Source of the DNA: Lactiplantibacillus brownii | GTDB lineage: Bacteria > Bacillota > Bacilli > Lactobacillales > Lactobacillaceae | Assembly (NCBI RefSeq): GCF_031085375.1 | Contig: NZ_JAVCWF010000001.1 | Coordinates: 992,001 to 1,056,000, forward strand | Direction of reading: 5' to 3' | Length of the DNA: 64,000 bases | Shown: positions 1 to 64,000 of the stretch, piece after piece | Layout of the letters: each line of letters opens with the position of its first letter | Numbering within the stretch: position 1 is the first letter of the stretch | Translations under genes and position numbers: made by a program | The notes under the pieces: model-generated | Database searches by the model: none | Told to the model about the DNA's origin: nothing | The model's input: the letters and a program-made list of their open reading frames with translations, nothing else

Positions 1-212
1 TGAAGAAGATTGCTAAGACTGATCCAAAGACTTATACCCCAGCTTTGAACAAGTCATTGGTTAAGAATAGTGACCCAACTAAAGTTGACGTTGTTACGGG
101 TGCCACTGAATCATCCAATACCTTCGTATTGTATGCTGAACAACTACAAAATGCTGCTCAAAATGGCGACACAAAGACAATCACGGTTGACAACATGGTC
201 TTCTCTGACTAG
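1..212 (+). CDS. FMN-binding domain surface protein, C-terminal end (partial)
   Basis: Only the last 69 codons are present; the gene enters from the left edge. The visible peptide contains DVVTGATESS, the Ser/Thr-Gly-Ala-Thr type motif on which ApbE-family enzymes attach FMN through a Thr, in FMN-binding domains such as those of PplA and NqrC/RnfG. The apbE gene lies about 150 bp downstream on the same strand, which fits a substrate-enzyme pair. A role as a flavinylated extracellular electron carrier is inference. Signal peptide and number of FMN domains cannot be seen here. Confidence 0.8.
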   Translation, partial: KKIAKTDPKTYTPALNKSLVKNSDPTKVDVVTGATESSNTFVLYAEQLQNAAQNGDTKTITVDNMVFSD

Positions 213-240
213 CACTTATTACATTTAATTATTTTTTGAG

Positions 241-274
241 GCCTGAGGCGTATCTGTCTCGGGTCTTTTATTTT
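241..274 (+). terminator. Rho-independent terminator of the FMN-binding gene
   Basis: GCCTGAG (241-247) pairs with CTCGGGT (258-264), including G-U pairs, and is followed by CTTTTATTTT. It separates the FMN-binding gene from apbE. Confidence 0.65.
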
Positions 275-316
275 CGGTTCTGACCGATAAAAGTGGCAGT
301 CATGGTTGAGAAACTT

Positions 317-325
317 TGTTATAAT
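317..325 (+). promoter_or_regulatory. extended -10 promoter of apbE
   Basis: TGTTATAAT reads as an extended -10 (TGn-TATAAT). No good -35 lies at 17 bp. The apbE start is 33 bp downstream with an AAGGGGA ribosome binding site between. Confidence 0.5.
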
Positions 326-358
326 TACGATTGAAAATATTTAAGGGGAAGTCACGTT

Positions 359-1468
359 ATGAAACTGAGAAAATGGATTCAGTTAGGATTAGTGCTGTCA
401 TTAATTGTGCCACTAGCAGCCTGCAGTCAAAATAAGGCAAAGAAGCAAGCGAGCAACCGGCCCAAACCGACCAAAGTGATTCAAACGCCGATTGAGGACA
501 CCCAATTTATGATGGGGACCGTGGTGACGTTACGGGTCTACAATAAAGGTAAGGATAAAGTGGTCGATGGGGCTTTCAAGCTTCTGAAAAAAGAAGCCAA
601 GGAAGTCACGACTAATGCCAAAGAGTCGGAAATCGACAAGGTCAACGATGCGGCTGGCAAACATCCGGTCGTTGTTAGCAAGGACGTTTATCCGATTTTG
701 AAGAAAGCTTATTACTATAGTAAGAATTCGGATGAATCGTTTGATATGGCGATTGGGTCGATCACGCAACTCTGGCGGATCGGTTTCTCGGATGCGCGGG
801 TGCCAAGCCAAGCTGAGATTGCGTCGAACGTTAAGTTAGTTGACTATACAAAAGTCAAATTAAATGATAAAAAGCACTCGGTTTATTTAGCCCAAAAAGG
901 CATGAAACTAGATCTTGGTGGGATTGCTAAAGGTTACATGACAGATCAAGTTCGCAATTACTTTTTGGATCATGGGGTTTCAACGGCCATTATTGACTTG
1001 GGTGGGAACATCTTTGTTATGGGTGATAGCCCTAAAGGAACCAAATCTGGTAATTGGACGGTTGGGATTCAAGATCCAAAACAGTCACGTGGGACCTCGA
1101 TTGGCTCACTGCCGGCTAAGAATATGTCGATCGTGACTTCTGGGATCTATGAACGTTTTCTCAGAAAGAATGGTAAAGTTTATAGTCATTTAATGGACCC
1201 GAAGACCGGGGCACCTTTCCAGAATAATCTGATGGGTGTGTCGATCATCTCGAAGAAATCAACCGATGGTGATGGCTTATCCACGGCGACCTTTGACAAA
1301 GGGTTAAAGGGCGGCATGAAATATATCAACGGTAAGGCTGACCAAGGTGTCGGGGCGATCTTTATTACCAAAGATAAAAAAGTTTATGTTTCCAATAATT
1401 TAAAAAAGAAGTTCTCACTCTTTAGTGATACTGGCTACAAGTATGGTCCCGCCAGTGATTTGAAATAG
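359..1468 (+). CDS. apbE: ApbE-family FAD:protein FMN transferase, lipoprotein
   Basis: Transfers FMN from FAD to a Thr in secreted or membrane flavoproteins, outside the membrane. The 369-aa product starts with a lipoprotein signal ending LAAC (Cys22), so it is probably membrane-anchored. Family motifs are present: DLGGIAKGY from about residue 185, TSGIYERF near 260 and HLMDPKTG near 278 (the Mg and FAD-binding region). The ATG at 359 follows AAGGGGA at a proper distance. The preceding gene encodes an FMN-binding domain with a target motif, so that protein is the likely substrate. This resembles FmnB of Gram-positive extracellular electron transfer loci, but no ndh2 or eet genes are visible in the window. 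Confidence 0.93.
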   Translation: MKLRKWIQLGLVLSLIVPLAACSQNKAKKQASNRPKPTKVIQTPIEDTQFMMGTVVTLRVYNKGKDKVVDGAFKLLKKEAKEVTTNAKESEIDKVNDAAGKHPVVVSKDVYPILKKAYYYSKNSDESFDMAIGSITQLWRIGFSDARVPSQAEIASNVKLVDYTKVKLNDKKHSVYLAQKGMKLDLGGIAKGYMTDQVRNYFLDHGVSTAIIDLGGNIFVMGDSPKGTKSGNWTVGIQDPKQSRGTSIGSLPAKNMSIVTSGIYERFLRKNGKVYSHLMDPKTGAPFQNNLMGVSIISKKSTDGDGLSTATFDKGLKGGMKYINGKADQGVGAIFITKDKKVYVSNNLKKKFSLFSDTGYKYGPASDLK

Positions 1469-1537
1469 TCAAAAACCAATCCTGTCGGTGAATGTGATAT
1501 GATTAGAACCATAAAATGATGGAAATGAGGGACGACG

Positions 1538-2380
1538 GTGAGTCAGATTATTGACGTTGCACATTTAAATTATCGTTACCCGCAACAGTCGGCGGATGAC
1601 TTAACGTTAAAAGATATATCGTTTTCAGTCGCGGATGGCGAATGGGTCGCTATTGTCGGCCATAACGGTTCCGGTAAATCGACATTAGCTAAAAACTTAA
1701 ATGGGTTACTTGCCCCCGTTTCCGGTACCGTGACGGTCGATGGCCAAGTCCTATCAGAAACGACCGTTTGGGACATTCGGAAGAAAATTGGGATGGTCTT
1801 TCAAAATCCTGACAACCAATTTGTGGGCGCAACGGTCGAAGATGACGTGGCGTTCAGCTTAGAAAACCAAGGCATTCCGCGCGATGAAATGCTTGAACGG
1901 GTTCATGCCGCACTTAAACAGGTCGACATGGCTGATTTTGCGACTCGTGAACCCGCCCGGTTATCCGGTGGTCAGAAGCAACGTGTGGCTTTGGCGGGGA
2001 TGATTGCGGCGCAACCGCGCATCTTGATCTTAGATGAAGCGACTTCAATGCTTGATCCGCGTGGCCGCTACGAAGTGTTACAAACGATTCAACAAATGAA
2101 AGCTAATTCAGATTTAACGGTTTTATCAATTACCCATGATATTGATGAAGCAGCCAACGCCAATCGTGTCTTGGTGGTCAACGATGGTCGTTTGGTCGAA
2201 GAAGGCACGCCGGCAGAGATTTTTCAACACGGTGCCGCGCTCATTAAAATGGGGCTGGACATGCCCTATGCCGAACGGCTAAAAGCCGCCTTGAAGCGTC
2301 AAGGGGTCCAGGTACCAGCGACATATTTAACGGAGAAAGGGATGGCAGACTGGTTATGGCAATTGATTTCAAACAAGTAG
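1538..2380 (+). CDS. ecfA1: ECF transporter ATPase EcfA1
   Basis: One of the two ATPases of the shared energy-coupling module that powers vitamin and metal uptake with interchangeable S-components. The 280-aa protein has Walker [10 protein letters not shown] (about residue 41), Q-loop QNPDNQF, signature LSGGQKQR and Walker [12 protein letters not shown]. The start is GTG at 1538 after GAGGGA. Its end overlaps ecfA2 by 25 bp, so the two are translationally coupled; ecfT and truA follow. The S-component at 33.5 kb is one possible partner in this window. Confidence 0.97.
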
Positions 2381-3243
2381 ATTTTACTTACCAACCGGGC
2401 ACGCCTTTCGCTACCAAGGCCTTAACTGATATTAATGTCACGATTCCAGATGGGTCTTATACGGCGCTAATTGGTCATACTGGGAGTGGCAAGTCGACAT
2501 TATTACAACATCTTGATGCGTTGCTCAAGCCAACGAGTGGAACGGTCACGATTGGCGAGCGGGTGATTACGCCAACCACGAGCAATAAAGATTTAAAATC
2601 GCTACGACAACATGTGGGCATTGTTTTCCAATTTCCGGAAAACCAACTTTTTGAAGAAACGGTTGCCAAAGACATCGCGTTTGGCCCCCAGAATTTTGGT
2701 GTCAGTGAAGCGGATGCCTTAAAAACGGCAGCTAAAATGTTAGCGCTAGTTGGCCTAGACGCATCCTTATTAGAACGTTCACCATTTGACCTATCAGGTG
2801 GTCAGATGCGACGGGTGGCAATTGCGGGTGTTCTAGCCATGCAACCTAAAGTGCTCGTGCTAGACGAACCGACAGCTGGCCTAGATCCACAAGGGCGACT
2901 TGATATGATGGAAATGTTTGCACGTCTAAGGCATGAACAGCATCTCACGGTTGTTTTAGTGACACACCAAATGGATGACGTGGCTAATTATGCGGATCAT
3001 GTGATCGTGATGGATCAAGGCCGCGTGGTCAAGACTGGGACGCCACAAGCAATTTTTAAAGATCCTCAGTGGCTCGTTGAGCATCAGTTAGGATTACCCA
3101 AAACAACCGCGTTTGCACAACAATTGATGGCTAAGGGCATGCAGTTTGATCCGGTGCCTTTGACAGAAGATCAACTTGCGGCGGCTTTAGTGCAGCAATT
3201 ACCAGCGAGTGCGTTTGGGGGTGCGACGACCCATGATGAATAA
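2356..3243 (+). CDS. ecfA2: ECF transporter ATPase EcfA2
   Basis: Second ATPase of the ECF module (295 aa). It shows Walker [11 protein letters not shown]-loop [12 protein letters not shown], signature LSGGQMRR and Walker [12 protein letters not shown]. The QFPENQLF segment is typical of EcfA2. The start ATG at 2356 lies inside the end of ecfA1, and the stop overlaps the start of ecfT, giving an ecfA1-ecfA2-ecfT operon in the usual Firmicutes order. Confidence 0.97.
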
Positions 3244-4033
3244 ATTGATTTTTGGCCGTTACATTCCTGGCAATTCAGTCATCCACCATATGGATCCACG
3301 AGCCAAGTTATTATTGAGTTTTTATTTTATCGGTATTATTTTTATTGCCAATAATTGGCCGACTTATGTGGTCTTATTCGCTTTTACGTTATTAGCCATT
3401 AAATTATCTGGCGTTAAGTGGTCATTTTTCATCAATGGTGTTAAACCGTTGATTTGGCTGATCTTATTCACGGTTATTTTGCAGGTGCTTTTTAGTGCCA
3501 GTGGTGGTCATGTTTACTTTCAGTGGGGGATTATCACCATTAGCCAACTTGGGTTGGTCAATGGGATCTATATCTTCTGTCGTTTCGTTTTGATTATCTT
3601 CATGTCGACGTTGTTGACTTTAACGACGCCGCCATTGGAATTGTCGGATGCCATCGAATATATTTTGATGCCGTTAAAAGTAGTGCACTTTCCTGTGTAT
3701 GAAGTGGCGTTAATGCTGTCGATTGCCCTCCGATTTGTCCCAACATTAATGGATGAAACTGAAAAAATCATGAACGCGCAACGTGCTCGTGGGGTCGATT
3801 TTGGTGAAGGCAATATTTTTCAACAAATGCGTGCCATTGTGCCGTTACTGATTCCGTTATTCGTGAGTTCATTTAACCGAGCTGAAGATTTAGCTACGGC
3901 GATGGAAGCTCGCGGGTATCAAGGCGGCGAGGGCCGCAGTAAGTTTCGAATTTTAAAATGGCAAGTCCGAGATAGCTGGGCGACGGTCAGTTTTGTGGCG
4001 TTGACGATCGTGTTAGTCTTTTTACGGGCATAA
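3233..4033 (+). CDS. ecfT: ECF transporter transmembrane subunit EcfT
   Basis: Membrane scaffold that joins the ATPases to S-components. It has several hydrophobic segments and the two cytoplasmic Ala-Arg-Gly motifs that contact the ATPases (QRARGVDFG and MEARGYQGG). The frame is open from a GTG at 3209, but GGGGG at 3217-3221 is best spaced for the ATG pair at 3233/3236 ([13 protein letters not shown]), so 3233 is chosen; 3236 is equally possible. The start overlaps the end of ecfA2. Confidence 0.95.
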
Positions 4034-4046
4034 GTAGGATTTTTTT

Positions 4047-4071
4047 AGGCGGGCAGTGTTGCCGCCTTTTT
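4047..4071 (+). terminator. terminator after ecfT
   Basis: AGGCGG (4047-4052) pairs with CCGCCT (4062-4067), followed by TTTT and preceded by TTTTTT. It ends the ecf transcript at least partly before truA. Confidence 0.7.
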
Positions 4072-4093
4072 AGGTTAATGGAGGAATTTTTTA

Positions 4094-4876
4094 GTGACCA
4101 GATATAAGATTATCTTGGCATATGATGGCACGAATTTTGCCGGTTTTCAGCGCCAACCCGGTCAACGGACCGTTGAACAAGCTTTAACCAAGGCAGTGAA
4201 TAAAATGGCAAAGGATCCAGCTACGCCAATTGTGATTTACGGGGCTGGCCGGACGGATGCCGGTGTTCATGCTTTTGGTCAGGTCGTTCATTTTGACCTG
4301 CCAACAGCGATAAATCCGGAAGGCGTGCGCCGCGGCTTGAATAGTCTGTTGCCAGTGGATATGTTAGTGAAAAAAGTTGAGGTCGTCCCCCTTGATTTTC
4401 ACGCACGATATGATACAGTTGGTAAACGTTATTGGTACCGGGCGTATCAAAATGAGTTCGTTGATCCGTTCAAGCGGAACTATACGGGACATTTTAAATT
4501 TACGGCCGATATTGAACGGATTCAGCAAGCAATTCCGGCATTGATCGGTAAACATGATTTCACAACTTTTGTGGCTTCAGGCTCACAGGCACATGACCAT
4601 GTGCGGGAAATTTATTCCGCCAAAGCCTGGGCATTAGCGGATGGTGAAATTCAGTTTGAATTTTGTGGGAGTGGCTTCTTATATAACCAGGTACGTATCA
4701 TGGTGGCTGTCTTGATGGAAATTGGGCAAGGCCGGCGCACAGTCGACTGTATCCCGCAATTGATTGCTGCCAAGAATCGTGCTCAAGCTCGTGGTACTGC
4801 GCCTGCTTCTGGGTTATATATGAAAAAGGTCTATTATGACCGAGCTGAATTACAGTCAGACTTAAATTCTTATTGA
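4094..4876 (+). CDS. truA: tRNA pseudouridine(38-40) synthase
   Basis: Converts U38-U40 in the anticodon arm of many tRNAs to pseudouridine. The 260-aa product carries the catalytic-Asp motif [11 protein letters not shown] and the conserved N-terminal [12 protein letters not shown]. The start is GTG at 4094 with GGAGG 9 bp before it. It sits between ecfT and rplM, the normal Firmicutes arrangement. Its last codons carry the -35 of the rplM promoter. Confidence 0.97.
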
Positions 4877-4901
4877 CTTCTCGGGGTAAATTCGGTAAAC
4901 T
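4873..4901 (+). promoter_or_regulatory. promoter of rplM-rpsI
   Basis: TTGACT (4873-4878), a 17-bp spacer and TAAACT (4896-4901). The -35 overlaps the truA stop codon, so rplM-rpsI has its own start site within the operon. Confidence 0.75.
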
Positions 4902-4914
4902 AATCGTTGGTATT

Positions 4915-4963
4915 GTTTGCCCCACGATAAGCCCCGGAAATCTTATTGAGTGTCAAGCAAAAC
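4915..4963 (+). promoter_or_regulatory. structured L13 (rplM) mRNA leader
   Basis: Between promoter and gene the RNA can fold into two stacked stems: TTTGC (4916-4920) with GCAAA (4957-4961), and CGATAAG (4925-4931) with CTTATTG (4942-4948). Position and shape match the L13 leader family of Firmicutes, thought to mediate autoregulation by the ribosomal protein. The family assignment is from memory and not searched. Confidence 0.65.
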
Positions 4964-4983
4964 AGAAAATGGAGGAACACAAC

Positions 4984-5427
4984 GTGCGTACAACATATAT
5001 GGCTAAACCAGGTGAAATTGATCGTAAATGGTATGTAGTTGATGCAACTGATTTACCTTTAGGTCGGCTCTCAACAGTCGTCGCATCAATCTTACGTGGT
5101 AAGAACAAACCAACATTCACACCAAACGTGGATACTGGTGACAACGTAATTGTAATTAATGCAAGTAAGATTGCTTTAACTGGTAAGAAGGCAGAACGGA
5201 AGATTTATTATCACCATACTGCCTATGCTGGTGGTCTAAAGGAACGGACCGCTGGTGACTTCCGTGAAAAGGAACCTGAAAAATTAATTGAAACTTCAGT
5301 TAAGGGTATGCTTCCTCACAACTCTTTGGGTCATAAGATGGGCTTGAAGTTGCATGTTTATGCTGGTGCAGAACATACGCAACAAGCACAAAAACCTGAA
5401 GTTTTGGATATCTCGAACTTAATCTAA
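4984..5427 (+). CDS. rplM: 50S ribosomal protein L13
   Basis: Large-subunit ribosomal protein of 147 aa. The frame is open from inside truA, but the true start is GTG at 4984 ([20 protein letters not shown]) after GGAGG at 4971-4975; upstream codons fall in the structured leader. The conserved [11 protein letters not shown] and HNSLGHKMG segments are present. It forms the usual two-gene unit with rpsI, 13 bp downstream. Confidence 0.98.
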
Positions 5428-5440
5428 GGAGGAAACTACA

Positions 5441-5833
5441 TTGGCTCAAGTACAATATCGCGGCACAGGCCGTCGTAAAGATTCAGTAGCCCGCGTACGT
5501 TTAGTACCAGGTTCTGGTAAGATTGTTATGAATGATAAATCAGTTGATGATTACATTCCATTTGCGGATATTCGCAAGGAATTGTTACAACCATTCGAAG
5601 TAACTGAAACAACTGAACAATATGATGTTTTAGTTAACGTTATCGGTGGTGGGTTCCACGGCCAAGCCGGCGCAACTCGTCATGGTATCGCTCGGGCATT
5701 GCTTGAAGTTGACCCAGATTTCCGCGGTCCTTTGAAGCGCGCAGGTCTTTTGACTCGTGACGCTCGTATGAAGGAACGTAAGAAGCCAGGTTTGAAGAAA
5801 GCCCGGAAAGCTTCACAATTCTCAAAGCGTTAA
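5441..5833 (+). CDS. rpsI: 30S ribosomal protein S9
   Basis: Small-subunit ribosomal protein of 130 aa with the N-terminal [19 protein letters not shown] and the basic C-terminus ending SKR that reaches the decoding centre. It starts with TTG at 5441, preceded by AAGGAGGA. It is cotranscribed with rplM and followed by a strong terminator. Confidence 0.98.
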
Positions 5834-5883
5834 TATTTTTAGAAAAAGCGTTGCATTATCAACATTTTCTGAATCCAAAGAAG

Positions 5884-5914
5884 AACACTCGTCCATTTGG
5901 GCGGGTGTTTTTTT
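5884..5914 (+). terminator. terminator of rplM-rpsI
   Basis: AACACTCGTCC pairs with GGGCGGGTGTT around a short ATTT loop, followed by TTTTTT. Confidence 0.85.
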
Positions 5915-6198
5915 ATACCTCAATTGGCATGATAAGTGGCTTCGTTTTAACTGCGACGTTGTCAGAACAAGTCGGTAATTAGATACGGCGTTGAAAGAAA
6001 TTTACAACAAAACTAGTTCCCCGTGTTTTCGAGGGGTAGTTGGGATGCGATGTACCAATACTTTACCACTAATGGGGCTAAACAATAGCAAAGAAACCGT
6101 TTTCGCATTCATAAAACAGTACTAGTATTTTATTAATTTTATGATAACCTTTAGTAGAGGGTAACAACTAAAATTCCTAGACATCTAAGGGGAGTATT
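5915..6198 (+). other. intergenic region upstream of adhesin 1
   Basis: No gene is seen here. The first part is unremarkable. From about 6092 onward it is closely similar to the region before the second adhesin (11656-11763), including a cre-like site, TACTAGTA, a -10-like TATGAT and an identical GTAGAGGGTAACAACTAAAA stretch. Confidence 0.7.
6092..6145 (+). promoter_or_regulatory. control region of adhesin 1
   Basis: AGAAACCGTTTTCG (6092-6105) matches a CcpA cre site in reverse except at its ends. The palindrome TACTAGTA (6120-6127) follows after 14 bp, then TATGAT (6140-6145) after 12 bp. The same three elements with the same spacings stand before the second adhesin. The -35 region is weak, so an activator or repressor at TACTAGTA is plausible (inference). 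Confidence 0.5.
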
Positions 6199-9100
6199 AT
6201 GATGCAGAAAAAGGGTAGAATAGCGAATTTCTTTATGGCTTTGTTGTTGATGTTACAAGTCTTGGCGATACCCATGGGTGTCATCAGTGCTGATGACACG
6301 ACAGGCGCGTCGACATTAGGCGGCGGGGTGGAATTGTTCAGTGTTAAGCAGGGGGCTGATAAGCCAACGGAAAAGCTCAGTATTAGTTCGTACAGCGGTG
6401 ACTATAAAATAGCCGCTAAACTGAACAATCAGAGCCAAACCTCATTTGATGGTGGGAAGATTAGGATTCGGCTCGATCGTCGCGACTTTGATCAGCCAAC
6501 CGCGGAAGGACTAGCCAAGCCCGCCGATAACGATTACGCTGATAAGCTCGAAAGTGGTGAGGTGATTACCACTGACTCTAAGGACTGGATTATTGAATAT
6601 TCGTTAAAGCAAGTAAGTCCAGGCGAAAATTTAGAAATTCCGTCAGTTGTGCGACCTAAGGATTTGAACGTCGATCAGACCCGCGGGACCATAGTTGAGG
6701 AAATTCTAGACCAACATAATCAAGTGGTTGCCACGGCCAATAAGGGTTATTACATTGATTCTTCGCCGCTGGTTGATCGCGGTTTCAGTATGGCGCAGAG
6801 TACCATTACCAACCAACAGAATGATTTAAACTATTATTACAATTATCAGGGTAAGGAAAATCAAGTGAAGCCGAATGGTGATGGCTCTTACACCACCTTA
6901 TCTGATCAAACGACGAATATGTATGTATCTTATCTTTATGGCACCAATGATAGTCGCAAGATTGTAGTGACTATGGATCTAGGCAAGTTGAAGATTTTAC
7001 AATTTAAGACGGATGCCCCGAATGGTTGGACCTATGACGCTGCCACTAAGAAAGCCACCCGGACTTTTACCCGAGATGAATTTACTGGCGACCAGCGGCA
7101 GCGCTATTTGCCACTTAAAGTTACTGCGGGGAGTCAGCTCAAATTTAACCTGAATGACAAGTATCAGGAGCGAATTGGCTATGAGGTGAAGTACGAGGGT
7201 AGCACTACGCCAATTACCATTGATCGCAGTTGGCCGGTAACAATTGCTTTGAAAGGCGGCCAAAATTGGGATCCGGTACCGGAGGGCAATGGGGTTCACA
7301 ACGAAACGAATCGCAACCAGGCTGAAGTCGCGGATGTAAACGGGCAAACTAAAGTGCGCTATTCTGCGCAAGCGGCTGGTCAAATAGCGGGTGGTGGTTA
7401 TCAGCATATTCCGGCCGGTGTGGAATTGCCAGTTTCCACATTAAAGGTTACGCTACCAACGAGCTTTTATCAGGATAATACTTTGCAAAGCTTTGCTTTA
7501 AAAATTGCTAAGACACCGAATTTACCGGGGATGACTGACAATCATTTATATGGGATTAATGCCGATGGTAGCAAAGAATTACTGAAAGACAACTTAGGTA
7601 TTACCCCTTGGGATGCGACTCAGCTGACCAAAAAATATAAAGGCTTTCAATTGGAATTTGATCATCCCATCATGGTGACCAATCAGGATGCTGCTTTTGG
7701 ATTTAATATCGTTACGACAATGAACGAACAACCCTTGCAGGATTTTCGAAAAGATCCTGAAAAGAAAGTTAAATATTATACGTTAGATTCGGTTTATGCG
7801 AAGTATCCCGGCTACTATAAGGATGGCTTTGAGAGTGGCCGTGGCTATGGGAACTTCTATTTATATAAATATAAAGAGGGCAGTCAGTCACAACCGGCTG
7901 ATATTAGTAGTAATGACAAGGCAGATCAATTGAACGTCGTGAATGGACATGATTTCACGATTAAACGCAGTATTATTCTGCAAAGTAATTATGCTAATAC
8001 TCAGCCAGAAAATGCCAAAGTTTACTTTTTTGTCCCTGAGCATATGCGGTTAGCAGCCGATCAGAGTGGTTTGAAGGGACTGGCTAAGCCGCAAATAATT
8101 CCTAATTTTCATAATAGTGGTCGAACAGCTATTGTCGCTGATTTATTACCAGTTGACAGTGATCAATATGGGTATACTAGATATGATATTAATTTGCCGT
8201 TAGATGCCGCTCAGCTGCGGCAGGGTGACAATTATAAAATTGAAGGCTATGTCGTTTATAACAACAATGATGGTAGTTATGATTTGACTAATCCAGCGGG
8301 AGCTAAGTCGATTGTGACCCCAACATTAACTGATGGTGATCCGTATCAATTATATACAGATACGAAAGATCCTAGTAAGGGATTTAAACTAGCTAATACA
8401 ACCTTAAATTATATGCCAATTGCCGGCTTGAAAGTCTCTAATTTGGTGGCCAAGGGTGATGGGGGCTACTCATCTGATTTGGGTGCTTATGGTTATGCGG
8501 GTGATGTGATCAAGTATCGGACTAACCTATATAACGGTTACAGTGAAGCCGCTAAGAATATTGGGTTAGTTGATTATCTGCCAGTGGCGGGAGTGAATGG
8601 CTCAAAATTTGATGTAAAGTTAGCTGGCCCAGTAACTGTTACCAACCAGACGCCCACAACTGCCGGCCCAATTGACTATGCGAAAGCCTTTAAGCTTTAT
8701 TATGCGACGGCTAAGCCCAGTTATGATGCTGATGATTATAGTCATTCAGTGGTTTGGCGAACGCAGTCACAATTAGCACCAACCGATTATCCAAAAGTAA
8801 CCATGATTAAGATGGTATTAGATCCAACCGTCCCGTTTAACCCTAAAGCTGAAGTTAACTTTGATTATCCAGCGCAAATGTCGACGGCCGAAACACCAGA
8901 GGGTAGTCAGGCGATTAATCAAGTGCAATTGGTCAAGAGTTCTGGCACTGATTACAGTTATTACAATGTGAACCAAGCCAAAGTTACCATGAATTATCCG
9001 GTTAATGCTGTGCAAACGACCAAGGTAGATAGTGCCACGCAGCAACCACTTTATGGTGCTAAATTCCGGTTGTTGGATAATACCGGTCAAGCCATTGGAA

Positions 9101-11367
9101 ACCAGCTATATGAAACGAATGCGACTGGTAAATTCCAAATTAGTGAGCTAAAGGCTGGAAAATACTATCTGGAAGAAGTGGCAGCCCCGGATGGCTATGT
9201 ATTGCCACAAGGTGATGCGGCTAAAACGGCCTTTACCATTGGGACCACTGCCAATACGCCAACAACAGTGAAGATAACAAATGTTTCCAAGGCGACGCCA
9301 CAAGGTAGTGTTCTAATTAAGAATCAAGACACAGATACCGGTCAGCCATTAAATGGTAGTCGTTTTAGGTTAAGTCGCGTCACCGCAATTGGTGAAACTA
9401 GTGTGGATGCTAACCTGGTTATTGAGGCTAACGGTCAACTCAGCCATGCTGGATTGCTTCCTGGAAAGTATCGTATTCGTCAAAATACAGCACCGAATGG
9501 TTACTTGCTCAATAGTCAGGTATTCGACTTCACGGTTAATTCAGGTGAAACCAGTAATGTGCTGGTGAAAAATACGGTTATTCCAGAACCGGTCAAAGGT
9601 CAGCTCACGGTTATCAATCATGAGAAAAATCAACCAGCTAAGTTGATTGCGGGTAGTGAGTTTTCACTGATCGATTCAAGCACTGGTAAACGAATTGATG
9701 AAAAGTTAGTTACCGATAAGAACGGCCAGATTATTCAAAACAATTTGCCAGCCGGTGAGTATCAGTTGAAACAAGTTTCTGTACCAGCAGGGTATGTTTT
9801 GAATACTGATACGCAAACAGTCAAAATTTCTAAAGATAATCCCACGGTTACGACTAAATTTGAAAATGACCTTAAACCGGTGACGCCTGTGCCAGTTAAG
9901 GGTCAACTCACGATTATCAATCATGAGAAGAATCAACCAACTAAGCTGATTGCTGGTAGTGAATTCGCGCTGATCGATTCAAGCGCTGGTAAACGAGTTG
10001 GTGAAAAGCTAGTCACCGATAAGAACGGCCAGATTGTGCAAAAAGATTTGCCAGCCGGTGAGTATCAGTTGAAACAAGTTGCGGTACCAGCGGGTTATGT
10101 TTTGAATACTGATACGCAAACGATTAAAATTTCAAAGGATACGTCTAAGGTTACGGCTAAATTTGAAAATGACCTTAAACCAGTGACGCCTGTGCCAGTT
10201 AAGGGTCAACTAACAGTTATTAATCATGAGAAGAATCAACCAACTAAGCTGATTGCTGGTAGTGAGTTCGCGTTGATTGATTCAAGTACTGGTAAAAAAG
10301 TTGGTGAAAAGCTAATCACCGATAAAAATGGTCAGATTGTTCAAAAAGAGCTGCCAGCCGGTGAGTATCAATTGAAACAAATTGCGGTACCAGCAGGTTA
10401 TGTTTTGAACACGGAATCGCAAACGGTCAAGATTTCCAAGAATACTCCCACAGTTACGGCTAAATTTGAAAATGATCTTAAACCGGTGACGCCTGTGCCA
10501 GTCAAAGGTCAACTCACGATTATCAATCATGAGAAGAATCAACCAACTAAGCTGATTGCTGGTAGTGAGTTCGCGCTGATTGATTCAAACACTGGTGAAC
10601 GAGTTGGTGAAAAGCTAATCACCGATAAAAATGGTCAGATTGTTCAAAAAGAGCTGCCAGCCGGTGAGTATCAAATCAAACAGGTTTCGGTACCAACTGG
10701 TTATGTATTGAACACTGAATCGCAAGTAGTCACTATTTCAAAGGAACAACCGACTGTTGCCGTGAAGTTTACAAATGAGGCCAAACCAGACACACCAACG
10801 CCGAAACCAGTTAAAGGTCAACTGACCATCATTAATCACGAAAAAGGTCAACCAACCAAGCTGATTGTGGGTAGTGAGTTTGAATTAATTGATCAGAGTA
10901 CGGGCAAGCGTGTTGGTACAAAGTTAATTACTGATAAAAATGGTCAGATTGTTCAAAAAGAGTTGTCAGTAGGTGAGTACCAGTTGAAGCAAGTTTCTGT
11001 ACCAGCAGGTTATATTTTGAACACTGAATTGCAAACGATTAAAGTTTCTAAGGCGACACCAACAATTACGGTGAAAGTTATGAATGCTGTTAAAACAGGC
11101 ACGACGAAGCCAGATGCTGATAAGCCACAGCAACCAACTACTAAAGAGAACACTAAACAGCAAGCAGCTTCGGCTGTAAAGTCTGCAGATACGACAGCAA
11201 CGGCGCGTGCCCAAACTAAATCAGGTGCTGTTAGCAAAAAATCAACGACTAAGCATTTGCCACAATCGAATGAACAGTTGTCGATGGGATTGCTTGTGCT
11301 GGGTATTGTGTTGCTCGTTCTGGTCTTAGCTTATGCTTGGAGAAAGTCAAAATCTACAAAACACTGA
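6199..11367 (+). CDS. giant LPxTG-type cell-wall protein 1 with SpaA/Cna-B-like repeats
   Basis: A 1722-aa secreted, sortase-anchored surface protein. It has a signal peptide (hydrophobic core MALLLMLQVL, likely cut after VISA near residue 33) and a long N-terminal part of about 900 residues. Two SpaA-like domains follow (GAKFRLLD...LEEVAAPDGY and RFRLSRV...RQNTAPNGYLL), then five 101-103-residue repeats starting KGQLT, a Ser/Thr/Lys-rich linker, LPQSN at residue 1687, a hydrophobic segment and a basic tail. These folds often carry internal isopeptide bonds and build adhesins or pilins. The ligand is unknown. The neighbouring gene is its paralogue. ATG 6199 aligns with the paralogue's start. 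Confidence 0.9.
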   Translation: MMQKKGRIANFFMALLLMLQVLAIPMGVISADDTTGASTLGGGVELFSVKQGADKPTEKLSISSYSGDYKIAAKLNNQSQTSFDGGKIRIRLDRRDFDQPTAEGLAKPADNDYADKLESGEVITTDSKDWIIEYSLKQVSPGENLEIPSVVRPKDLNVDQTRGTIVEEILDQHNQVVATANKGYYIDSSPLVDRGFSMAQSTITNQQNDLNYYYNYQGKENQVKPNGDGSYTTLSDQTTNMYVSYLYGTNDSRKIVVTMDLGKLKILQFKTDAPNGWTYDAATKKATRTFTRDEFTGDQRQRYLPLKVTAGSQLKFNLNDKYQERIGYEVKYEGSTTPITIDRSWPVTIALKGGQNWDPVPEGNGVHNETNRNQAEVADVNGQTKVRYSAQAAGQIAGGGYQHIPAGVELPVSTLKVTLPTSFYQDNTLQSFALKIAKTPNLPGMTDNHLYGINADGSKELLKDNLGITPWDATQLTKKYKGFQLEFDHPIMVTNQDAAFGFNIVTTMNEQPLQDFRKDPEKKVKYYTLDSVYAKYPGYYKDGFESGRGYGNFYLYKYKEGSQSQPADISSNDKADQLNVVNGHDFTIKRSIILQSNYANTQPENAKVYFFVPEHMRLAADQSGLKGLAKPQIIPNFHNSGRTAIVADLLPVDSDQYGYTRYDINLPLDAAQLRQGDNYKIEGYVVYNNNDGSYDLTNPAGAKSIVTPTLTDGDPYQLYTDTKDPSKGFKLANTTLNYMPIAGLKVSNLVAKGDGGYSSDLGAYGYAGDVIKYRTNLYNGYSEAAKNIGLVDYLPVAGVNGSKFDVKLAGPVTVTNQTPTTAGPIDYAKAFKLYYATAKPSYDADDYSHSVVWRTQSQLAPTDYPKVTMIKMVLDPTVPFNPKAEVNFDYPAQMSTAETPEGSQAINQVQLVKSSGTDYSYYNVNQAKVTMNYPVNAVQTTKVDSATQQPLYGAKFRLLDNTGQAIGNQLYETNATGKFQISELKAGKYYLEEVAAPDGYVLPQGDAAKTAFTIGTTANTPTTVKITNVSKATPQGSVLIKNQDTDTGQPLNGSRFRLSRVTAIGETSVDANLVIEANGQLSHAGLLPGKYRIRQNTAPNGYLLNSQVFDFTVNSGETSNVLVKNTVIPEPVKGQLTVINHEKNQPAKLIAGSEFSLIDSSTGKRIDEKLVTDKNGQIIQNNLPAGEYQLKQVSVPAGYVLNTDTQTVKISKDNPTVTTKFENDLKPVTPVPVKGQLTIINHEKNQPTKLIAGSEFALIDSSAGKRVGEKLVTDKNGQIVQKDLPAGEYQLKQVAVPAGYVLNTDTQTIKISKDTSKVTAKFENDLKPVTPVPVKGQLTVINHEKNQPTKLIAGSEFALIDSSTGKKVGEKLITDKNGQIVQKELPAGEYQLKQIAVPAGYVLNTESQTVKISKNTPTVTAKFENDLKPVTPVPVKGQLTIINHEKNQPTKLIAGSEFALIDSNTGERVGEKLITDKNGQIVQKELPAGEYQIKQVSVPTGYVLNTESQVVTISKEQPTVAVKFTNEAKPDTPTPKPVKGQLTIINHEKGQPTKLIVGSEFELIDQSTGKRVGTKLITDKNGQIVQKELSVGEYQLKQVSVPAGYILNTELQTIKVSKATPTITVKVMNAVKTGTTKPDADKPQQPTTKENTKQQAASAVKSADTTATARAQTKSGAVSKKSTTKHLPQSNEQLSMGLLVLGIVLLVLVLAYAWRKSKSTKH
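9595..11115 (+). repeat. five tandem approximately 303-bp coding repeats
   Basis: Units start at the KGQLT codons at 9595, 9898, 10201, 10504 and 10813 (spacings 303, 303, 303 and 309 bp). Each encodes KGQLT(I/V)INHEK...GSEF..ID...GEYQ(L/I)KQ(V/I).VP.GY.LNT. Adjacent units are highly similar in DNA, so copy number can change by recombination. Confidence 0.95.
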
Positions 11368-11446
11368 GTTAATAGTGTTTCTATGATGATAGCTTTATGA
11401 TAAAAAAGCGACTCTTTCTCAAGAGTTGCTCATGAATTATGTTATG

Positions 11447-11484
11447 AGAAATCAATTCACTTACGAATTGGTTTCTTTTTTTTC
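11447..11484 (+). terminator. terminator of adhesin 1
   Basis: GAAATCAATTC (11448-11458) pairs with GAATTGGTTTC (11465-11475), followed by a run of Ts. Confidence 0.8.
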
Positions 11485-11655
11485 AGTTTTCGTTTTAAAT
11501 AGCTTGATGAAATTTAAGATCATGATGATATAACTTGTCAGTAAGTAGTGGCTTAAAAATTAATCTGCAAACGAAATGAGCCATCCAATGATTTCGGGGG
11601 CTATCTATACCGCATCTACTAGAGATCGGCTGGAAATTTGGCTATAAATCAATGA
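11485..11655 (+). other. intergenic stretch between the two adhesin genes
   Basis: I see no gene, RNA or strong signal here. The homologous control region begins just after it. Confidence 0.5.
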
Positions 11656-11709
11656 ATAAAACGTTTTCTTAATATCAAAATGTTACTAGTATTTTATTGA
11701 TACTATGAT
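11656..11709 (+). promoter_or_regulatory. control region of adhesin 2
   Basis: A cre-like ATAAAACGTTTTCT (11656-11669), then TACTAGTA (11684-11691) after 14 bp, then TATGAT (11704-11709) after 12 bp. This repeats the architecture before adhesin 1. Conservation is limited mainly to these elements and the leader, which argues that they matter. Confidence 0.5.
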
Positions 11710-11763
11710 AACATTTAGTAGAGGGTAACAACTAAAATTTCTAGTCATCTAAGGGGAAGTAAT

Positions 11764-14700
11764 ATGGTGCAGAAAAAGGGTAAGATAGCCAATATTTTAA
11801 TGGCTTTATTGTTGATGCTACAAGTGCTGGTGATGCCAATCGGCGTCATCAGTGCGGATACCACGACGGGGGCGTCGACGGTAAGTGGCGGTTTGGAACT
11901 ATTTAACGTCAGAGATGATGTCAATCGACCAACGGATATTGTACAGATAAATGATTTTGACAGTCAGTATAAAGTAGCCGCAAAGTTGAATAATCAGACT
12001 GGTACGGATTTTGATGGTGGTAAGATCCGTATTAAGCTTAATCGTCGTGATTTTAGGGAGCCAACGGCGGATGGACTAGCTAAACCGGCTGATAATGAAT
12101 TTGCAGATAAACTTGCAAGTAGTCAAGTCATTACCACTGATTCTAAAGACTGGATTATTGAGTACACACTAAAAAAGGTCAGTCCAGGTGAAAATCTGGA
12201 AATTCCTTCAGTGGTACAGTCGCTGAATCCTAATGTTGATCAAACGCCAGGCACAATCAACGAGGAAATTGTCGATAGTCATGATCACGTGCTGACGACT
12301 GCCAGCAAGAATTATAAGATTGATTCTCGGCCCGTCACTGGTACCGATTTTTCGATGTGGTCTTCAGGTGGGTTACTTTACTATTATAATTATCAAGGTA
12401 AAGAAAACCAGGTGACTGCGAATGACGATGGGAGTTACACTACCCTTGCTGATCGAAAAATTGGCATGTATTTAAGTAACAGCAAATATTCTTTTGATAG
12501 TCGTCAGATTGTCGTGACGATGGATTTAAGCAAATTGAAGTTGTTACGTTTTGATACGGATGCGCCAAACGGCTGGACTTACGATGCAGCAACTAAAAAA
12601 GCCACGCGCACTTGCACGTACAGCGCACTTGTTGACAGTAGTAGCAACAAACGAAACCTACCACTAGTATTGCCGAAGGGGACCCGTATCGATTTAGATC
12701 AGTATGGTCGTTATTATGACCCACTTAGCTATGACTTACAGTATGTAGGTAGCAAAACTCCCATCGTTACTGGTCGTAAAGGTAATGCAGAAGTTTCACT
12801 CAAGAGTGGTCAAAATTGGAATCCACGGCCTGATGGGCATGGCGTAAATAATGCAACTGGTCAAAATCGTACGTATGTCGGAGATGCTAATGCTAAAACT
12901 AAAGTGCGTTATTCGGTAGAGGCCGCTGGTCAAATACCTGATGGTGGCTACCAGCGGATTCCGGCTGGTGTGTCCCTGCCTGTAAAGGCTTTAAAGGGTA
13001 TGCTACCAACTGATTTTTATCAAGATAATGTTTTGCAAGGCTTTTCGCTAAAAACGGGTCAAACGCTTAATTTGCCAGGAATGACTAATAATCATCTGTA
13101 TGGCATTAACGCTGATGGTAGTGAGGACTTGCTGAAAGATAATCTGGGTGCTACCCCATGGGATGCAACTCAGATTAGCAAAAAGTATCAGGGATTCGAA
13201 TTGAAGTTTGATCAGCCAATTATGGTGAAAAATCCGGATGCAGCTTTTGGTTTTAACATCATTGCATCAATCACTGAGAAAAGTATCCAAGATTTTCGCA
13301 ATAATCCATCTCAGTTATTTAGAGATTATGGTTTAGGAAAGTTTTATGGAAATTACCATGGCTACTATCAAGATGAATATGAGCCTGGTTGGTCATATAA
13401 CTATTTTAGCTTAAATAAGTATAACGATAAAAATTCGCAACCAGCTTTAATTAGAAGTGATGATCACAGTGATCAGGTGAGCGTGGTAAATGGGCATGAT
13501 TTTACACTTAAGCGTAGTTTCTATTTACAGAATAATTACGCTAATACACCAATGGAAAATGCCAAGGTTTACTTTTTAGTCCCTGAGCATCTGCGGCTGG
13601 CAGCTGATCAGAGCGGTCTGCAAGGGTTGACTAATGTGCAAATAATTTCTAATTTCCATAATAGTGGCCGAACCGCGATTACGGGTGATTTAACACCGGT
13701 AGAGACTCAATATGGGTTTACTACTCATAGTATTAGCTTGTCATTAGATGCTGCTCAGCTACGCCAAGGCGATAACTATCAAATTGAAGGTTATGTGGTT
13801 TATAACAATAATGATGGTAGCTATGATTTAAGTAATCCGGCCGGTACTAAGTCAATCGTGACACCTAAGTTAGCTAGTGATCCCTATCAATTGTATACAG
13901 ATACTAAGGATCCAACTAAGGGACTAAAGCTAGCTAACATGACCTTAAATTACATGCCAATTGCTGGTCTGAAAGTAACCAATTTGGTGGCTAAGGGCGA
14001 TGGTGGTTATTCGTCCGACTTAGGTGCCTATGGTTATGCCGGCGATACCATCAAATATCGAACCAATTTATACAACGGTTACAGTGAAGTAGTCAAGAAT
14101 ATTGGCCTAGTGGATTACCTTCCAGTAGCTGGGATCAATGGGTCGAAATTCGACGTGAAGTTAGCCGGTCCAGTGACGGTTACTAACAAGACAGCATCGA
14201 CAGCCAGCCCAATTGATTATCAACAAGCGTTTAAGGTGTACTATGCGACCACCAAGCCGAGTTATGGTGCTGGTGATTATAGTCATTCAGTGATTTGGCG
14301 AACACAGTCACAAATGGCACCAACTGATTATCCAAAAGTAACGATGGTTAAGATGATGTTAGATCCAAACATCCCATTTGACCCTAAAGCTGAGGTTAAC
14401 TTTGACTACCCAGCGCAAATGACCTCAGCGGCAACGCCAGAAAACAGTCAAGCAATTAATCAGGTGCAATTGATTAATGGTTCGGGAGGTTATTACAATG
14501 TCAATCAGGCTAAAGTGACGATGAATTATCCGGTCAATGCCGTGCAAACGACCAAAGTTGATAGTGTCAGTCAGAAGCCGTTGTATGGCGCGCAATTCCG
14601 TCTGTTAGATAGTACGGGCAAGGCAATTGGCACCCAATTATATGAAACTAATGCGAGTGGTAAATTTCAAATTAGCGCGCTCAAAGCAGGAAAATACTAT

Positions 14701-17523
14701 TTAGAAGAAGTTGCAGCGCCCACGGGTTATATTTTGCCGCAAGGTGATGAGGCTAAAACGCCCTTTACCATTGGAACCACTGCGAACACACCAACAATCG
14801 TAAAAATAACCAATATCTCTAAGGCGACGCCTGAAGGTAATGTGCTGATTAAAAATCAAGATACAGCTACTGGAAAATTGCTAAACGGCGGTAGTTTCAG
14901 TCTTAACCGGGTGAACGCAGTTGGTGAAACTACGGTGGATCCTAATTTGGTGATTAAGACTAGCGGACAGCTCAGTCATGCCGGATTGCTCCCAGGAAAG
15001 TATCGTATTCGTCAAAATACAGCTCCGAATGGTTACTTGCTCAATAGTCAGGCATTCGATTTCACGGTTAATTCCGGTGAGACGAGTACGGTGTTGGTAA
15101 AAAATTCGATGATTCCAGCGCCAATTAAAGGTCAACTCACAATTATCAATCATGAAAAGAATCAACCGACTAAGTTGATTGCGGGTAGTGAATTTGAATT
15201 AATTGATCAGAGTACGGGCAAACAGGTTGGCACAAAGCTAATCACTGATAAAAATGGTCGGATTGTTCAAAAAGATTTGCCAGTGGGTGAGTATCAGTTG
15301 AAACAAGTTTCGGTACCAGCAGGTTATGTTTTGAATACTGATACGCAAACGGTCAAAATTTCAAAGGATAATCCCACGATTACGGCAAAATTTGAAAATG
15401 ACCTTAAACCGGTAACTCCTGTGCCAGTTAAAGGTCAACTAACAGTTATTAATCATGAGAAGAATCAACCAACTAAGTTGATTGCTGGTAGTGAGTTTGA
15501 ACTGATTGATCAAAAAACTGGCAAGCAAGTTGCCGGCAAGCTAGTCACCGATAAGAATGGTCAAATTGTTCAAAAAGATTTGCCAGCCGGTGAGTATCAG
15601 TTGAAACAAGTTTCTGTGCCAGCAGGATATGTTTTGAACACAGAATCGCAAACAATCACGATTTCAAAGGATCAGCCAACGGTGACGACGAAGTTTACGA
15701 ATAAACTTAAACCGGTGACGCCAGAGTCAGTTAAAGGCCAGTTAACAATCACTAATCACGAAAAGAATCAGCCATCGAAGCAGATTATCGGTAGTGAATT
15801 CGAATTGACTGATCATAGTACTGGTAAGCGGGTCGCCGCGAAATTAGTGACGGATAAAAATGGTCAGATTGTTCAAAAAGATTTGCCAGCCGGTGAATAC
15901 CAAGTTAAACAAGTTTCTGTACCAGCAGGTTATGTTTTGAACACTGATACGCAAACCGTTAAGATTTCAAAGGATAATCCCACGGTTACGGCTAAATTTG
16001 AAAATGACCTTAAACCAGTGACGCCTGTGCCAGTTAAGGGTCAACTAACAGTTATTAATCATGAGAAGAATCAACCAACTAAGCTGATTGCTGGTAGTGA
16101 GTTCGCGTTGATTGATTCAAGTACTGGTAAAAAAGTTGGTGAAAAGCTAGTCACCGATAAGAACGGACAGATTGTTCAAAAAGATTTGCCAGCCGGTGAG
16201 TATCAATTGAAACAAGTTGCGGTACCAGCAGGTTATGTTTTGAATACGGAATCGCAAACGGTTAAGATTTCCAAGGATACGTCTAAGGTTACGGCTAAAT
16301 TTGAAAATGAAGCTAAGTCAGTGACGCCGGTACCAGTCAAAGGCCAACTCACGATTATCAATCATGAGAATAATCAACCGTCTAAGTTGATTATTGGTAG
16401 TAAATTCGAACTGATAAATCAAAAAACTGGTAAACAAGTTGCCAGCAAGTTAGTCACTGGTAAAAATGGTCAAGTCGTTCAAAAAGATTTGCCAGCGGGT
16501 GAGTATCAGTTGAAACAAGTTTCTGTACCAGCAGGTTATGTTTTGAACACAGAATCGCAAACAATCACCATTTCAAAAGACCAGCCAACGGTGACGACGA
16601 AGTTTACGAATGACCTTAAACCAGTTACGCCAGCGTCAGTAAAGGGTCAATTGACGATTATCAATCATGCGAAGAATCAGCCATCGAAGCTGATTGCGGG
16701 TAGTGAATTCAAATTGATTGATCAAAATACTGGCAAGCAGGTAGCTGGGAAGTTAGTCACTGATAAAAACGGTCAAGTCATGCAAGCCAATTTGCCAGCC
16801 GGTGAGTATCAGTTGAAACAAGTTTCCGTGCCAGCTGGGTATACTTTGAATACCGAATCGCAAACAATCACCATTTCAAAGGACCAGCCAACAGTGACGG
16901 CGAAGTTTGTGAATGAAGCTAAAACAGTTACGACAGCGTCAGTCAAAGGTCAATTGACAATCATCAATCATGAGAAAAATCAACCATCGAAATTGATTGC
17001 TGGTAGTGAATTTGCGTTGATTAACCAGAGTACCGGTAAGCAAGTTGCGGGCAACTTAATCACTGATAAAAATGGACAAATCGTTCAGAAAGAATTGCCG
17101 GAGGGGAGCTATCAACTCAAACAAGTTTCGGTCCCATCAGGTTATTTGATGAACTCCGATAGGCAAGTCGTGACTATCTCTAAAGACACGCCAAAAGTGA
17201 CCATCAAAGTTGTCAATGAAGCTAAGCCGATAGTTTCCAAACCAACTGTTAAAAAGCCACAGCAGCCAACTGCCGAGGCGTCTGCAAAGTCGTCCTCAAA
17301 GGCATCTGCGAAGTCGTCAGCAGTTGCTTCAGTAAAGTCTGCGGCTACTACTCAGCCAGCTAGTTCTAAATCTAAGGCGGCAGCTATTAGTCGTAGCTCA
17401 AAGACTAAGCATCTGCCACAATCGAATGAACAATTGTCGATTGGTTTATTAGTTTTAGGTATTTTGTTGCTCGTTGTAGTTTTGGCTTACGCTTGGAAAA
17501 AAGGTAAATCCTCAAAACGTTAA
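11764..17523 (+). CDS. giant LPxTG-type cell-wall protein 2 with SpaA/Cna-B-like repeats
   Basis: A 1919-aa paralogue of the preceding protein with the same order: signal peptide (to about residue 32), long N-terminal part, two SpaA-like domains, KGQLT repeats, Ser/Ala/Lys-rich linker, LPQSN at residue 1884, hydrophobic anchor and basic tail. It has seven repeats against five; the 197-residue length difference roughly equals two repeats. The N-terminal halves have diverged locally (for example around residues 190-330), while some repeat tracts are identical between the genes. ATG 11764 follows AAGGGGAAGT. The function is probably adhesion or aggregation; the ligand is unknown. Confidence 0.9.
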   Translation: MVQKKGKIANILMALLLMLQVLVMPIGVISADTTTGASTVSGGLELFNVRDDVNRPTDIVQINDFDSQYKVAAKLNNQTGTDFDGGKIRIKLNRRDFREPTADGLAKPADNEFADKLASSQVITTDSKDWIIEYTLKKVSPGENLEIPSVVQSLNPNVDQTPGTINEEIVDSHDHVLTTASKNYKIDSRPVTGTDFSMWSSGGLLYYYNYQGKENQVTANDDGSYTTLADRKIGMYLSNSKYSFDSRQIVVTMDLSKLKLLRFDTDAPNGWTYDAATKKATRTCTYSALVDSSSNKRNLPLVLPKGTRIDLDQYGRYYDPLSYDLQYVGSKTPIVTGRKGNAEVSLKSGQNWNPRPDGHGVNNATGQNRTYVGDANAKTKVRYSVEAAGQIPDGGYQRIPAGVSLPVKALKGMLPTDFYQDNVLQGFSLKTGQTLNLPGMTNNHLYGINADGSEDLLKDNLGATPWDATQISKKYQGFELKFDQPIMVKNPDAAFGFNIIASITEKSIQDFRNNPSQLFRDYGLGKFYGNYHGYYQDEYEPGWSYNYFSLNKYNDKNSQPALIRSDDHSDQVSVVNGHDFTLKRSFYLQNNYANTPMENAKVYFLVPEHLRLAADQSGLQGLTNVQIISNFHNSGRTAITGDLTPVETQYGFTTHSISLSLDAAQLRQGDNYQIEGYVVYNNNDGSYDLSNPAGTKSIVTPKLASDPYQLYTDTKDPTKGLKLANMTLNYMPIAGLKVTNLVAKGDGGYSSDLGAYGYAGDTIKYRTNLYNGYSEVVKNIGLVDYLPVAGINGSKFDVKLAGPVTVTNKTASTASPIDYQQAFKVYYATTKPSYGAGDYSHSVIWRTQSQMAPTDYPKVTMVKMMLDPNIPFDPKAEVNFDYPAQMTSAATPENSQAINQVQLINGSGGYYNVNQAKVTMNYPVNAVQTTKVDSVSQKPLYGAQFRLLDSTGKAIGTQLYETNASGKFQISALKAGKYYLEEVAAPTGYILPQGDEAKTPFTIGTTANTPTIVKITNISKATPEGNVLIKNQDTATGKLLNGGSFSLNRVNAVGETTVDPNLVIKTSGQLSHAGLLPGKYRIRQNTAPNGYLLNSQAFDFTVNSGETSTVLVKNSMIPAPIKGQLTIINHEKNQPTKLIAGSEFELIDQSTGKQVGTKLITDKNGRIVQKDLPVGEYQLKQVSVPAGYVLNTDTQTVKISKDNPTITAKFENDLKPVTPVPVKGQLTVINHEKNQPTKLIAGSEFELIDQKTGKQVAGKLVTDKNGQIVQKDLPAGEYQLKQVSVPAGYVLNTESQTITISKDQPTVTTKFTNKLKPVTPESVKGQLTITNHEKNQPSKQIIGSEFELTDHSTGKRVAAKLVTDKNGQIVQKDLPAGEYQVKQVSVPAGYVLNTDTQTVKISKDNPTVTAKFENDLKPVTPVPVKGQLTVINHEKNQPTKLIAGSEFALIDSSTGKKVGEKLVTDKNGQIVQKDLPAGEYQLKQVAVPAGYVLNTESQTVKISKDTSKVTAKFENEAKSVTPVPVKGQLTIINHENNQPSKLIIGSKFELINQKTGKQVASKLVTGKNGQVVQKDLPAGEYQLKQVSVPAGYVLNTESQTITISKDQPTVTTKFTNDLKPVTPASVKGQLTIINHAKNQPSKLIAGSEFKLIDQNTGKQVAGKLVTDKNGQVMQANLPAGEYQLKQVSVPAGYTLNTESQTITISKDQPTVTAKFVNEAKTVTTASVKGQLTIINHEKNQPSKLIAGSEFALINQSTGKQVAGNLITDKNGQIVQKELPEGSYQLKQVSVPSGYLMNSDRQVVTISKDTPKVTIKVVNEAKPIVSKPTVKKPQQPTAEASAKSSSKASAKSSAVASVKSAATTQPASSKSKAAAISRSSKTKHLPQSNEQLSIGLLVLGILLLVVVLAYAWKKGKSSKR
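15127..17247 (+). repeat. seven tandem 303-bp coding repeats
   Basis: Units start at 15127, 15430, 15733, 16036, 16339, 16642 and 16945, an exact 303-bp period with no indels. Position 15984-16149 is identical to 10149-10314 in the paralogue (166 bp). Confidence 0.95.
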
Positions 17524-17550
17524 GTTAATCATGTTTCTGAAGCAAGAAAG

Positions 17551-17585
17551 CGCACTCGTCCCCAATTAGGACGGGTGCGTTTTTT
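17551..17585 (+). terminator. terminator of adhesin 2
   Basis: CGCACTCGTCC (17551-17561) pairs with GGACGGGTGCG (17569-17579), followed by TTTTTT. Confidence 0.88.
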
Positions 17586-17618
17586 ATGGCTGATGGCTGA
17601 AAATTAGCAGTCATTAGC

Positions 17619-18482
17619 TTAATTTTGTTGACTTTCAGCAGATCGTTCCTGATTGTGGTTACTATGAGCCCCTAATCGTGTGGCTAACCGCATGCCACGA
17701 TCGAACATCTTATAAGATAACTTTCGCGCCGCTACCACGGCTAGGGTATCCATTAGCGTTAATTGATAGCGTGTTTTGGGATGTCGTGCTGTCACGGCCT
17801 TCAGCATTAACTGAGCAATATCGTCGCCAGTTGCTTTAAAATGCCACGTTCCCAAGGCATAGGTTTCTACCATTTTGCGGTATGCGGAATCTTTTGGTGT
17901 GGCTGCTAACATGTGGTCAACTGCGGTTTGTTGCCAGTTCGTTGCGGTACCACCTGGTTCAATGATCATGACATCAATGCTAAAGTCCTTAACTTCCAAA
18001 CGTAAAGAATCACTCAAAGCTTCTAAAGCGTGTTTTGAGGCATAGTACCAGCCCCCTAATGAGGAATACAGTTGACCACCAATGGAAGAGTTATTGACGA
18101 TTTTTCCAGCATGTTGGCGTCGCATTGTTGGGAGAACTAGTTGAATAAGATTGGCTGCGCCAAAAACGTTGACATCAAATTGACGTCTGGCTTCAGCGGG
18201 TGCCACATCTTCAATGGCCCCCATGGAGCCATAACCCGCGTCATTGATCAAAACATCAATGCGACCTTCATGATCTAGCGCTGCCTGAACAAAGGCCTGA
18301 TTCGAAGCTGGTAGCGTCACATCCAGTTTAAGGGTATGAATACCTTGTGCGGCTAAATCAGCCATCCGATCAAGGCGGCGTGCACCGGCATACACTGTGT
18401 AGCCAGCTTGATGAAAGCGGATGGCAGCGGCCTTTCCCATTCCAGATGAAGCACCTGTAATTAAAGCAACTTGATTTGTCAT
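17619..18482 (-). CDS. short-chain dehydrogenase/reductase
   Basis: A 287-aa classical SDR: TGASSGMG cofactor motif near residue 9, DVT acidic loop, NDAG, catalytic Ser region NNSSIGGQ and YYASK catalytic Tyr/Lys. It probably uses NADP(H), since Arg residues (ARRLDR) follow the second strand; the substrate is unknown. The start ATG at 18482 has GAGGAG upstream. The gene is divergent from a TetR regulator and its promoter is occupied by a perfect palindrome, so it is probably the regulator's target. Confidence 0.9.
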   Translation of the reverse strand: MTNQVALITGASSGMGKAAAIRFHQAGYTVYAGARRLDRMADLAAQGIHTLKLDVTLPASNQAFVQAALDHEGRIDVLINDAGYGSMGAIEDVAPAEARRQFDVNVFGAANLIQLVLPTMRRQHAGKIVNNSSIGGQLYSSLGGWYYASKHALEALSDSLRLEVKDFSIDVMIIEPGGTATNWQQTAVDHMLAATPKDSAYRKMVETYALGTWHFKATGDDIAQLMLKAVTARHPKTRYQLTLMDTLAVVAARKLSYKMFDRGMRLATRLGAHSNHNQERSAESQQN

Positions 18483-18533
18483 TTTTTCTCCTCGTCGAAC
18501 TAATTATTTTTTTGAGTTGTTGAGCGTGTACAC

Positions 18534-18562
18534 ACTATAAAAGAAAGACCTTTCTTTGTCAA
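18534..18562 (-). promoter_or_regulatory. SDR promoter with palindromic operator as spacer
   Basis: On the minus strand TTGACA (18557-18562) and TATAGT (18534-18539) are separated by 17 bp. The palindrome AAAGAAAG-AC-CTTTCTTT (18540-18557) fills the spacer and overlaps the -35. Binding of a TetR dimer here would block RNA polymerase. Confidence 0.8.
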
Positions 18563-18588
18563 CTGATAATTACTAATAATTTCCAATG

Positions 18589-18617
18589 TTGACTAAGAAT
18601 AGATATTCTTTTATAAT
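18589..18617 (+). promoter_or_regulatory. promoter of the tetR-type gene
   Basis: TTGACT (18589-18594), 17 bp, TATAAT (18612-18617). The ATG at 18624 is only 6 bp beyond the -10, which would put the transcription start at or next to the A of the start codon. Confidence 0.75.
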
Positions 18618-18623
18618 TGAAAC

Positions 18624-19214
18624 ATGAAAAAGAAAAATGAACAGCGACCACAAGAAATCATTGATACTGTTGCGAAGATGATTATTGATCGTGGGATTGT
18701 CAGCATCACGATGCCGCAAGTGGCCCGGCGCGTGGGAATTTCACAATCAAACATTTACCTGTACTTTCATAATAAAGATGATTTGCTTAAGCAGACTTTC
18801 TTAACGCAAAAAAATCTGATTAATAATTACCTGTTAGCTCATTTTACGGATCAGCCAACCGTCACGGCAGCGATGCGATTATACGCCCGGATTATCTATC
18901 AATTTGCACTCGATGAACCAATTGCCATTGACGTCATGATTCAGTACGAAAATTCACCTATTATGAAGCAAGTTGATATTTCTGCGGAAGAAGCGACATT
19001 AGATTTTGATCGGATCACGGCACTAGTCAAACACGGCATGGTAACTGGTGAAATTCGTCGCACAGATCCCAGGGTCTTATTATCGATTGGCTATACGACG
19101 ATTATTAATTACGTGCAAGCCGTCAATAATCGGACGATTGATCCAATCCAGGTTCCATTTGATGAAATTTTGGCTATGCTTGAGGCCATGTGGAAACAAC
19201 CAGTGAACGGTTAA
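18624..19214 (+). CDS. TetR/AcrR-family transcriptional regulator
   Basis: A 196-aa repressor with an N-terminal helix-turn-helix (SITMPQVARRVGISQSNIY, about residues 27-45) and a helical ligand domain. No ribosome binding site is visible, and the promoter -10 lies 6 bp before the ATG, so the mRNA may be leaderless. The next in-frame Met lies inside the DNA-binding domain, which supports this start. It is divergent from the SDR gene and probably represses it through the 18-bp palindrome between them. Confidence 0.9.
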   Translation: MKKKNEQRPQEIIDTVAKMIIDRGIVSITMPQVARRVGISQSNIYLYFHNKDDLLKQTFLTQKNLINNYLLAHFTDQPTVTAAMRLYARIIYQFALDEPIAIDVMIQYENSPIMKQVDISAEEATLDFDRITALVKHGMVTGEIRRTDPRVLLSIGYTTIINYVQAVNNRTIDPIQVPFDEILAMLEAMWKQPVNG

Positions 19215-19320
19215 GCGATGGTCACGGGCAGCTTTAAGCAAAAATAGCGAGGATAAAATCGATTAATTAGGGCCTTTCGTTTGCAAGAAACTTTCAAGTC
19301 GAAGTTAGAGACTGCCATCT

Positions 19321-19360
19321 AAATAAACCGAGAAACCCTCAGTGGCTTCTCGGTTTATTT
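19321..19360. terminator. bidirectional-looking terminator after tetR
   Basis: AAATAAACCGAGAA (19321-19334) pairs perfectly with TTCTCGGTTTATTT (19347-19360). Confidence 0.8.
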
Positions 19361-19434
19361 AGAATAGTGTCAGTGGGCAGGGCTGACAATCTGGTATACA
19401 ATGATAACAGCTAATATAAGGGGAATTATAATCG

Positions 19435-20433
19435 ATGACAAATAAAAAGATTACGATTAGGGACGTTGCACAACGCGCTGGCGTTTCAATTACAACCGTG
19501 TCGCAAATTTTAAACAGTAATGGTGGTCGATTTAGCAAGGCAACAATCGAAAAAGTACAGACTGCCAAAAATGACTTACATTATCAGGCAGACTACTTTG
19601 CGCGTCGAATGATTGTGAAAAAAAGTAAAACAATTGGCGTTTTGGTGCCGGACATTACAAATCCATTTTTTAGTGAACTAGTTCGCGGTGTTGAAACTAT
19701 TTTGTATCAAGAGAATTTTATTACAATGCTCTGTACCGCTGACTCAGATGTCGTCAAAGAACAGGCCTATTTGACGGAACTCAGTCACCGTGGTGTTGAT
19801 GGTTTTATTATCGCGAGTTCGGCCATTCCCAATGAAGCGATACGAACCGTTTGGCAAAGTCAGCACCAACCGTTAGTGGTGTTAGATCAAAAACAAGCTG
19901 CTGGAATGAGTGATGCTGTCATGAGCGATGATCGAATGGGGGGACGCTTGGCAGCGCAACATCTTCAGGCATTAGGGCATCAACAAGTGGCAGTCTTACT
20001 CCCAGCAAAGCCAACTGCCAACATCCAGGCGCGCTTGGCAGGAATTGAGACCGTGTACAATCGTCAGGCGTTAACACTTATTGATACCGATTTGACCAAA
20101 GCAGCTGGTGATGGCGCCGCCAAAGCCTTGTTAGCCTCGCCAGCAACGGCAGCAATTACGGTCAGTGATGAGATTGCTTTTGGACTCTATCATGGGTTGG
20201 TCGCGGCCGGTAAACGAGTACCGGATGATTACAGCATTGTTGGTTATGATAATGTTGAAATGAGTCGCTATGTATTCCCACCCTTAACGACGGTGGCGCA
20301 ACCAATCTTTGAACTTGGTCAAACGACCGCCAAATTATTATTGAATCGTATTCAGAATCCAGACCAGGCCTGGATTGAGAAACGGTTACCAGTTAAATTA
20401 ATTAAAAGAAATTCAACCGCACGCTTGAATTAA
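19435..20433 (+). CDS. rbsR: LacI-family ribose operon repressor
   Basis: A 332-aa regulator with the LacI helix-turn-helix ITIRDVAQRAGVSITTVSQILN at the N-terminus (residues about 6-27) and a periplasmic-binding-protein-like sugar domain. ATG 19435 follows AAGGGGAA. It lies directly before rbsK-rbsD-rbsU, and a double LacI-type operator stands between it and rbsK. The ribose assignment comes from these neighbours. Confidence 0.9.
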   Translation: MTNKKITIRDVAQRAGVSITTVSQILNSNGGRFSKATIEKVQTAKNDLHYQADYFARRMIVKKSKTIGVLVPDITNPFFSELVRGVETILYQENFITMLCTADSDVVKEQAYLTELSHRGVDGFIIASSAIPNEAIRTVWQSQHQPLVVLDQKQAAGMSDAVMSDDRMGGRLAAQHLQALGHQQVAVLLPAKPTANIQARLAGIETVYNRQALTLIDTDLTKAAGDGAAKALLASPATAAITVSDEIAFGLYHGLVAAGKRVPDDYSIVGYDNVEMSRYVFPPLTTVAQPIFELGQTTAKLLLNRIQNPDQAWIEKRLPVKLIKRNSTARLN

Positions 20434-20453
20434 GATTCAAGACGTGTTATATT
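20425..20453 (+). promoter_or_regulatory. promoter of rbsKDU
   Basis: TTGAAT (20425-20430), 17 bp, TATATT (20448-20453), overlapping the rbsR stop codon. Confidence 0.55.
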
Positions 20454-20464
20454 TTTGTCATCGA

Positions 20465-20493
20465 GTTAAAACGTTTTACTAAAACGTTTTAAC
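20465..20493 (+). promoter_or_regulatory. double LacI/CcpA-type operator
   Basis: Two AAAACGTTTT palindromes (20468-20477 and 20481-20490) lie with centres 13 bp apart inside a near-perfect 29-bp palindrome running from GTTAAAACG to CGTTTTAAC. They sit just downstream of the predicted transcription start. The central CG with flanking AT suits RbsR or CcpA. Confidence 0.75.
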
Positions 20494-20534
20494 AAAAATG
20501 TATCCGCTTTATTTAGCAACTGGAGGGAAAACAA

Positions 20535-21455
20535 ATGAAAACAGTCACAGTTATCGGAAGTATTAATTTAGACCGGACGATCCGGGTTAAAAATATGCCT
20601 AAACCTGGCGAAACGATTCATACAAAAGAAATTTTTTCAGCTGGCGGTGGTAAGGGTGCGAACCAAGCGGTCGCAGCTAAACGGTCTGGTGCGACCACGA
20701 ACTTCATTGGCGCAGTCGGTGACGATGATGCTGGTAAGGTTATGTTAGATCTGCTAGGTCAAGAAGAGATCAATTTGACCGGTATTCAAACTATTGCGAA
20801 TTTAGCAACTGGTCAAGCCTATGTGACCGTTGATGATGCTGGCGAAAATCAGATCATGATCCATGCCGGTGCTAATGAGGCGTTTACCCCCGAGTATGTG
20901 CAAGCTAAAGCGGCGTTAATCAAAGAAAGTGATTTACTGGTTGCTCAATTTGAAAGCGCTGTCAAATCCACAATTGCCGGGTTTAAAGTGGCCCGATCAG
21001 CTGGTGTAACGACTATTTTGAATCCAGCACCAGCAATGGCAAAGGTTCCTGCTGAGTTGTTAGCGGTAACGGATATGATCGTTCCAAATGAAACTGAAAC
21101 CGAAACTTTAACTGGGATTCACGTGACCGATGAAGCCAGCATGCAAGCAGCAGCGGCCAAACTACATGCGTTGGGAATTGCGGCGGTCATCATTACGATT
21201 GGGAGTAAAGGGGCCTTCTATGATGTTGCTGGTCGGCACGGTATTATTCCAGCTTTTAAAGTTAAAGCCGTGGATACGACTTCTGCTGGGGACACGTTTA
21301 TTGGCGCCATGAGTAGTGCTTTAAATCCTGATTTCAGTAACTTGGAAGCTGCGATTCGTTATGGTAATTTAGCCTCTTCGTTAGCTGTACAACGCTTTGG
21401 TGCTCAACCATCGATTCCCTATCGCAACGAACTAATGACGAAAGATGAGGCGTAA
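20535..21455 (+). CDS. rbsK: ribokinase
   Basis: Phosphorylates D-ribose with ATP to ribose 5-phosphate, feeding the pentose phosphate/phosphoketolase route. The 306-aa PfkB-family protein has the N-terminal GSINLDRTI, GGKGANQAVAA substrate motif near residue 40 and DTTSAGDTFIGA catalytic/anion-hole motif near residue 248. GGAGGG lies before the ATG. It is followed 3 bp later by rbsD. Confidence 0.95.
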   Translation: MKTVTVIGSINLDRTIRVKNMPKPGETIHTKEIFSAGGGKGANQAVAAKRSGATTNFIGAVGDDDAGKVMLDLLGQEEINLTGIQTIANLATGQAYVTVDDAGENQIMIHAGANEAFTPEYVQAKAALIKESDLLVAQFESAVKSTIAGFKVARSAGVTTILNPAPAMAKVPAELLAVTDMIVPNETETETLTGIHVTDEASMQAAAAKLHALGIAAVIITIGSKGAFYDVAGRHGIIPAFKVKAVDTTSAGDTFIGAMSSALNPDFSNLEAAIRYGNLASSLAVQRFGAQPSIPYRNELMTKDEA

Positions 21456-21458
21456 ACA

Positions 21459-21854
21459 ATGAAAAAAGGGACTGTAATTAATTCTGATCTGTCACGGGTC
21501 ATTTCTCAAATGGGGCACTTTGATCGATTAAGTATTGGAGATGCTGGGATGCCGGTTCCGATGGGGACTGAAAAAATTGATCTGGCCGTCCAAAATGGCA
21601 TTCCAAGCTTTATGCAAGTTCTTAACAACGTATTGGCAGAACTTGAAGTACAACGAATCTATTTGGCAGAAGAAATCAAAACGGAAAATCCAGCGATGCT
21701 AAAACAAATTCAAAAAAGGTTACCAGAGACGCCCATCACGTTTATCCCGCATCGTGAAATGAAACAAGACTTAGCTAAGTGCCGAGCCTTTGTGCGGACG
21801 GGGGAAATGACGCCTTACGCGAACATCCAATTGGAAAGTGGCGTCACATTCTAA
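21459..21854 (+). CDS. rbsD: D-ribose pyranase
   Basis: Interconverts beta-pyranose and beta-furanose forms of ribose so that the kinase form is available. At 131 aa it is of normal family length, with [20 protein letters not shown] and the C-terminal [17 protein letters not shown]. It lies 3 bp after rbsK, implying coupled translation. Confidence 0.95.
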
Positions 21855-21893
21855 GTAACACGGTGTGAGATAAGCTAGAGGAGGAAATTTAAA

Positions 21894-22778
21894 ATGAACG
21901 CAACCGCATTACTCATTGGTTTAGGACCGCTGCTTGGCTGGGGCTTATATCCCACGATTGCTTCAAAAATCGGTGGTCGTCCAGTGAACCAAATCCTAGG
22001 GTCAACTTTAGGAACCTTGATCTTTGCCTTAGTTTTAGCCTTAATTCAAGGACTAGCCTTCCCCACTGGGACCGACTTAGTTTTTTCAATTATTTCAGGA
22101 ATCGGCTGGGCGAGTGCCCAAATCGTGACCTTTAAAGTCTTCGGGATGGTCGGTTCATCGCGAGCAATGCCAATTACGACTGCCTTTCAATTATTGGGAG
22201 CGTCCTTATGGGGTGTTTTTGCCCTAGGAGATTGGCCAGGGAACACTGCAAAAATTTTGGGTGCTTTAGCCTTGATTTTCATTATTATCGGGGCGACGTT
22301 AACGGTCTGGGCAGAGAAAAAGGATTCTGGCAATCGTCAAATGCTACGTCGGGCAGTCCTTTGGTTAGCGGTTGGTGAACTTGGCTACTGGGCCTATTCC
22401 GCTGCGCCACAGGCCACTAATATTGATGGAGTGCATGCTTTCTTGCCACAAGCGATTGGAATGTTACTGGCCAGTGTGGTTTATGCCATCTTTTTGAGCT
22501 TGCGAGGTGAGAAAGCTGCGATTACGGAAAGCATTTCATATAAACATATTTTCTCCGGTTTCTTCTTTGCTTTTGCGGCACTAACTTACTTGATCTCCGC
22601 TCAGCCGGATATGAATGGATTAGCGACTGGTTTTATCTTGTCACAGACCTCAGTCGTACTAGCGACTTTAACTGGAATCTGGTTCTTAGCGCAAAAGAAA
22701 ACGCGTCGCGAAATGCAAGTAACTGTCCTAGGCTTAATCTTAATTTTAGGTGCGGCAACGGTGACCGTTTTAATCTAG
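21894..22778 (+). CDS. rbsU: ribose uptake permease of the GRP/DMT type
   Basis: A 294-aa integral membrane protein with about ten hydrophobic segments, typical of the glucose/ribose porter family (GlcU/RbsU). This supplies ribose entry without an ABC transporter. GAGGAGG precedes the ATG. It is the third gene of the rbsK-rbsD-rbsU unit. Ribose rather than glucose is inferred from the neighbours. Confidence 0.88.
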   Translation: MNATALLIGLGPLLGWGLYPTIASKIGGRPVNQILGSTLGTLIFALVLALIQGLAFPTGTDLVFSIISGIGWASAQIVTFKVFGMVGSSRAMPITTAFQLLGASLWGVFALGDWPGNTAKILGALALIFIIIGATLTVWAEKKDSGNRQMLRRAVLWLAVGELGYWAYSAAPQATNIDGVHAFLPQAIGMLLASVVYAIFLSLRGEKAAITESISYKHIFSGFFFAFAALTYLISAQPDMNGLATGFILSQTSVVLATLTGIWFLAQKKTRREMQVTVLGLILILGAATVTVLI

Positions 22779-22804
22779 TGCATTGTAGCCTAATATAAGA
22801 CATT

Positions 22805-22988
22805 AAGTGTCCGTCTCCATCAGCGCGTTTTACTGTGAGGGGTAGCCTTGCCAGCTCAAGAACAGCCTGCAGGGCGCTTTCAAGCCAAAAGCCCACGTTT
22901 TAAAAAAGTCGGACAGAACTAACCTAGGTAAAACCGCCCAGCTAAGTGCCTCAACACGGCAAACGCGCTGATCCACTTCGACGTTAAA
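22805..22988 (+). repeat. element A, copy 1
   Basis: About 184 nt downstream of rbsU. The ends are inverted: ATCAGCGCGTTT near the left pairs with AAACGCGCTGAT near the right, followed by CGACGTTAAA. It is homologous to copies at 41528, 44784 and 50227, but the outer stem uses different bases while keeping pairing. No coding potential is evident. Confidence 0.85.
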
Positions 22989-23054
22989 TAGTGGTTGTGA
23001 TCAAAGCACCGGTAATCTTAATATCCTTAAAATTCGATTAATATTAAAGATCAC

Positions 23055-23360
23055 TGATTAGTGCAGGGCGGGCTGGATGATGCTCAGTGGTGAAATTTTT
23101 TAGAGTGTGAGGACCAACGGGTTGCTCCTGAGCATTGCCCAGCCACCACAATTACTCGATGGTTTTCCGAGTGGTTGTGATGGCGTAGCAAGCGGAGGGC
23201 GCAGTTGGACCGAACACGTTTCGACTGATGGTGAACTTCCAGCTTAGGAAAAGCCCGGCTTGTGAGACCGCACTTTGGCTCGCAAACGTGGCCACCACGT
23301 TCCAGCATCAATCCAGACCAACCGGAACGGCAAGTTAAACGGATATTTATGAATATGATA
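23055..23360 (+). repeat. element B, copy 1, with nested module C
   Basis: Starts 67 nt after A copy 1. The outer part (GGGCTGGATGATGCTC ... CCAGCATCAATCCAG) is shared with copies at 41782 and 44530. Module C lies inside at about 23102-23224: AGAGTGTG, a GGACCAAC/GTTGGACC stem, an inner CACCACAA/TTGTGATG hairpin, then AACACGTTTCGAC. Confidence 0.85.
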
Positions 23361-23401
23361 TGCTACACCACTATAATTGAAAATTAAATTGTTAAATTTT
23401 A

Positions 23402-23435
23402 GTCGCTGATAGTGCAAACTATGGGCGACTTTTTT
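23402..23435 (+). terminator. plus-strand terminator after element B1
   Basis: GTCG/CGAC and ATAGT/ACTAT arms around GCAA, followed by TTTTTT. The nearest plus-strand gene is rbsU, more than 600 bp upstream, with repeats A1-B1 between. Confidence 0.7.
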
Positions 23436-23440
23436 AGACT

Positions 23441-23477
23441 AAAAAAGGATCGTCATTAGTGAACCATGCGATCCTTT
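23441..23477 (-). terminator. terminator of the small membrane protein gene
   Basis: On the minus strand AAAGGATCG pairs with CGATCCTTT (plus 23444-23452 and 23469-23477), followed by Ts. Confidence 0.75.
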
Positions 23478-23488
23478 GGTGAGGTGTC

Positions 23489-23911
23489 TCAATGTGCTGG
23501 GTGTTGAAACAGTTTCTTTAAGACAATCAAGTTGGCCCCCAATAAACAACCGCAAATGAGTGCAGCGAGTATGACTTGTTGCAACAGTCGCCAGCTTGGT
23601 CGACCGGTGAACAACAAAATTGTGGCATAGCCAAGCGCCATTAGGACTGCCGACAATATGGCCAAATTTGATAGGGTTGATTTTAAAGGTAAAGATAACT
23701 GCTTTTCGATAAATTGAGGGCGCTTACATTTTGCAAAATGGACTAACCCCCATTGCAGATAGGAGGCTAGGACGACGAGAAGCGTGGTTCTCGTCCAAGT
23801 CACACTAAAAGCGAGTCCCAAGTAGAGGACCGTAGTGATTCCCATGAACCAGCCGTTGAGTGTGCTGATTAAGTTACGTGACGTTAAAGCTTGTCCAAGA
23901 CTAATTGGCAT
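23489..23911 (-). CDS. small integral membrane protein, unknown function
   Basis: A 140-aa protein with about four hydrophobic segments. The frame opens at a TTG (23926) that lies inside the Shine-Dalgarno GGAGG, so the ATG at 23911 (MPISLGQALTSRN) is taken as the start. I do not recognise a family. It is divergent from the mts operon and is followed by its own terminator, so it seems monocistronic. A role linked to metal uptake cannot be claimed. Confidence 0.7.
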   Translation of the reverse strand: MPISLGQALTSRNLISTLNGWFMGITTVLYLGLAFSVTWTRTTLLVVLASYLQWGLVHFAKCKRPQFIEKQLSLPLKSTLSNLAILSAVLMALGYATILLFTGRPSWRLLQQVILAALICGCLLGANLIVLKKLFQHPAH

Positions 23912-24069
23912 AGTAGATTCCTCCAAGTTAATTTTAAATAGTTTAGCAGAGAAAACCGAAGTGACGCCAAGATTTACGCTTACAAACCCATGTTCATAAA
24001 ATTAATTAATTTGAATTATATTGGTTTACAAATAAAGTCAACACTGCCTAACAATTATTTGCATAGTAG

Positions 24070-24096
24070 TTAATTATCAGTTAGAATGACAATTAA
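24070..24096 (+). promoter_or_regulatory. candidate operator upstream of mts
   Basis: An imperfect 27-bp palindrome with arms TTAATTaTCA and TGAcAATTAA ends 37 bp before mtsC. A DtxR/MntR-type regulator would be expected for this operon; identity of the site is inference. Confidence 0.4.
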
Positions 24097-24133
24097 GATG
24101 GTTAGTAACTTAGGATAAACGGAGGGCTCAACA

Positions 24134-24877
24134 ATGTTAGACATTCAGAACCTGACCGTGGCTTACGATGACACACCAGTTTTAACTGATGTTGCCGTTC
24201 ACTTTAACACCGGCAAGATTACTGGAATCATTGGTCCCAACGGTGCGGGTAAATCAACGTTGATCAAGGCTATGCTTGGCTTGATTAACGCACAAACAGG
24301 TACGACGACGTATGGTGGTCGGCCGCTTAAACAAATGCAGTGTCAATTAGCCTATGTCGAACAACGGAAGGATCTAGATTTATCGTTCCCGATTACGGTG
24401 TTTGAGGTCGTTCTTACGGGAACTTATGGTCAATTAGGATTATTTCGGCGACCCGGAAAAGCGGAACGGGCAGCGAGTTTAGCCGCGCTGGCACAAGTCG
24501 GTCTAAGTGAATTTGCTGATCGTCAAATTGGCAATTTATCTGGTGGCCAATTGCAACGCGTTTTCGTAGCGCGTGCGATTGTGCAACAGGCAGAAATTAT
24601 TATTTTGGATGAACCCTTTGTCGGGATTGATCTCCAAAGTGAGGCCGCCATTATGACGATTTTGAAACAGTGGCGTGACGCTGGTAAAACGATTATCGTG
24701 GTCCATCATGATTTAAATAAAGTATCACGTTACTTTGACGATTTGGTGATCTTGAACCATGGCATTGTGGATGCGGGCACGGTGGCTGAGGTGTATCGAC
24801 CTGCCAATATTGCGAAAACTTTCAGTAAGGATCTTTCAAAGGTACTGTTTACGGGTGCCGAGGAGGGTGCGTTATGA
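24134..24877 (+). CDS. mtsC: manganese ABC transporter ATP-binding protein
   Basis: A 247-aa ATPase with Walker A GPNGAGKST, signature LSGGQLQR and Walker B IIILDEPFVGID, of the zinc/manganese cluster (ZnuC/MntB/PsaB-like). GGAGG precedes the ATG. It overlaps the permease gene by 4 bp. Mn rather than Zn is favoured by the residues in the binding protein and by the heavy Mn dependence of plantarum-group lactobacilli. Confidence 0.9.
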   Translation: MLDIQNLTVAYDDTPVLTDVAVHFNTGKITGIIGPNGAGKSTLIKAMLGLINAQTGTTTYGGRPLKQMQCQLAYVEQRKDLDLSFPITVFEVVLTGTYGQLGLFRRPGKAERAASLAALAQVGLSEFADRQIGNLSGGQLQRVFVARAIVQQAEIIILDEPFVGIDLQSEAAIMTILKQWRDAGKTIIVVHHDLNKVSRYFDDLVILNHGIVDAGTVAEVYRPANIAKTFSKDLSKVLFTGAEEGAL

Positions 24878-25734
24878 CAACGATTACGACTTTTGTGGCC
24901 GCACTCGGACGTTATGATTTTCTACAAAGTGCCTTGATAACGGCGATTATGGTCGGGGTGATGTCCGGTATTATCGGCTGTTTCATTATTTTACGCGGAA
25001 TGTCTATGATGGGGGACGCTATCTCACATGCCGTATTGCCTGGGGTGGCCGTAGCATACATGTTAGGGATAAATGTGTTGATTGGTGCGTCAGTTTTTGG
25101 CCTCCTAGCTGCCGGATTGATCGGATTTGTGGCTAGTCATAGTAAGTTAAAAACAGATACGTCAATCGGTATCGTATTTTCGGCATTTTACGCGTTAGGG
25201 TTTATTCTAATCTCGCTTGCAGAGAGTGCCACGAATTTACATCACATTTTATTTGGTAATATTCTGGCCGTGAGCGATACGGATATCATGACCACAACGG
25301 TGGTGCTGGGCTTGGTGATCCTCTTTGTCGTCTTTTTCTACAAGGAACTCCTAGTGACCTCGTTTGACGCGACGTTTGCCAAGACCTATGGCTTAAAAGT
25401 CCAACTATTGCACTATGCCCTAATGCTAGTTTTGACGCTCGTCACGGTGTCAGCCTTACAGACGGTTGGGATTATTCTGGTGGTTGCGATGCTTATTACG
25501 CCAGCTGCCACGGCGTTTTTGTGGACGGATAAGTTGGCGACGATGTTAGTTTTAGCTGCGACGATTGGTGCTGTCGCTGCGGTGATCGGTTTGTACTTTA
25601 GTTATACCTTGAACTGGGCTTCGGGTCCGGCAATTGTGTTGATTGCAGCGATTATCTTCGGTATTTCATTCTTGATTTCGCCTAAACAAGCGCTGTTCAC
25701 CAATTTACGGCGGCCAAGGCAGGTGCCAGCATGA
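24874..25734 (+). CDS. mtsB: manganese ABC transporter permease
   Basis: A 286-aa membrane protein of the ABC-3 family with about eight hydrophobic segments and the family motif MSMMGDAISHAVLPGVA near residue 44. ATG overlaps the end of mtsC (ATGA), and the stop overlaps mtsA (ATGA), so the three genes are translationally coupled. Confidence 0.92.
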   Translation: MTTITTFVAALGRYDFLQSALITAIMVGVMSGIIGCFIILRGMSMMGDAISHAVLPGVAVAYMLGINVLIGASVFGLLAAGLIGFVASHSKLKTDTSIGIVFSAFYALGFILISLAESATNLHHILFGNILAVSDTDIMTTTVVLGLVILFVVFFYKELLVTSFDATFAKTYGLKVQLLHYALMLVLTLVTVSALQTVGIILVVAMLITPAATAFLWTDKLATMLVLAATIGAVAAVIGLYFSYTLNWASGPAIVLIAAIIFGISFLISPKQALFTNLRRPRQVPA

Positions 25735-26675
25735 AAAAGAATTTCGTTGCCGTGTTGGCAGTGATTCTCATGATCAGTGGCGTGGCGCTATTTCTGCAAC
25801 AACGCCAGCAAGTTGAAGCGGAGACGACTAGGCAGCCCGGTAACTTGCGGGTGGTTAGTACCAATTCGATCATAGACGACATGGTGAAACAAGTTGGTGG
25901 CGACAAAGTGACGGCTTACTCAATCGTGAAACGGGGAACGGATCCCCACGAATACGAGCCACAACCCACAGATATTACCGCTACTGCGGATGCTGATGTG
26001 GTTTTCTATAACGGTTTACAGCTTGAAACGGGCGGCAACGGCTGGTTTAAAAAGTTGGTCAAAGCTTCAAAAAAAGATTTTGATGAGGACGTCTTTGCGG
26101 CCAGCCAGGGAGTAACGGTTCGCTATCTAACGACGAATCGACATGAAGCCGATCCTCATGCTTGGTTGGATTTAGCCAATGGGCAACAATACGTTGAGAC
26201 AATCAGTCGAGTGTTACAGCAAAAGGACCCCGAAAACGCGGCATTTTATCAGAAGAATGCCCGAGCCTATCAGGCCAAGTTGGCGAAATTACATCAAAGT
26301 TCGCAAGCAAAATTTGCAAAATTACCAGCCAATCAACGTTTATTAGTCACTTCTGAAGGGGCGTTTAAATATTTTGCAGCGGCGTATCAGATTCAGGCGG
26401 CTTATATATGGGAAGTCAATACTGAATCACAAGGCACCCCCGAACAAATGCAAGCCGTGGTGAAAAAGATTCGACAGTCCAATGTGAAAAATCTATTTGT
26501 GGAGACCTCGGTGTCACCCAAGTCGATGCAAAAGCTATCACAGGAAACCGACTTGCCGATCAAGGCGACTTTGTATACAGATTCGTTGGGAGCGGCTGGG
26601 TCGACTGGTGCCACCTATTATCAGATGATGCACTGGAATCTAACCAAGATTTACCAAGGCCTGGCTAATTCATAA
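25731..26675 (+). CDS. mtsA: manganese-binding protein of the ABC transporter
   Basis: A 314-aa cluster A-I metal-binding protein. Likely metal ligands are visible: His in DPHEYEP, His in DPHAWLDL, Glu in TSEGAFKYF and Asp in LYTDSLG, the His-His-Glu-Asp set typical of Mn/Fe-type receptors; there is no His-rich loop as in many Zn receptors. The N-terminus is a hydrophobic segment (MKKNFVAVLAVILMISGVALFLQQ) but has no lipobox Cys, unlike most homologues. It may stay tethered by this uncleaved segment. Confidence 0.9.
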   Translation: MKKNFVAVLAVILMISGVALFLQQRQQVEAETTRQPGNLRVVSTNSIIDDMVKQVGGDKVTAYSIVKRGTDPHEYEPQPTDITATADADVVFYNGLQLETGGNGWFKKLVKASKKDFDEDVFAASQGVTVRYLTTNRHEADPHAWLDLANGQQYVETISRVLQQKDPENAAFYQKNARAYQAKLAKLHQSSQAKFAKLPANQRLLVTSEGAFKYFAAAYQIQAAYIWEVNTESQGTPEQMQAVVKKIRQSNVKNLFVETSVSPKSMQKLSQETDLPIKATLYTDSLGAAGSTGATYYQMMHWNLTKIYQGLANS

Positions 26676-26789
26676 CGAGGTTCAAACGGCATGATGGTCG
26701 GGATTCGATTCATTGAATCGTTATTCCCATCCTGATTGAAACGAATTATTAATTATCCGTTTCTGTTGACTAAGATGTTCGCTGTGAGG

Positions 26790-26826
26790 CAGACCAACCG
26801 GAACAGCAAGCTGAGTTTATAAATAG
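26790..26826 (+). repeat. remnant of the right end of element B
   Basis: GCAGACCAACCGGAACAGCAAG followed by a TTTATAAATA stretch matches the last approximately 40 bases of element B (compare 23313-23350 and 42041-42080). The rest of the element is absent. Confidence 0.6.
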
Positions 26827-26838
26827 AACGATTTTCTA

Positions 26839-26868
26839 GCCTGGGACCATCGCCCTGGGCTTTTTTTA
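26839..26868 (+). terminator. plus-strand terminator downstream of mtsA
   Basis: AGCC-T-GGG pairs with CCC-T-GGGCT around ACCATCG, followed by seven Ts. Confidence 0.7.
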
Positions 26869-26871
26869 ACA

Positions 26872-26900
26872 AAAAAACTCCCCATCAAATGATGAGGAGC
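26872..26900 (-). terminator. terminator of the 26910-27356 gene
   Basis: On the minus strand CTCCTCATC pairs with GATGGGGAG, followed by TTTTTTT. Confidence 0.75.
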
Positions 26901-26909
26901 ATTGGTCAA

Positions 26910-27356
26910 TTACTGCTGCGAACGATGAGCTGTAATTAACGTTAATAATTGCTGAAACTCGGGTGGTACGGCGCCTTTGCCACTACGATGAACGTAGTCG
27001 GTCGCGTGCCGCAGGGTCCCATTTGAAACTTGCTGACTGCTTCGGTAATGACTTTCAAGTGACAGCCCGATTTCCCATTCGATCTTTGTGATTGGGGACT
27101 GCGTCAGTGGTTCACTGCGAGTCGGCCAAGGCTGTACTAGCCCCATCAATTCTTTGACGAGTGGTGGGAGCGTTTGGCGATCAATGGAAAAATGGGTGTG
27201 CCAGTAACTGGCCGAAAACCAATGTTTTAGCGTTGGCCAGCGGGTCTCGTGAACAATTAACCGCTGAGGGCCAGTTTCACACCGAAGCTGATAGTAACCG
27301 TCATCATTTCGCAACTTAAAGTACAGAGTTGCCACTGCTACCGGTTGGTTAGACAT
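26910..27356 (-). CDS. hypothetical protein, 148 aa
   Basis: I do not recognise a family. The protein is soluble, with many Trp, His and Tyr residues and no signal peptide. ATG 27356 and a terminator immediately downstream support a real single-gene unit. It lies between mtsA and another unknown gene on the same strand, about 200 bp away. Confidence 0.65.
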   Translation of the reverse strand: MSNQPVAVATLYFKLRNDDGYYQLRCETGPQRLIVHETRWPTLKHWFSASYWHTHFSIDRQTLPPLVKELMGLVQPWPTRSEPLTQSPITKIEWEIGLSLESHYRSSQQVSNGTLRHATDYVHRSGKGAVPPEFQQLLTLITAHRSQQ

Positions 27357-27492
27357 GTTTCATTCTCCTGATAAAAATTTTCCAAATTGGTGCATACCAG
27401 TATTATGGACGCACTTGGTCGTTTACACAAGTAATTCTTACGCTAATTCGTAAATTTATTTAAACAGTAGCGATTACTAAAGCGTGGTATGC

Positions 27493-27524
27493 AAAAAGGC
27501 AACAGCCGATTGACTGTTGCCTTT
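27493..27524 (-). terminator. terminator of the 27565-27876 gene
   Basis: AAAGGCAACAG pairs with CTGTTGCCTTT around CCGATTGA. It could work in both directions. Confidence 0.75.
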
Positions 27525-27564
27525 AAGGTCACCCCTAACTGACGAGACAGTTTACCGGGTGATT

Positions 27565-27876
27565 TTAATCTTCTTGTTCGAAAGATAGTTCCGTCATGGA
27601 GAGTTCTAAGTCGTCTAAAACGTCATTTTCACTGAGAAAAGCCGCCCACGCTTTTGGTGTTTGTTCGCGTGTGTGGGGCACGATTTTGCCACGGATATTT
27701 TCGATGACTTCATCCAACATTTTATCAGCTTGACGATTGATTTCAGCGTCATTAAAACGGCGAGCGGGTAAGCGATCCATATTTTGTTTGTTCAAATAGT
27801 CGGTGCATTTATCCATAAAGATACTAATCACTTGTGAGTTGTCAGCAAGGTATGTTTTTAACGTGTCATTGTCCAA
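27565..27876 (-). CDS. hypothetical acidic protein, 103 aa
   Basis: A small, acidic, mostly helical-looking protein without membrane segments. ATG 27876 is preceded by TAGGAGGA on the minus strand, a strong ribosome binding site, and a terminator follows. I do not recognise a family and the context gives no function. Confidence 0.7.
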   Translation of the reverse strand: MDNDTLKTYLADNSQVISIFMDKCTDYLNKQNMDRLPARRFNDAEINRQADKMLDEVIENIRGKIVPHTREQTPKAWAAFLSENDVLDDLELSMTELSFEQED

Positions 27877-27935
27877 GATGTTTCCTCCTACTAATCTGGC
27901 TAAGTGCCTATCACTACTATAACACAGCGTGCTGT

Positions 27936-28823
27936 TTACTCAGTTTCCAAGGCGCTGTGCAAAATTTCTAATAACTTTAATTGTGGTGGTGTCAAAATAT
28001 GGGAGGTGCGGTAAACAATGCTCGTGATGAATTCAGGCTGTTCATCATCGAGCAGTTCTAAGCGGACAACATTGTCATTGTAATGATCGACGACATTAGT
28101 GAGAAAGCCCACCCCGACATTTTCGGCAATAAGTTTCATTAAAACATGGGTGTCATTGGATCTAAAAACAATATTTGGACGAAAGTGATTGCGGCGGGTC
28201 AGCTTGTTAAAAGCATTATTATGCACGAAATTACTATTGAAGAAAACAAAATTTTCGTGTCGTAATTCACTAAAGTAGAGTCGCTTTCTACCGGCCAGTG
28301 GATGTTCACGTGAAACGAAGATGCTAAAGGGTTGGCGGTCGAACTCTTCAGCAAGCAAGGTTTGATAGGAGAGGGGTTCCACCGAACCTAATAACGCCAT
28401 GTCGACGCGCCCATTACGAACGGCTTCACGCAGGGCAATTGAACCACCCTCGACGGTTTGAATCGTCGCTAACAGTTCTGCAGCGGCTAGTTTGGCCGCA
28501 ATTTGTGGAAAATAATGATTTTCAATAATTGGCGGTAAACCTAGCACAATCTGTTGTTGAGTTAAATTGTGGATTTCTTGTTTGGCAATCGTTAGCTGAC
28601 GGAGAATGATCGCGGCGTGTTCTGCTAACTGCTCACCACTAGCAGTGGGGCTCAATTCGTTATGTACTCGATCGCGAATAATTAATTTTGTATTGAATTC
28701 AGTTTCCAATCGTTTAATGGCGGTCGTGATTGTGGGCTGACTGACATTGAAAAAAGTTGCCACTTTTGAAAAGTTTTTTTGTAAAATTAATTGATGAAAA
28801 TAGTCTAAATCTTTTGTGTTCAT
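27936..28823 (-). CDS. LysR-family regulator, probable malolactic regulator
   Basis: A 295-aa LysR-type protein: N-terminal winged helix (NFSKVATFFNVSQPTITTAIKRLE, about residues 17-40) and an effector-binding domain. The frame opens further upstream, but ATG 28823 (MNTKDLDYFHQL) has AAAGGAGTT in front and fits the family start. It is divergent from malolactic enzyme and malate permease, so it is probably their malate-responsive activator (MleR-like). The intergenic region has two dyad sites suited to it. Confidence 0.85.
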   Translation of the reverse strand: MNTKDLDYFHQLILQKNFSKVATFFNVSQPTITTAIKRLETEFNTKLIIRDRVHNELSPTASGEQLAEHAAIILRQLTIAKQEIHNLTQQQIVLGLPPIIENHYFPQIAAKLAAAELLATIQTVEGGSIALREAVRNGRVDMALLGSVEPLSYQTLLAEEFDRQPFSIFVSREHPLAGRKRLYFSELRHENFVFFNSNFVHNNAFNKLTRRNHFRPNIVFRSNDTHVLMKLIAENVGVGFLTNVVDHYNDNVVRLELLDDEQPEFITSIVYRTSHILTPPQLKLLEILHSALETE

Positions 28824-28859
28824 GATAACTCCTTTATAATAGGCGTTTTTAGCAACCTT

Positions 28860-28900
28860 ATAAATTTTATTTATATCATAGCACATATTTGACTATATGT
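28860..28900. promoter_or_regulatory. candidate LysR binding sites between the regulator and mleS
   Basis: Two dyads: ATAAA-N5-TTTAT (28860-28874), which contains a T-N11-A pattern, and ACATAT-N6-ATATGT (28883-28900). They lie about 40-75 bp before the regulator start and about 140-180 bp before mleS. Assignment is by position and symmetry. Confidence 0.5.
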
Positions 28901-29040
28901 TTTCTAGGGCGCTAAACTGTTGTTTGTAAATTGATAAGCGCAAAGCTTTGATGAACGTTCAGGGATACGGTAGTCTGTTAGCCGTTAGAGCAATCAGTTC
29001 ATTCACTTAACTTATTAAATAAAAAATGGAGGAATTAATT

Positions 29041-30672
29041 ATGACTCAAACTGCAGATCGAATTTTAAATAACCCATTTTTAAATAAAGGGACGGCGTTC
29101 ACGAAAGCGGAACGTCAACAATTAGGTTTAACTGGGACGTTACCTAGTGCCGTACAAAACATTGAAGAACAAACGACCCAAGCTTATGGGCAATTCCAAA
29201 GTAAGGCAACTCGCTTAGAAAAACGGATTTTCTTAATGAATCTGTTCAATGAAAATCGGACATTGTTCTATCATTTGATGGACCAACACGTCGTGGAATT
29301 TATGCCAATCGTATATGATCCGGTTGTTGCGGATTCCATCGAACAATACAATCAATTATTCTTAGATCCTCAAAATGCGGCTTTCGTTTCAGTTGATGCG
29401 CCAGAAGACGTTGAAGCTACTTTGAAGAATGCTGCTGAAGGCCGTGATATCCGCTTAGTTGTGGTTACGGATGCAGAAGGTATTCTAGGGATGGGTGACT
29501 GGGGTGTCAACGGGGTAGATATCGCGGTTGGTAAGCTGATGGTTTACACCGCTGCTGCCGGGATCGACCCATCACAAGTCTTACCAGTTAGTATCGATGC
29601 TGGGACGAATAACCAAAAATTATTGGATGATCCAATGTATCTTGGAAATCGTCACAAACGAGTTTATGGTGATCAATATTATGATGTGATCGATAAATTC
29701 GTTGTTGCTGAACAAAAGTTATTCCCAGAATCACTCTTACATTGGGAAGATTTTGGTCGTTCAAATGCCCAAGTCATTTTGGACAAATACAAGGACAAGA
29801 TTGCAACTTTCAATGATGATATCCAAGGTACTGGGATGGTCGTTTTAGCCGGAATTCTAGGGGCTTTGAACATTTCTAAGGAAAGCATTAAAGATCAAAA
29901 AATCTTATCCTTTGGTGCTGGGACTGCCGGCATGGGGATCGCCAATCAAATCATGGACGAATTGATGCAAGCTGGCTTGACTGAAGCTGAAGCCAAACAA
30001 CATTTTTATGCGGTTGATAAGCAAGGGTTGTTATTCGATGACACCGAAGACTTAACACCAGCTCAAAAAGCATTTACGCGTTCACGGAGCGAATTCAGTA
30101 ACGCTGACGAATTGACTAATTTAGCAGCCGTCGTTAAAGCCGTTCATCCAACTGTAATGATTGGGACATCAACTCAACCAGGTACCTTTACCGAAAGTAT
30201 TATTAAAGAAATGGCTGCCCATACGGATCGACCAATCATCTTCCCATTATCAAATCCGACGAAATTAGCAGAAGCTAAGGCCGAAGATTTGATCAAATGG
30301 ACCGATGGCCGTGCTTTGATCGCCACTGGGATTCCAGCTGATGATGTTGAATACAAGGGTGTGACATATCAAATCGGGCAAGGAAACAACGCCCTCATGT
30401 ACCCAGGTCTTGGTTTCGGCTTGATTGCGGCGACTGCCAAAGTCTTGAACAGTGAAACCTTATCCGCAGCTTGCCATGCTTTAGGTGGCATCGTGGATAC
30501 GTCTAAGCCCGGGGCAGCAGTTTTACCACCCGTGGCTAAAATTACAGAATTTTCACAAACGTTAGCTGAAGTTGTGGCACAAAGTGTGCTCGACCAAAAG
30601 CTGAACAAGGAACCAATTGCGAGTGCCAAGCAAGCAGTTGCTGACATGAAGTGGGTCCCAGAATACAAATAG
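29041..30672 (+). CDS. mleS: malolactic enzyme
   Basis: Decarboxylates L-malate to L-lactate and CO2 with NAD and Mn, giving acid resistance and a proton motive force. The 543-aa protein has malic-enzyme-family motifs: [26 protein letters not shown] (metal site) and [11 protein letters not shown] (NAD). The sequence start [14 protein letters not shown] matches malolactic enzymes rather than ordinary malic enzymes. The frame opens at 29026, but GGAGG overlaps that codon, so ATG 29041 is chosen. The malate permease follows. Confidence 0.92.
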
Positions 30673-30739
30673 TAGTGGTCGCATTAGAGAAGCGAATCGA
30701 TTAGTTTTAAAAAAATGTTGAAAGTGGGAATAAAAACTC

Positions 30740-31711
30740 ATGGCTGTTTTATGGAATTCGATCCAAAGCGTGCTCGTGGTCGTTTTGATCATGGTGCTTG
30801 GATTTATCTTACGTCGGACCGGTTGGTTTGCCGATAGTTTTGCGGGAAATATCTCAAAATTTATTAAGAACATTGCTTTGCCGGCTTCAATCTTTGTGTC
30901 GGTATTAAGTCGCTTGACACGTGGTCAATTAGGATCATTTTCAGGCTACTTAGCCTATGCTTTCTTAGCGGTCATCATTGGTTATGTGATCGCCTTCGCG
31001 TTAGTCAAGATTATGAAGGTCCGTCCTGGTCGTAAAGGAATCTTTATTAACGCGGTCGTCAACGCCAACACCATCTTCATTGGCTTGCCTTTGAACATTG
31101 CGTTGTTTGGTGAGAACAGTATGACTTACTTCTTGGTTTATTATATTGTCAACACGGTTTCAACTTGGGCGTTTGGGGTCTTCTTGATCTCCAATGATGA
31201 TCCAACTAAGCCTAAGGAAAAGACGCACAATAAGATTGACTGGAAGAAAGTTATCCCAATGCCATTAGTTGGGTTCTTGGTTGCCTTGGTCTTCTTATTA
31301 TTGAATATTCCAATTTTGAAGATTTCCTTCATTAATTCAACGTTAACTTACGTTGGTAACTTAGTGACACCGTTATCCTTGATCTATATTGGGATCGTTT
31401 TGGCGGATGCCGGGTTAGGGAGTATCAAGTTTGACCGAGATACGGTGGTTGCCTTGATTGGTCGATTCATCTTGTCACCAATCGTGATGATTGCGGTCAT
31501 CATGGTCGCTGGTAACTTGGGGGCTAACTTCCCAACCATGGCTTCACAAACGTTGATCGTTCAATCTGCCACACCAATGCTCGCTGTTTTGCCAATTTTG
31601 GCGAACGAAGCCCATGGTGACGTGGAATACGCGACAAACGTGGTTACGACCAGTACCGTTTTGTTTATTATCGTCGTCCCAATCTTAATGTCATTGATTC
31701 AATTTATCTAG
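30740..31711 (+). CDS. mleP: malate permease, AEC family
   Basis: A 323-aa membrane protein of the auxin efflux carrier (AEC) family with about ten hydrophobic segments in two halves. In lactic acid bacteria such proteins exchange or take up malate beside the malolactic enzyme, which is the gene 67 bp upstream. A terminator follows, so mleS-mleP form one operon. Confidence 0.88.
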   Translation: MAVLWNSIQSVLVVVLIMVLGFILRRTGWFADSFAGNISKFIKNIALPASIFVSVLSRLTRGQLGSFSGYLAYAFLAVIIGYVIAFALVKIMKVRPGRKGIFINAVVNANTIFIGLPLNIALFGENSMTYFLVYYIVNTVSTWAFGVFLISNDDPTKPKEKTHNKIDWKKVIPMPLVGFLVALVFLLLNIPILKISFINSTLTYVGNLVTPLSLIYIGIVLADAGLGSIKFDRDTVVALIGRFILSPIVMIAVIMVAGNLGANFPTMASQTLIVQSATPMLAVLPILANEAHGDVEYATNVVTTSTVLFIIVVPILMSLIQFI

Positions 31712-31728
31712 AATTAAAAATTGATTAA

Positions 31729-31763
31729 AAAAGGAAGCGAGCCGTTGGGCTGGCTTCCTTTTT
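31729..31763 (+). terminator. terminator of mleS-mleP
   Basis: GGAAGC-G-AGCC pairs with GGCT-G-GCTTCC around GTTG, followed by TTTTT. Confidence 0.88.
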
Positions 31764-31875
31764 CTCATTTAGGCTCGTGGGGGGTTAGAAAAGTTTGGCC
31801 ACAATGGCTAAATTAGGCAAAAGTGCTAATTAACACGCTTTCAATTGCCTTTTTTAAAAAAATAATCAGAAATCC

Positions 31876-31904
31876 TTGACTAATGTGGTGAAAGTCCATA
31901 AAAT
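31876..31904 (+). promoter_or_regulatory. promoter of the amino-acid permease gene
   Basis: TTGACT (31876-31881), 17 bp, TAAAAT (31899-31904). Confidence 0.7.
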
Positions 31905-31951
31905 TAAGTTCGTTGCATTAATAAGAATTCAATTAGGAGGCACTCATTACT

Positions 31952-33376
31952 ATGAAAGAATCACAGCGGTTACTGGTCAAGAAACCAGTGAACCCAGCGA
32001 GTTTTAATCAAGGTGGCTTAGCTAAGTCCCTTGATGCCTTCAGTTTAACGATGATGGGAGTCGGGGCGATTGTTGGTTCCGGGATTTTCATTACGCCTGG
32101 GATCATTGCCGCAAAGTATGCCGGTCCCGCTGCGATGCTGTCATTCGTTATCGCAGCCGCGGTTTGTTCGTTGGCGGCATTATGTTATGCCGAGTTTGCG
32201 TCGACGATTCCATTAGCTGGGAGTGCCTACACATACGTCTATACGGTCTTTGGCGAATTTTTAGCTTGGATTCTCGGTTGGTCCTTAATTTCCGAATATT
32301 TATTTGCGGTTTCGTCTGTTGCGGTGAGTTGGTCAGCGTATTTCCAAAATTTACTTAGTGGTTTTGGCCTAAAATTACCCGCGTTTTTGGCCGCTGCGGC
32401 CGGAACTGCCGGTGCCCCGCATGCGGGTTTTAATCTGATTGCTTTTGTGGTTGTTTTAGCGATTTCATTGCTATTGGTGGGTGGCGTTCAAGAATCCACG
32501 CGGGTTAATTCAATTATGGTCATTGTTAAAATATTAGTGATTGTCCTCTTTATCGGCGTGGCGATTTTCTTCGTCAAACCGGCTAATTTCCACCCATTCA
32601 TGCCCCATGGGGTGAATGGGTTAGTCAAAGGGGCGTCACTAGCTTTCTACGCATATATTGGCTTTGATGCCGTTTCAACCGCTTCTGAAGAAGTCAAAAA
32701 TCCTAAGCGGGATATGCCAATCGGTATTATCGGATCGTTGATTGTCGCTTCAATCTTGTATGTAGCGATGGCGGCGGTGTTGGTCGGTGTCGTGCACTAT
32801 ACAAAATTAAATGTCGGTGATCCAGTTGCTTATGCCTTGGCAGTGATTCATCAAAACTGGGCCGCTGGGATTGTTTCTCTCGGTGCGGTTGTCGGGATGA
32901 CAACGGTATTGATCGTCATGTTATATGGTGGGACCCGGTTACTTTTTGCCATTAGTCGGGATGGCTTACTACCAAAAGCCTTTCAAAGTCTAAACACCAA
33001 GACTAAAGTTCCCGTCAAAAGCACTTGGATCTTTGGGATTATTGCTAGTATCTTTGCTGCCGTGATTCCACTTGATAAAATTGCGGAACTAGTTAATATC
33101 GGGACGTTATTTGCGTTTGCGATGGTTTCAATCGGGGTCGTCTTCCTCCGTAAACATGAAACGTTGCAGCAAATCAACAGTTCATTCAAAGTGCCATTCT
33201 ATCCGGTCTTACCCGTTGTGTCGTTCTTAGCTTGCTTGTACTTGATGATTAATTTGCAAGCTTTCACGTGGCACATGTTTGGCATTTGGATCACGATTGG
33301 GATTATTATCTACTTTGCTTATAGTTACCGGCACTCACGAATTCGAGCAGGGTTACGTGCAAAAGAAAATCAATAA
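31952..33376 (+). CDS. APC-family amino-acid permease
   Basis: A 474-aa transporter with about twelve hydrophobic segments. The family motif GVGAIVGSGIFITPG is at about residue 36, and YIGFDAVSTASEEVKNPKR near 240 is typical of the cationic amino acid transporter (CAT, YfnA-like) group. AGGAGG precedes ATG 31952. It has its own promoter and terminator. The substrate cannot be read from sequence. Confidence 0.9.
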   Translation: MKESQRLLVKKPVNPASFNQGGLAKSLDAFSLTMMGVGAIVGSGIFITPGIIAAKYAGPAAMLSFVIAAAVCSLAALCYAEFASTIPLAGSAYTYVYTVFGEFLAWILGWSLISEYLFAVSSVAVSWSAYFQNLLSGFGLKLPAFLAAAAGTAGAPHAGFNLIAFVVVLAISLLLVGGVQESTRVNSIMVIVKILVIVLFIGVAIFFVKPANFHPFMPHGVNGLVKGASLAFYAYIGFDAVSTASEEVKNPKRDMPIGIIGSLIVASILYVAMAAVLVGVVHYTKLNVGDPVAYALAVIHQNWAAGIVSLGAVVGMTTVLIVMLYGGTRLLFAISRDGLLPKAFQSLNTKTKVPVKSTWIFGIIASIFAAVIPLDKIAELVNIGTLFAFAMVSIGVVFLRKHETLQQINSSFKVPFYPVLPVVSFLACLYLMINLQAFTWHMFGIWITIGIIIYFAYSYRHSRIRAGLRAKENQ

Positions 33377-33383
33377 TATTTTT

Positions 33384-33413
33384 AAAGCGGGCCGATTTTT
33401 GGGCTCGTTTTTT
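33384..33413 (+). terminator. terminator of the amino-acid permease gene
   Basis: AAAGCGGGCC pairs with GGCTCGTTTT (with G-U pairs) around GATTTTTG, then further Ts. Confidence 0.75.
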
Positions 33414-33425
33414 ATTTTGGGAACA

Positions 33426-33434
33426 TGTTATAAT
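33426..33434 (+). promoter_or_regulatory. extended -10 promoter of the ECF S-component gene
   Basis: TGTTATAAT, an extended -10; no clear -35. GGGAGGGG and the ATG follow about 30-40 bp later. Confidence 0.5.
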
Positions 33435-33475
33435 TAAGCTTATTCTATACGGTAAGGGTTTGGGAGGGGTTGCGG

Positions 33476-34066
33476 ATGCAACGACGATCTAATGCGTATC
33501 ATATCAGTGTTTTGGCCGTTTTAATTGCCATTGTGATCATTCAAAATGTGGTACCATTTTTCGGCTATATTCCGATTTTGGGTTTGAGCTTGACGACGAT
33601 TCACGTGACGGTTATTATTGCGGCCGTTGTGCTGGGGCCAAAAGATGGCGCAATTGTTGGTGGTGCGTGGGGACTGATTGACTGGATTCGCGCATTCACG
33701 GCGCCAACGAGTGCGTTGGCACCATTAGTCTTCACCAATCCACTGGTTTCGGTTTTGCCACGTGTGTTGATTGGGGTAGTTGCCGGTTGGACCTTCATCT
33801 GGTTGCGGCGTCACTTAAAGCCAGCGCCAAGCCTCCTAGTGGCAGGAGTGGTGGGGGCCTTAACGAACACGATTTTGGTTTTGGGGTTAATTGGGACGCT
33901 GTATCGGCATACGGCAGCAGGTTTTTATCAGGTCGATTTAAGCAAATTAATGCCCTATTTACTTGGAATCGTTGGCACAAATGGGGTGCCTGAGGCGATC
34001 TTAGCTGGCGTATTAGTGCCGCTAATTGGGCTACCACTCATGCGTTTTCGGCAAGTTAAAAAGTAA
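33476..34066 (+). CDS. ECF transporter S-component, substrate unknown
   Basis: A 196-aa membrane protein of the ECF substrate-binding family (ECF_trnsprt type), with about six hydrophobic segments and the conserved GPKDGAIVGGAWGLIDWIRA, where GA..G and Asp/Trp are typical. A TTG at 33470 directly abuts the ribosome binding site, so ATG 33476 is chosen. It would work with EcfA1-EcfA2-EcfT encoded at 1.5-4 kb. Similar proteins carry pantothenate, folate or flavins; no riboswitch precedes the gene to decide. It stands alone between a permease and repeat elements. Confidence 0.85.
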   Translation: MQRRSNAYHISVLAVLIAIVIIQNVVPFFGYIPILGLSLTTIHVTVIIAAVVLGPKDGAIVGGAWGLIDWIRAFTAPTSALAPLVFTNPLVSVLPRVLIGVVAGWTFIWLRRHLKPAPSLLVAGVVGALTNTILVLGLIGTLYRHTAAGFYQVDLSKLMPYLLGIVGTNGVPEAILAGVLVPLIGLPLMRFRQVKK

Positions 34067-34139
34067 ATGGGTTGAGCCGGTCAAGAGTAGCCTTGTTGCT
34101 GGTTTAACGCTAAATATCTAAAGGTTGAAAGTTAAAAAT

Positions 34140-34323
34140 TGCCGGTCTGCACCACTACGTCAACAATCCGGTAATGAAAACTAGTCGACTACTGCCGCTT
34201 CCGGTTGTTGCCGATAACATGCGGACGAGGGACCGGTTCAAGCCATAGAAACGTCTTGAACCTCGCCCGGAAACTTTGCCAAATCCGCAAATCTCCCGGA
34301 CCGTCCGTGGTGTAAGGCCGGCA
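34140..34323 (+). repeat. element E, outer stem with three hairpins
   Basis: Outer stem: TGCCGG and CACCAC (34140-34145, 34150-34155) with GTGGTG and CCGGCA (34307-34312, 34318-34323). Inner hairpins: CAACAATCCGG/CCGGTTGTTG, GGTTCAAG/CTTGAACC and TTTGC/GCAAA. It has the same length and plan as elements A and D but a different sequence. Confidence 0.75.
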
Positions 34324-34402
34324 AAAGAACGCCGGTCAAACACTACCTGCACGTCCGATGCTATCAGCAACAACCTCCAGCTAAGTCAGTAGTTATTTAT
34401 GC

Positions 34403-34582
34403 TTAGCGGAGTCAGTCAAAATCGGTGTGTAGTGTCGGCGAGATTAATCGGCGTTTTTGGCTGACTAATCTCGCGGGGCAATTCAAAGACGTGTTTTGTC
34501 GGCTTGGAATTGAGGCGTCAGACCGTACCTTGGCTGGCGCCGTCCCCCCACAGCACACCGATTTTGACTGACGGAGCGCTAA
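34403..34582 (+). repeat. element D, outer stem with three hairpins
   Basis: A perfect 19-bp outer inverted repeat (34411-34429 with 34554-34572; arm begins GTCAGTCAAAATCGG), extended by TTAGC/GCTAA. Inner hairpins: GCGAGATTA/TAATCTCGC, CAATTC/GAATTG and GGCG-CAG/CTG-CGCC. It starts 79 nt after element E. Confidence 0.85.
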
Positions 34583-34679
34583 ATTTAGGTGAGTCTACTT
34601 TAGACTTATGGGTTACCGATACTACAACATTTGTGGTGCTTTTGAGTCTTTCAACCTTTAGTTAAATATCTGATATAAC

Positions 34680-34717
34680 AAAAACGAGATCAAGGAATTT
34701 TCCCTGATCTCGTTTTT
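34680..34717. terminator. bidirectional terminator next to the DUF2187 gene
   Basis: AAAAACGAGATCA pairs with TGATCTCGTTTTT, with GGAA/TTCC inside. It directly follows the stop of the minus-strand DUF2187 gene. Confidence 0.85.
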
Positions 34718-34718
34718 G

Positions 34719-34895
34719 TTATTGAACCGCTTGAACTTGTTTTTGACTAATGATTACTTTGTTGTGATATTTATCCACGATTTCAGGGTCAGAGCTTTCA
34801 AAGGTGATCATGTAAGAATTCGTGTAGGCTTTAGCAATTTCGCCTGTAAAATTTTGACCATCGAGCTTAAAAGTGACTTTAGTGCCGATTTCCAT
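34719..34895 (-). CDS. DUF2187-like small protein, 58 aa
   Basis: On the minus strand an ATG at 34895 opens a 58-codon frame starting MEIGTKVTFKLDGQNF, followed by TGEIAKAYTNSYMITFE and ending QVQAVQ. AGAAGAGG precedes it at a proper distance and a strong terminator follows the stop. The beta-rich KOW/SH3-like pattern (V.F...G..FTGEI...Y.NS) fits the DUF2187 family of small Firmicutes proteins, function unknown. It is easy to miss because of its size. Confidence 0.8.
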   Translation of the reverse strand: MEIGTKVTFKLDGQNFTGEIAKAYTNSYMITFESSDPEIVDKYHNKVIISQKQVQAVQ

Positions 34896-35358
34896 GCGTT
34901 AGCCTCTTCTCTAGTTAGTGCCATTAAATATAACATGGCTGAGGGAAATGTCAATCAAACACCTTGGTGAAGCGCCGTTTTAGCGGTAGTTTCGAGCGGT
35001 GAAGGCCATTATTTGAAACTACCTGAAGTCATAGCCAAGCCTGGTAACTGTGATACTGAGACTAGCCAACGTTTTCCGTGCTTAAATAGTTTAAAAATGT
35101 TGTCGTTAGAATTTTCAAAATGAGTGGCGTTATTCATCTCTTTCGCTTAATTGTTTAGGCATTTTTGGCCGTTGACGAGATGAGATGAAAAAGTGGTTTC
35201 TTCAGCAAAACCCCAAGTCATCTTGTGTAATGGGTGGCAAACTTGATTAAGTGTGTCCCGTCCAATAAAATCAGGTCAATTAACAAACTAATTAGGGGAC
35301 TAACGTGGGCTTGAAAATTAGCGGGTTTGACTATTTTATGAATAAAAGTTGAGTTTGA
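34896..35358. other. intergenic region before cydA with hairpins, no gene seen
   Basis: GGTAGTTTC (34985-34993) and GAAACTACC (35015-35023) form a 9-bp hairpin stem. TCATCTC and GAGATGA arms flank about 35 nt near 35135-35185. No start codon with a ribosome binding site leads a credible frame. The function is unknown. Confidence 0.4.
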
Positions 35359-35387
35359 TTGTATTTTCACTTATCAGTTGATATGAT
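35359..35387 (+). promoter_or_regulatory. promoter of cydAB with overlapping dyad
   Basis: TTGTAT (35359-35364), 17 bp, TATGAT (35382-35387). The spacer and -10 are covered by a dyad, TCACTTATCA (35368-35377) and TGATAAGAGTGA (35384-35395), a candidate operator for a redox or catabolite regulator. Confidence 0.6.
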
Positions 35388-35452
35388 AAGAGTGAATCGA
35401 TTGGTTTCGCTTACTCAAGTGAACCAAATAGTTTAATAAAGGGGGGACCACT

Positions 35453-36892
35453 ATGAATCTCGGATTAAGCATTTTATCCTTGGCGCGGTTTCAATTTGCA
35501 ATGACCACGGTATTTCATTTCTTCTTTGTGCCATTATCAATTGGATTAGCACTAGTTGTTGCAATTATGGAAACAATCTATGTTGTGAAAAAAGATGTGC
35601 TTTACAAACATATGGCGCAATTCTGGGGACGGATTTTCTTACTTAGCTTCGCCGTTGGGGTTGTAACGGGGATTATTCAGGAATTTCAATTTGGGATGAA
35701 TTGGTCTGATTATTCACGTTTTATGGGTGACATTTTTGGGGCACCACTAGCGATTGAAGCGCTGGTTGCGTTCTTTATGGAATCCACGTTTATTGGTCTT
35801 TGGATGTTTGGTTGGGATCGTTTTAATGCCAAAATCCATTGTGCATTTATTTGGTTAACATCGATTGGGACGATGATCTCTGCGATGTGGATCTTAGCGG
35901 CCAATAGTTTCATGCAAAACCCAGTGGGCTTTATGATCAATGCCAAGACCGGTCGTGCACAAATGACCAGTTTTAGCGCGGTCATCAAGAACCCACAGCT
36001 TTGGGTTGAACTACCGCACGTGTTATTTGGGGCATTTGTCACGGGGTCGTTTGTGGTTGCTGGGATGGCAGCCTTCTCGTTGCTCAAAAAACGCAATGTT
36101 AAGTTTTTCCGTAAGTCACTCAAAGTTAGTTTAATTATCGGCTTGGTAGCAACGATTGGTGTCGTTGCTGTGGGTGATTTACAGACGCGTTACATTATTA
36201 AAGAACAACCGATGAAGTTTGCCGCTACCGAAGGGTTATACAAAGACTCCGGTTCACCAGCAGCTTGGTCTGTGATTTCCAGCATGGATACTCAGAACCA
36301 CAAAACCAATTGGTCAATTGATGTGCCATATGTTTTGGATATTTTAAGCTATCATAAGCTATCTGGGAATGTTAAGGGTCAGAATACGTTAAACAAGGAA
36401 TTCCATGCCAAGTATGACAAAAAGTTTGGTAAGAACATGAATTACTATGTGCCAACCAAAACCTTGTTCTGGAGCTTCCGGGTCATGACGATTTCTGGCG
36501 GTCTATTTGCATTAATTGCCATTGTTGGCTTGATCTTTAATCGCGCCGGCTCAGAGTTGATTCTCCGTCAGCGTTGGTTCTTATGGGTGCTCGGTATTTG
36601 CACGTTCTTACCATTCGCTGCCAATACGACTGGTTGGTTGATTACTGAATTGGGTCGTTATCCATGGGTAGTCTATGGGCTCTTAACGATTGCGGATGCA
36701 GTTTCACCAAATGTCAGTGTGGCGTCCTTGTTGATTTCTAACATTGTTTACTTCTGCGTCTTTAGTGGGTTAGGGGTTGTCATGATTGTGTTATCACGGC
36801 GTGCCTTGCATCACGGGCCAGACGACTTGTTGAAGGCGGCTGACGACGCACCATACGATCCTTATGGTAAGGGGGCGCTCAGTCATGAGTAA
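35453..36892 (+). CDS. cydA: cytochrome bd quinol oxidase subunit I
   Basis: Membrane subunit carrying haems b558, b595 and d; oxidises quinol and reduces O2 to water. At 479 aa it has about nine hydrophobic segments and the conserved ELGRYPW near residue 403. The quinol-binding Q-loop is short, as in Firmicutes. ATG 35453 lies after GGGGGG. The host group does not make haem and has no complete menaquinone route, so activity would depend on supplied haem and quinone (established for L. plantarum). Overlaps cydB by 8 bp. Confidence 0.97.
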   Translation: MNLGLSILSLARFQFAMTTVFHFFFVPLSIGLALVVAIMETIYVVKKDVLYKHMAQFWGRIFLLSFAVGVVTGIIQEFQFGMNWSDYSRFMGDIFGAPLAIEALVAFFMESTFIGLWMFGWDRFNAKIHCAFIWLTSIGTMISAMWILAANSFMQNPVGFMINAKTGRAQMTSFSAVIKNPQLWVELPHVLFGAFVTGSFVVAGMAAFSLLKKRNVKFFRKSLKVSLIIGLVATIGVVAVGDLQTRYIIKEQPMKFAATEGLYKDSGSPAAWSVISSMDTQNHKTNWSIDVPYVLDILSYHKLSGNVKGQNTLNKEFHAKYDKKFGKNMNYYVPTKTLFWSFRVMTISGGLFALIAIVGLIFNRAGSELILRQRWFLWVLGICTFLPFAANTTGWLITELGRYPWVVYGLLTIADAVSPNVSVASLLISNIVYFCVFSGLGVVMIVLSRRALHHGPDDLLKAADDAPYDPYGKGALSHE

Positions 36893-37880
36893 CTTACAAT
36901 TATTATGGTTTGTGTTAGTCGGTGTCTTGTTTAGTGGGTTCTTCTTCCTAGAAGGCTTTGACTTCGGTGTTGGGATGACAATTAAGAGTTTGGCCCAAAA
37001 TCGAGCTGAACGTGACGTGGTCATTCAGACCATCGGGCCACATTGGGATGCCAACGAAGTGTGGTTGATTACTGCTGGTGGGGCGATGTTTGCTTCGTTT
37101 CCAATGTGGTATGCGACTTTATTCTCAGGCTTTTATCTCATCTTGTTATTGATCCTAGTTGCCTTGATCATGCGGGGCGTTTCATTCGAATTTCGTAGTC
37201 GTATGGAAAGCGATGCTGGTCGTAACTTCTGGGAATGGGCTGCAGCGATTGGGAGTTTCTTGGCAGCATTCCTGTTTGGGATGATGTTTACCGCGATGGT
37301 CAAAGGAATGCCAATCAATGCACGTGGCGATATGACTGCGCACTTTACCGATTACGTGAACTTGTTCTCAATCGTTGGTGGAGTGGCTGTTACCTTACTT
37401 TGCTACTTGCATGGTCTCAACTTTATTCGGTTGAAGACGACTGGAACCTTACGTACCCGGGCGTTACAATGGGCTAAACCATTGTATTGGGTGCTCTTTG
37501 CTGGTGAAGTTGTGTTTGCGATTCTATTGTACTTCAACACGGACTTCTTCGTGAAGAAGCCAATTTCAACGTTGATTCTAGTGGTCGCATTGGTCGTCTT
37601 AACTTGTTTGGCGACTTGGGGCGTTTATGGTAATCATGAATGGTTATCCTTCATCAGTAGTGGACTTTCCTTAATTGATGTTGTTGTCTTATTGTTCAAC
37701 GGCTTATTCCCACGAGTCATGGTCGCTAACAACGCTGCCAACAGCATCTTGATTAAGAATGCCTCGAACTCACCGTATACGTTACATTTGATGACGGTCA
37801 TTGCGTTGAGCGTGCTCCCAATTATGCTGGTTTACTTTATTTGGAGCTACTGGGTCTTCTATAAGCGTTTAGCGTCTTAA
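36885..37880 (+). CDS. cydB: cytochrome bd quinol oxidase subunit II
   Basis: A 331-aa partner of CydA with the N-terminal FFFLEGFDFGVGM and GPHWDANEVWLITAGGAMFA typical of CydB. The frame opens earlier (36864), but the ATG at 36885 (MSNLQLLWF) lies in the ATGAGTAA overlap with the cydA stop and follows AAGGGGG, so it is the likely start. Confidence 0.97.
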   Translation: MSNLQLLWFVLVGVLFSGFFFLEGFDFGVGMTIKSLAQNRAERDVVIQTIGPHWDANEVWLITAGGAMFASFPMWYATLFSGFYLILLLILVALIMRGVSFEFRSRMESDAGRNFWEWAAAIGSFLAAFLFGMMFTAMVKGMPINARGDMTAHFTDYVNLFSIVGGVAVTLLCYLHGLNFIRLKTTGTLRTRALQWAKPLYWVLFAGEVVFAILLYFNTDFFVKKPISTLILVVALVVLTCLATWGVYGNHEWLSFISSGLSLIDVVVLLFNGLFPRVMVANNAANSILIKNASNSPYTLHLMTVIALSVLPIMLVYFIWSYWVFYKRLAS

Positions 37881-37934
37881 TGAGTTTTAACCACCAAATA
37901 GTTAATGTGGTGGTACAATTAAATTGCACGAACA

Positions 37935-37976
37935 GGGTCGTGACTTGGCCGAGTGCCAAGTCGCGGCCTTTTAATA
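37935..37976 (+). terminator. hairpin between cydB and cydD
   Basis: GGTCGTGACTTGG pairs with CCAAGTCGCGGCC, followed by TTTTA. It could attenuate transcription between cydAB and cydDC; the T-run is short. Confidence 0.6.
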
Positions 37977-37996
37977 TTTAAGCGGGGGTGACGGAG

Positions 37997-39730
37997 ATGT
38001 TTGATCCGGCGCTATTTAAACTCCCTGGCATGCGGCGGTTGACGGTGATTCTAGCCTTGTTAGCCGTCGTTGAGGGGATTTGTATTATTATTCAAGCCCA
38101 ATTTTTGTCGGTCGCCATTGTGGGCTTATGGCACTTGAAGACCTTGGCAACGATCGTCCAACCCATGTTAATTTTTGCGTTAGCGTGGATCGGCCGCCGA
38201 TTGTTAGTTGTCTTTAAAAACCGACTGATGTATCCCATCGTTGAAAAAACGACTGGTGATATGCGGCGTCAAGTGATGCAAAAATTGTATCGCTTAGGGC
38301 CAAGTTATGTGGCCAAAACTGGGACAGGAAATGTTGTCACGACGGCTTTGGAGGGTATCGATAAGGTTCAAACTTATTTGATGCTTGTTGTGATCAAAGT
38401 CATTGATATGATGGTCATTCCGTGGGTGGTTTTACTTTATATTGCTTGGCTGCGCTGGCGAGAAGCCTTGTTCTTATTAGCTATTTTTCCATTAATTATT
38501 CTATTTATGATTATTCTCGGCTATGCTGCGCAAGCGAAGGCTGACCAACAGTATGTCGGCTATCAACGGTTGTCGAACCATTTTGTCGATACCTTACGTG
38601 GTTTACCAACGCTCAAGCAATTGGGATTAAGTAAGCAGTATGCCAATAACGTTTATCGGGTCAGTGAAGGTTACCGGAAACAAACGATTGCGGTAATTAA
38701 GATTGCGATGTTGTCGACGTTTGCCTTAGATTTCTTCACGACTTTATCCATTGCGGTCGTTGCGGTTTTCCTTGGTTTTGGATTGATCAATGGCACGATC
38801 ACGTTATTGCCTGCGCTAGTGATCTTGGTGTTGTCACCAGATTACTTCCTGCCATTGCGAACCTTTGCCAGTGATTACCATGCGACATTAAATGGGAAGA
38901 ACGCTTTTGCGGCGGTACAAAAAATGTTGGCCTTGCCAGTGCCAACGGATCGTGAGCAGTTAGGGACGACGCCACTTGACTGGCAAGCGGATAGTACGTT
39001 GCGCTTGCAACAAGTTGACTTTAGTTATGATGAACACAAGCCAGCGCTAACTGATGTGACGCTGCTGGCGACCGGTTATCAGCGTATCGGGATCATTGGG
39101 GCCTCTGGCTCTGGTAAATCCACTTTGATCAACTTATTGGGGGGCTTTTTAACGCCAGATGCTGACCATGGGACGATCCAAGTTAATGGTCAAACGGTCA
39201 CTCATTTAAGTCAAACGGCTTGGCAACAAAGCTTTTTCTATATTCCACAAAATCCTTACTTATTCCATGCCACTTTGGCAGAAAATATTGCGTTTTATCA
39301 GCCACATGCTGGGATTAGTGCGATTGGTCAAGCCGCTGCAAAAGCCGGCTTGACTGACTGGATCAAGACATTGCCTGAGGGCTTAAACACCCAGATTGGT
39401 GAAGGTGCCCGTGGCGTCAGTGGCGGGCAGGCACAACGAATTGCGCTAGCTCGGGCCTTTTTGGACAGTACGCGAAAAATTCTGTTGTTTGACGAACCGA
39501 CAGCGCATTTGGACATTGAGACCGAAGCAGAATTAAAACAAACGATTCTGCCCGTTTTTGAGCATCATTTAGTCTTCTTTGCGACGCATCGACTCCATTG
39601 GATCAATCAGATGGATTATGTGCTAGTTTTGGATCATGGTCAGATTGTGGAACAAGGGACGCCAGCCGAGCTCACAGCACACAACGGGGCGTATGTCCGG
39701 TTACGTGATGAAATGGTAGGTGCAATCTAA
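37997..39730 (+). CDS. cydD: thiol reductant ABC exporter subunit CydD
   Basis: Half of the CydDC heterodimer, which exports cysteine/glutathione or affects haem loading and is needed for cytochrome bd assembly. 577 aa: N-terminal six-segment membrane domain and C-terminal ATPase with GASGSGKST, VSGGQAQR and ILLFDEPTAHLD. A GTG at 37988 touches the GGGGG ribosome binding site, so ATG 37997 (MFDPALFKLPGMRR) is chosen. It is fused in operon to cydC. In Bacillus naming this gene is called cydC. Confidence 0.92.
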   Translation: MFDPALFKLPGMRRLTVILALLAVVEGICIIIQAQFLSVAIVGLWHLKTLATIVQPMLIFALAWIGRRLLVVFKNRLMYPIVEKTTGDMRRQVMQKLYRLGPSYVAKTGTGNVVTTALEGIDKVQTYLMLVVIKVIDMMVIPWVVLLYIAWLRWREALFLLAIFPLIILFMIILGYAAQAKADQQYVGYQRLSNHFVDTLRGLPTLKQLGLSKQYANNVYRVSEGYRKQTIAVIKIAMLSTFALDFFTTLSIAVVAVFLGFGLINGTITLLPALVILVLSPDYFLPLRTFASDYHATLNGKNAFAAVQKMLALPVPTDREQLGTTPLDWQADSTLRLQQVDFSYDEHKPALTDVTLLATGYQRIGIIGASGSGKSTLINLLGGFLTPDADHGTIQVNGQTVTHLSQTAWQQSFFYIPQNPYLFHATLAENIAFYQPHAGISAIGQAAAKAGLTDWIKTLPEGLNTQIGEGARGVSGGQAQRIALARAFLDSTRKILLFDEPTAHLDIETEAELKQTILPVFEHHLVFFATHRLHWINQMDYVLVLDHGQIVEQGTPAELTAHNGAYVRLRDEMVGAI

Positions 39731-41472
39731 TGAAAGACTTTTTAACAACTTTTAAACATGATACTTGGGTCATGCCCTATTTACGCAAATATAAGAAGTT
39801 ATTGGCGTTAACGCTGTTTCTAGGTTTAATGACTTTTTTCTGTGGTTCCGCGTTGATGTTTAACTCGGGATACTTAATCAGTAAAGCGGCGCGGCATCCT
39901 TATAATATTTTGATGATCTATGTGCCAATTGTCTTGACGCGTGCCTTTGGGATTGGTCGGCCGGCCTTTCGATATGCCGAACGAATCACCAGTCATAATT
40001 GGGTGTTGCGTATCGTTTCAGATTTCCGAAAAAAGCTCTACCAAGCGGTTGCTAAGCATGCCGTAGCGATTCGGCAGAACTTTCAAACAGGGGACGTTCT
40101 CAGTATTTTAGCCGATGATATTGATCATATTGAGAATCTCTATCTGCGGACCGTTTTCCCGACGGTGATTGCTTGGACGATGTACCTGATCATTGTGATT
40201 GCACTCGGTTATTTTAGCTGGTGGTTCGGCTTACTCATGTTGCTGATGCTTGGCTTGATCGTCATTGTGATGCCACTCTGGTCAGTACTGATAAATGGGG
40301 CGCGGGAGTCTCAGAGTCGCAAGATCCAACAGACGTTTTATACGCAGTTAACGGATGCCGTGATGGGATTGGGTGACTGGTTGATTTCTGGCCGCCAAGC
40401 CGACTTTAACGACCGACAAACTGCGCCAATTGATCAGATTGCTGATTTGCGGCGGGCAGATCATCGCTTTCAATGGTGGCGTGATTTTACGATTCAATTG
40501 TTGTTTGGAGTAATTTGTATTGCTTTATTGATCTGGAGTAGTTTTTATTGGACGAGCAATGCGGCCAGTGCCAACTGGATCGCTGCGTTTGTGTTATCGG
40601 TCTTTCCGCTAGTTGATGCTTTTCAATCGGTCAGCCAAGGTGTCAGTGAATGGCCAAGTTATCAACGGTCGATTCGTCGGGTCAATGCATTAGACACGAC
40701 CCCAACGGATGAAACCGATCAGACCACGTTGACTGAGCCATTTAGTGTCCTACAGGTTGCCGACTTGAACTTCCAGTATCAGGAGGGCAGTCGTCAGATC
40801 TTCAAACAGTTAAATCTGAGCTTGCAGGCTGGTGAAAAGTTAGCCCTATTGGGACCGTCTGGAACGGGTAAAAGTACCTTGTTGAAGCTAGTTCTGGGCG
40901 ATTTGCAGCCTACTGCTGGGACAGTACAGTTGAATGATGTGCCGATTAGTCGGCTACAAACTGAACGAGCAAAATTATTCGGTGTCTTGGACCAACAACC
41001 TTACTTGTTCAATACTTCGATCATGAATAATGTCCGCATGGGTAATCCGGATGCGACGGATGCACAAGTCAAAGCAGCGCTCAAATCCGTTGAATTAGCG
41101 CCATTAATCGAAGGCTTGCCTGATCAGTATGACACGGTCGTCGAAGAAGGTGGCGCACGTTTTTCAGGCGGGGAACGGCAACGGATTGCGCTAGCCCGCA
41201 TTTTGTTACAAGATGCCCCAATTATTATTTTGGATGAGCCCACGGTCAGTTTGGACCCAATTACAGAATCACATTTATTAGCCACAGTTTTCCGTGTGCT
41301 GCACGATAAAACAATCCTATGGGTGACCCACCATTTAGCAGGGATTAACTATGTTGACCAAGTCCGTTTTTTGGAAGCCGGCGAGTTTGATATGGCCGGC
41401 ACGCCGCAAGAATTATATGCGACGGCACCACGGTTTAAGCGATTATATGATTTAGATCAAGGACATGATTAA
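39730..41472 (+). CDS. cydC: thiol reductant ABC exporter subunit CydC
   Basis: Second half of the exporter, 580 aa: membrane domain with NSGYLISKAARHP near the N-terminus (typical of this subunit) and an ATPase with GPSGTGKST, FSGGERQR and IIILDEPTVSLD. The start overlaps the cydD stop by one base (TAATG). Repeat element A2 begins 56 bp after its stop, with no terminator between. Confidence 0.92.
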   Translation: MKDFLTTFKHDTWVMPYLRKYKKLLALTLFLGLMTFFCGSALMFNSGYLISKAARHPYNILMIYVPIVLTRAFGIGRPAFRYAERITSHNWVLRIVSDFRKKLYQAVAKHAVAIRQNFQTGDVLSILADDIDHIENLYLRTVFPTVIAWTMYLIIVIALGYFSWWFGLLMLLMLGLIVIVMPLWSVLINGARESQSRKIQQTFYTQLTDAVMGLGDWLISGRQADFNDRQTAPIDQIADLRRADHRFQWWRDFTIQLLFGVICIALLIWSSFYWTSNAASANWIAAFVLSVFPLVDAFQSVSQGVSEWPSYQRSIRRVNALDTTPTDETDQTTLTEPFSVLQVADLNFQYQEGSRQIFKQLNLSLQAGEKLALLGPSGTGKSTLLKLVLGDLQPTAGTVQLNDVPISRLQTERAKLFGVLDQQPYLFNTSIMNNVRMGNPDATDAQVKAALKSVELAPLIEGLPDQYDTVVEEGGARFSGGERQRIALARILLQDAPIIILDEPTVSLDPITESHLLATVFRVLHDKTILWVTHHLAGINYVDQVRFLEAGEFDMAGTPQELYATAPRFKRLYDLDQGHD

Positions 41473-41527
41473 AGTTTGGATTATACTATCGCATTCATAT
41501 TTACGCATTCATATTTAAAATGTGGCA

Positions 41528-41713
41528 TTAATTGTCCGTCTCCGTGGACCAGCTCGTTTGCTGTGGGGGCAGACCTGCAGCCAAAGAACGGTCTGCAGGG
41601 CGCTTTCAAGCCGAAAACCCGCGTCTTAAAAGTCGGCCAAACACTAACCTGGGGAAAACCACCTAGCTAAGTGTTTTGGCACGGCAAACGAGCTGGTCCA
41701 CTCCGACGTTAAA
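41528..41713 (+). repeat. element A, copy 2
   Basis: Outer stem TGGACCAGCTCGTTTGC.GTG with CACGGCAAACGAGCTGGTCCA (one G-U). Inner pairs include AACACTAACCTGGG/CCTAGCTAAGTGTT and GCAGACC/GGTCTGC. It ends CGACGTTAAA. It follows the cydC stop by 56 bp. Confidence 0.9.
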
Positions 41714-41781
41714 TAGTAGTTTAATCAAAAAGATACTGATAGCCCAGTATCTAATGAAAGGCCAATTGATGTTAGAAACGC

Positions 41782-42088
41782 TGATTAACGTAGGGTGGGC
41801 TGGATGATGCTCAGTGGTGAAGTTTTTCAGAGTGTGAGGGTCAACGGGTTGCTCCTGAGCATTGCCTAGCCATCACAATGACTCGGTGGTCTTCCGAGTG
41901 GTTGTGATGGCGTCCCAAGCGGAGGGCGCAGTTGGACCGAACACGTTTCGACTGCTGGTAAGCTTCCAGCTTAGAGAAAGCCCGGCTTGTGAGACCGTAC
42001 TTTGGCTCACAAACGTGGCCACCACGTTCCAGCATCAGTCCAGACCAACCGGAGTGGCAAGTTAAGTGGATACTTATAAATATGATAG
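41782..42088 (+). repeat. element B, copy 2, with nested module C
   Basis: Starts 69 nt after A copy 2. Outer GGGCTGGATGATGCTC pairs with the CCAGCATCAGTCCAG region. Module C is at about 41828-41950 with an inner stem CCATCACAA/TTGTGATGG and ACTCGG/CCGAGT. It ends GGATACTTATAAATATGATA. Confidence 0.88.
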
Positions 42089-42124
42089 CTACAATACATC
42101 AGTGGTTTTTAACTGATGGTTAAC

Positions 42125-42181
42125 AAAAAGCCGATTGGTAACGACTCAGTATTTGCTGAGGGTTACCAAATCGGTTTTTTT
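42125..42181. terminator. large bidirectional terminator
   Basis: AAAAAGCCGATTGGTAAC pairs with GGTTACCAAATCGGTTTTT, with CTCAG/CTGAG inside. It ends the minus-strand gene at 42204 and anything transcribed through A2-B2. Confidence 0.85.
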
Positions 42182-42203
42182 GTGGTTTGTCTGAAAAAGA
42201 CAG

Positions 42204-42485
42204 TTAAATCGGATTGACCGTAATCAGACGATTGGTGAAAGAATTAATAACTAATTCTACATGATACTGATCATTCGAAACATAATTGTTTTTACCACGT
42301 CGCACGAGTCGACTGGCAGGCGTGTCAAGGACTCCCTTGACTAAAGTTTCAATTTCCGCGTGCGTGAGATTAGTTTGCAACTTTTTATTAACGCGTTGAT
42401 AGACTAATTGGGTATAGCAAATCTGATTGCTGAGTTGTGCCAACGTTTGGCTGAGATGGCTATCCGGCAGGTGTGAATGCGCCAA
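42204..42485 (-). CDS. DUF3781-like protein, 93 aa
   Basis: A small soluble protein with ICYTQLVYQRVNKKL, GKNNYVSND and the C-terminal LVINSFTNRLITVNPI, a pattern I associate with DUF3781 (unknown function). It starts 22 bp after the polyprenyl synthase gene on the same strand, so they share a transcript. The first normal start codon is TTG at 42485 without a clear ribosome binding site, so the true start is uncertain. A terminator follows. Confidence 0.65.
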   Translation of the reverse strand: MAHSHLPDSHLSQTLAQLSNQICYTQLVYQRVNKKLQTNLTHAEIETLVKGVLDTPASRLVRRGKNNYVSNDQYHVELVINSFTNRLITVNPI

Positions 42486-42507
42486 TTTTGTGGTCTGATC
42501 GTTCGCC

Positions 42508-43485
42508 TTAATGATTACGTACCAATAATTGGGTCACTAGTCGGCGAATAGTTTGTTGGGTGGTACCTGCTGGCAGGTCATTGATCAGGCTCAAAGCTTG
42601 CTGCGTGTAATTGGTCGCGAGCTGCTGAGCTTGTGTCACACCACCTAAAGCGATGACTTGATCGCGGATGTTCAATAGTTGGTCGTTGCTGACTTCTGTC
42701 CCAGGCATCGGCAATTGTTTCGCTAAACTTGGGTCCGTCTGGAGCGCATAGATCAAGGGCAGGGAGTACACGCCATCTTTTAAATCGGCTAACACGGGTT
42801 TGTGAGTGAGCTTTTCATCGCCGGTATAGTCGAGGATGTCGTCAAGCATTTGATAAGCGAGACCTAATTGATGCCCAATTTGTTGTGCCAATTGAACGAT
42901 TTCTGTTGGGGCTTTAGCCAAATGGGCACCTTGTTCACAGCTTAAACTAAATAAACGCGCTGTTTTGCCTGCCGCAACAGTTAAATAATCTGTTAAGGTC
43001 GTGCTCGGCTTGAAATTGTGGGCCATCTGATCCAGTTCACCTTGCAAAATACCTCGCATGGCCGCGGTATTACGTTTGACGTCTTCGCGTGTTAAAGCGG
43101 CAATCAGCACTTGATCGAAATAGCAGGTAAATAGGAGATCACCAGCATAAATCGCATTGCGTTGACCATAATCTTGATGAATCGTGGTGACATGCCGGCG
43201 TTCAGGAGCTTCATCGATGACATCATCATGAATTAACGTTGCCACATGGAGTAGTTCCATGGCGGCTGCTCCTGCTTGCAACCGAGTTGGATCTTGATCT
43301 GGACCGAATTGGCTAAATAGGTAGAAAAAGCCCGGCCGTAAAAATTTTCCTCCGGCAGCTAAAAGTTCGTGAACACGCCCATTAATTGCTGGATTATTAA
43401 TTTGGACTTGCGCCAAAAGGTAAGGCTTTAGCGCCTTTAACTGTTGATGGACTTGTGGATTTGGTTGCCAGATATTCTGAATCAT
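42508..43485 (-). CDS. hepT: polyprenyl diphosphate synthase (menaquinone tail)
   Basis: A 325-aa trans-prenyltransferase with both aspartate-rich motifs, HDDVIDE near residue 84 and DDILDYTGD near 210. It elongates farnesyl-type diphosphate to the long chain used in quinones. It is divergent from a MenA-type prenyltransferase and beside the cyd operon, which points to demethylmenaquinone or menaquinone tail synthesis (heptaprenyl synthase component II type). No component I gene is seen nearby. ATG 43485; its GGGGTG ribosome binding site lies in a leader hairpin. Confidence 0.88.
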   Translation of the reverse strand: MIQNIWQPNPQVHQQLKALKPYLLAQVQINNPAINGRVHELLAAGGKFLRPGFFYLFSQFGPDQDPTRLQAGAAAMELLHVATLIHDDVIDEAPERRHVTTIHQDYGQRNAIYAGDLLFTCYFDQVLIAALTREDVKRNTAAMRGILQGELDQMAHNFKPSTTLTDYLTVAAGKTARLFSLSCEQGAHLAKAPTEIVQLAQQIGHQLGLAYQMLDDILDYTGDEKLTHKPVLADLKDGVYSLPLIYALQTDPSLAKQLPMPGTEVSNDQLLNIRDQVIALGGVTQAQQLATNYTQQALSLINDLPAGTTQQTIRRLVTQLLVRNH

Positions 43486-43492
43486 GCTTTTT

Positions 43493-43511
43493 CACCCCGT
43501 CAGTGGGGGTG
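43493..43511 (-). promoter_or_regulatory. leader hairpin covering the ribosome binding site of the prenyl synthase gene
   Basis: On the minus strand CACCCC, a 7-nt loop and GGGGTG form a 6-bp GC-rich stem, 7 nt before the ATG. The GGGG is the only good Shine-Dalgarno candidate. Confidence 0.5.
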
Positions 43512-43520
43512 TGTCAAAAC

Positions 43521-43549
43521 TTGCAGCCCCACGCATTCTAAAATACAAT
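43521..43549 (+). promoter_or_regulatory. promoter of the MenA-type gene
   Basis: TTGCAG (43521-43526), 17 bp, TACAAT (43544-43549). A possible opposing promoter is TTGACA (plus 43581-43586, minus strand) with TACCTT at 17 bp. Confidence 0.6.
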
Positions 43550-43605
43550 CTAACTTAAAGGTACAAAACACTCGAAAACTTGTCAAATAAAAGGGGAGTC
43601 TATTC

Positions 43606-44520
43606 TTGAAACCGAAAGTTTTTTTGGAGTTTGTTGAAATCAAATCGTTGATTGCTAGTGTTTTACCATTTGTACTCGGCAGTTTGTATGCTGTCTATAA
43701 CTATCACCAAGTGCATCTCGGCTATTTACTTTTATTTTTCATCGCTTCTTCCTTATTTCACATGGCTACCAATGCTAATGATAATTACCAAGATTTTTTG
43801 CATGCGCCACGCGATAAAGCCAATCAGGAATTTTTGGAAGCAACGAATGTGGTTGGCGTTAATCAGATTTCGATTAGCCAAGCGCGGACAATCACGTTCG
43901 GTTTGGGTGGGGTCTCGTTGCTACTTGGTCTGTGGTTGGTCACACAAACCGGTTGGCCGTTGTTGTGGATGGGACTTTATTCGTATGCCGTCGGTTACTT
44001 TTACGCTGGTGGGCCAAAACCGATTTCAGCCGGCCCGTTTGGGGAATTCTTTTCCGGCTTCACGATGGGCTTCATGATATTTTGGATCTCGGTTTATATT
44101 AATACCTTTGATGTGGCACCAATTACGTGGCAGTCAACAGCCAACGTCTTGATTTCCGCAGGGTTAGCAATTTTTGCGATTTCAAATATTATGTTGGCGA
44201 ATAACATTTGTGACCGGGATGAGGACATCGCCCTCGGTCGGCATACGATTGTGTCCTATTTTGGCAAACGCGTCATGTTACAAGTTTTTGCTTGGAGCTA
44301 CATTGTCGGTTACGTGTGCTTAATGATTGCGGTTTGGTTAGGGGTTTTGCCTAAGCTAAGTTTGTTAACCTTACTAAGCGTCATTCCAGTGTTGAAAAAT
44401 ACGCGCCAATTTATGCGGAAGCAAGTTAAACGTGAAACCTTTATTCTGGCAATCAAAAACGCAAGCATTATTTGTTTGACCTTCGTTGTTTGCATGGGTT
44501 TAGGATTGATTTTTGATTAG
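43606..44520 (+). CDS. menA: 1,4-dihydroxy-2-naphthoate prenyltransferase (MenA/UbiA family)
   Basis: Joins a polyprenyl chain to 1,4-dihydroxy-2-naphthoate to make demethylmenaquinone. The 304-aa membrane protein has about eight hydrophobic segments and both Asp-rich motifs: NANDNYQDFLHAPRDKAN near residue 60 and DRDEDIALGRHT near 204. TTG start at 43606 after AAGGGGAG. It is divergent from the prenyl synthase. No menB-F genes are in the window, so the head group may be taken up; in electron-transfer loci the homologue is called DmkA. Element B3 starts 10 bp after its stop. Confidence 0.9.
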   Translation: MKPKVFLEFVEIKSLIASVLPFVLGSLYAVYNYHQVHLGYLLLFFIASSLFHMATNANDNYQDFLHAPRDKANQEFLEATNVVGVNQISISQARTITFGLGGVSLLLGLWLVTQTGWPLLWMGLYSYAVGYFYAGGPKPISAGPFGEFFSGFTMGFMIFWISVYINTFDVAPITWQSTANVLISAGLAIFAISNIMLANNICDRDEDIALGRHTIVSYFGKRVMLQVFAWSYIVGYVCLMIAVWLGVLPKLSLLTLLSVIPVLKNTRQFMRKQVKRETFILAIKNASIICLTFVVCMGLGLIFD

Positions 44521-44529
44521 TGCAGTGGA

Positions 44530-44713
44530 GCTATTATATTTATAAGTATTCGCCCAGCTTGCCGCTCCGGTTGGTCTGGACTGATGCTGGAACGTGGTGG
44601 CCACGTTTGTGAGCCAAAAGGCGGTCTCACAAGCCGGGCTTTTCCTAAGCTGGAAAGCCCACCAGCAAAGGAAAATTTCACCACTGAGCATCATCCAGCC
44701 CGCCCTGCGTTAA
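44530..44713 (-). repeat. element B, copy 3, without module C
   Basis: Inverted relative to B1 and B2. It matches both ends of element B (GGGCTGGATGATGCTC and CCAGCATCAGTCCAG), but the approximately 120-nt AGAGTGTG...ACGTTTCGAC segment is missing. What remains is 184 nt, with hairpins GGGCTTTCC/GGAAAAGCCC and TTGTGAG/CTCACAA. Confidence 0.88.
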
Positions 44714-44783
44714 ATAGCGAATCTAATACTAACTGTTTCTTTTCAGGCTCTGACTTTAACTATTGTCTAGATTAAAATCGCAA

Positions 44784-44965
44784 TTTAACGTCGGAGTGGA
44801 CTAGCTCGTTTGCTGTGTCGAGACACTTAGCTGGGCTGTTACCCAGGTTAGTGTTTGGTCGACTTTTAAGACGTGGACTTCGGCTTGAAAGCGCCCTGCA
44901 GACCGGTCTTTGGCTGCAGGTCTGCCTCACAGCAAGCGTGCTGGTCCACGGAGACGGACAATTAA
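44784..44965 (-). repeat. element A, copy 3
   Basis: Begins TTTAACGTCGGAGTGGAC and ends GTCCACGGAGACGGACAATTAA-type sequence, inverted relative to copies 1 and 2. It is 70 nt from B3, so the order A-spacer-B is kept in the element's own direction. Confidence 0.9.
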
Positions 44966-45041
44966 CAACTGAAAAATATAATAGCTATGATGCACTAATT
45001 TCGAAGGTGTTCCTTAATGGTGTCAAATGAAACTGCTGGGG

Positions 45042-45069
45042 TTACTTCTATCGTAATGATTGGTACAAT
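45042..45069 (+). promoter_or_regulatory. promoter of the frameshifted membrane gene
   Basis: TTACTT (45042-45047), 16 bp, TACAAT (45064-45069) with TGG before it (extended -10). Confidence 0.55.
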
Positions 45070-45102
45070 AGAGAACATAAACGGAAGTGAGGTGAACGAC
45101 AC

Positions 45103-45565
45103 ATGTTAGCGTTGTTAAATGGCATTTTAGCCTTTATTGTGATTCGCAACATTGGGGTTGAATCACAACTTGAGATTCGATCCAAATATCGTTGGGGTCA
45201 ATTAGTTGTTGCTGGTGTGCTAGTAGCCTGGGGTGCCGGGACATACGGTGGTTTGACCAGTTTTGCAGACTTACTGTTTTGGTCCTTATTCATGACTGTC
45301 AATATTATGATGGGAACTGGTGGGGTAGCCACGCATCGCATCGTTTCGGCGGACGGTTAAATTTGAAGATATCTCAGGCATTCAGATTGCCGCAATTCCG
45401 ACCATTCCTTCAATCGAAAAAAAGACCCGTGTGATCGTGAAGTTCATCTTAAATTCGCATCGTGAAATTAGTATGGTCTTTACTGGAACCGTAACGACGG
45501 TTAAAACGGCATTGCAAGCCAAGTTTGGGCAGCATGTCGCAATCGAAGTTTCAAAATTTGAATAG
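45103..45565 (+). pseudogene. membrane protein gene with a frameshift
   Basis: The frame from ATG 45103 (GAGGTG before it) encodes three hydrophobic segments and stops at 45360 after VSADG. Directly there, a second frame runs on as TVKFEDISGIQIAAIPTIPSIEKK... to QHVAIEVSKFE with its stop at 45563-45565. It has no start codon or ribosome binding site, because an in-frame TAG lies shortly upstream. Removing one G near 45354, or an equivalent shift, would give one approximately 150-aa protein: membrane part plus soluble domain. It is a true frameshift, a sequencing error or programmed. The family is not recognised. Confidence 0.7.
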
Positions 45566-45578
45566 TTTTTTATCTCAA

Positions 45579-45612
45579 GTACGTTGATCAATGACGATCA
45601 GCGTGCTTTTTT
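45579..45612 (+). terminator. terminator of the frameshifted gene
   Basis: GTACGTTGATC pairs with GATCAGCGTGC around AATGAC, followed by TTTTTT. Confidence 0.85.
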
Positions 45613-45618
45613 GCACGC

Positions 45619-45646
45619 AAAAAAGGTTCGGGAGCTACCCCGAACC
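45619..45646 (-). terminator. terminator of the oxidoreductase gene
   Basis: On the minus strand GGTTCGGG pairs with CCCGAACC, followed by TTTTTT. Confidence 0.85.
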
Positions 45647-45667
45647 TGCAACTAAAACTATTATGAA

Positions 45668-46642
45668 TTATTTTTCGAATGGATAACGGTAATCCCATTG
45701 TGCACGAGCCGCCGTCATGACGTCCATCACATCGGTTGTCTTGCTGAGACTAGTGTTTTCAAGATCGCCAGCAATCATTTTTTGCATGTCAGCAATTTCG
45801 TAATTCATTGCTTGTTTGTAATCGCCAGCCTGAATCGTTTCAGTTTTCCCAGTTGAATCGGTGAATAGGGCAGTCGTAGCACGTGGGTAAGTGTCAATGG
45901 TGAAGTAACCCTTTTCGTAAGCCACGATGCCTTGTTTAGGCATCTTCGCCCGAAACGTTAAGGCCACGTTAGCGAGTTCATCGTTAGCGGTACGCAAACT
46001 AATCGTCTCAGCTTCATCAACACCGGTACTAAAGCGATGCATCGTTGTCCCGGTGATATAAGGTTTGGCGGTCAAAAATTCACGGACAAACGCCAACGCA
46101 TAGACGCCAATATCCAAGAGCGCGCCACCAGCTAAATTGGGATTAAAGAAGCGCCCAGCTGGATCGGGTTCTTTGAAGCTACCGAAACTCGCCTGAACCA
46201 TTTTTAATGGTCCAAGTTGGCGTTCGTTCGCAAAGTCATGCAATTTCTGATAAAGTGGCATGTGATATAACGTCATGGCTTCAGCTAAAACGAGGTGCTT
46301 TTTAGCCGCCAAATCTTTGGCCTGTGCTAATTGCGCACTGGACATGGTGATAGCTTTTTCACAGAAAACATGTTTGCCAGCTTTTAAGGCGGGCATAATG
46401 GTCTCAATATGGTAGTTGTGGGGAGTTGCCACGTAAATGATGTCAACTTGTGGATCTGCAAGCAACTCAGTCAAATCACCATACGCTTTGGAAATGTGAT
46501 GTTCCTTAGCGAAAGTGTCCGCTTTGGCTTGCGAACGTGAACAAACGGCATAAATTTCACCATCTGGTTGATCAAAATAGTTAACGAAACTGTGAGCGAT
46601 GTTACCAAGGCCAACAATGGCCCAACGATAAGTTTTAGACAT
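45668..46642 (-). CDS. Gfo/Idh/MocA-family oxidoreductase
   Basis: A 324-aa NAD(P)-dependent dehydrogenase: N-terminal Rossmann motif GLGNIA near residue 11, FCEKAITM with the conserved Glu-Lys near residue 95, and a C-terminal substrate domain with GGALLDIGVYAL. The family acts on sugars, inositols or dihydrodiols; the substrate is unknown. It is a single gene with its own terminator. ATG 46642 has GAGGAG upstream. Confidence 0.92.
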   Translation of the reverse strand: MSKTYRWAIVGLGNIAHSFVNYFDQPDGEIYAVCSRSQAKADTFAKEHHISKAYGDLTELLADPQVDIIYVATPHNYHIETIMPALKAGKHVFCEKAITMSSAQLAQAKDLAAKKHLVLAEAMTLYHMPLYQKLHDFANERQLGPLKMVQASFGSFKEPDPAGRFFNPNLAGGALLDIGVYALAFVREFLTAKPYITGTTMHRFSTGVDEAETISLRTANDELANVALTFRAKMPKQGIVAYEKGYFTIDTYPRATTALFTDSTGKTETIQAGDYKQAMNYEIADMQKMIAGDLENTSLSKTTDVMDVMTAARAQWDYRYPFEK

Positions 46643-46778
46643 CTAAAAAATCCTCCTCAACAAAATTTTGTAACCAACCCCATTTTAGCAGAAAAGCAGA
46701 TTATTGACGTTTTAATTTAAGCGAAAAGTCGGTAAAATAGGTGACGTAATGATCAGATTCAGAAAGGATAACAACAGT

Positions 46779-47429
46779 ATGGCCAAAAAACGGCGGGCGA
46801 GTCAGTCCAATGGCATCTTAATTAAGAATCAGCAGATTCAATGGGTGAACTTACTTATTGTGATTATCGTAATCGGTGGGCTCGGAATGGCAATTAGGTC
46901 GAAGTTTGTGGCCGACGTTCCAGCGACTGCCGTTCAAACGAAACGGGCCAAGCCGACCGTGTTGTCCCACCCAGCCTTTATTAAAAAACTCGCGCCGGAT
47001 GCCCAACAGATGCAGACAAAATACCACGTACTAGCAAGTATCAGTCTGAGTCAGGCCATCCTGGAATCCAATTGGGGGCGGAGTGCCAATGCGCGCCAAA
47101 ATAATAATTTATTTGGGGTGAAGGCGACCGGTCAGGAAAAAGGTAAGCTGATGGCGACTAAAGAGTTCCATGACGGGGCTTACCATCAGGAAAAGCAACG
47201 TTTTCGGGTTTATGACAGTTGGCATGCCTCGATGGTCGGACATGCCCGGAAATTAGCGTATGGCACGCCTTGGGATAGTAAACATTATCAAGCAGTCATT
47301 CAAGCGACCGATTATCAGACAGCTGCGGTGGCTTTGGTGAACGCGGGGTATGCGACTGACCCGGCCTATGCGCAAAAATTAATTAATATTATTCAAAAAT
47401 ACGACTTACAACGGTATGATAAGAAGTAA
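46779..47429 (+). CDS. membrane-anchored glucosaminidase (GH73)
   Basis: A peptidoglycan hydrolase that cleaves after N-acetylglucosamine. A single N-terminal membrane segment (VNLLIVIIVIGGLGMAI) is followed by a GH73 domain with the catalytic Glu region AILESNWGRSANARQNNNLFGVK. The frame opens at 46749, but AGAAAGGA at about 46760-46767 fits the ATG at 46779 (MAKKRRASQSNG) better; this gives 216 aa. No LysM or SH3 wall-binding domain is present. Confidence 0.88.
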   Translation: MAKKRRASQSNGILIKNQQIQWVNLLIVIIVIGGLGMAIRSKFVADVPATAVQTKRAKPTVLSHPAFIKKLAPDAQQMQTKYHVLASISLSQAILESNWGRSANARQNNNLFGVKATGQEKGKLMATKEFHDGAYHQEKQRFRVYDSWHASMVGHARKLAYGTPWDSKHYQAVIQATDYQTAAVALVNAGYATDPAYAQKLINIIQKYDLQRYDKK

Positions 47430-47444
47430 GTTCTTTATAATTAA

Positions 47445-48056
<612 letters not shown>

Positions 48057-48079
48057 ATTAAGCGAAAGCAGGCGATCCC

Positions 48080-48625
48080 ATGCATGTTGAACTTGGAATG
48101 TTAGTGCTCATTTTTGTGATTAATTTTGTCTACATTACGTTGAATACGTTGCGATTCTTACTGGTTATGCGTGGGTATCGCTACTTTGCGGCGTTTATGT
48201 CGGTGTTGGAAATCACGATTTATGTCCTGGGCTTGTCGTTAGTTTTAAATCGATTAAGCAACCCAATTAACCTAGTCGTCTATGCGTTAGGTTATGGGGT
48301 CGGGGTCTATGTTGGCATGATGTTAGAAGACAAACTCGCCTTAGGTTACACAATGATTTCCGTGATCTTGCCGGACCCCAAGTCGCCACTACCAGGAGTC
48401 CTACGCAGCAATGGTTTTGGCGTCACCCAGCATGTGGCCTATGGTTTAGAAGGGGAACGATTGGCGCTAGAAATCTTAGCTCCCCGTAAGAATGAACGCC
48501 GGTTATACGATTTAATCAAGACGACGGCACCAAATGCTTTTATTATTGCTTATGAACCCCGTTATATTTCGGGTGGCTTTTGGCTGAAACGTGTCAGACG
48601 GCGGAATGCCCGGCAAAAAAAGTGA
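48080..48625 (+). CDS. UPF0316 membrane protein (DUF5698 plus DUF2179-type)
   Basis: 181 aa: three N-terminal hydrophobic segments with NFVYITLNTLRFLLVMRG and GYGVGVYVGMMLEDKLALG, then a soluble DUF2179-like domain and a basic tail. The function is unknown; family members are widespread in Firmicutes. It lies 23 bp after xpt and 100 bp before purK. Confidence 0.85.
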   Translation: MHVELGMLVLIFVINFVYITLNTLRFLLVMRGYRYFAAFMSVLEITIYVLGLSLVLNRLSNPINLVVYALGYGVGVYVGMMLEDKLALGYTMISVILPDPKSPLPGVLRSNGFGVTQHVAYGLEGERLALEILAPRKNERRLYDLIKTTAPNAFIIAYEPRYISGGFWLKRVRRRNARQKK

Positions 48626-48724
48626 GCTGGGACTTGCAACGATGCGGCAGGGAACGTATGATTATAAACGGATAAGAATTTCGGTAATTTAAATCTATTT
48701 AATGAGAAGAAAGTAGGGACGAAT

Positions 48725-49897
48725 GTGGACAACTCGGTTTTAAATCCAGGTGGTACTTTAGGCATTATCGGTAATAGTACCAACGGTGTTGGATTGGTAA
48801 TTGCCGCGCGCAATGCTGGCATTAATGTCGGGGTTTACGGTGATGACGAAAATACTGAGACCATGGAACTGGCAGATTTTCGTGTTGTCGGGGCCCTAAA
48901 TGATCAGCAACAGTTACAAAATTTTGCAGAACGTTGTGATGTCGTCACGTATGAATCTGAAACGGTCGATGCGTCAGTGATTAACTTTTTAGCTGGTCAC
49001 ACCCAAGTGCCACAAGGGGCGGATGCACTAGAAATTATGCAAGACCGCTCACTCGAACGTGCCTTCTTTAGTCAGTTAAACTTAAACGTGGCGCCATCTG
49101 CGACTATTGTTAGTTTAGATGACGTTTATCAAGCGATTGGGTCCATTGGCTATCCAAGCATTTTAAAGCCGATTCAAAAGGGCCTTGGTCAAAATCGACA
49201 GTTAGAAATTAAGACGCAGACGGATATCGTCAAGGCGGCCGATTTACTAGACTGGGGAACTTATTTGTTGGAATCATTGATTCCCTACGAAAAAGAATTG
49301 TCAGTCGTTGTTGCCAAAACGTCATCAGCGACGGAATATTTTCCAATTGTCGAAAACCGTTACAAAAATCATGAGTTAGTCACGACAATCGTGCCGGCTC
49401 AGATTGATTCCGCGGTAAACGATGAAATTTTACGAATCACGACTGAAATTAGTGATAATTTGAGTTACACCGGTATTTTTGAAGTCGCTTTCTTTTTAAC
49501 TAAGAGTGGCAACTTGTACGTTAAACGGGTGGTGCCAGCGATGCATCAAGCCGGGTATGTGTTTGATCGGGCCACGAATATCAGTATGGCCGAGCAACAT
49601 TTACGAGCAATCGCGGGGTTACCGTTAATGCCGATTAAAACCTTGATGCCGGTCGTGGCTGTTTATTTCACGACGGCACAAGTTTCAGGAATTCGAACAC
49701 AGTGGCAGATCAAGCCAAACTGGTTCTTTAATTTCTATCATCGTACGAAGTTACAATCAGAGAAGACGGTCGTCGCTGGCCACATTCTGGTTGAAGCAGA
49801 CACGGTGAAGGAAGCCTTGGATCAGATTGATGATACTGCAATCTGGCGAGAAGCCGCACCAGTGAATGATAATAGCGCGGAAGCAGATGCTGAATAA
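48725..49897 (+). CDS. purK: PurK-type ATP-grasp protein (5-(carboxyamino)imidazole ribonucleotide synthase)
   Basis: A 390-aa ATP-grasp enzyme with N-terminal GGTLGIIGNSTNGVGL, PSILKPIQKGLGQNRQ (ATP-binding) and a C-terminal domain. PurK carboxylates aminoimidazole ribonucleotide in purine synthesis. It stands outside a purine operon, without purE beside it, and the usual GGGQLGRM start is altered to GGTLGIIGNS. It may therefore be a second, divergent PurK paralogue. GTG start at 48725 after AGGGA. Confidence 0.75.
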   Translation: MDNSVLNPGGTLGIIGNSTNGVGLVIAARNAGINVGVYGDDENTETMELADFRVVGALNDQQQLQNFAERCDVVTYESETVDASVINFLAGHTQVPQGADALEIMQDRSLERAFFSQLNLNVAPSATIVSLDDVYQAIGSIGYPSILKPIQKGLGQNRQLEIKTQTDIVKAADLLDWGTYLLESLIPYEKELSVVVAKTSSATEYFPIVENRYKNHELVTTIVPAQIDSAVNDEILRITTEISDNLSYTGIFEVAFFLTKSGNLYVKRVVPAMHQAGYVFDRATNISMAEQHLRAIAGLPLMPIKTLMPVVAVYFTTAQVSGIRTQWQIKPNWFFNFYHRTKLQSEKTVVAGHILVEADTVKEALDQIDDTAIWREAAPVNDNSAEADAE

Positions 49898-49911
49898 TTA
49901 AATGTCTTTAG

Positions 49912-49950
49912 ATAGTCGTTGAACCTTTATGGTTAGCGGCTATTTTTATT
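49912..49950 (+). terminator. terminator of purK
   Basis: ATAGTCGTTGAACC pairs with GGTTAGCGGCTAT (with mismatch/G-U), followed by TTTTATT. Confidence 0.8.
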
Positions 49951-50049
49951 GTTTGTCAGGTTTGAAACTTATTGGATTAATGATGCGTTGATTGCGCAAG
50001 ATTTGTTACAAATTTAAAGCGGTAATCGATCCGTTTTGCGATGGGGTAT

Positions 50050-50058
50050 TGGTATAAT
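50050..50058 (+). promoter_or_regulatory. orphan extended -10 promoter
   Basis: TGGTATAAT, an extended -10. No coding frame follows for about 500 bp. Transcription would run through element A4 toward pcrA. Otherwise the 49951-50226 stretch holds nothing I can name. Confidence 0.45.
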
Positions 50059-50226
50059 TAAACTATGTGAGCTGCAGTTTTGAGATTGGCTAACAGGGAA
50101 AAAATAATTTTAAGCGCAGCACCGTGTTTTAGCTATTAAGGAATATTTTGGGGCTAATCAGCAGATCCAGTCCTGATTGGTTCTCATTTGAATTAAGCTT
50201 GCCAAGATATGATGGTTAAAAACCAA

Positions 50227-50411
50227 TTTGACGTCGGAGTGGACCAGTGCGCTCGCCGTGTCGAGACACTTAGCTGGGCGATTTTGCCCAGGTTAGTGTC
50301 TGGGCCGACTTTTAAGACGTGGGTTGCGGCTTGAAAGCGCCCTGCAGACCGGTCTTTGACTGCAGGTCTGCCCCACGGCGAACGTGCTGGTCCACGGAGA
50401 CGGGCAATTAA
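50227..50411 (-). repeat. element A, copy 4 (solo)
   Basis: Inverted relative to copies 1 and 2. Outer stem GTGGACCAG...CTGGTCCAC; inner hairpins GACACTTAGCTGGGC/GCCCAGGTTAGTGTC, CGACTTTTAAG/CTTGAAAGCG and GCAGACC/GGTCTGC. No element B partner is recognisable on either side. Confidence 0.9.
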
Positions 50412-50536
50412 CGATGACAACTTGGCTGAGTGAGGACTTGAATTTCAAACGATTAACAGCAGTTGTTTCGCTAAATCAAAATCACAGTTGGCGCGCGGGT
50501 TTTTACACGCCAAATTGAGCATTAACGCCCAAAATT

Positions 50537-50545
50537 TGCTATAAT
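50537..50545 (+). promoter_or_regulatory. promoter of pcrA-ligA
   Basis: TGCTATAAT, an extended -10, with TTGAGC 19 bp upstream as a weak -35. Confidence 0.6.
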
Positions 50546-50582
50546 ATTTGTTGACTGATTTTTAGAAAGGGTGGCGAACAGC

Positions 50583-52841
50583 GTGTCGAAAGAAAGCCTA
50601 TTGGCAAAAATGAACGACAAGCAACAAGAAGCCGTATTAGACACTGAAGGACCGCTACTAATTATGGCCGGTGCGGGCTCAGGTAAGACCCGAGTTTTAA
50701 CCCATCGAGTAGCCTATTTAATTGAAGAAAAAGGGGTTAATCCCTGGAACGTTTTAGCAATTACATTTACGAATAAAGCGGCGCGCGAAATGCGTGAACG
50801 GGTCGGAAAATTGTTGGGCGAATCGGCGCGCGATGTCTGGGTCTCCACGTTCCATGCTTTGTGCGTGCGGATTTTACGACGAGATATTGACAAAATTGGT
50901 TATAATCGGGCCTTTACGATTGCCGGAACCAGTGAACAACGGACATTAGTTAAGCGAATTTTAAACGATCAAAACATTGATTCTAAGAAGTTTGACCCGC
51001 GTTCGATTTTGTCAGCCATTTCAAATGCCAAAAATGATTTACAAACGCCCGCGATGTATAAAGAGTCAGCGGCGAGTCCGTTTGAAAGTATTGTGGCGGA
51101 TGTCTATGATCAATATCAACATGAATTGGCGGCGGACCAGGCCGTAGACTTCGATGATTTGATCATGTTAACGATCCAATTGTTCCGGAGCAATCCAGAA
51201 ACTTTGGGTTGGTATCAAGATAAATTTCATTATATTCACGTGGATGAATATCAAGATACCAATAATGCGCAATATACTTTGGTCAATATGTTGGCAGAAA
51301 AGTATCAGAATCTTTGTGTGGTAGGGGACGCCGATCAATCCATTTATGGTTGGCGTGGCGCTAATATGGAAAACATTCTTAACTTTGAGCAAGATTATCC
51401 GCAAGCGGACAGTGTCAAGTTGGAACAAAATTACCGTTCCACGAAGACGATCTTGGCAGCTGCCAACGATGTGATCAACCATAATACGACGCGACGGCCT
51501 AAAAAATTGTGGACGGAAAACGATGAAGGCGACCAGATCTCTTATTATCGTGGGCAAAGTGAAAATGACGAAACCCATTATGTTATTTCCAAGATTCAAG
51601 AAGAGATGGCAAAAGCAGACTTTAATTATGGCGATTTTGCCGTTTTATATCGTACGAATGCCCAATCGCGTGTGATGGAAGAATCACTCGTTAAGGCGAA
51701 CGTACCATATACGATGGTCGGGGGCAACAAGTTCTACGATCGTAAGGAAATTCGTGACGTGCTCTCTTATTTGACTTTGATCGTCAATGACCAAGATTCG
51801 ATTAACTTTGAACGTGTCGTCAATGAACCTAAACGTGGCATTGGTCAAACGAGTGTTGACAAGCTGCGGGCGTTTGCGGACGAAGCCGGTTATTCTATGC
51901 TGGAAGCGGCTAGCAATGTTGACATGGCGAATGGCATCTCAACGCGCGCTAAAGGTGGTATTGCAAAATTTGCCGCTACGATGAATGAATTACGAGCGAT
52001 GCGCGAGTATTTATCAGTAACCGATTTGACCGAAGAAATCTTGAAGCGGTCTGGCTATATGAAGGCCTTGAAGGATGCTAAAGCTTCGAAACCGTTAGAA
52101 TCACAAACACGAATCGAAAATATCGAAGAATTCTTATCTGTTACCAAACAATTTGATGATGGTTATGAACCTGAAGATGAAGAAAGTGATAAGTTCGTTG
52201 ATTTCTTAGCGGACTTGGCATTAGTTTCCGATGTTGATAATGTGGAAGAAGAACCACAAGCCGTGACGTTGATGACGTTACATGCGGCGAAAGGTCTGGA
52301 ATTCCCAGTTGTCTTCATGATTGGGATGGAAGAAGGCATTTTCCCATTATCACGTGCGATGATGGACGAAGACGAGCTTGAAGAAGAACGACGGTTGGCG
52401 TATGTCGGGATTACCCGTGCTGAAAAGAAGCTGTATCTGACCAATGCCTATTCACGGATGTTGTATGGCCGTCGTCAAAGCAATCAAGCGTCACGCTTCA
52501 TCGAAGAAATCGACCAAAGTTTAATTAAAAATGATAATCAATTAGAAGGCGGCTTATCGAGTGGCCCAGAAGTGCCATTTGCCACGAAGAAAGCTTTAAC
52601 GCCTCGTTACAAAAAGAATCCAGTCGGCACACGACCAACGGTTAAAAAAGCTAGTGGAACCGGTGCGGATAAGAACAGCTGGCGGATTGGCGACAAAGTC
52701 AAACATCGCAAGTGGGGTACGGGTACCGTGGTGAAAGTCACTGGTGCCGGTGAGGACGCGGAATTGGATATTGCGTTCAAGTCTGAAGGCATCAAACGCT
52801 TGTTAGCAGCCTTTGCACCGATTCAAAAAGTTCAAGATTAA
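50583..52841 (+). CDS. pcrA: ATP-dependent DNA helicase PcrA
   Basis: Superfamily 1 3'-5' helicase for repair and rolling-circle replication. About 752 aa with Walker A MAGAGSGKTRV near residue 30, DEYQDTN motif II, GDADQSIYGWRGA motif III, TLMTLHAAKGLEFPVVF motif V and VGITRAEK motif VI. A GTG at 50571 abuts the AGAAAGG ribosome binding site, so the GTG at 50583 (MSKESLLAKMNDKQ) is preferred. It is followed 21 bp later by ligA, the standard Firmicutes pair. Confidence 0.97.
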   Translation: MSKESLLAKMNDKQQEAVLDTEGPLLIMAGAGSGKTRVLTHRVAYLIEEKGVNPWNVLAITFTNKAAREMRERVGKLLGESARDVWVSTFHALCVRILRRDIDKIGYNRAFTIAGTSEQRTLVKRILNDQNIDSKKFDPRSILSAISNAKNDLQTPAMYKESAASPFESIVADVYDQYQHELAADQAVDFDDLIMLTIQLFRSNPETLGWYQDKFHYIHVDEYQDTNNAQYTLVNMLAEKYQNLCVVGDADQSIYGWRGANMENILNFEQDYPQADSVKLEQNYRSTKTILAAANDVINHNTTRRPKKLWTENDEGDQISYYRGQSENDETHYVISKIQEEMAKADFNYGDFAVLYRTNAQSRVMEESLVKANVPYTMVGGNKFYDRKEIRDVLSYLTLIVNDQDSINFERVVNEPKRGIGQTSVDKLRAFADEAGYSMLEAASNVDMANGISTRAKGGIAKFAATMNELRAMREYLSVTDLTEEILKRSGYMKALKDAKASKPLESQTRIENIEEFLSVTKQFDDGYEPEDEESDKFVDFLADLALVSDVDNVEEEPQAVTLMTLHAAKGLEFPVVFMIGMEEGIFPLSRAMMDEDELEEERRLAYVGITRAEKKLYLTNAYSRMLYGRRQSNQASRFIEEIDQSLIKNDNQLEGGLSSGPEVPFATKKALTPRYKKNPVGTRPTVKKASGTGADKNSWRIGDKVKHRKWGTGTVVKVTGAGEDAELDIAFKSEGIKRLLAAFAPIQKVQD

Positions 52842-56077
<3,236 letters not shown>

Positions 56078-56106
56078 TTATTATTAGGTAGAAAGAAGGA
56101 AATTTG

Positions 56107-56421
56107 ATGGCTGAAGAACGCATTAATGCTGAACAAGTCGCCCATGTGGCGGGTCTGGCAAAATTAGAATTCACGCCGGACCAACTGGAGACCTTTACGG
56201 GTCAACTCGAAAAGATTATTGGGATGTTTGAAGAATTGAGTACGGTTGATACTAAAGGGGTTGCGGTGACGTCACGTGTGACTGATCGCCACAATGCTTT
56301 ACGTGAAGACGTGGCGGTCAAAAGCAATGATCGTGCGGCTTTATTGGCCAATGCACCTGAAACGGCTAACGGCTTAATTAAAGTGCCAGCAATTATTGAT
56401 GAAAGTGGGGACGGCGAATAA
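56107..56421 (+). CDS. gatC: Asp/Glu-tRNA(Asn/Gln) amidotransferase subunit C
   Basis: A 104-aa subunit that stabilises GatAB in conversion of Glu-tRNA(Gln) to Gln-tRNA(Gln). Contains [13 protein letters not shown] and the C-terminal [15 protein letters not shown] at 56104 precedes the ATG at 56107; AGAAGGA suits the ATG. It overlaps gatA by one base (TAATG). Confidence 0.96.
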
Positions 56422-57884
56422 TGGACTTTTTCAACCAAGATCTAACCAGCCTACACACCGACTTAGTGAACAAAAAGCTGAGCGCTGAGGAATTGACGAA
56501 GGCCACGTTTGCCAATCTTAAGCAAACGGATGCTAAAATCGATGCTTTCTTAAATTTGAACGAAGACGCTGCTTTAACTGCAGCGAAAGCCTTGGACACG
56601 AAAGGGATTAATCCAGCTAACGTTTTGGCTGGGATTCCAGTCGGGGTCAAGGATAATATCGTCACAAAAGGGTTAACGACCACTGCGGCCTCAAAGATGC
56701 TCGAAAACTTTGTGCCGGTTTATAATGCGACGGTTGTTGATAAGATGACTCAAAATGACATGATCATCGTTGGTAAGACCAACTTAGATGAATTTGCCAT
56801 GGGCGGGTCTACTGAAAACTCAGCCTTTAAAGTGACTAAAAATCCTTGGGACGTCAGTCGAGTTCCTGGTGGTTCTTCTGGTGGTTCAGCGGCAGCAGTT
56901 GCTGCTGGTCAAGTGCCAGTAGCTTATGGTTCTGATACCGGTGGTTCGATTCGTCAACCAGCTTCCTTTAATGGGATTGTTGGGATGAAGCCAACTTATG
57001 GTCGAGTTTCACGTTGGGGCTTAATTGCGTTTGGCTCATCTTTAGACCAAATCGGACCAATGACCCGGACCGTCAAAGACAACGCCACGGCGTTAAATTT
57101 GATTGCCGGTAACGATGTGCATGATGGGACGTCTTCTAAGCAAGCAGTGCCTGATTTTACCGCTGGGTTAGATGGCGATATTAAAGGCATGAAGATTGCC
57201 TTACCAAAAGAATACATGGACGAAGGCATTGATCCTAAGGTACGTGAAGTGATTAAAGCGGCCGTTAAGCAGTTTGAAGCGCTGGGTGCGACCGTTGAAG
57301 AAGTTTCTTTACCACACAGTCGTTACGGTGTTTCGGCTTACTATATCATTGCTTCTTCAGAAGCGTCTTCAAACTTACAACGGTTTGATGGCATTCGTTA
57401 TGGCTTCCGAGCCCAAGACGTGAAGAATCTGGAAGATGTTTATGTGCGGAGTCGTTCCGAAGGCTTTGGTGATGAAGTGAAACGACGGATCATGTTGGGG
57501 ACCTTCTCCTTATCTGCCGGTTACTATGACGCCTATTTCCACAAAGCTGGTCAAGTTCGGACGCTGATTATCAATGATTTCAACAAAGTCTTTGAAGACT
57601 ATGATTTGATCATTGGCCCCACAGCGCCAACACCAGCCTTTAAGATTGGTGACGAGATTTCAGATCCAATCACGATGTACATGAACGACGTTTTGACGAT
57701 TCCAGTCAACTTGGCTGGTCTACCAGGAATGTCCATACCAGCTGGTTTTGCGGACGGCATGCCAGTTGGGCTACAATTGATCGGTAAATCATTCGATGAA
57801 AGCACTCTCTATAAAGCGGGTTATGCTTTTGAACAAGCGACTGATTTCCATCAAGCTACCCCAGATTTAGGAGGTCAGAATTAA
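56421..57884 (+). CDS. gatA: Asp/Glu-tRNA(Asn/Gln) amidotransferase subunit A
   Basis: A 487-aa amidase-signature enzyme that releases ammonia from glutamine. The Ser-cisSer-Lys triad context is visible: GVKDNI (Lys near residue 77), [14 protein letters not shown] and [12 protein letters not shown]. The stop overlaps the gatB start by one base. It lies within pcrA-ligA-camS-gatCAB. Confidence 0.98.
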
Positions 57885-59308
57885 TGAATTTTGAAACAAC
57901 TATTGGGCTAGAAGTCCACGTTGAATTAAAAACGAATTCAAAGATCTTTAGTCCGTCACCCGTACAATTTGGTTCTGAACCAAACGCCAATACAAACGTG
58001 ATTGATTGGGGCTATCCTGGGGTGTTACCAACGGCCAATAAGGGAGTTGTCGAAGCCGGAATTAAGGCTGCGACAGCGCTACACGCTCAGATCGAGCAAG
58101 AAACTTACTTTGACCGGAAGAACTATTTCTATCCTGATAACCCGAAAGCTTATCAAATTACGCAACATGAAAAACCGATTGCGCATGATGGCTGGATTGA
58201 AATCGAAGTTGATGGGGAAAAGAAAAAAGTCGGCATCGAAGAAATGCATATTGAAGAAGATGCTGGGAAAAACACCCATGAAAACGACTATTCTTATGTC
58301 GATTTAAACCGGCAAGGCACCCCGTTAATTGAAATCGTCTCAAAACCAGAAATCAATTCGCCCGCAGAAGCTTATGCTTACTGTGAAGCGTTACGGCAAC
58401 GAATCCAATTTACTGGTGTTTCGGATGTTAAGATGGAAGAAGGGTCAATGCGGGTCGATGTCAATATTTCGATTCGACCAGCTGGTTCTGACAAATTTGG
58501 TGTTAAAACCGAAATGAAGAACTTGAACTCTTTCACTTACGTTAAGAAATCTCTGGAATTCGAAGAACAACGTCAACAACAGGTGCTCATGTCTGGTGGC
58601 CAAGTGCAACAAGAGACTCGGCGTTTTGATGAAACGTCTGGTCAAACGATCTTGATGCGGGTCAAGGAAGGTAGCGATGATTATCGTTACTTCCCAGAAC
58701 CAGATATTCCAGCGGTTTCCATCAGTGATGACTGGATCAACGAAGTACAGAAGACTATCCCAGAAATGCCAGGTTCACGGCGTGATCGTTACGTCAATGA
58801 CTTTGGCTTGACGGCTTATGATGCGGGTGTTTTGACGCAGACGAAGGAAATGTCTGATTTCTTTGATGCCACAGTCGCAGAAGGAGCCGATCCTAAGTTA
58901 ACTTCGAACTATTTGCAAGGGGACGTCAATGCGTTCTTGAACGAAAACAAGGTTGATTTACAAAATACCAAGTTAACGCCAGCAAACTTAGCTGGCATGA
59001 TCAAGATGATCTCCGATGAAACGATTTCAAGTAAAATCGCGAAGAAGGTCTTCAAGGCGATCATGCAAGGTACTGAGCCGGTTAAATGGGTCAATGACAA
59101 GGGTTTGATTCAATTATCAGATCCAGCCAAGCTACAACCGATTGTTGACAATGTTTTAGATAACAACCAGCAATCAATCGACGACTTTAAGAATGGGAAA
59201 GACCGCGCCATTGGTTTCTTAGTGGGTCAAATCATGAAGCAAACACATGGTCAAGCTAACCCTAAAGTCGTGAACAAATTATTGATGACAGCTTTAAATG
59301 CACGGTAA
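57884..59308 (+). CDS. gatB: Asp/Glu-tRNA(Asn/Gln) amidotransferase subunit B
   Basis: A 474-aa subunit that binds the mischarged tRNA and activates the Glu side chain with ATP. The N-terminal [19 protein letters not shown] and the C-terminal YqeY-like tail ([16 protein letters not shown]) are present. Module C copy 1 begins about 6 bp after its stop, without an obvious terminator between. Confidence 0.98.
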
Positions 59309-59313
59309 TAAAA

Positions 59314-59451
59314 AGAGTGTGTTGATGGGCGGGAGCTGCTGAGCATTGCCTAGCCATTAGTTCCATGCGTTTTTGGCATGGTGCTAATGGCGTAGCAAGC
59401 GCAGGCCGCTGCCCATCATAAACACGTTTCGACGATAAAGTTAGAAACGTG
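59314..59451 (+). repeat. module C, free copy 1 (structured element)
   Basis: AGAGTGTG (59314-59321), P1 TGATGGGC/GCCCATCA (59323-59330, 59411-59418), conserved GAGCATTGCCTAGCC, P2 GCCATTAGTTCCATGC/GCATGGTGCTAATGGC (59353-59368, 59376-59391), conserved GTAGCAAGCG, then P3 CACGTTTC/GAAACGTG (59423-59430, 59444-59451). It stands between gatB and the diacylglycerol kinase gene. Confidence 0.85.
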
Positions 59452-59490
59452 GACACCAATTTTTACTGTTAGACGCGGAGGAAAAGGAAC

Positions 59491-60501
59491 ATGCGTAAAC
59501 GGGCACGGATCATTTATAACCCGACATCGGGGCGTGAAGCACTCGCTCATGACCTCGTTGAAATTCTTGGAATTTTTGAACAAGCTGGGTACGAAACCAG
59601 TACCTATGCGACAACGCCAGCGCCTAATTCAGCGGCTGATGAGGCGCGTCGGTGTGCCAAAGACGGGTTTGAGTTACTCGTAGCGGCAGGTGGTGATGGG
59701 ACCATCAATCAAGTTGTGAACGGTATCGCCGGTTTGAAGCGGCGACCGCGCATGGCGATCATCCCCGCTGGTACGACCAATGATTATGCCCGGGCCTTAC
59801 GCATTCCGCGTAATGATCCGGTTGCGGCGGCAAAGGTCGTTTTGAAAGATCAAACTGTCAACATGGATATTGGTCAAGCTGGTGAGCAGTATTTCATTAA
59901 TATTGCGGCTGGTGGGTTGTTGACGGAGCTCACTTATGATGTGCCATCACAACTGAAATCCATTTTTGGCTATGCGGCGTATCTTGCTAAAGGCGCCGAA
60001 TTATTACCTCGGGTTAAACCAGTCGAAATGGACCTCAAGTATGACGGGGGCCATTTTACGGGCAAAGCCTCGATGTTTTTCTTAGCGTTGACTAATTCCG
60101 TTGGTGGCTTCGAACAAATCGTCCCTGACGCTTCATTGGATGACGGTAAGTTCACCATGATTATTGTGAAAACCAGTAATGTGGCTAAAATGCTGCACCT
60201 GATGACGTTGGTCTTAAACGGCGGCAAGCATATCAACGACCCCAGCATCATTTATGTGAAAACACGTAAAGTGGTTGCGCGGGCGTTAGATGACCGTTTG
60301 ATGATCAATTTAGACGGCGAATATGGTGGCGATGCGCCAATGACGTTCCGTGATTTAAAGCAACATATTGAAATGTATGCTGACACGGATCGCATTCCGG
60401 ACGACGCCATCACTGATCCTGAATTACAAAGTGCTGAACGTAATTTTGTTTCGGCGGTCGATCAATTGCCAGAAGCAAAAACGGATGCTGAAACTGAATA
60501 A
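59491..60501 (+). CDS. dagK: diacylglycerol kinase (lipid kinase family)
   Basis: A 336-aa soluble lipid kinase related to DgkB, which returns diacylglycerol released by lipoteichoic acid synthesis to phosphatidate. It shows N-terminal IIYNPTSGRE, AAGGDGTINQVVNG (ATP/catalytic) near residue 68 and PAGTTNDYARAL near 92. GGAGGAAAAGGA precedes the ATG. Module C copy 1 lies just upstream and its own terminator follows. Confidence 0.93.
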   Translation: MRKRARIIYNPTSGREALAHDLVEILGIFEQAGYETSTYATTPAPNSAADEARRCAKDGFELLVAAGGDGTINQVVNGIAGLKRRPRMAIIPAGTTNDYARALRIPRNDPVAAAKVVLKDQTVNMDIGQAGEQYFINIAAGGLLTELTYDVPSQLKSIFGYAAYLAKGAELLPRVKPVEMDLKYDGGHFTGKASMFFLALTNSVGGFEQIVPDASLDDGKFTMIIVKTSNVAKMLHLMTLVLNGGKHINDPSIIYVKTRKVVARALDDRLMINLDGEYGGDAPMTFRDLKQHIEMYADTDRIPDDAITDPELQSAERNFVSAVDQLPEAKTDAETE

Positions 60502-60509
60502 CTTGCTTA

Positions 60510-60550
60510 AATTACCGTTTACCGATACAATGGTGGACGGTAATTTTTTT
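60510..60550 (+). terminator. terminator of dagK
   Basis: ATTACCGT and ACC pair with GGT and ACGGTAAT, followed by seven Ts. The T-run runs directly into module C copy 2. Confidence 0.82.
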
Positions 60551-60667
60551 AGAGTGTGTTGATGGGCGCAAGCTGGTGAGCAAGGCCTAACGATTGACTT
60601 AATGCGGTTTTGGCATTGAGTCGGTCGTGTAGCCTGCGGAGCCCGCTGCCCATCAAAAGCACGTTTC
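60551..60667 (+). repeat. module C, free copy 2 (structured element)
   Basis: AGAGTGTG (60551-60558), P1 TGATGGGC/GCCCATCA (60560-60567, 60648-60655), P2 CGATTGACTTAATGC/GCATTGAGTCGGTCG (60591-60605, 60613-60627; all 15 positions pair in RNA, three as U-G), conserved GTAGC..GCG and GCACGTTTC. P2 differs almost entirely in sequence from copy 1 but keeps the pairing. Confidence 0.85.
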
Positions 60668-60722
60668 AAAAAATCAAACACAGTTCGCGTAACCAAAGAA
60701 AGTAAAAAGAGGAAACGAATAC

Positions 60723-62093
60723 ATGAAAGTTGATTTACCAGTTTATAAAGGCGAAGTCTTAGATGTCACCATCATGGACTTAACTTATCAAGGCATGGGT
60801 GTGGCTAAGGTCGATAACTACCCAATCTTCATTGAAAATGCCTTACCTGAAGAAAAGATCTCTGTCAAAGTCACGAAGACGACTAAGAATTTTGCGTTTG
60901 GTGACGTTGAGAAGATCCAACAAGTGAGCCCACATCGCGTTAATCCTAAAGGGCGTGTTTACCGTCAAACCGGGATTGCACCATTACAACACTTGGAATA
61001 TTCTGAACAATTAAAGTTCAAGCAACATCAAATTGCAGAATTGTTTGCGAAGATTCACATGGATGATGTTGAAGTGTTACCAACGATTGGGATGGCTAAT
61101 CCGACGCAATATCGGAACAAGGCCCAAGTCCCAGTGCGTCAAGTCCAAGGTAAGCTAACGACTGGTTTCTTCAAGAAAAACAGCCATCAATTAATGCCGA
61201 TTGAAGATTACTATATTCAAGATCCAGCAATCGATCATGCGATCGTGGTCGTACGTGATATTTTACGTAAATATCATGAAACGGCTTTTGATGAATTTCA
61301 TCATAGCGGGACGATTCGGACGATTATGGTTCGTCGCGGTTACTATAGCCATGAAATGATGATCGTGATTGTGACGCGGACGAAACATTTGCCAATGGCG
61401 GATGTCGTCGTACAAGAGATTCAAGCCGCTTTACCAGAAGTCGTCTCAGTTATCCAGAACGTTAACCAAAAGCGGACTAACGTCATCTTAGGCCCAGTTA
61501 ACAACGTGTTAGCTGGTAAGTCAACTATCAATGACCAATTGTTAGGCTTGACCTTTGCGATTTCAGCGCCATCATTCTATCAAATTAATCCACAACAAAC
61601 TGAAAAGTTGTATCAATTAGCAATTGATCAAGCCGGCTTGACTGGTAATGAAACGGTGATTGATGCGTACTCTGGGATTGGGACGATTTCTTTGACCATG
61701 GCGCAACATGCTAAGCAAGTTTACGGTGTGGATATCGTGCCTGCCGCGATTGATAACGCGCGTCAAAACGCTGACAAGAACGGTATTACTAATGCGAAGT
61801 TCGTATTAGATAGTGCTGAAAAGGCAATGGCTAAATGGGCAGAAGACGGTATTAAACCTGATGTGGTTGTCGTTGACCCACCACGTAAAGGGCTGGATGA
61901 AGCCTTTATTGAAAGTGCTGCTCAAATGGGACCAAAACGCGTGGTTTACATTAGTTGTAACCCATCAACTTTAGTTCGAGATGTCCAACGTTTCGGTGAA
62001 CGGGGCTATCATATTGCCGCACCAATCCAACCAGTCGATCAATTCCCACAAACACCACATATTGAAAGTGTTACGGTGTTAGAAAAAGACTAG
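60723..62093 (+). CDS. rlmD: 23S rRNA (uracil-C5)-methyltransferase, RlmD/RlmCD type
   Basis: SAM-dependent RNA m5U methyltransferase of the TrmA/RlmD family, 456 aa. Domains: N-terminal TRAM RNA-binding domain (about residues 1-65), middle RNA domain, C-terminal Rossmann fold with DAYSGIGTISL, DPPRKGLD and the catalytic Cys in YISCNPSTLVRD near residue 412. AGAGGAAACG precedes the ATG. Which 23S uracils are modified cannot be read from sequence. Module C copy 2 lies upstream. Confidence 0.92.
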   Translation: MKVDLPVYKGEVLDVTIMDLTYQGMGVAKVDNYPIFIENALPEEKISVKVTKTTKNFAFGDVEKIQQVSPHRVNPKGRVYRQTGIAPLQHLEYSEQLKFKQHQIAELFAKIHMDDVEVLPTIGMANPTQYRNKAQVPVRQVQGKLTTGFFKKNSHQLMPIEDYYIQDPAIDHAIVVVRDILRKYHETAFDEFHHSGTIRTIMVRRGYYSHEMMIVIVTRTKHLPMADVVVQEIQAALPEVVSVIQNVNQKRTNVILGPVNNVLAGKSTINDQLLGLTFAISAPSFYQINPQQTEKLYQLAIDQAGLTGNETVIDAYSGIGTISLTMAQHAKQVYGVDIVPAAIDNARQNADKNGITNAKFVLDSAEKAMAKWAEDGIKPDVVVVDPPRKGLDEAFIESAAQMGPKRVVYISCNPSTLVRDVQRFGERGYHIAAPIQPVDQFPQTPHIESVTVLEKD

Positions 62094-62104
62094 ATAAATT
62101 TTTA

Positions 62105-62147
62105 AAGCAGTCCCAAATCAATTTTTGATTTTGGGGCTGCCTTTTTT
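62105..62147 (+). terminator. terminator of rlmD
   Basis: GCAGTCCC pairs with GGGGCTGC around an A/T-rich inner stem (AAATCA/TGATTT), followed by CTTTTTT. Confidence 0.85.
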
Positions 62148-62181
62148 AGTGTAGATAGTGGCCGGTTGACTCATTTGGCCT

Positions 62182-62221
62182 AAAAAAGACATCAAGCCCT
62201 AAATTGGGATTGATGTCTTTT
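62182..62221 (-). terminator. terminator of the MFS-DUF4811 unit
   Basis: AAAAGACATCAAGCCC pairs with GGGATTGATGTCTTTT; on the minus strand it is followed by TTTTTT-type sequence. Confidence 0.82.
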
Positions 62222-62226
62222 AATAT

Positions 62227-62976
62227 TTAATGAATGGACCGCGACTGAGCGGCTTTGATCAATTGTGCCAGTCGAACGGGTTCCTGTTGCTTGGCTGCAG
62301 CGGTTGCCGCTTGTTCAACTTTTTTAGTCAATGCGGCAAGTTGTTTCGTTGATAAGGTTGGATCAGCGGTGCGTGCGGCTTGGACTTTGGCAGTGACGGC
62401 TGCTTTGACCGCTACGGAAGCTTGGGTTTCAGCAGTCTTCGCTTGTTTTTCGAGCCATTTGGCTTGGCTGACGCTTAATGTCGCCCAAGTTTTCGGCAAG
62501 ACAAAGGTATTTTGACGTTTAATTAAAGTGGTGTGTACCCCGGTATCCTCGTAAAGCCAGCGCCAAAAGTGAGTCTCATAAGTCCAGCGCGTTGTTTTAG
62601 TGATCAAGGTGGCCGACTTCACGTTAGCCGTTTTAACGTGATTAGTCGTTTTTAAATTAATCGCGGTATGTTGCCGTTTGTTGGTTGTCGTAGTCCGATA
62701 AACGTAAATTTTTTCGGTGTTGGACTGCTTAACTGGTTCAAATAACAATAAGTTGACGTATTGATTAGAAACAGCTGATTTTAAAGTGGTCCTTTGTGTC
62801 GTCGTTGTTTGACGCATGCCCCAATGTTGGGTATCGTTACCGATCATTAGAATGGCGGCCCCGACCAATAAGATCAAGCCGAGATCGCCAACAACATGTC
62901 GCTGCCAACCTTTTTTGAAAGCCAAATAACCGACAATAAAACCAATTAACCCCAGACTTAAAATAATCAGAATCAT
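62227..62976 (-). CDS. DUF4811 domain protein
   Basis: 249 aa: two N-terminal hydrophobic segments (MILIILSLGLIGFIVGYLAF and DLGLILLVGAAILMIG), an extracellular-looking Thr-rich beta region, and an Ala/Lys/Gln-rich helical tail likely to form a coiled coil (AVKAAVTAKVQAARTADPT...). It starts within the stop of the MFS exporter gene (ATGA-type overlap), so the two are translationally coupled and may work together. The function of DUF4811 is unknown; it is often found beside DHA2-type exporters in lactobacilli. Confidence 0.85.
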   Translation of the reverse strand: MILIILSLGLIGFIVGYLAFKKGWQRHVVGDLGLILLVGAAILMIGNDTQHWGMRQTTTTQRTTLKSAVSNQYVNLLLFEPVKQSNTEKIYVYRTTTTNKRQHTAINLKTTNHVKTANVKSATLITKTTRWTYETHFWRWLYEDTGVHTTLIKRQNTFVLPKTWATLSVSQAKWLEKQAKTAETQASVAVKAAVTAKVQAARTADPTLSTKQLAALTKKVEQAATAAAKQQEPVRLAQLIKAAQSRSIH

Positions 62977-64000
62977 TGAATGTCACCAGCTTTCGGAGTG
63001 CGTTTAACCAGTAGGGCGAAAATCATGCCGAGCATACCCATTGCCGTAGCAACTAAGAAAGCGGCATGGAAACCTTGCATCGCTGCGGCATAACTCTGAT
63101 CGCGATAAGCCAAGGGGGCACTAGTGAGGAGGGCTTTGACCGGTTTGGCATTGGCCGTGACATTTGCGAGCACACTGCCTAAAATGGCGGTCCCCATTGA
63201 AGTCATGATCTGGCGCATCGTACTGTTAATCGCCGTCCCATGGCTGAGCTGAATTCCTCGTAGATCAACCGAACTTGCCGCCGTTAATGGCATGGCAACT
63301 AAGGCGACACCACTCATTAACACGACATATTCCATGATAATGTAAGTGTAAGGTGTGTGTTGCGTGAGCATCGCAAATGGCAATGTCCCAAGGGTGAGTA
63401 GGAACGTCCCCATCAATGCCAGTCGGCGGCCACCAATATGGTCATAGGCGCGACCACTAATTAGGCTGATGACGCCATAAAGTAGCGCTCCTGGTAAGAT
63501 CATTAACCCAGATTCTAGAGGCGATAATCCTCGGACATTTTGCAAATACATCGGTAAGACCACTTGAATCCCAATCATGGCGGTATTTGCGAGCGCCGTG
63601 ATCATCGATGCAATGGTAAATGATGGAATTTTGAGTAAACGAAGATTTAACAGTGGCTGCGCTTGTGGCCACTCCCGCCGAACAAAAGCAGCTATGAAAA
63701 TGAGACCGAGCAGAATGCTAATGATGACTGTTTTAGATGTCCAGCCGTCATTACCAACCGAAGAAAAACCGTATAATAAACTACCGAAACCAATCGTTGA
63801 CCAAGCAATCGCCCAGCCATCAATCGGAGATTTTTTCAGCGGAATGACGGGGCGGACGGTGTAGCAGGCCAAGACTAGCACGATTAAAACTGGCGGAATC
63901 ATCATGCCAAATAAATCACGCCAACTTGCATTGTCTAAGATCCAGCCAGAAACAGTCGGTCCTAAGGCTGGGGCTAAACCGATGACAATACCACCGAGGC
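62973..64000 (-). CDS. MFS multidrug exporter, DHA2 family (N-terminus outside the window)
   Basis: The visible 342 residues cover the part from membrane segment 5 onward. The frame stays open to the right edge, so the internal Met at 63905 is not the start. Near the edge is GLAPALGPTVSGWILD, the antiporter motif C of drug/H+ antiporters, and about ten further hydrophobic segments follow, fitting the 14-segment EmrB/QacA group. The substrate is unknown. It is coupled to the DUF4811 gene. Confidence 0.9.
   Translation of the reverse strand, partial: LGGIVIGLAPALGPTVSGWILDNASWRDLFGMMIPPVLIVLVLACYTVRPVIPLKKSPIDGWAIAWSTIGFGSLLYGFSSVGNDGWTSKTVIISILLGLIFIAAFVRREWPQAQPLLNLRLLKIPSFTIASMITALANTAMIGIQVVLPMYLQNVRGLSPLESGLMILPGALLYGVISLISGRAYDHIGGRRLALMGTFLLTLGTLPFAMLTQHTPYTYIIMEYVVLMSGVALVAMPLTAASSVDLRGIQLSHGTAINSTMRQIMTSMGTAILGSVLANVTANAKPVKALLTSAPLAYRDQSYAAAMQGFHAAFLVATAMGMLGMIFALLVKRTPKAGDIQ

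Follow-up and report, generated by a model that had tools for sequence, protein, structure and literature searches.

The REP and BIME elements of enterobacteria are folded repeats located downstream of genes, many of them a few nucleotides from a stop codon, and REP itself is a short palindrome. Regulation by REP elements lying within 15 nt of the stop codon was reportedly found by Liang, Rudd and Deutscher in 2015. The repeats BOX, RUP and SPRITE of Streptococcus pneumoniae are characterized, in the available part of Croucher et al. 2011 (PMC3049150), as short, intergenic, strongly folded, high-copy and non-coding, probably parasitic and slow-moving. According to the same part of that paper, BOX is modular, SPRITE is found close to the 3′ termini of coding sequences and the pneumococcal repeats are enriched between convergent genes. 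Stem-loop families of bacteria were catalogued by Cozzuto et al. 2008 (PMC2267715); in the accessible portion of this catalogue the only Lactobacillus tabled is L. johnsonii, with one family, Lac-1, located in coding sequence.

Module C, the subject of this report, is a dispersed family of ∼117-121 nt in Lactiplantibacillus brownii, running from AGAGTGTG to CACGTTTC. Being high-copy, intergenic, folded and non-coding, it is of the same kind as the BOX-like short interspersed repeats, to which it is likened by description. As far as the available part of PMC3049150 describes BOX, RUP and SPRITE, module C has in common with them that it is short, intergenic, strongly folded, high-copy and non-coding; it differs in its sense placement at stop codons, the supply of a stop codon not being found in that part of the source. 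A further difference is the heavy compensated turnover of its stems across genera, in Lactobacillaceae and one neighbouring family. Like REP and BIME, it is a folded repeat downstream of genes and often near the stop codon, but it measures about 120 nt, is oriented and often makes the stop codon itself, and no match to a Y1-type gene (PF01797) was obtained in its host L. brownii. Membership of the REP/RAYT system was therefore rejected, the L. brownii genome having no Y1 (TnpA_REP) gene match. With MITEs, as presented in the available part of PMC3049150, module C shares that it is dispersed, base-paired and, presumably, non-autonomous. In contrast to MITEs, it is not AT-rich (GC content 0.43-0.62) and its ends are not inverted repeats, AGAGTGTG and the reverse complement of the 3′ end, GAAACGTG, being alike at four of eight positions; given the lack of terminal inverted repeats, assignment to the MITEs was dropped. 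Module C belongs to the same general class of stem-loop repeats as the families of Cozzuto et al. 2008 and differs from Lac-1 of L. johnsonii, which resides within coding sequence (PMC2267715, available portion). The literature used for comparison comprised the accessible parts of PMC2267715, PMC1590033, PMC2527527, PMC3049150 and PMC11234323. At the level of titles and abstracts, no published account recognisable as module C was found; subscription literature lay mostly outside this scope, and an earlier description is possible.

Module C in the analysed window

The window is the whole 64-kb stretch of L. brownii DNA that was analysed. Four copies of a structured element had been reported in an earlier note on this stretch, and all four were recovered with exact ends from AGAGTGTG to CACGTTTC. 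They are located on the + strand at 23102..23222, 41829..41949, 59314..59430 and 60551..60667. Of the coordinates in the note, a start at 41828 was off by one and an end at 59451 lay 21 nt beyond the conserved 3′ end. The copy at 59314 is in sense and starts 5 nt past the stop codon (TAA, 59306-59308) of gatB (57884..59308, +). The copy at 60551, likewise in sense, is positioned right behind the run of T residues that follows a terminator-like hairpin (AATTACCG/CGGTAATT; hairpin and T-run at 60510..60550, +) downstream of the diacylglycerol kinase gene dagK (59491..60501, +), which separates these two copies. An RNA m5U methyltransferase gene, called rlmD in the note, occupies 60723..62093 (+). 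The copies at 23102 and 41829 are contained in two copies of a long dispersed repeat, R450, with approximate boundaries from mutual blastn comparison at 22801..23367 and 41526..42093 (both +). Since these two ride on one longer repeat, the four copies do not amount to four independent loci.

Folding z-scores ranged from −4.2 to −7.3 for the four copies, and none of 200 dinucleotide shuffles folded as well. RNAalifold on the four copies gave 39 pairs, 20 of which carried a compensated double change. The described difference in stem P1 was confirmed, with GGACCAAC-like stems in the copies at 23102 and 41829 and TTGATGGGC/GCCCATCA in those at 59314 and 60551, as was the self-pairing of the apical stem in the copy at 60551, where 16 of 16 apical pairs form.

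The suspicion that no named RNA corresponds to the element held, as Rfam 15 gave no match to module C. At gathering score, the only match in the whole window was L13_leader, away from module C, and a search of 58800-61200 at E ≤ 10 returned one unrelated match (E 6.3); a known Rfam family was thus ruled out as its identity. The leader in question is that of ribosomal protein L13 (RF00555), found at 4909-4968 with 62 bits. The window further contains two adjacent giant ORFs, at 6199-11367 and 11764-17523 (1722 and 1919 aa); a 303-nt tandem repeat occurs 5 times in the first and 7 times in the second. In the module C flanks that were inspected by eye, no conserved upstream stretch (possible promoter) was seen.

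Copy number and taxonomic distribution

The pattern AGAGTGTG-N80-110-CACGTTTC occurred 26 times in the L. brownii genome (3.35 Mb, 11 contigs) and the reversed-pattern control 0 times, which rules out a chance repeat as the origin of module C. A covariance model, R1, was built from 16 L. brownii copies; it found 58 places in the same genome at E ≤ 0.1, 57 of them at E < 1e-3 and a few partial. In a set of 60 genomes, module C was present in 27: L. brownii, all 20 others of the same genus, 6 of 16 others of the same family and none of 23 from other families. Copy numbers per same-genus genome, with no more than 60 candidates scored in each, ranged from at least 8 to at least 60. An order-wide survey of 395 genomes, in which copy counts are lower bounds because no more than 9 candidates were scored per genome, detected module C in 44 genomes and 15 of 80 genera, with 30 of the genomes in Lactobacillaceae (f1) and 14 in one other family (f5), which we infer to be that of Trichococcus. 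Genomes of genus g53 in f5 carry few copies, at least 1-4 each.

A scan of named genomes with exact ends returned at least 120 stretches. Among the matches listed, 119 were from Lactobacillaceae (49 Lactiplantibacillus, 38 Levilactobacillus, 12 Lapidilactobacillus, 6 Lentilactobacillus, 6 Secundilactobacillus, 4 Lactobacillus sp., 2 Limosilactobacillus and 2 Furfurilactobacillus) and 1 from Trichococcus (Carnobacteriaceae), the latter scoring 66.6 bits with R1. On a tree of module C copies, which has few columns and many unresolved forks, genus labels changed 12 times versus 55.9 after shuffling. Such genus-wise grouping is expected from descent plus local amplification.

Viral contigs contained no match to the strict pattern, and none of the 78 stretches found there with a looser pattern matched the covariance model at E ≤ 0.1; phage records gave no blastn match to the copy at 59314. 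On these searches, a phage origin was rejected. In plasmid records there was no match to R450. Another L. brownii subfamily had one partial blastn match in plasmid records, covering 44% of the query (E 4e-9); it lies in the PLSDB record CP117684.1 (Latilactobacillus curvatus; 91 nt, 78.5% identity), under a gene annotated as ABC-F.

Secondary structure and covariation

The outer ends of the fold pair as AGA-GUGU/ACAC-GUUUC and are followed by the variable P1. Further inward come an asymmetric bulge CGG(GU), P2, a GA-rich internal loop YGA/GGA and P3 with a mismatch, and the innermost part consists of a long variable apical stem with a loop of ∼7 nt. A small hairpin 3′ of CACGTTTC paired no better than shuffled partners and was dropped as a part of module C.

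An alignment was made of 149 matches, a few partial, from 100 of the listed named loci (at least 120 in all). Standard pairs filled 95.0% of 5704 cells, compared to 59.5% after shuffling and 34-41% after sliding, and double changes were present in 36 of the 39 stem pairs, totalling 1975 cells. Because this alignment is fitted to the model and thereby biased towards the structure, a phylogeny-aware test in the manner of R-scape was written. In short, 135 non-redundant rows, a FastTree tree and an APC-corrected G-test were used with 20 null alignments, in which the parsimony number of changes was kept per column; the test is our own script rather than R-scape and runs on the same model-fitted alignment. 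Significance at E < 0.05 was reached by 29 of 39 pairs, 24 of which exceeded all 135,720 null pairs, and just 5 further pairs were significant, all within 2 columns of structure pairs. The covariation that the note had proposed to examine over more copies is thus significant, and the claim was not refuted. The pairing extends beyond Lactobacillaceae: in 13 copies (12 from 10 g53 regions in 7 f5 genomes plus the Trichococcus copy), 94.0% of 501 cells were paired versus 75.2% after shuffling. The fold of module C is real, with covariation beyond phylogeny.

A DNA palindrome kept by repair or as a cruciform would be expected to contain G.U about as frequently as A.C. In the apical stems of 139 copies, which were located by Watson-Crick pairs only and are therefore strand-neutral, G.U was counted 231 times and A.C 18 times. 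The alignment fitted to the covariance model, minus three fixed G.U columns, gave 258 and 51, respectively. Given this large excess of G.U over A.C, it is the + strand fold that is under selection; the asymmetry alone fits RNA and single-stranded DNA alike. Comparing the folding energy of the two strands is uninformative: all 139 copies fold better as the + strand, but so do 137 of 139 shuffled copies, as base composition produces the same difference.

Placement relative to genes

Placement was analysed in 112 copies, namely those of the 139 exact matches that were flanked by 600 nt on either side and had a unique context. As the source scan demanded exact ends, this sample favours intact copies. 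Genes were called mechanically as ORFs of at least 90 codons (at least 70 for L. brownii copies in the placement test on its own copies). An ORF called in this way was overlapped by 18 of 106 copies; of the 88 copies lying outside such ORFs, 67 had a co-directional gene upstream and 21 an opposed one. Copies without a sense ORF within 60 nt upstream had no clear orientation bias (26 versus 21).

Within 20 nt past a sense stop codon began 40 of the 112 copies, compared to 4.3% of random intergenic points at the same loci, and within 6 nt 35 copies, compared to 1.9%. The antisense counterpart within 20 nt of a stop codon numbered 1 of 112. When ORFs running into the element are included, a sense ORF ends at module C in 45 of 112 copies (2 ambiguous). 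The stop codon is made or completed by the first nine bases of module C in 24 of 112 (TA|A in 5, T|AG in 11 and AGA GTG TGA in 8); one further ORF reaches deeper. Among the non-composite L. brownii copies, 13 of 37 begin no more than 20 nt from where a sense ORF ends, and in genus g53 the same stop-codon habit is present in 6 of 10 regions. The note had the element preceding or following housekeeping genes; this is better put as frequent placement, in sense, at gene 3′ ends.

Five of the 41 upstream proteins in the tight class were tested, and their NCBIfam matches stopped no more than 6 positions short of the model end. All 19 genomes compared, whether or not they carry module C, share one type of GatB C-terminus, and in three of them (G012, G018 and G008) the gatB TAG is formed by module C. 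Where tested, the upstream genes are not truncated.

In a strict, distance-limited test, a second, smaller class, 8 of 112 copies (mirror control 1), follows a terminator T-run; for non-composite L. brownii copies this was 7 of 37, with a random control of at most 1.8%. Outside the stop-codon, post-terminator and tandem classes fall 54 of 112 copies. None of the 112 copies had T5 in the 25 nt after CACGTTTC, and with no T-run directly behind the hairpin, module C was ruled out as an intrinsic terminator. In a looser, greedy hairpin-plus-T scan, 39 of 228 copies had a terminator-like site of its own standing no more than 90 nt downstream, against 15 on the mirror side; upstream of the 228 copies the same scan gave no excess (36 sense, 40 mirror).

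Signs of mobility and decay in copies

R450 yielded 64 blastn pieces in the L. brownii genome, with and without module C. Of 30 loci inspected, 15 were filled with module C, 12 were empty at the same spot and 3 (L250, L256, L259) were cut short, a remnant or without anchor. The empty junction reads ...GAAATTTTCC TTTGCTGGTG... and the filled one ...GAAATTTTTC, the element, GACTGCTGGTG.... R450 has a compensating stem of its own, TTTTCC/GGAAAA in some copies and TTTCTC/GAGAAA in others.

Occupancy was compared in 19 same-genus genomes. Between gatB and dagK, module C was detected in 8 (G000, G007, G008, G009, G011, G012, G014, G018); the 11 genomes without detection include three with a short clean gap (G001, G002, G015) and three with apparent remnants (G004, G006, G017). 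Between dagK and rlmD, it was detected behind the terminator T-run in 7 of 19 (G000, G003, G009, G011, G012, G014, G016), the dagK terminator-like hairpin being present in 19 of 19 and a long T-run in 17 of 19. Shortened hairpins that keep the ends or P1 are apparent internally deleted remnants (L066, L067 and L079: G001 and G002 at dagK-rlmD, G006 at gatB-dagK). Some copies at shared sites look decayed and are therefore dispensable there. Because the long repeat occurs with and without module C and site occupancy differs between species, module C is a mobile-type dispersed repeat and not one RNA gene. The earlier proposal of a functional RNA accordingly stands for the conserved structure and covarying stems but not for a discrete RNA gene, the element being a high-copy repeat that varies between species.

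A 167-nt unit of L. brownii (L272:9881-10047) has six copies elsewhere in G009 with 92-97% identity, whereas co-linear single-copy DNA is 74-89% identical between L. brownii and G009; this far greater likeness suggests that the unit spread recently or is strongly constrained. The L. brownii genome also has module C in two tandem pairs with 4-nt spacers. In a near-identical L. brownii subfamily (L212, L214-L219, L221, L224-L230), module C is followed by ggctata... and mostly by a terminator-like hairpin, some of these hairpins having different stems. At the g53 loci L289, L293, L295 and L297, a second copy directly follows a full module C; it consists of the 5′ part alone except in L295, where it is whole, so that 5′ ends are precise and 3′ ends variable.

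Exact 6-mer repeats ending at module C numbered 6 versus 1.0 expected, a weak excess of short repeats; longer target-site duplications were not above the null and were dropped as a feature of the element. PF01797, the REP-type enzyme family, had 0 matches in the L. brownii genome and was present in 27 of 60 genomes, with a distribution that does not track module C. A Y1 transposase was therefore rejected as a necessary partner; a past or diverged enzyme of this type is possible.

Conservation at orthologous sites

In the four orthologous gatB copies, 154 of 156 cells were paired; 8 pairs vary, 4 of them compensated and 1 with a broken member, and G.U occurred 14 times and A.C 0 times. Identity of module C at this site was 0.87-0.96, compared to 0.49-0.68 at fourfold sites of gatB and dagK. 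This is near or above the identity of whole coding DNA (0.86-0.91) and, pair by pair, above that of the following intergenic DNA (0.78-0.92). Gene conversion between copies could be a partial source of the conservation at gatB, as two neighbouring copies share the P1 stem.

The copies between dagK and rlmD had an identity of 0.67-0.86, below the flanking intergenic DNA (0.98-1.00 and 0.89-0.96), and the greater conservation of the flanks weakens the argument for constraint at this site. Pairing was found in 151 of 156 cells, with 11 pairs compensated and 5 with a broken member, and G.U and A.C numbered 18 and 2. Pairing is thus preserved at both sites and sequence constraint is clear at gatB only.

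Discussion

We favour, with a probability of about 0.57, the reading that module C is a BOX/REP-like non-autonomous element kept through its predicted RNA fold in 3′ UTRs. The element would have been moved by a putative enzyme, and after insertion it would become part of an mRNA 3′ UTR, where its RNA fold may be tolerated or useful. A use might lie in translation termination or in guarding against 3′ decay. Selection at the RNA level would then keep the fold while the letters of the stems drift in compensated pairs. A role at the RNA level in 3′ UTRs is probable because strand, placement and kept pairing add to a BOX/REP lifestyle. From the constrained fold at gene ends we infer a possible action on termination or mRNA decay, a step that takes its lead from work on REP close to stop codons.

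The + strand fold might instead be needed as single-stranded DNA, as the substrate of a transposase or recombinase in the manner of REP/IS200-type elements or attC, with placement at gene ends reflecting least-harm insertion. The bulged single-strand fold, the exact ends and the strand asymmetry fit this equally well, and so do arrays of copies set head to tail at short distances (about 4 nt in several). Least harm alone, however, does not account for the 40 copies in sense, as opposed to 1 in antisense, that lie no more than 20 nt from a stop codon, nor for the structure preserved in orthologous copies, and the L. brownii genome gave no Y1 transposase match; we regard a DNA substrate as an unlikely explanation. 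It appears still less likely that module C is a regulatory RNA family proper, whose members serve a specific cellular function as 3′-UTR-derived small RNAs or as cis elements and spread by duplication. Covariation and constraint in situ, near-identical copies joined to a terminator-like hairpin and the low counts in g53 (at least 1-4) would agree with such a function, but the neighbours are unrelated genes, presence differs between species, genomes hold up to at least 60 copies, copies at shared sites look decayed, others sit inside another repeat and the inspected flanks have no conserved upstream sequence.

Template switching readily corrects quasi-palindromes in long hairpins, which would produce paired changes and keep a DNA palindrome without selection. 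No strand preference is expected from this process, yet G.U exceeds A.C by 231 to 18; the conserved unpaired motifs speak against it as well, and sense placement at stop codons would be left unexplained, so that a purely mutational artefact is very improbable. A bolder form of the RNA-level reading has module C as a SINE-like bacterial element whose movement or selection takes place on RNA, joining messages in sense at 3′ landmarks such as their stop codon or the point where a terminated transcript ends, bringing its own stop and acting as a portable 3′ UTR domain on termination or decay. We consider this unlikely; if true, such a domain would affect dozens of unrelated genes.

Returning to the favoured reading of a repeat kept through its RNA fold, module C would, if it acts in 3′ UTRs, influence how translation ends or how mRNA decays for a large number of genes. 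Although food-fermenting lactobacilli have been sequenced extensively, they carry a family of dozens of structured copies per genome without a matching Rfam entry. For the study of covariation where stems are hypervariable, the deep alignment of module C offers uncommonly good material. How bacterial interspersed repeats are targeted and what they do are long-standing questions, which the stop codons supplied by the element open to direct test in tractable food bacteria.
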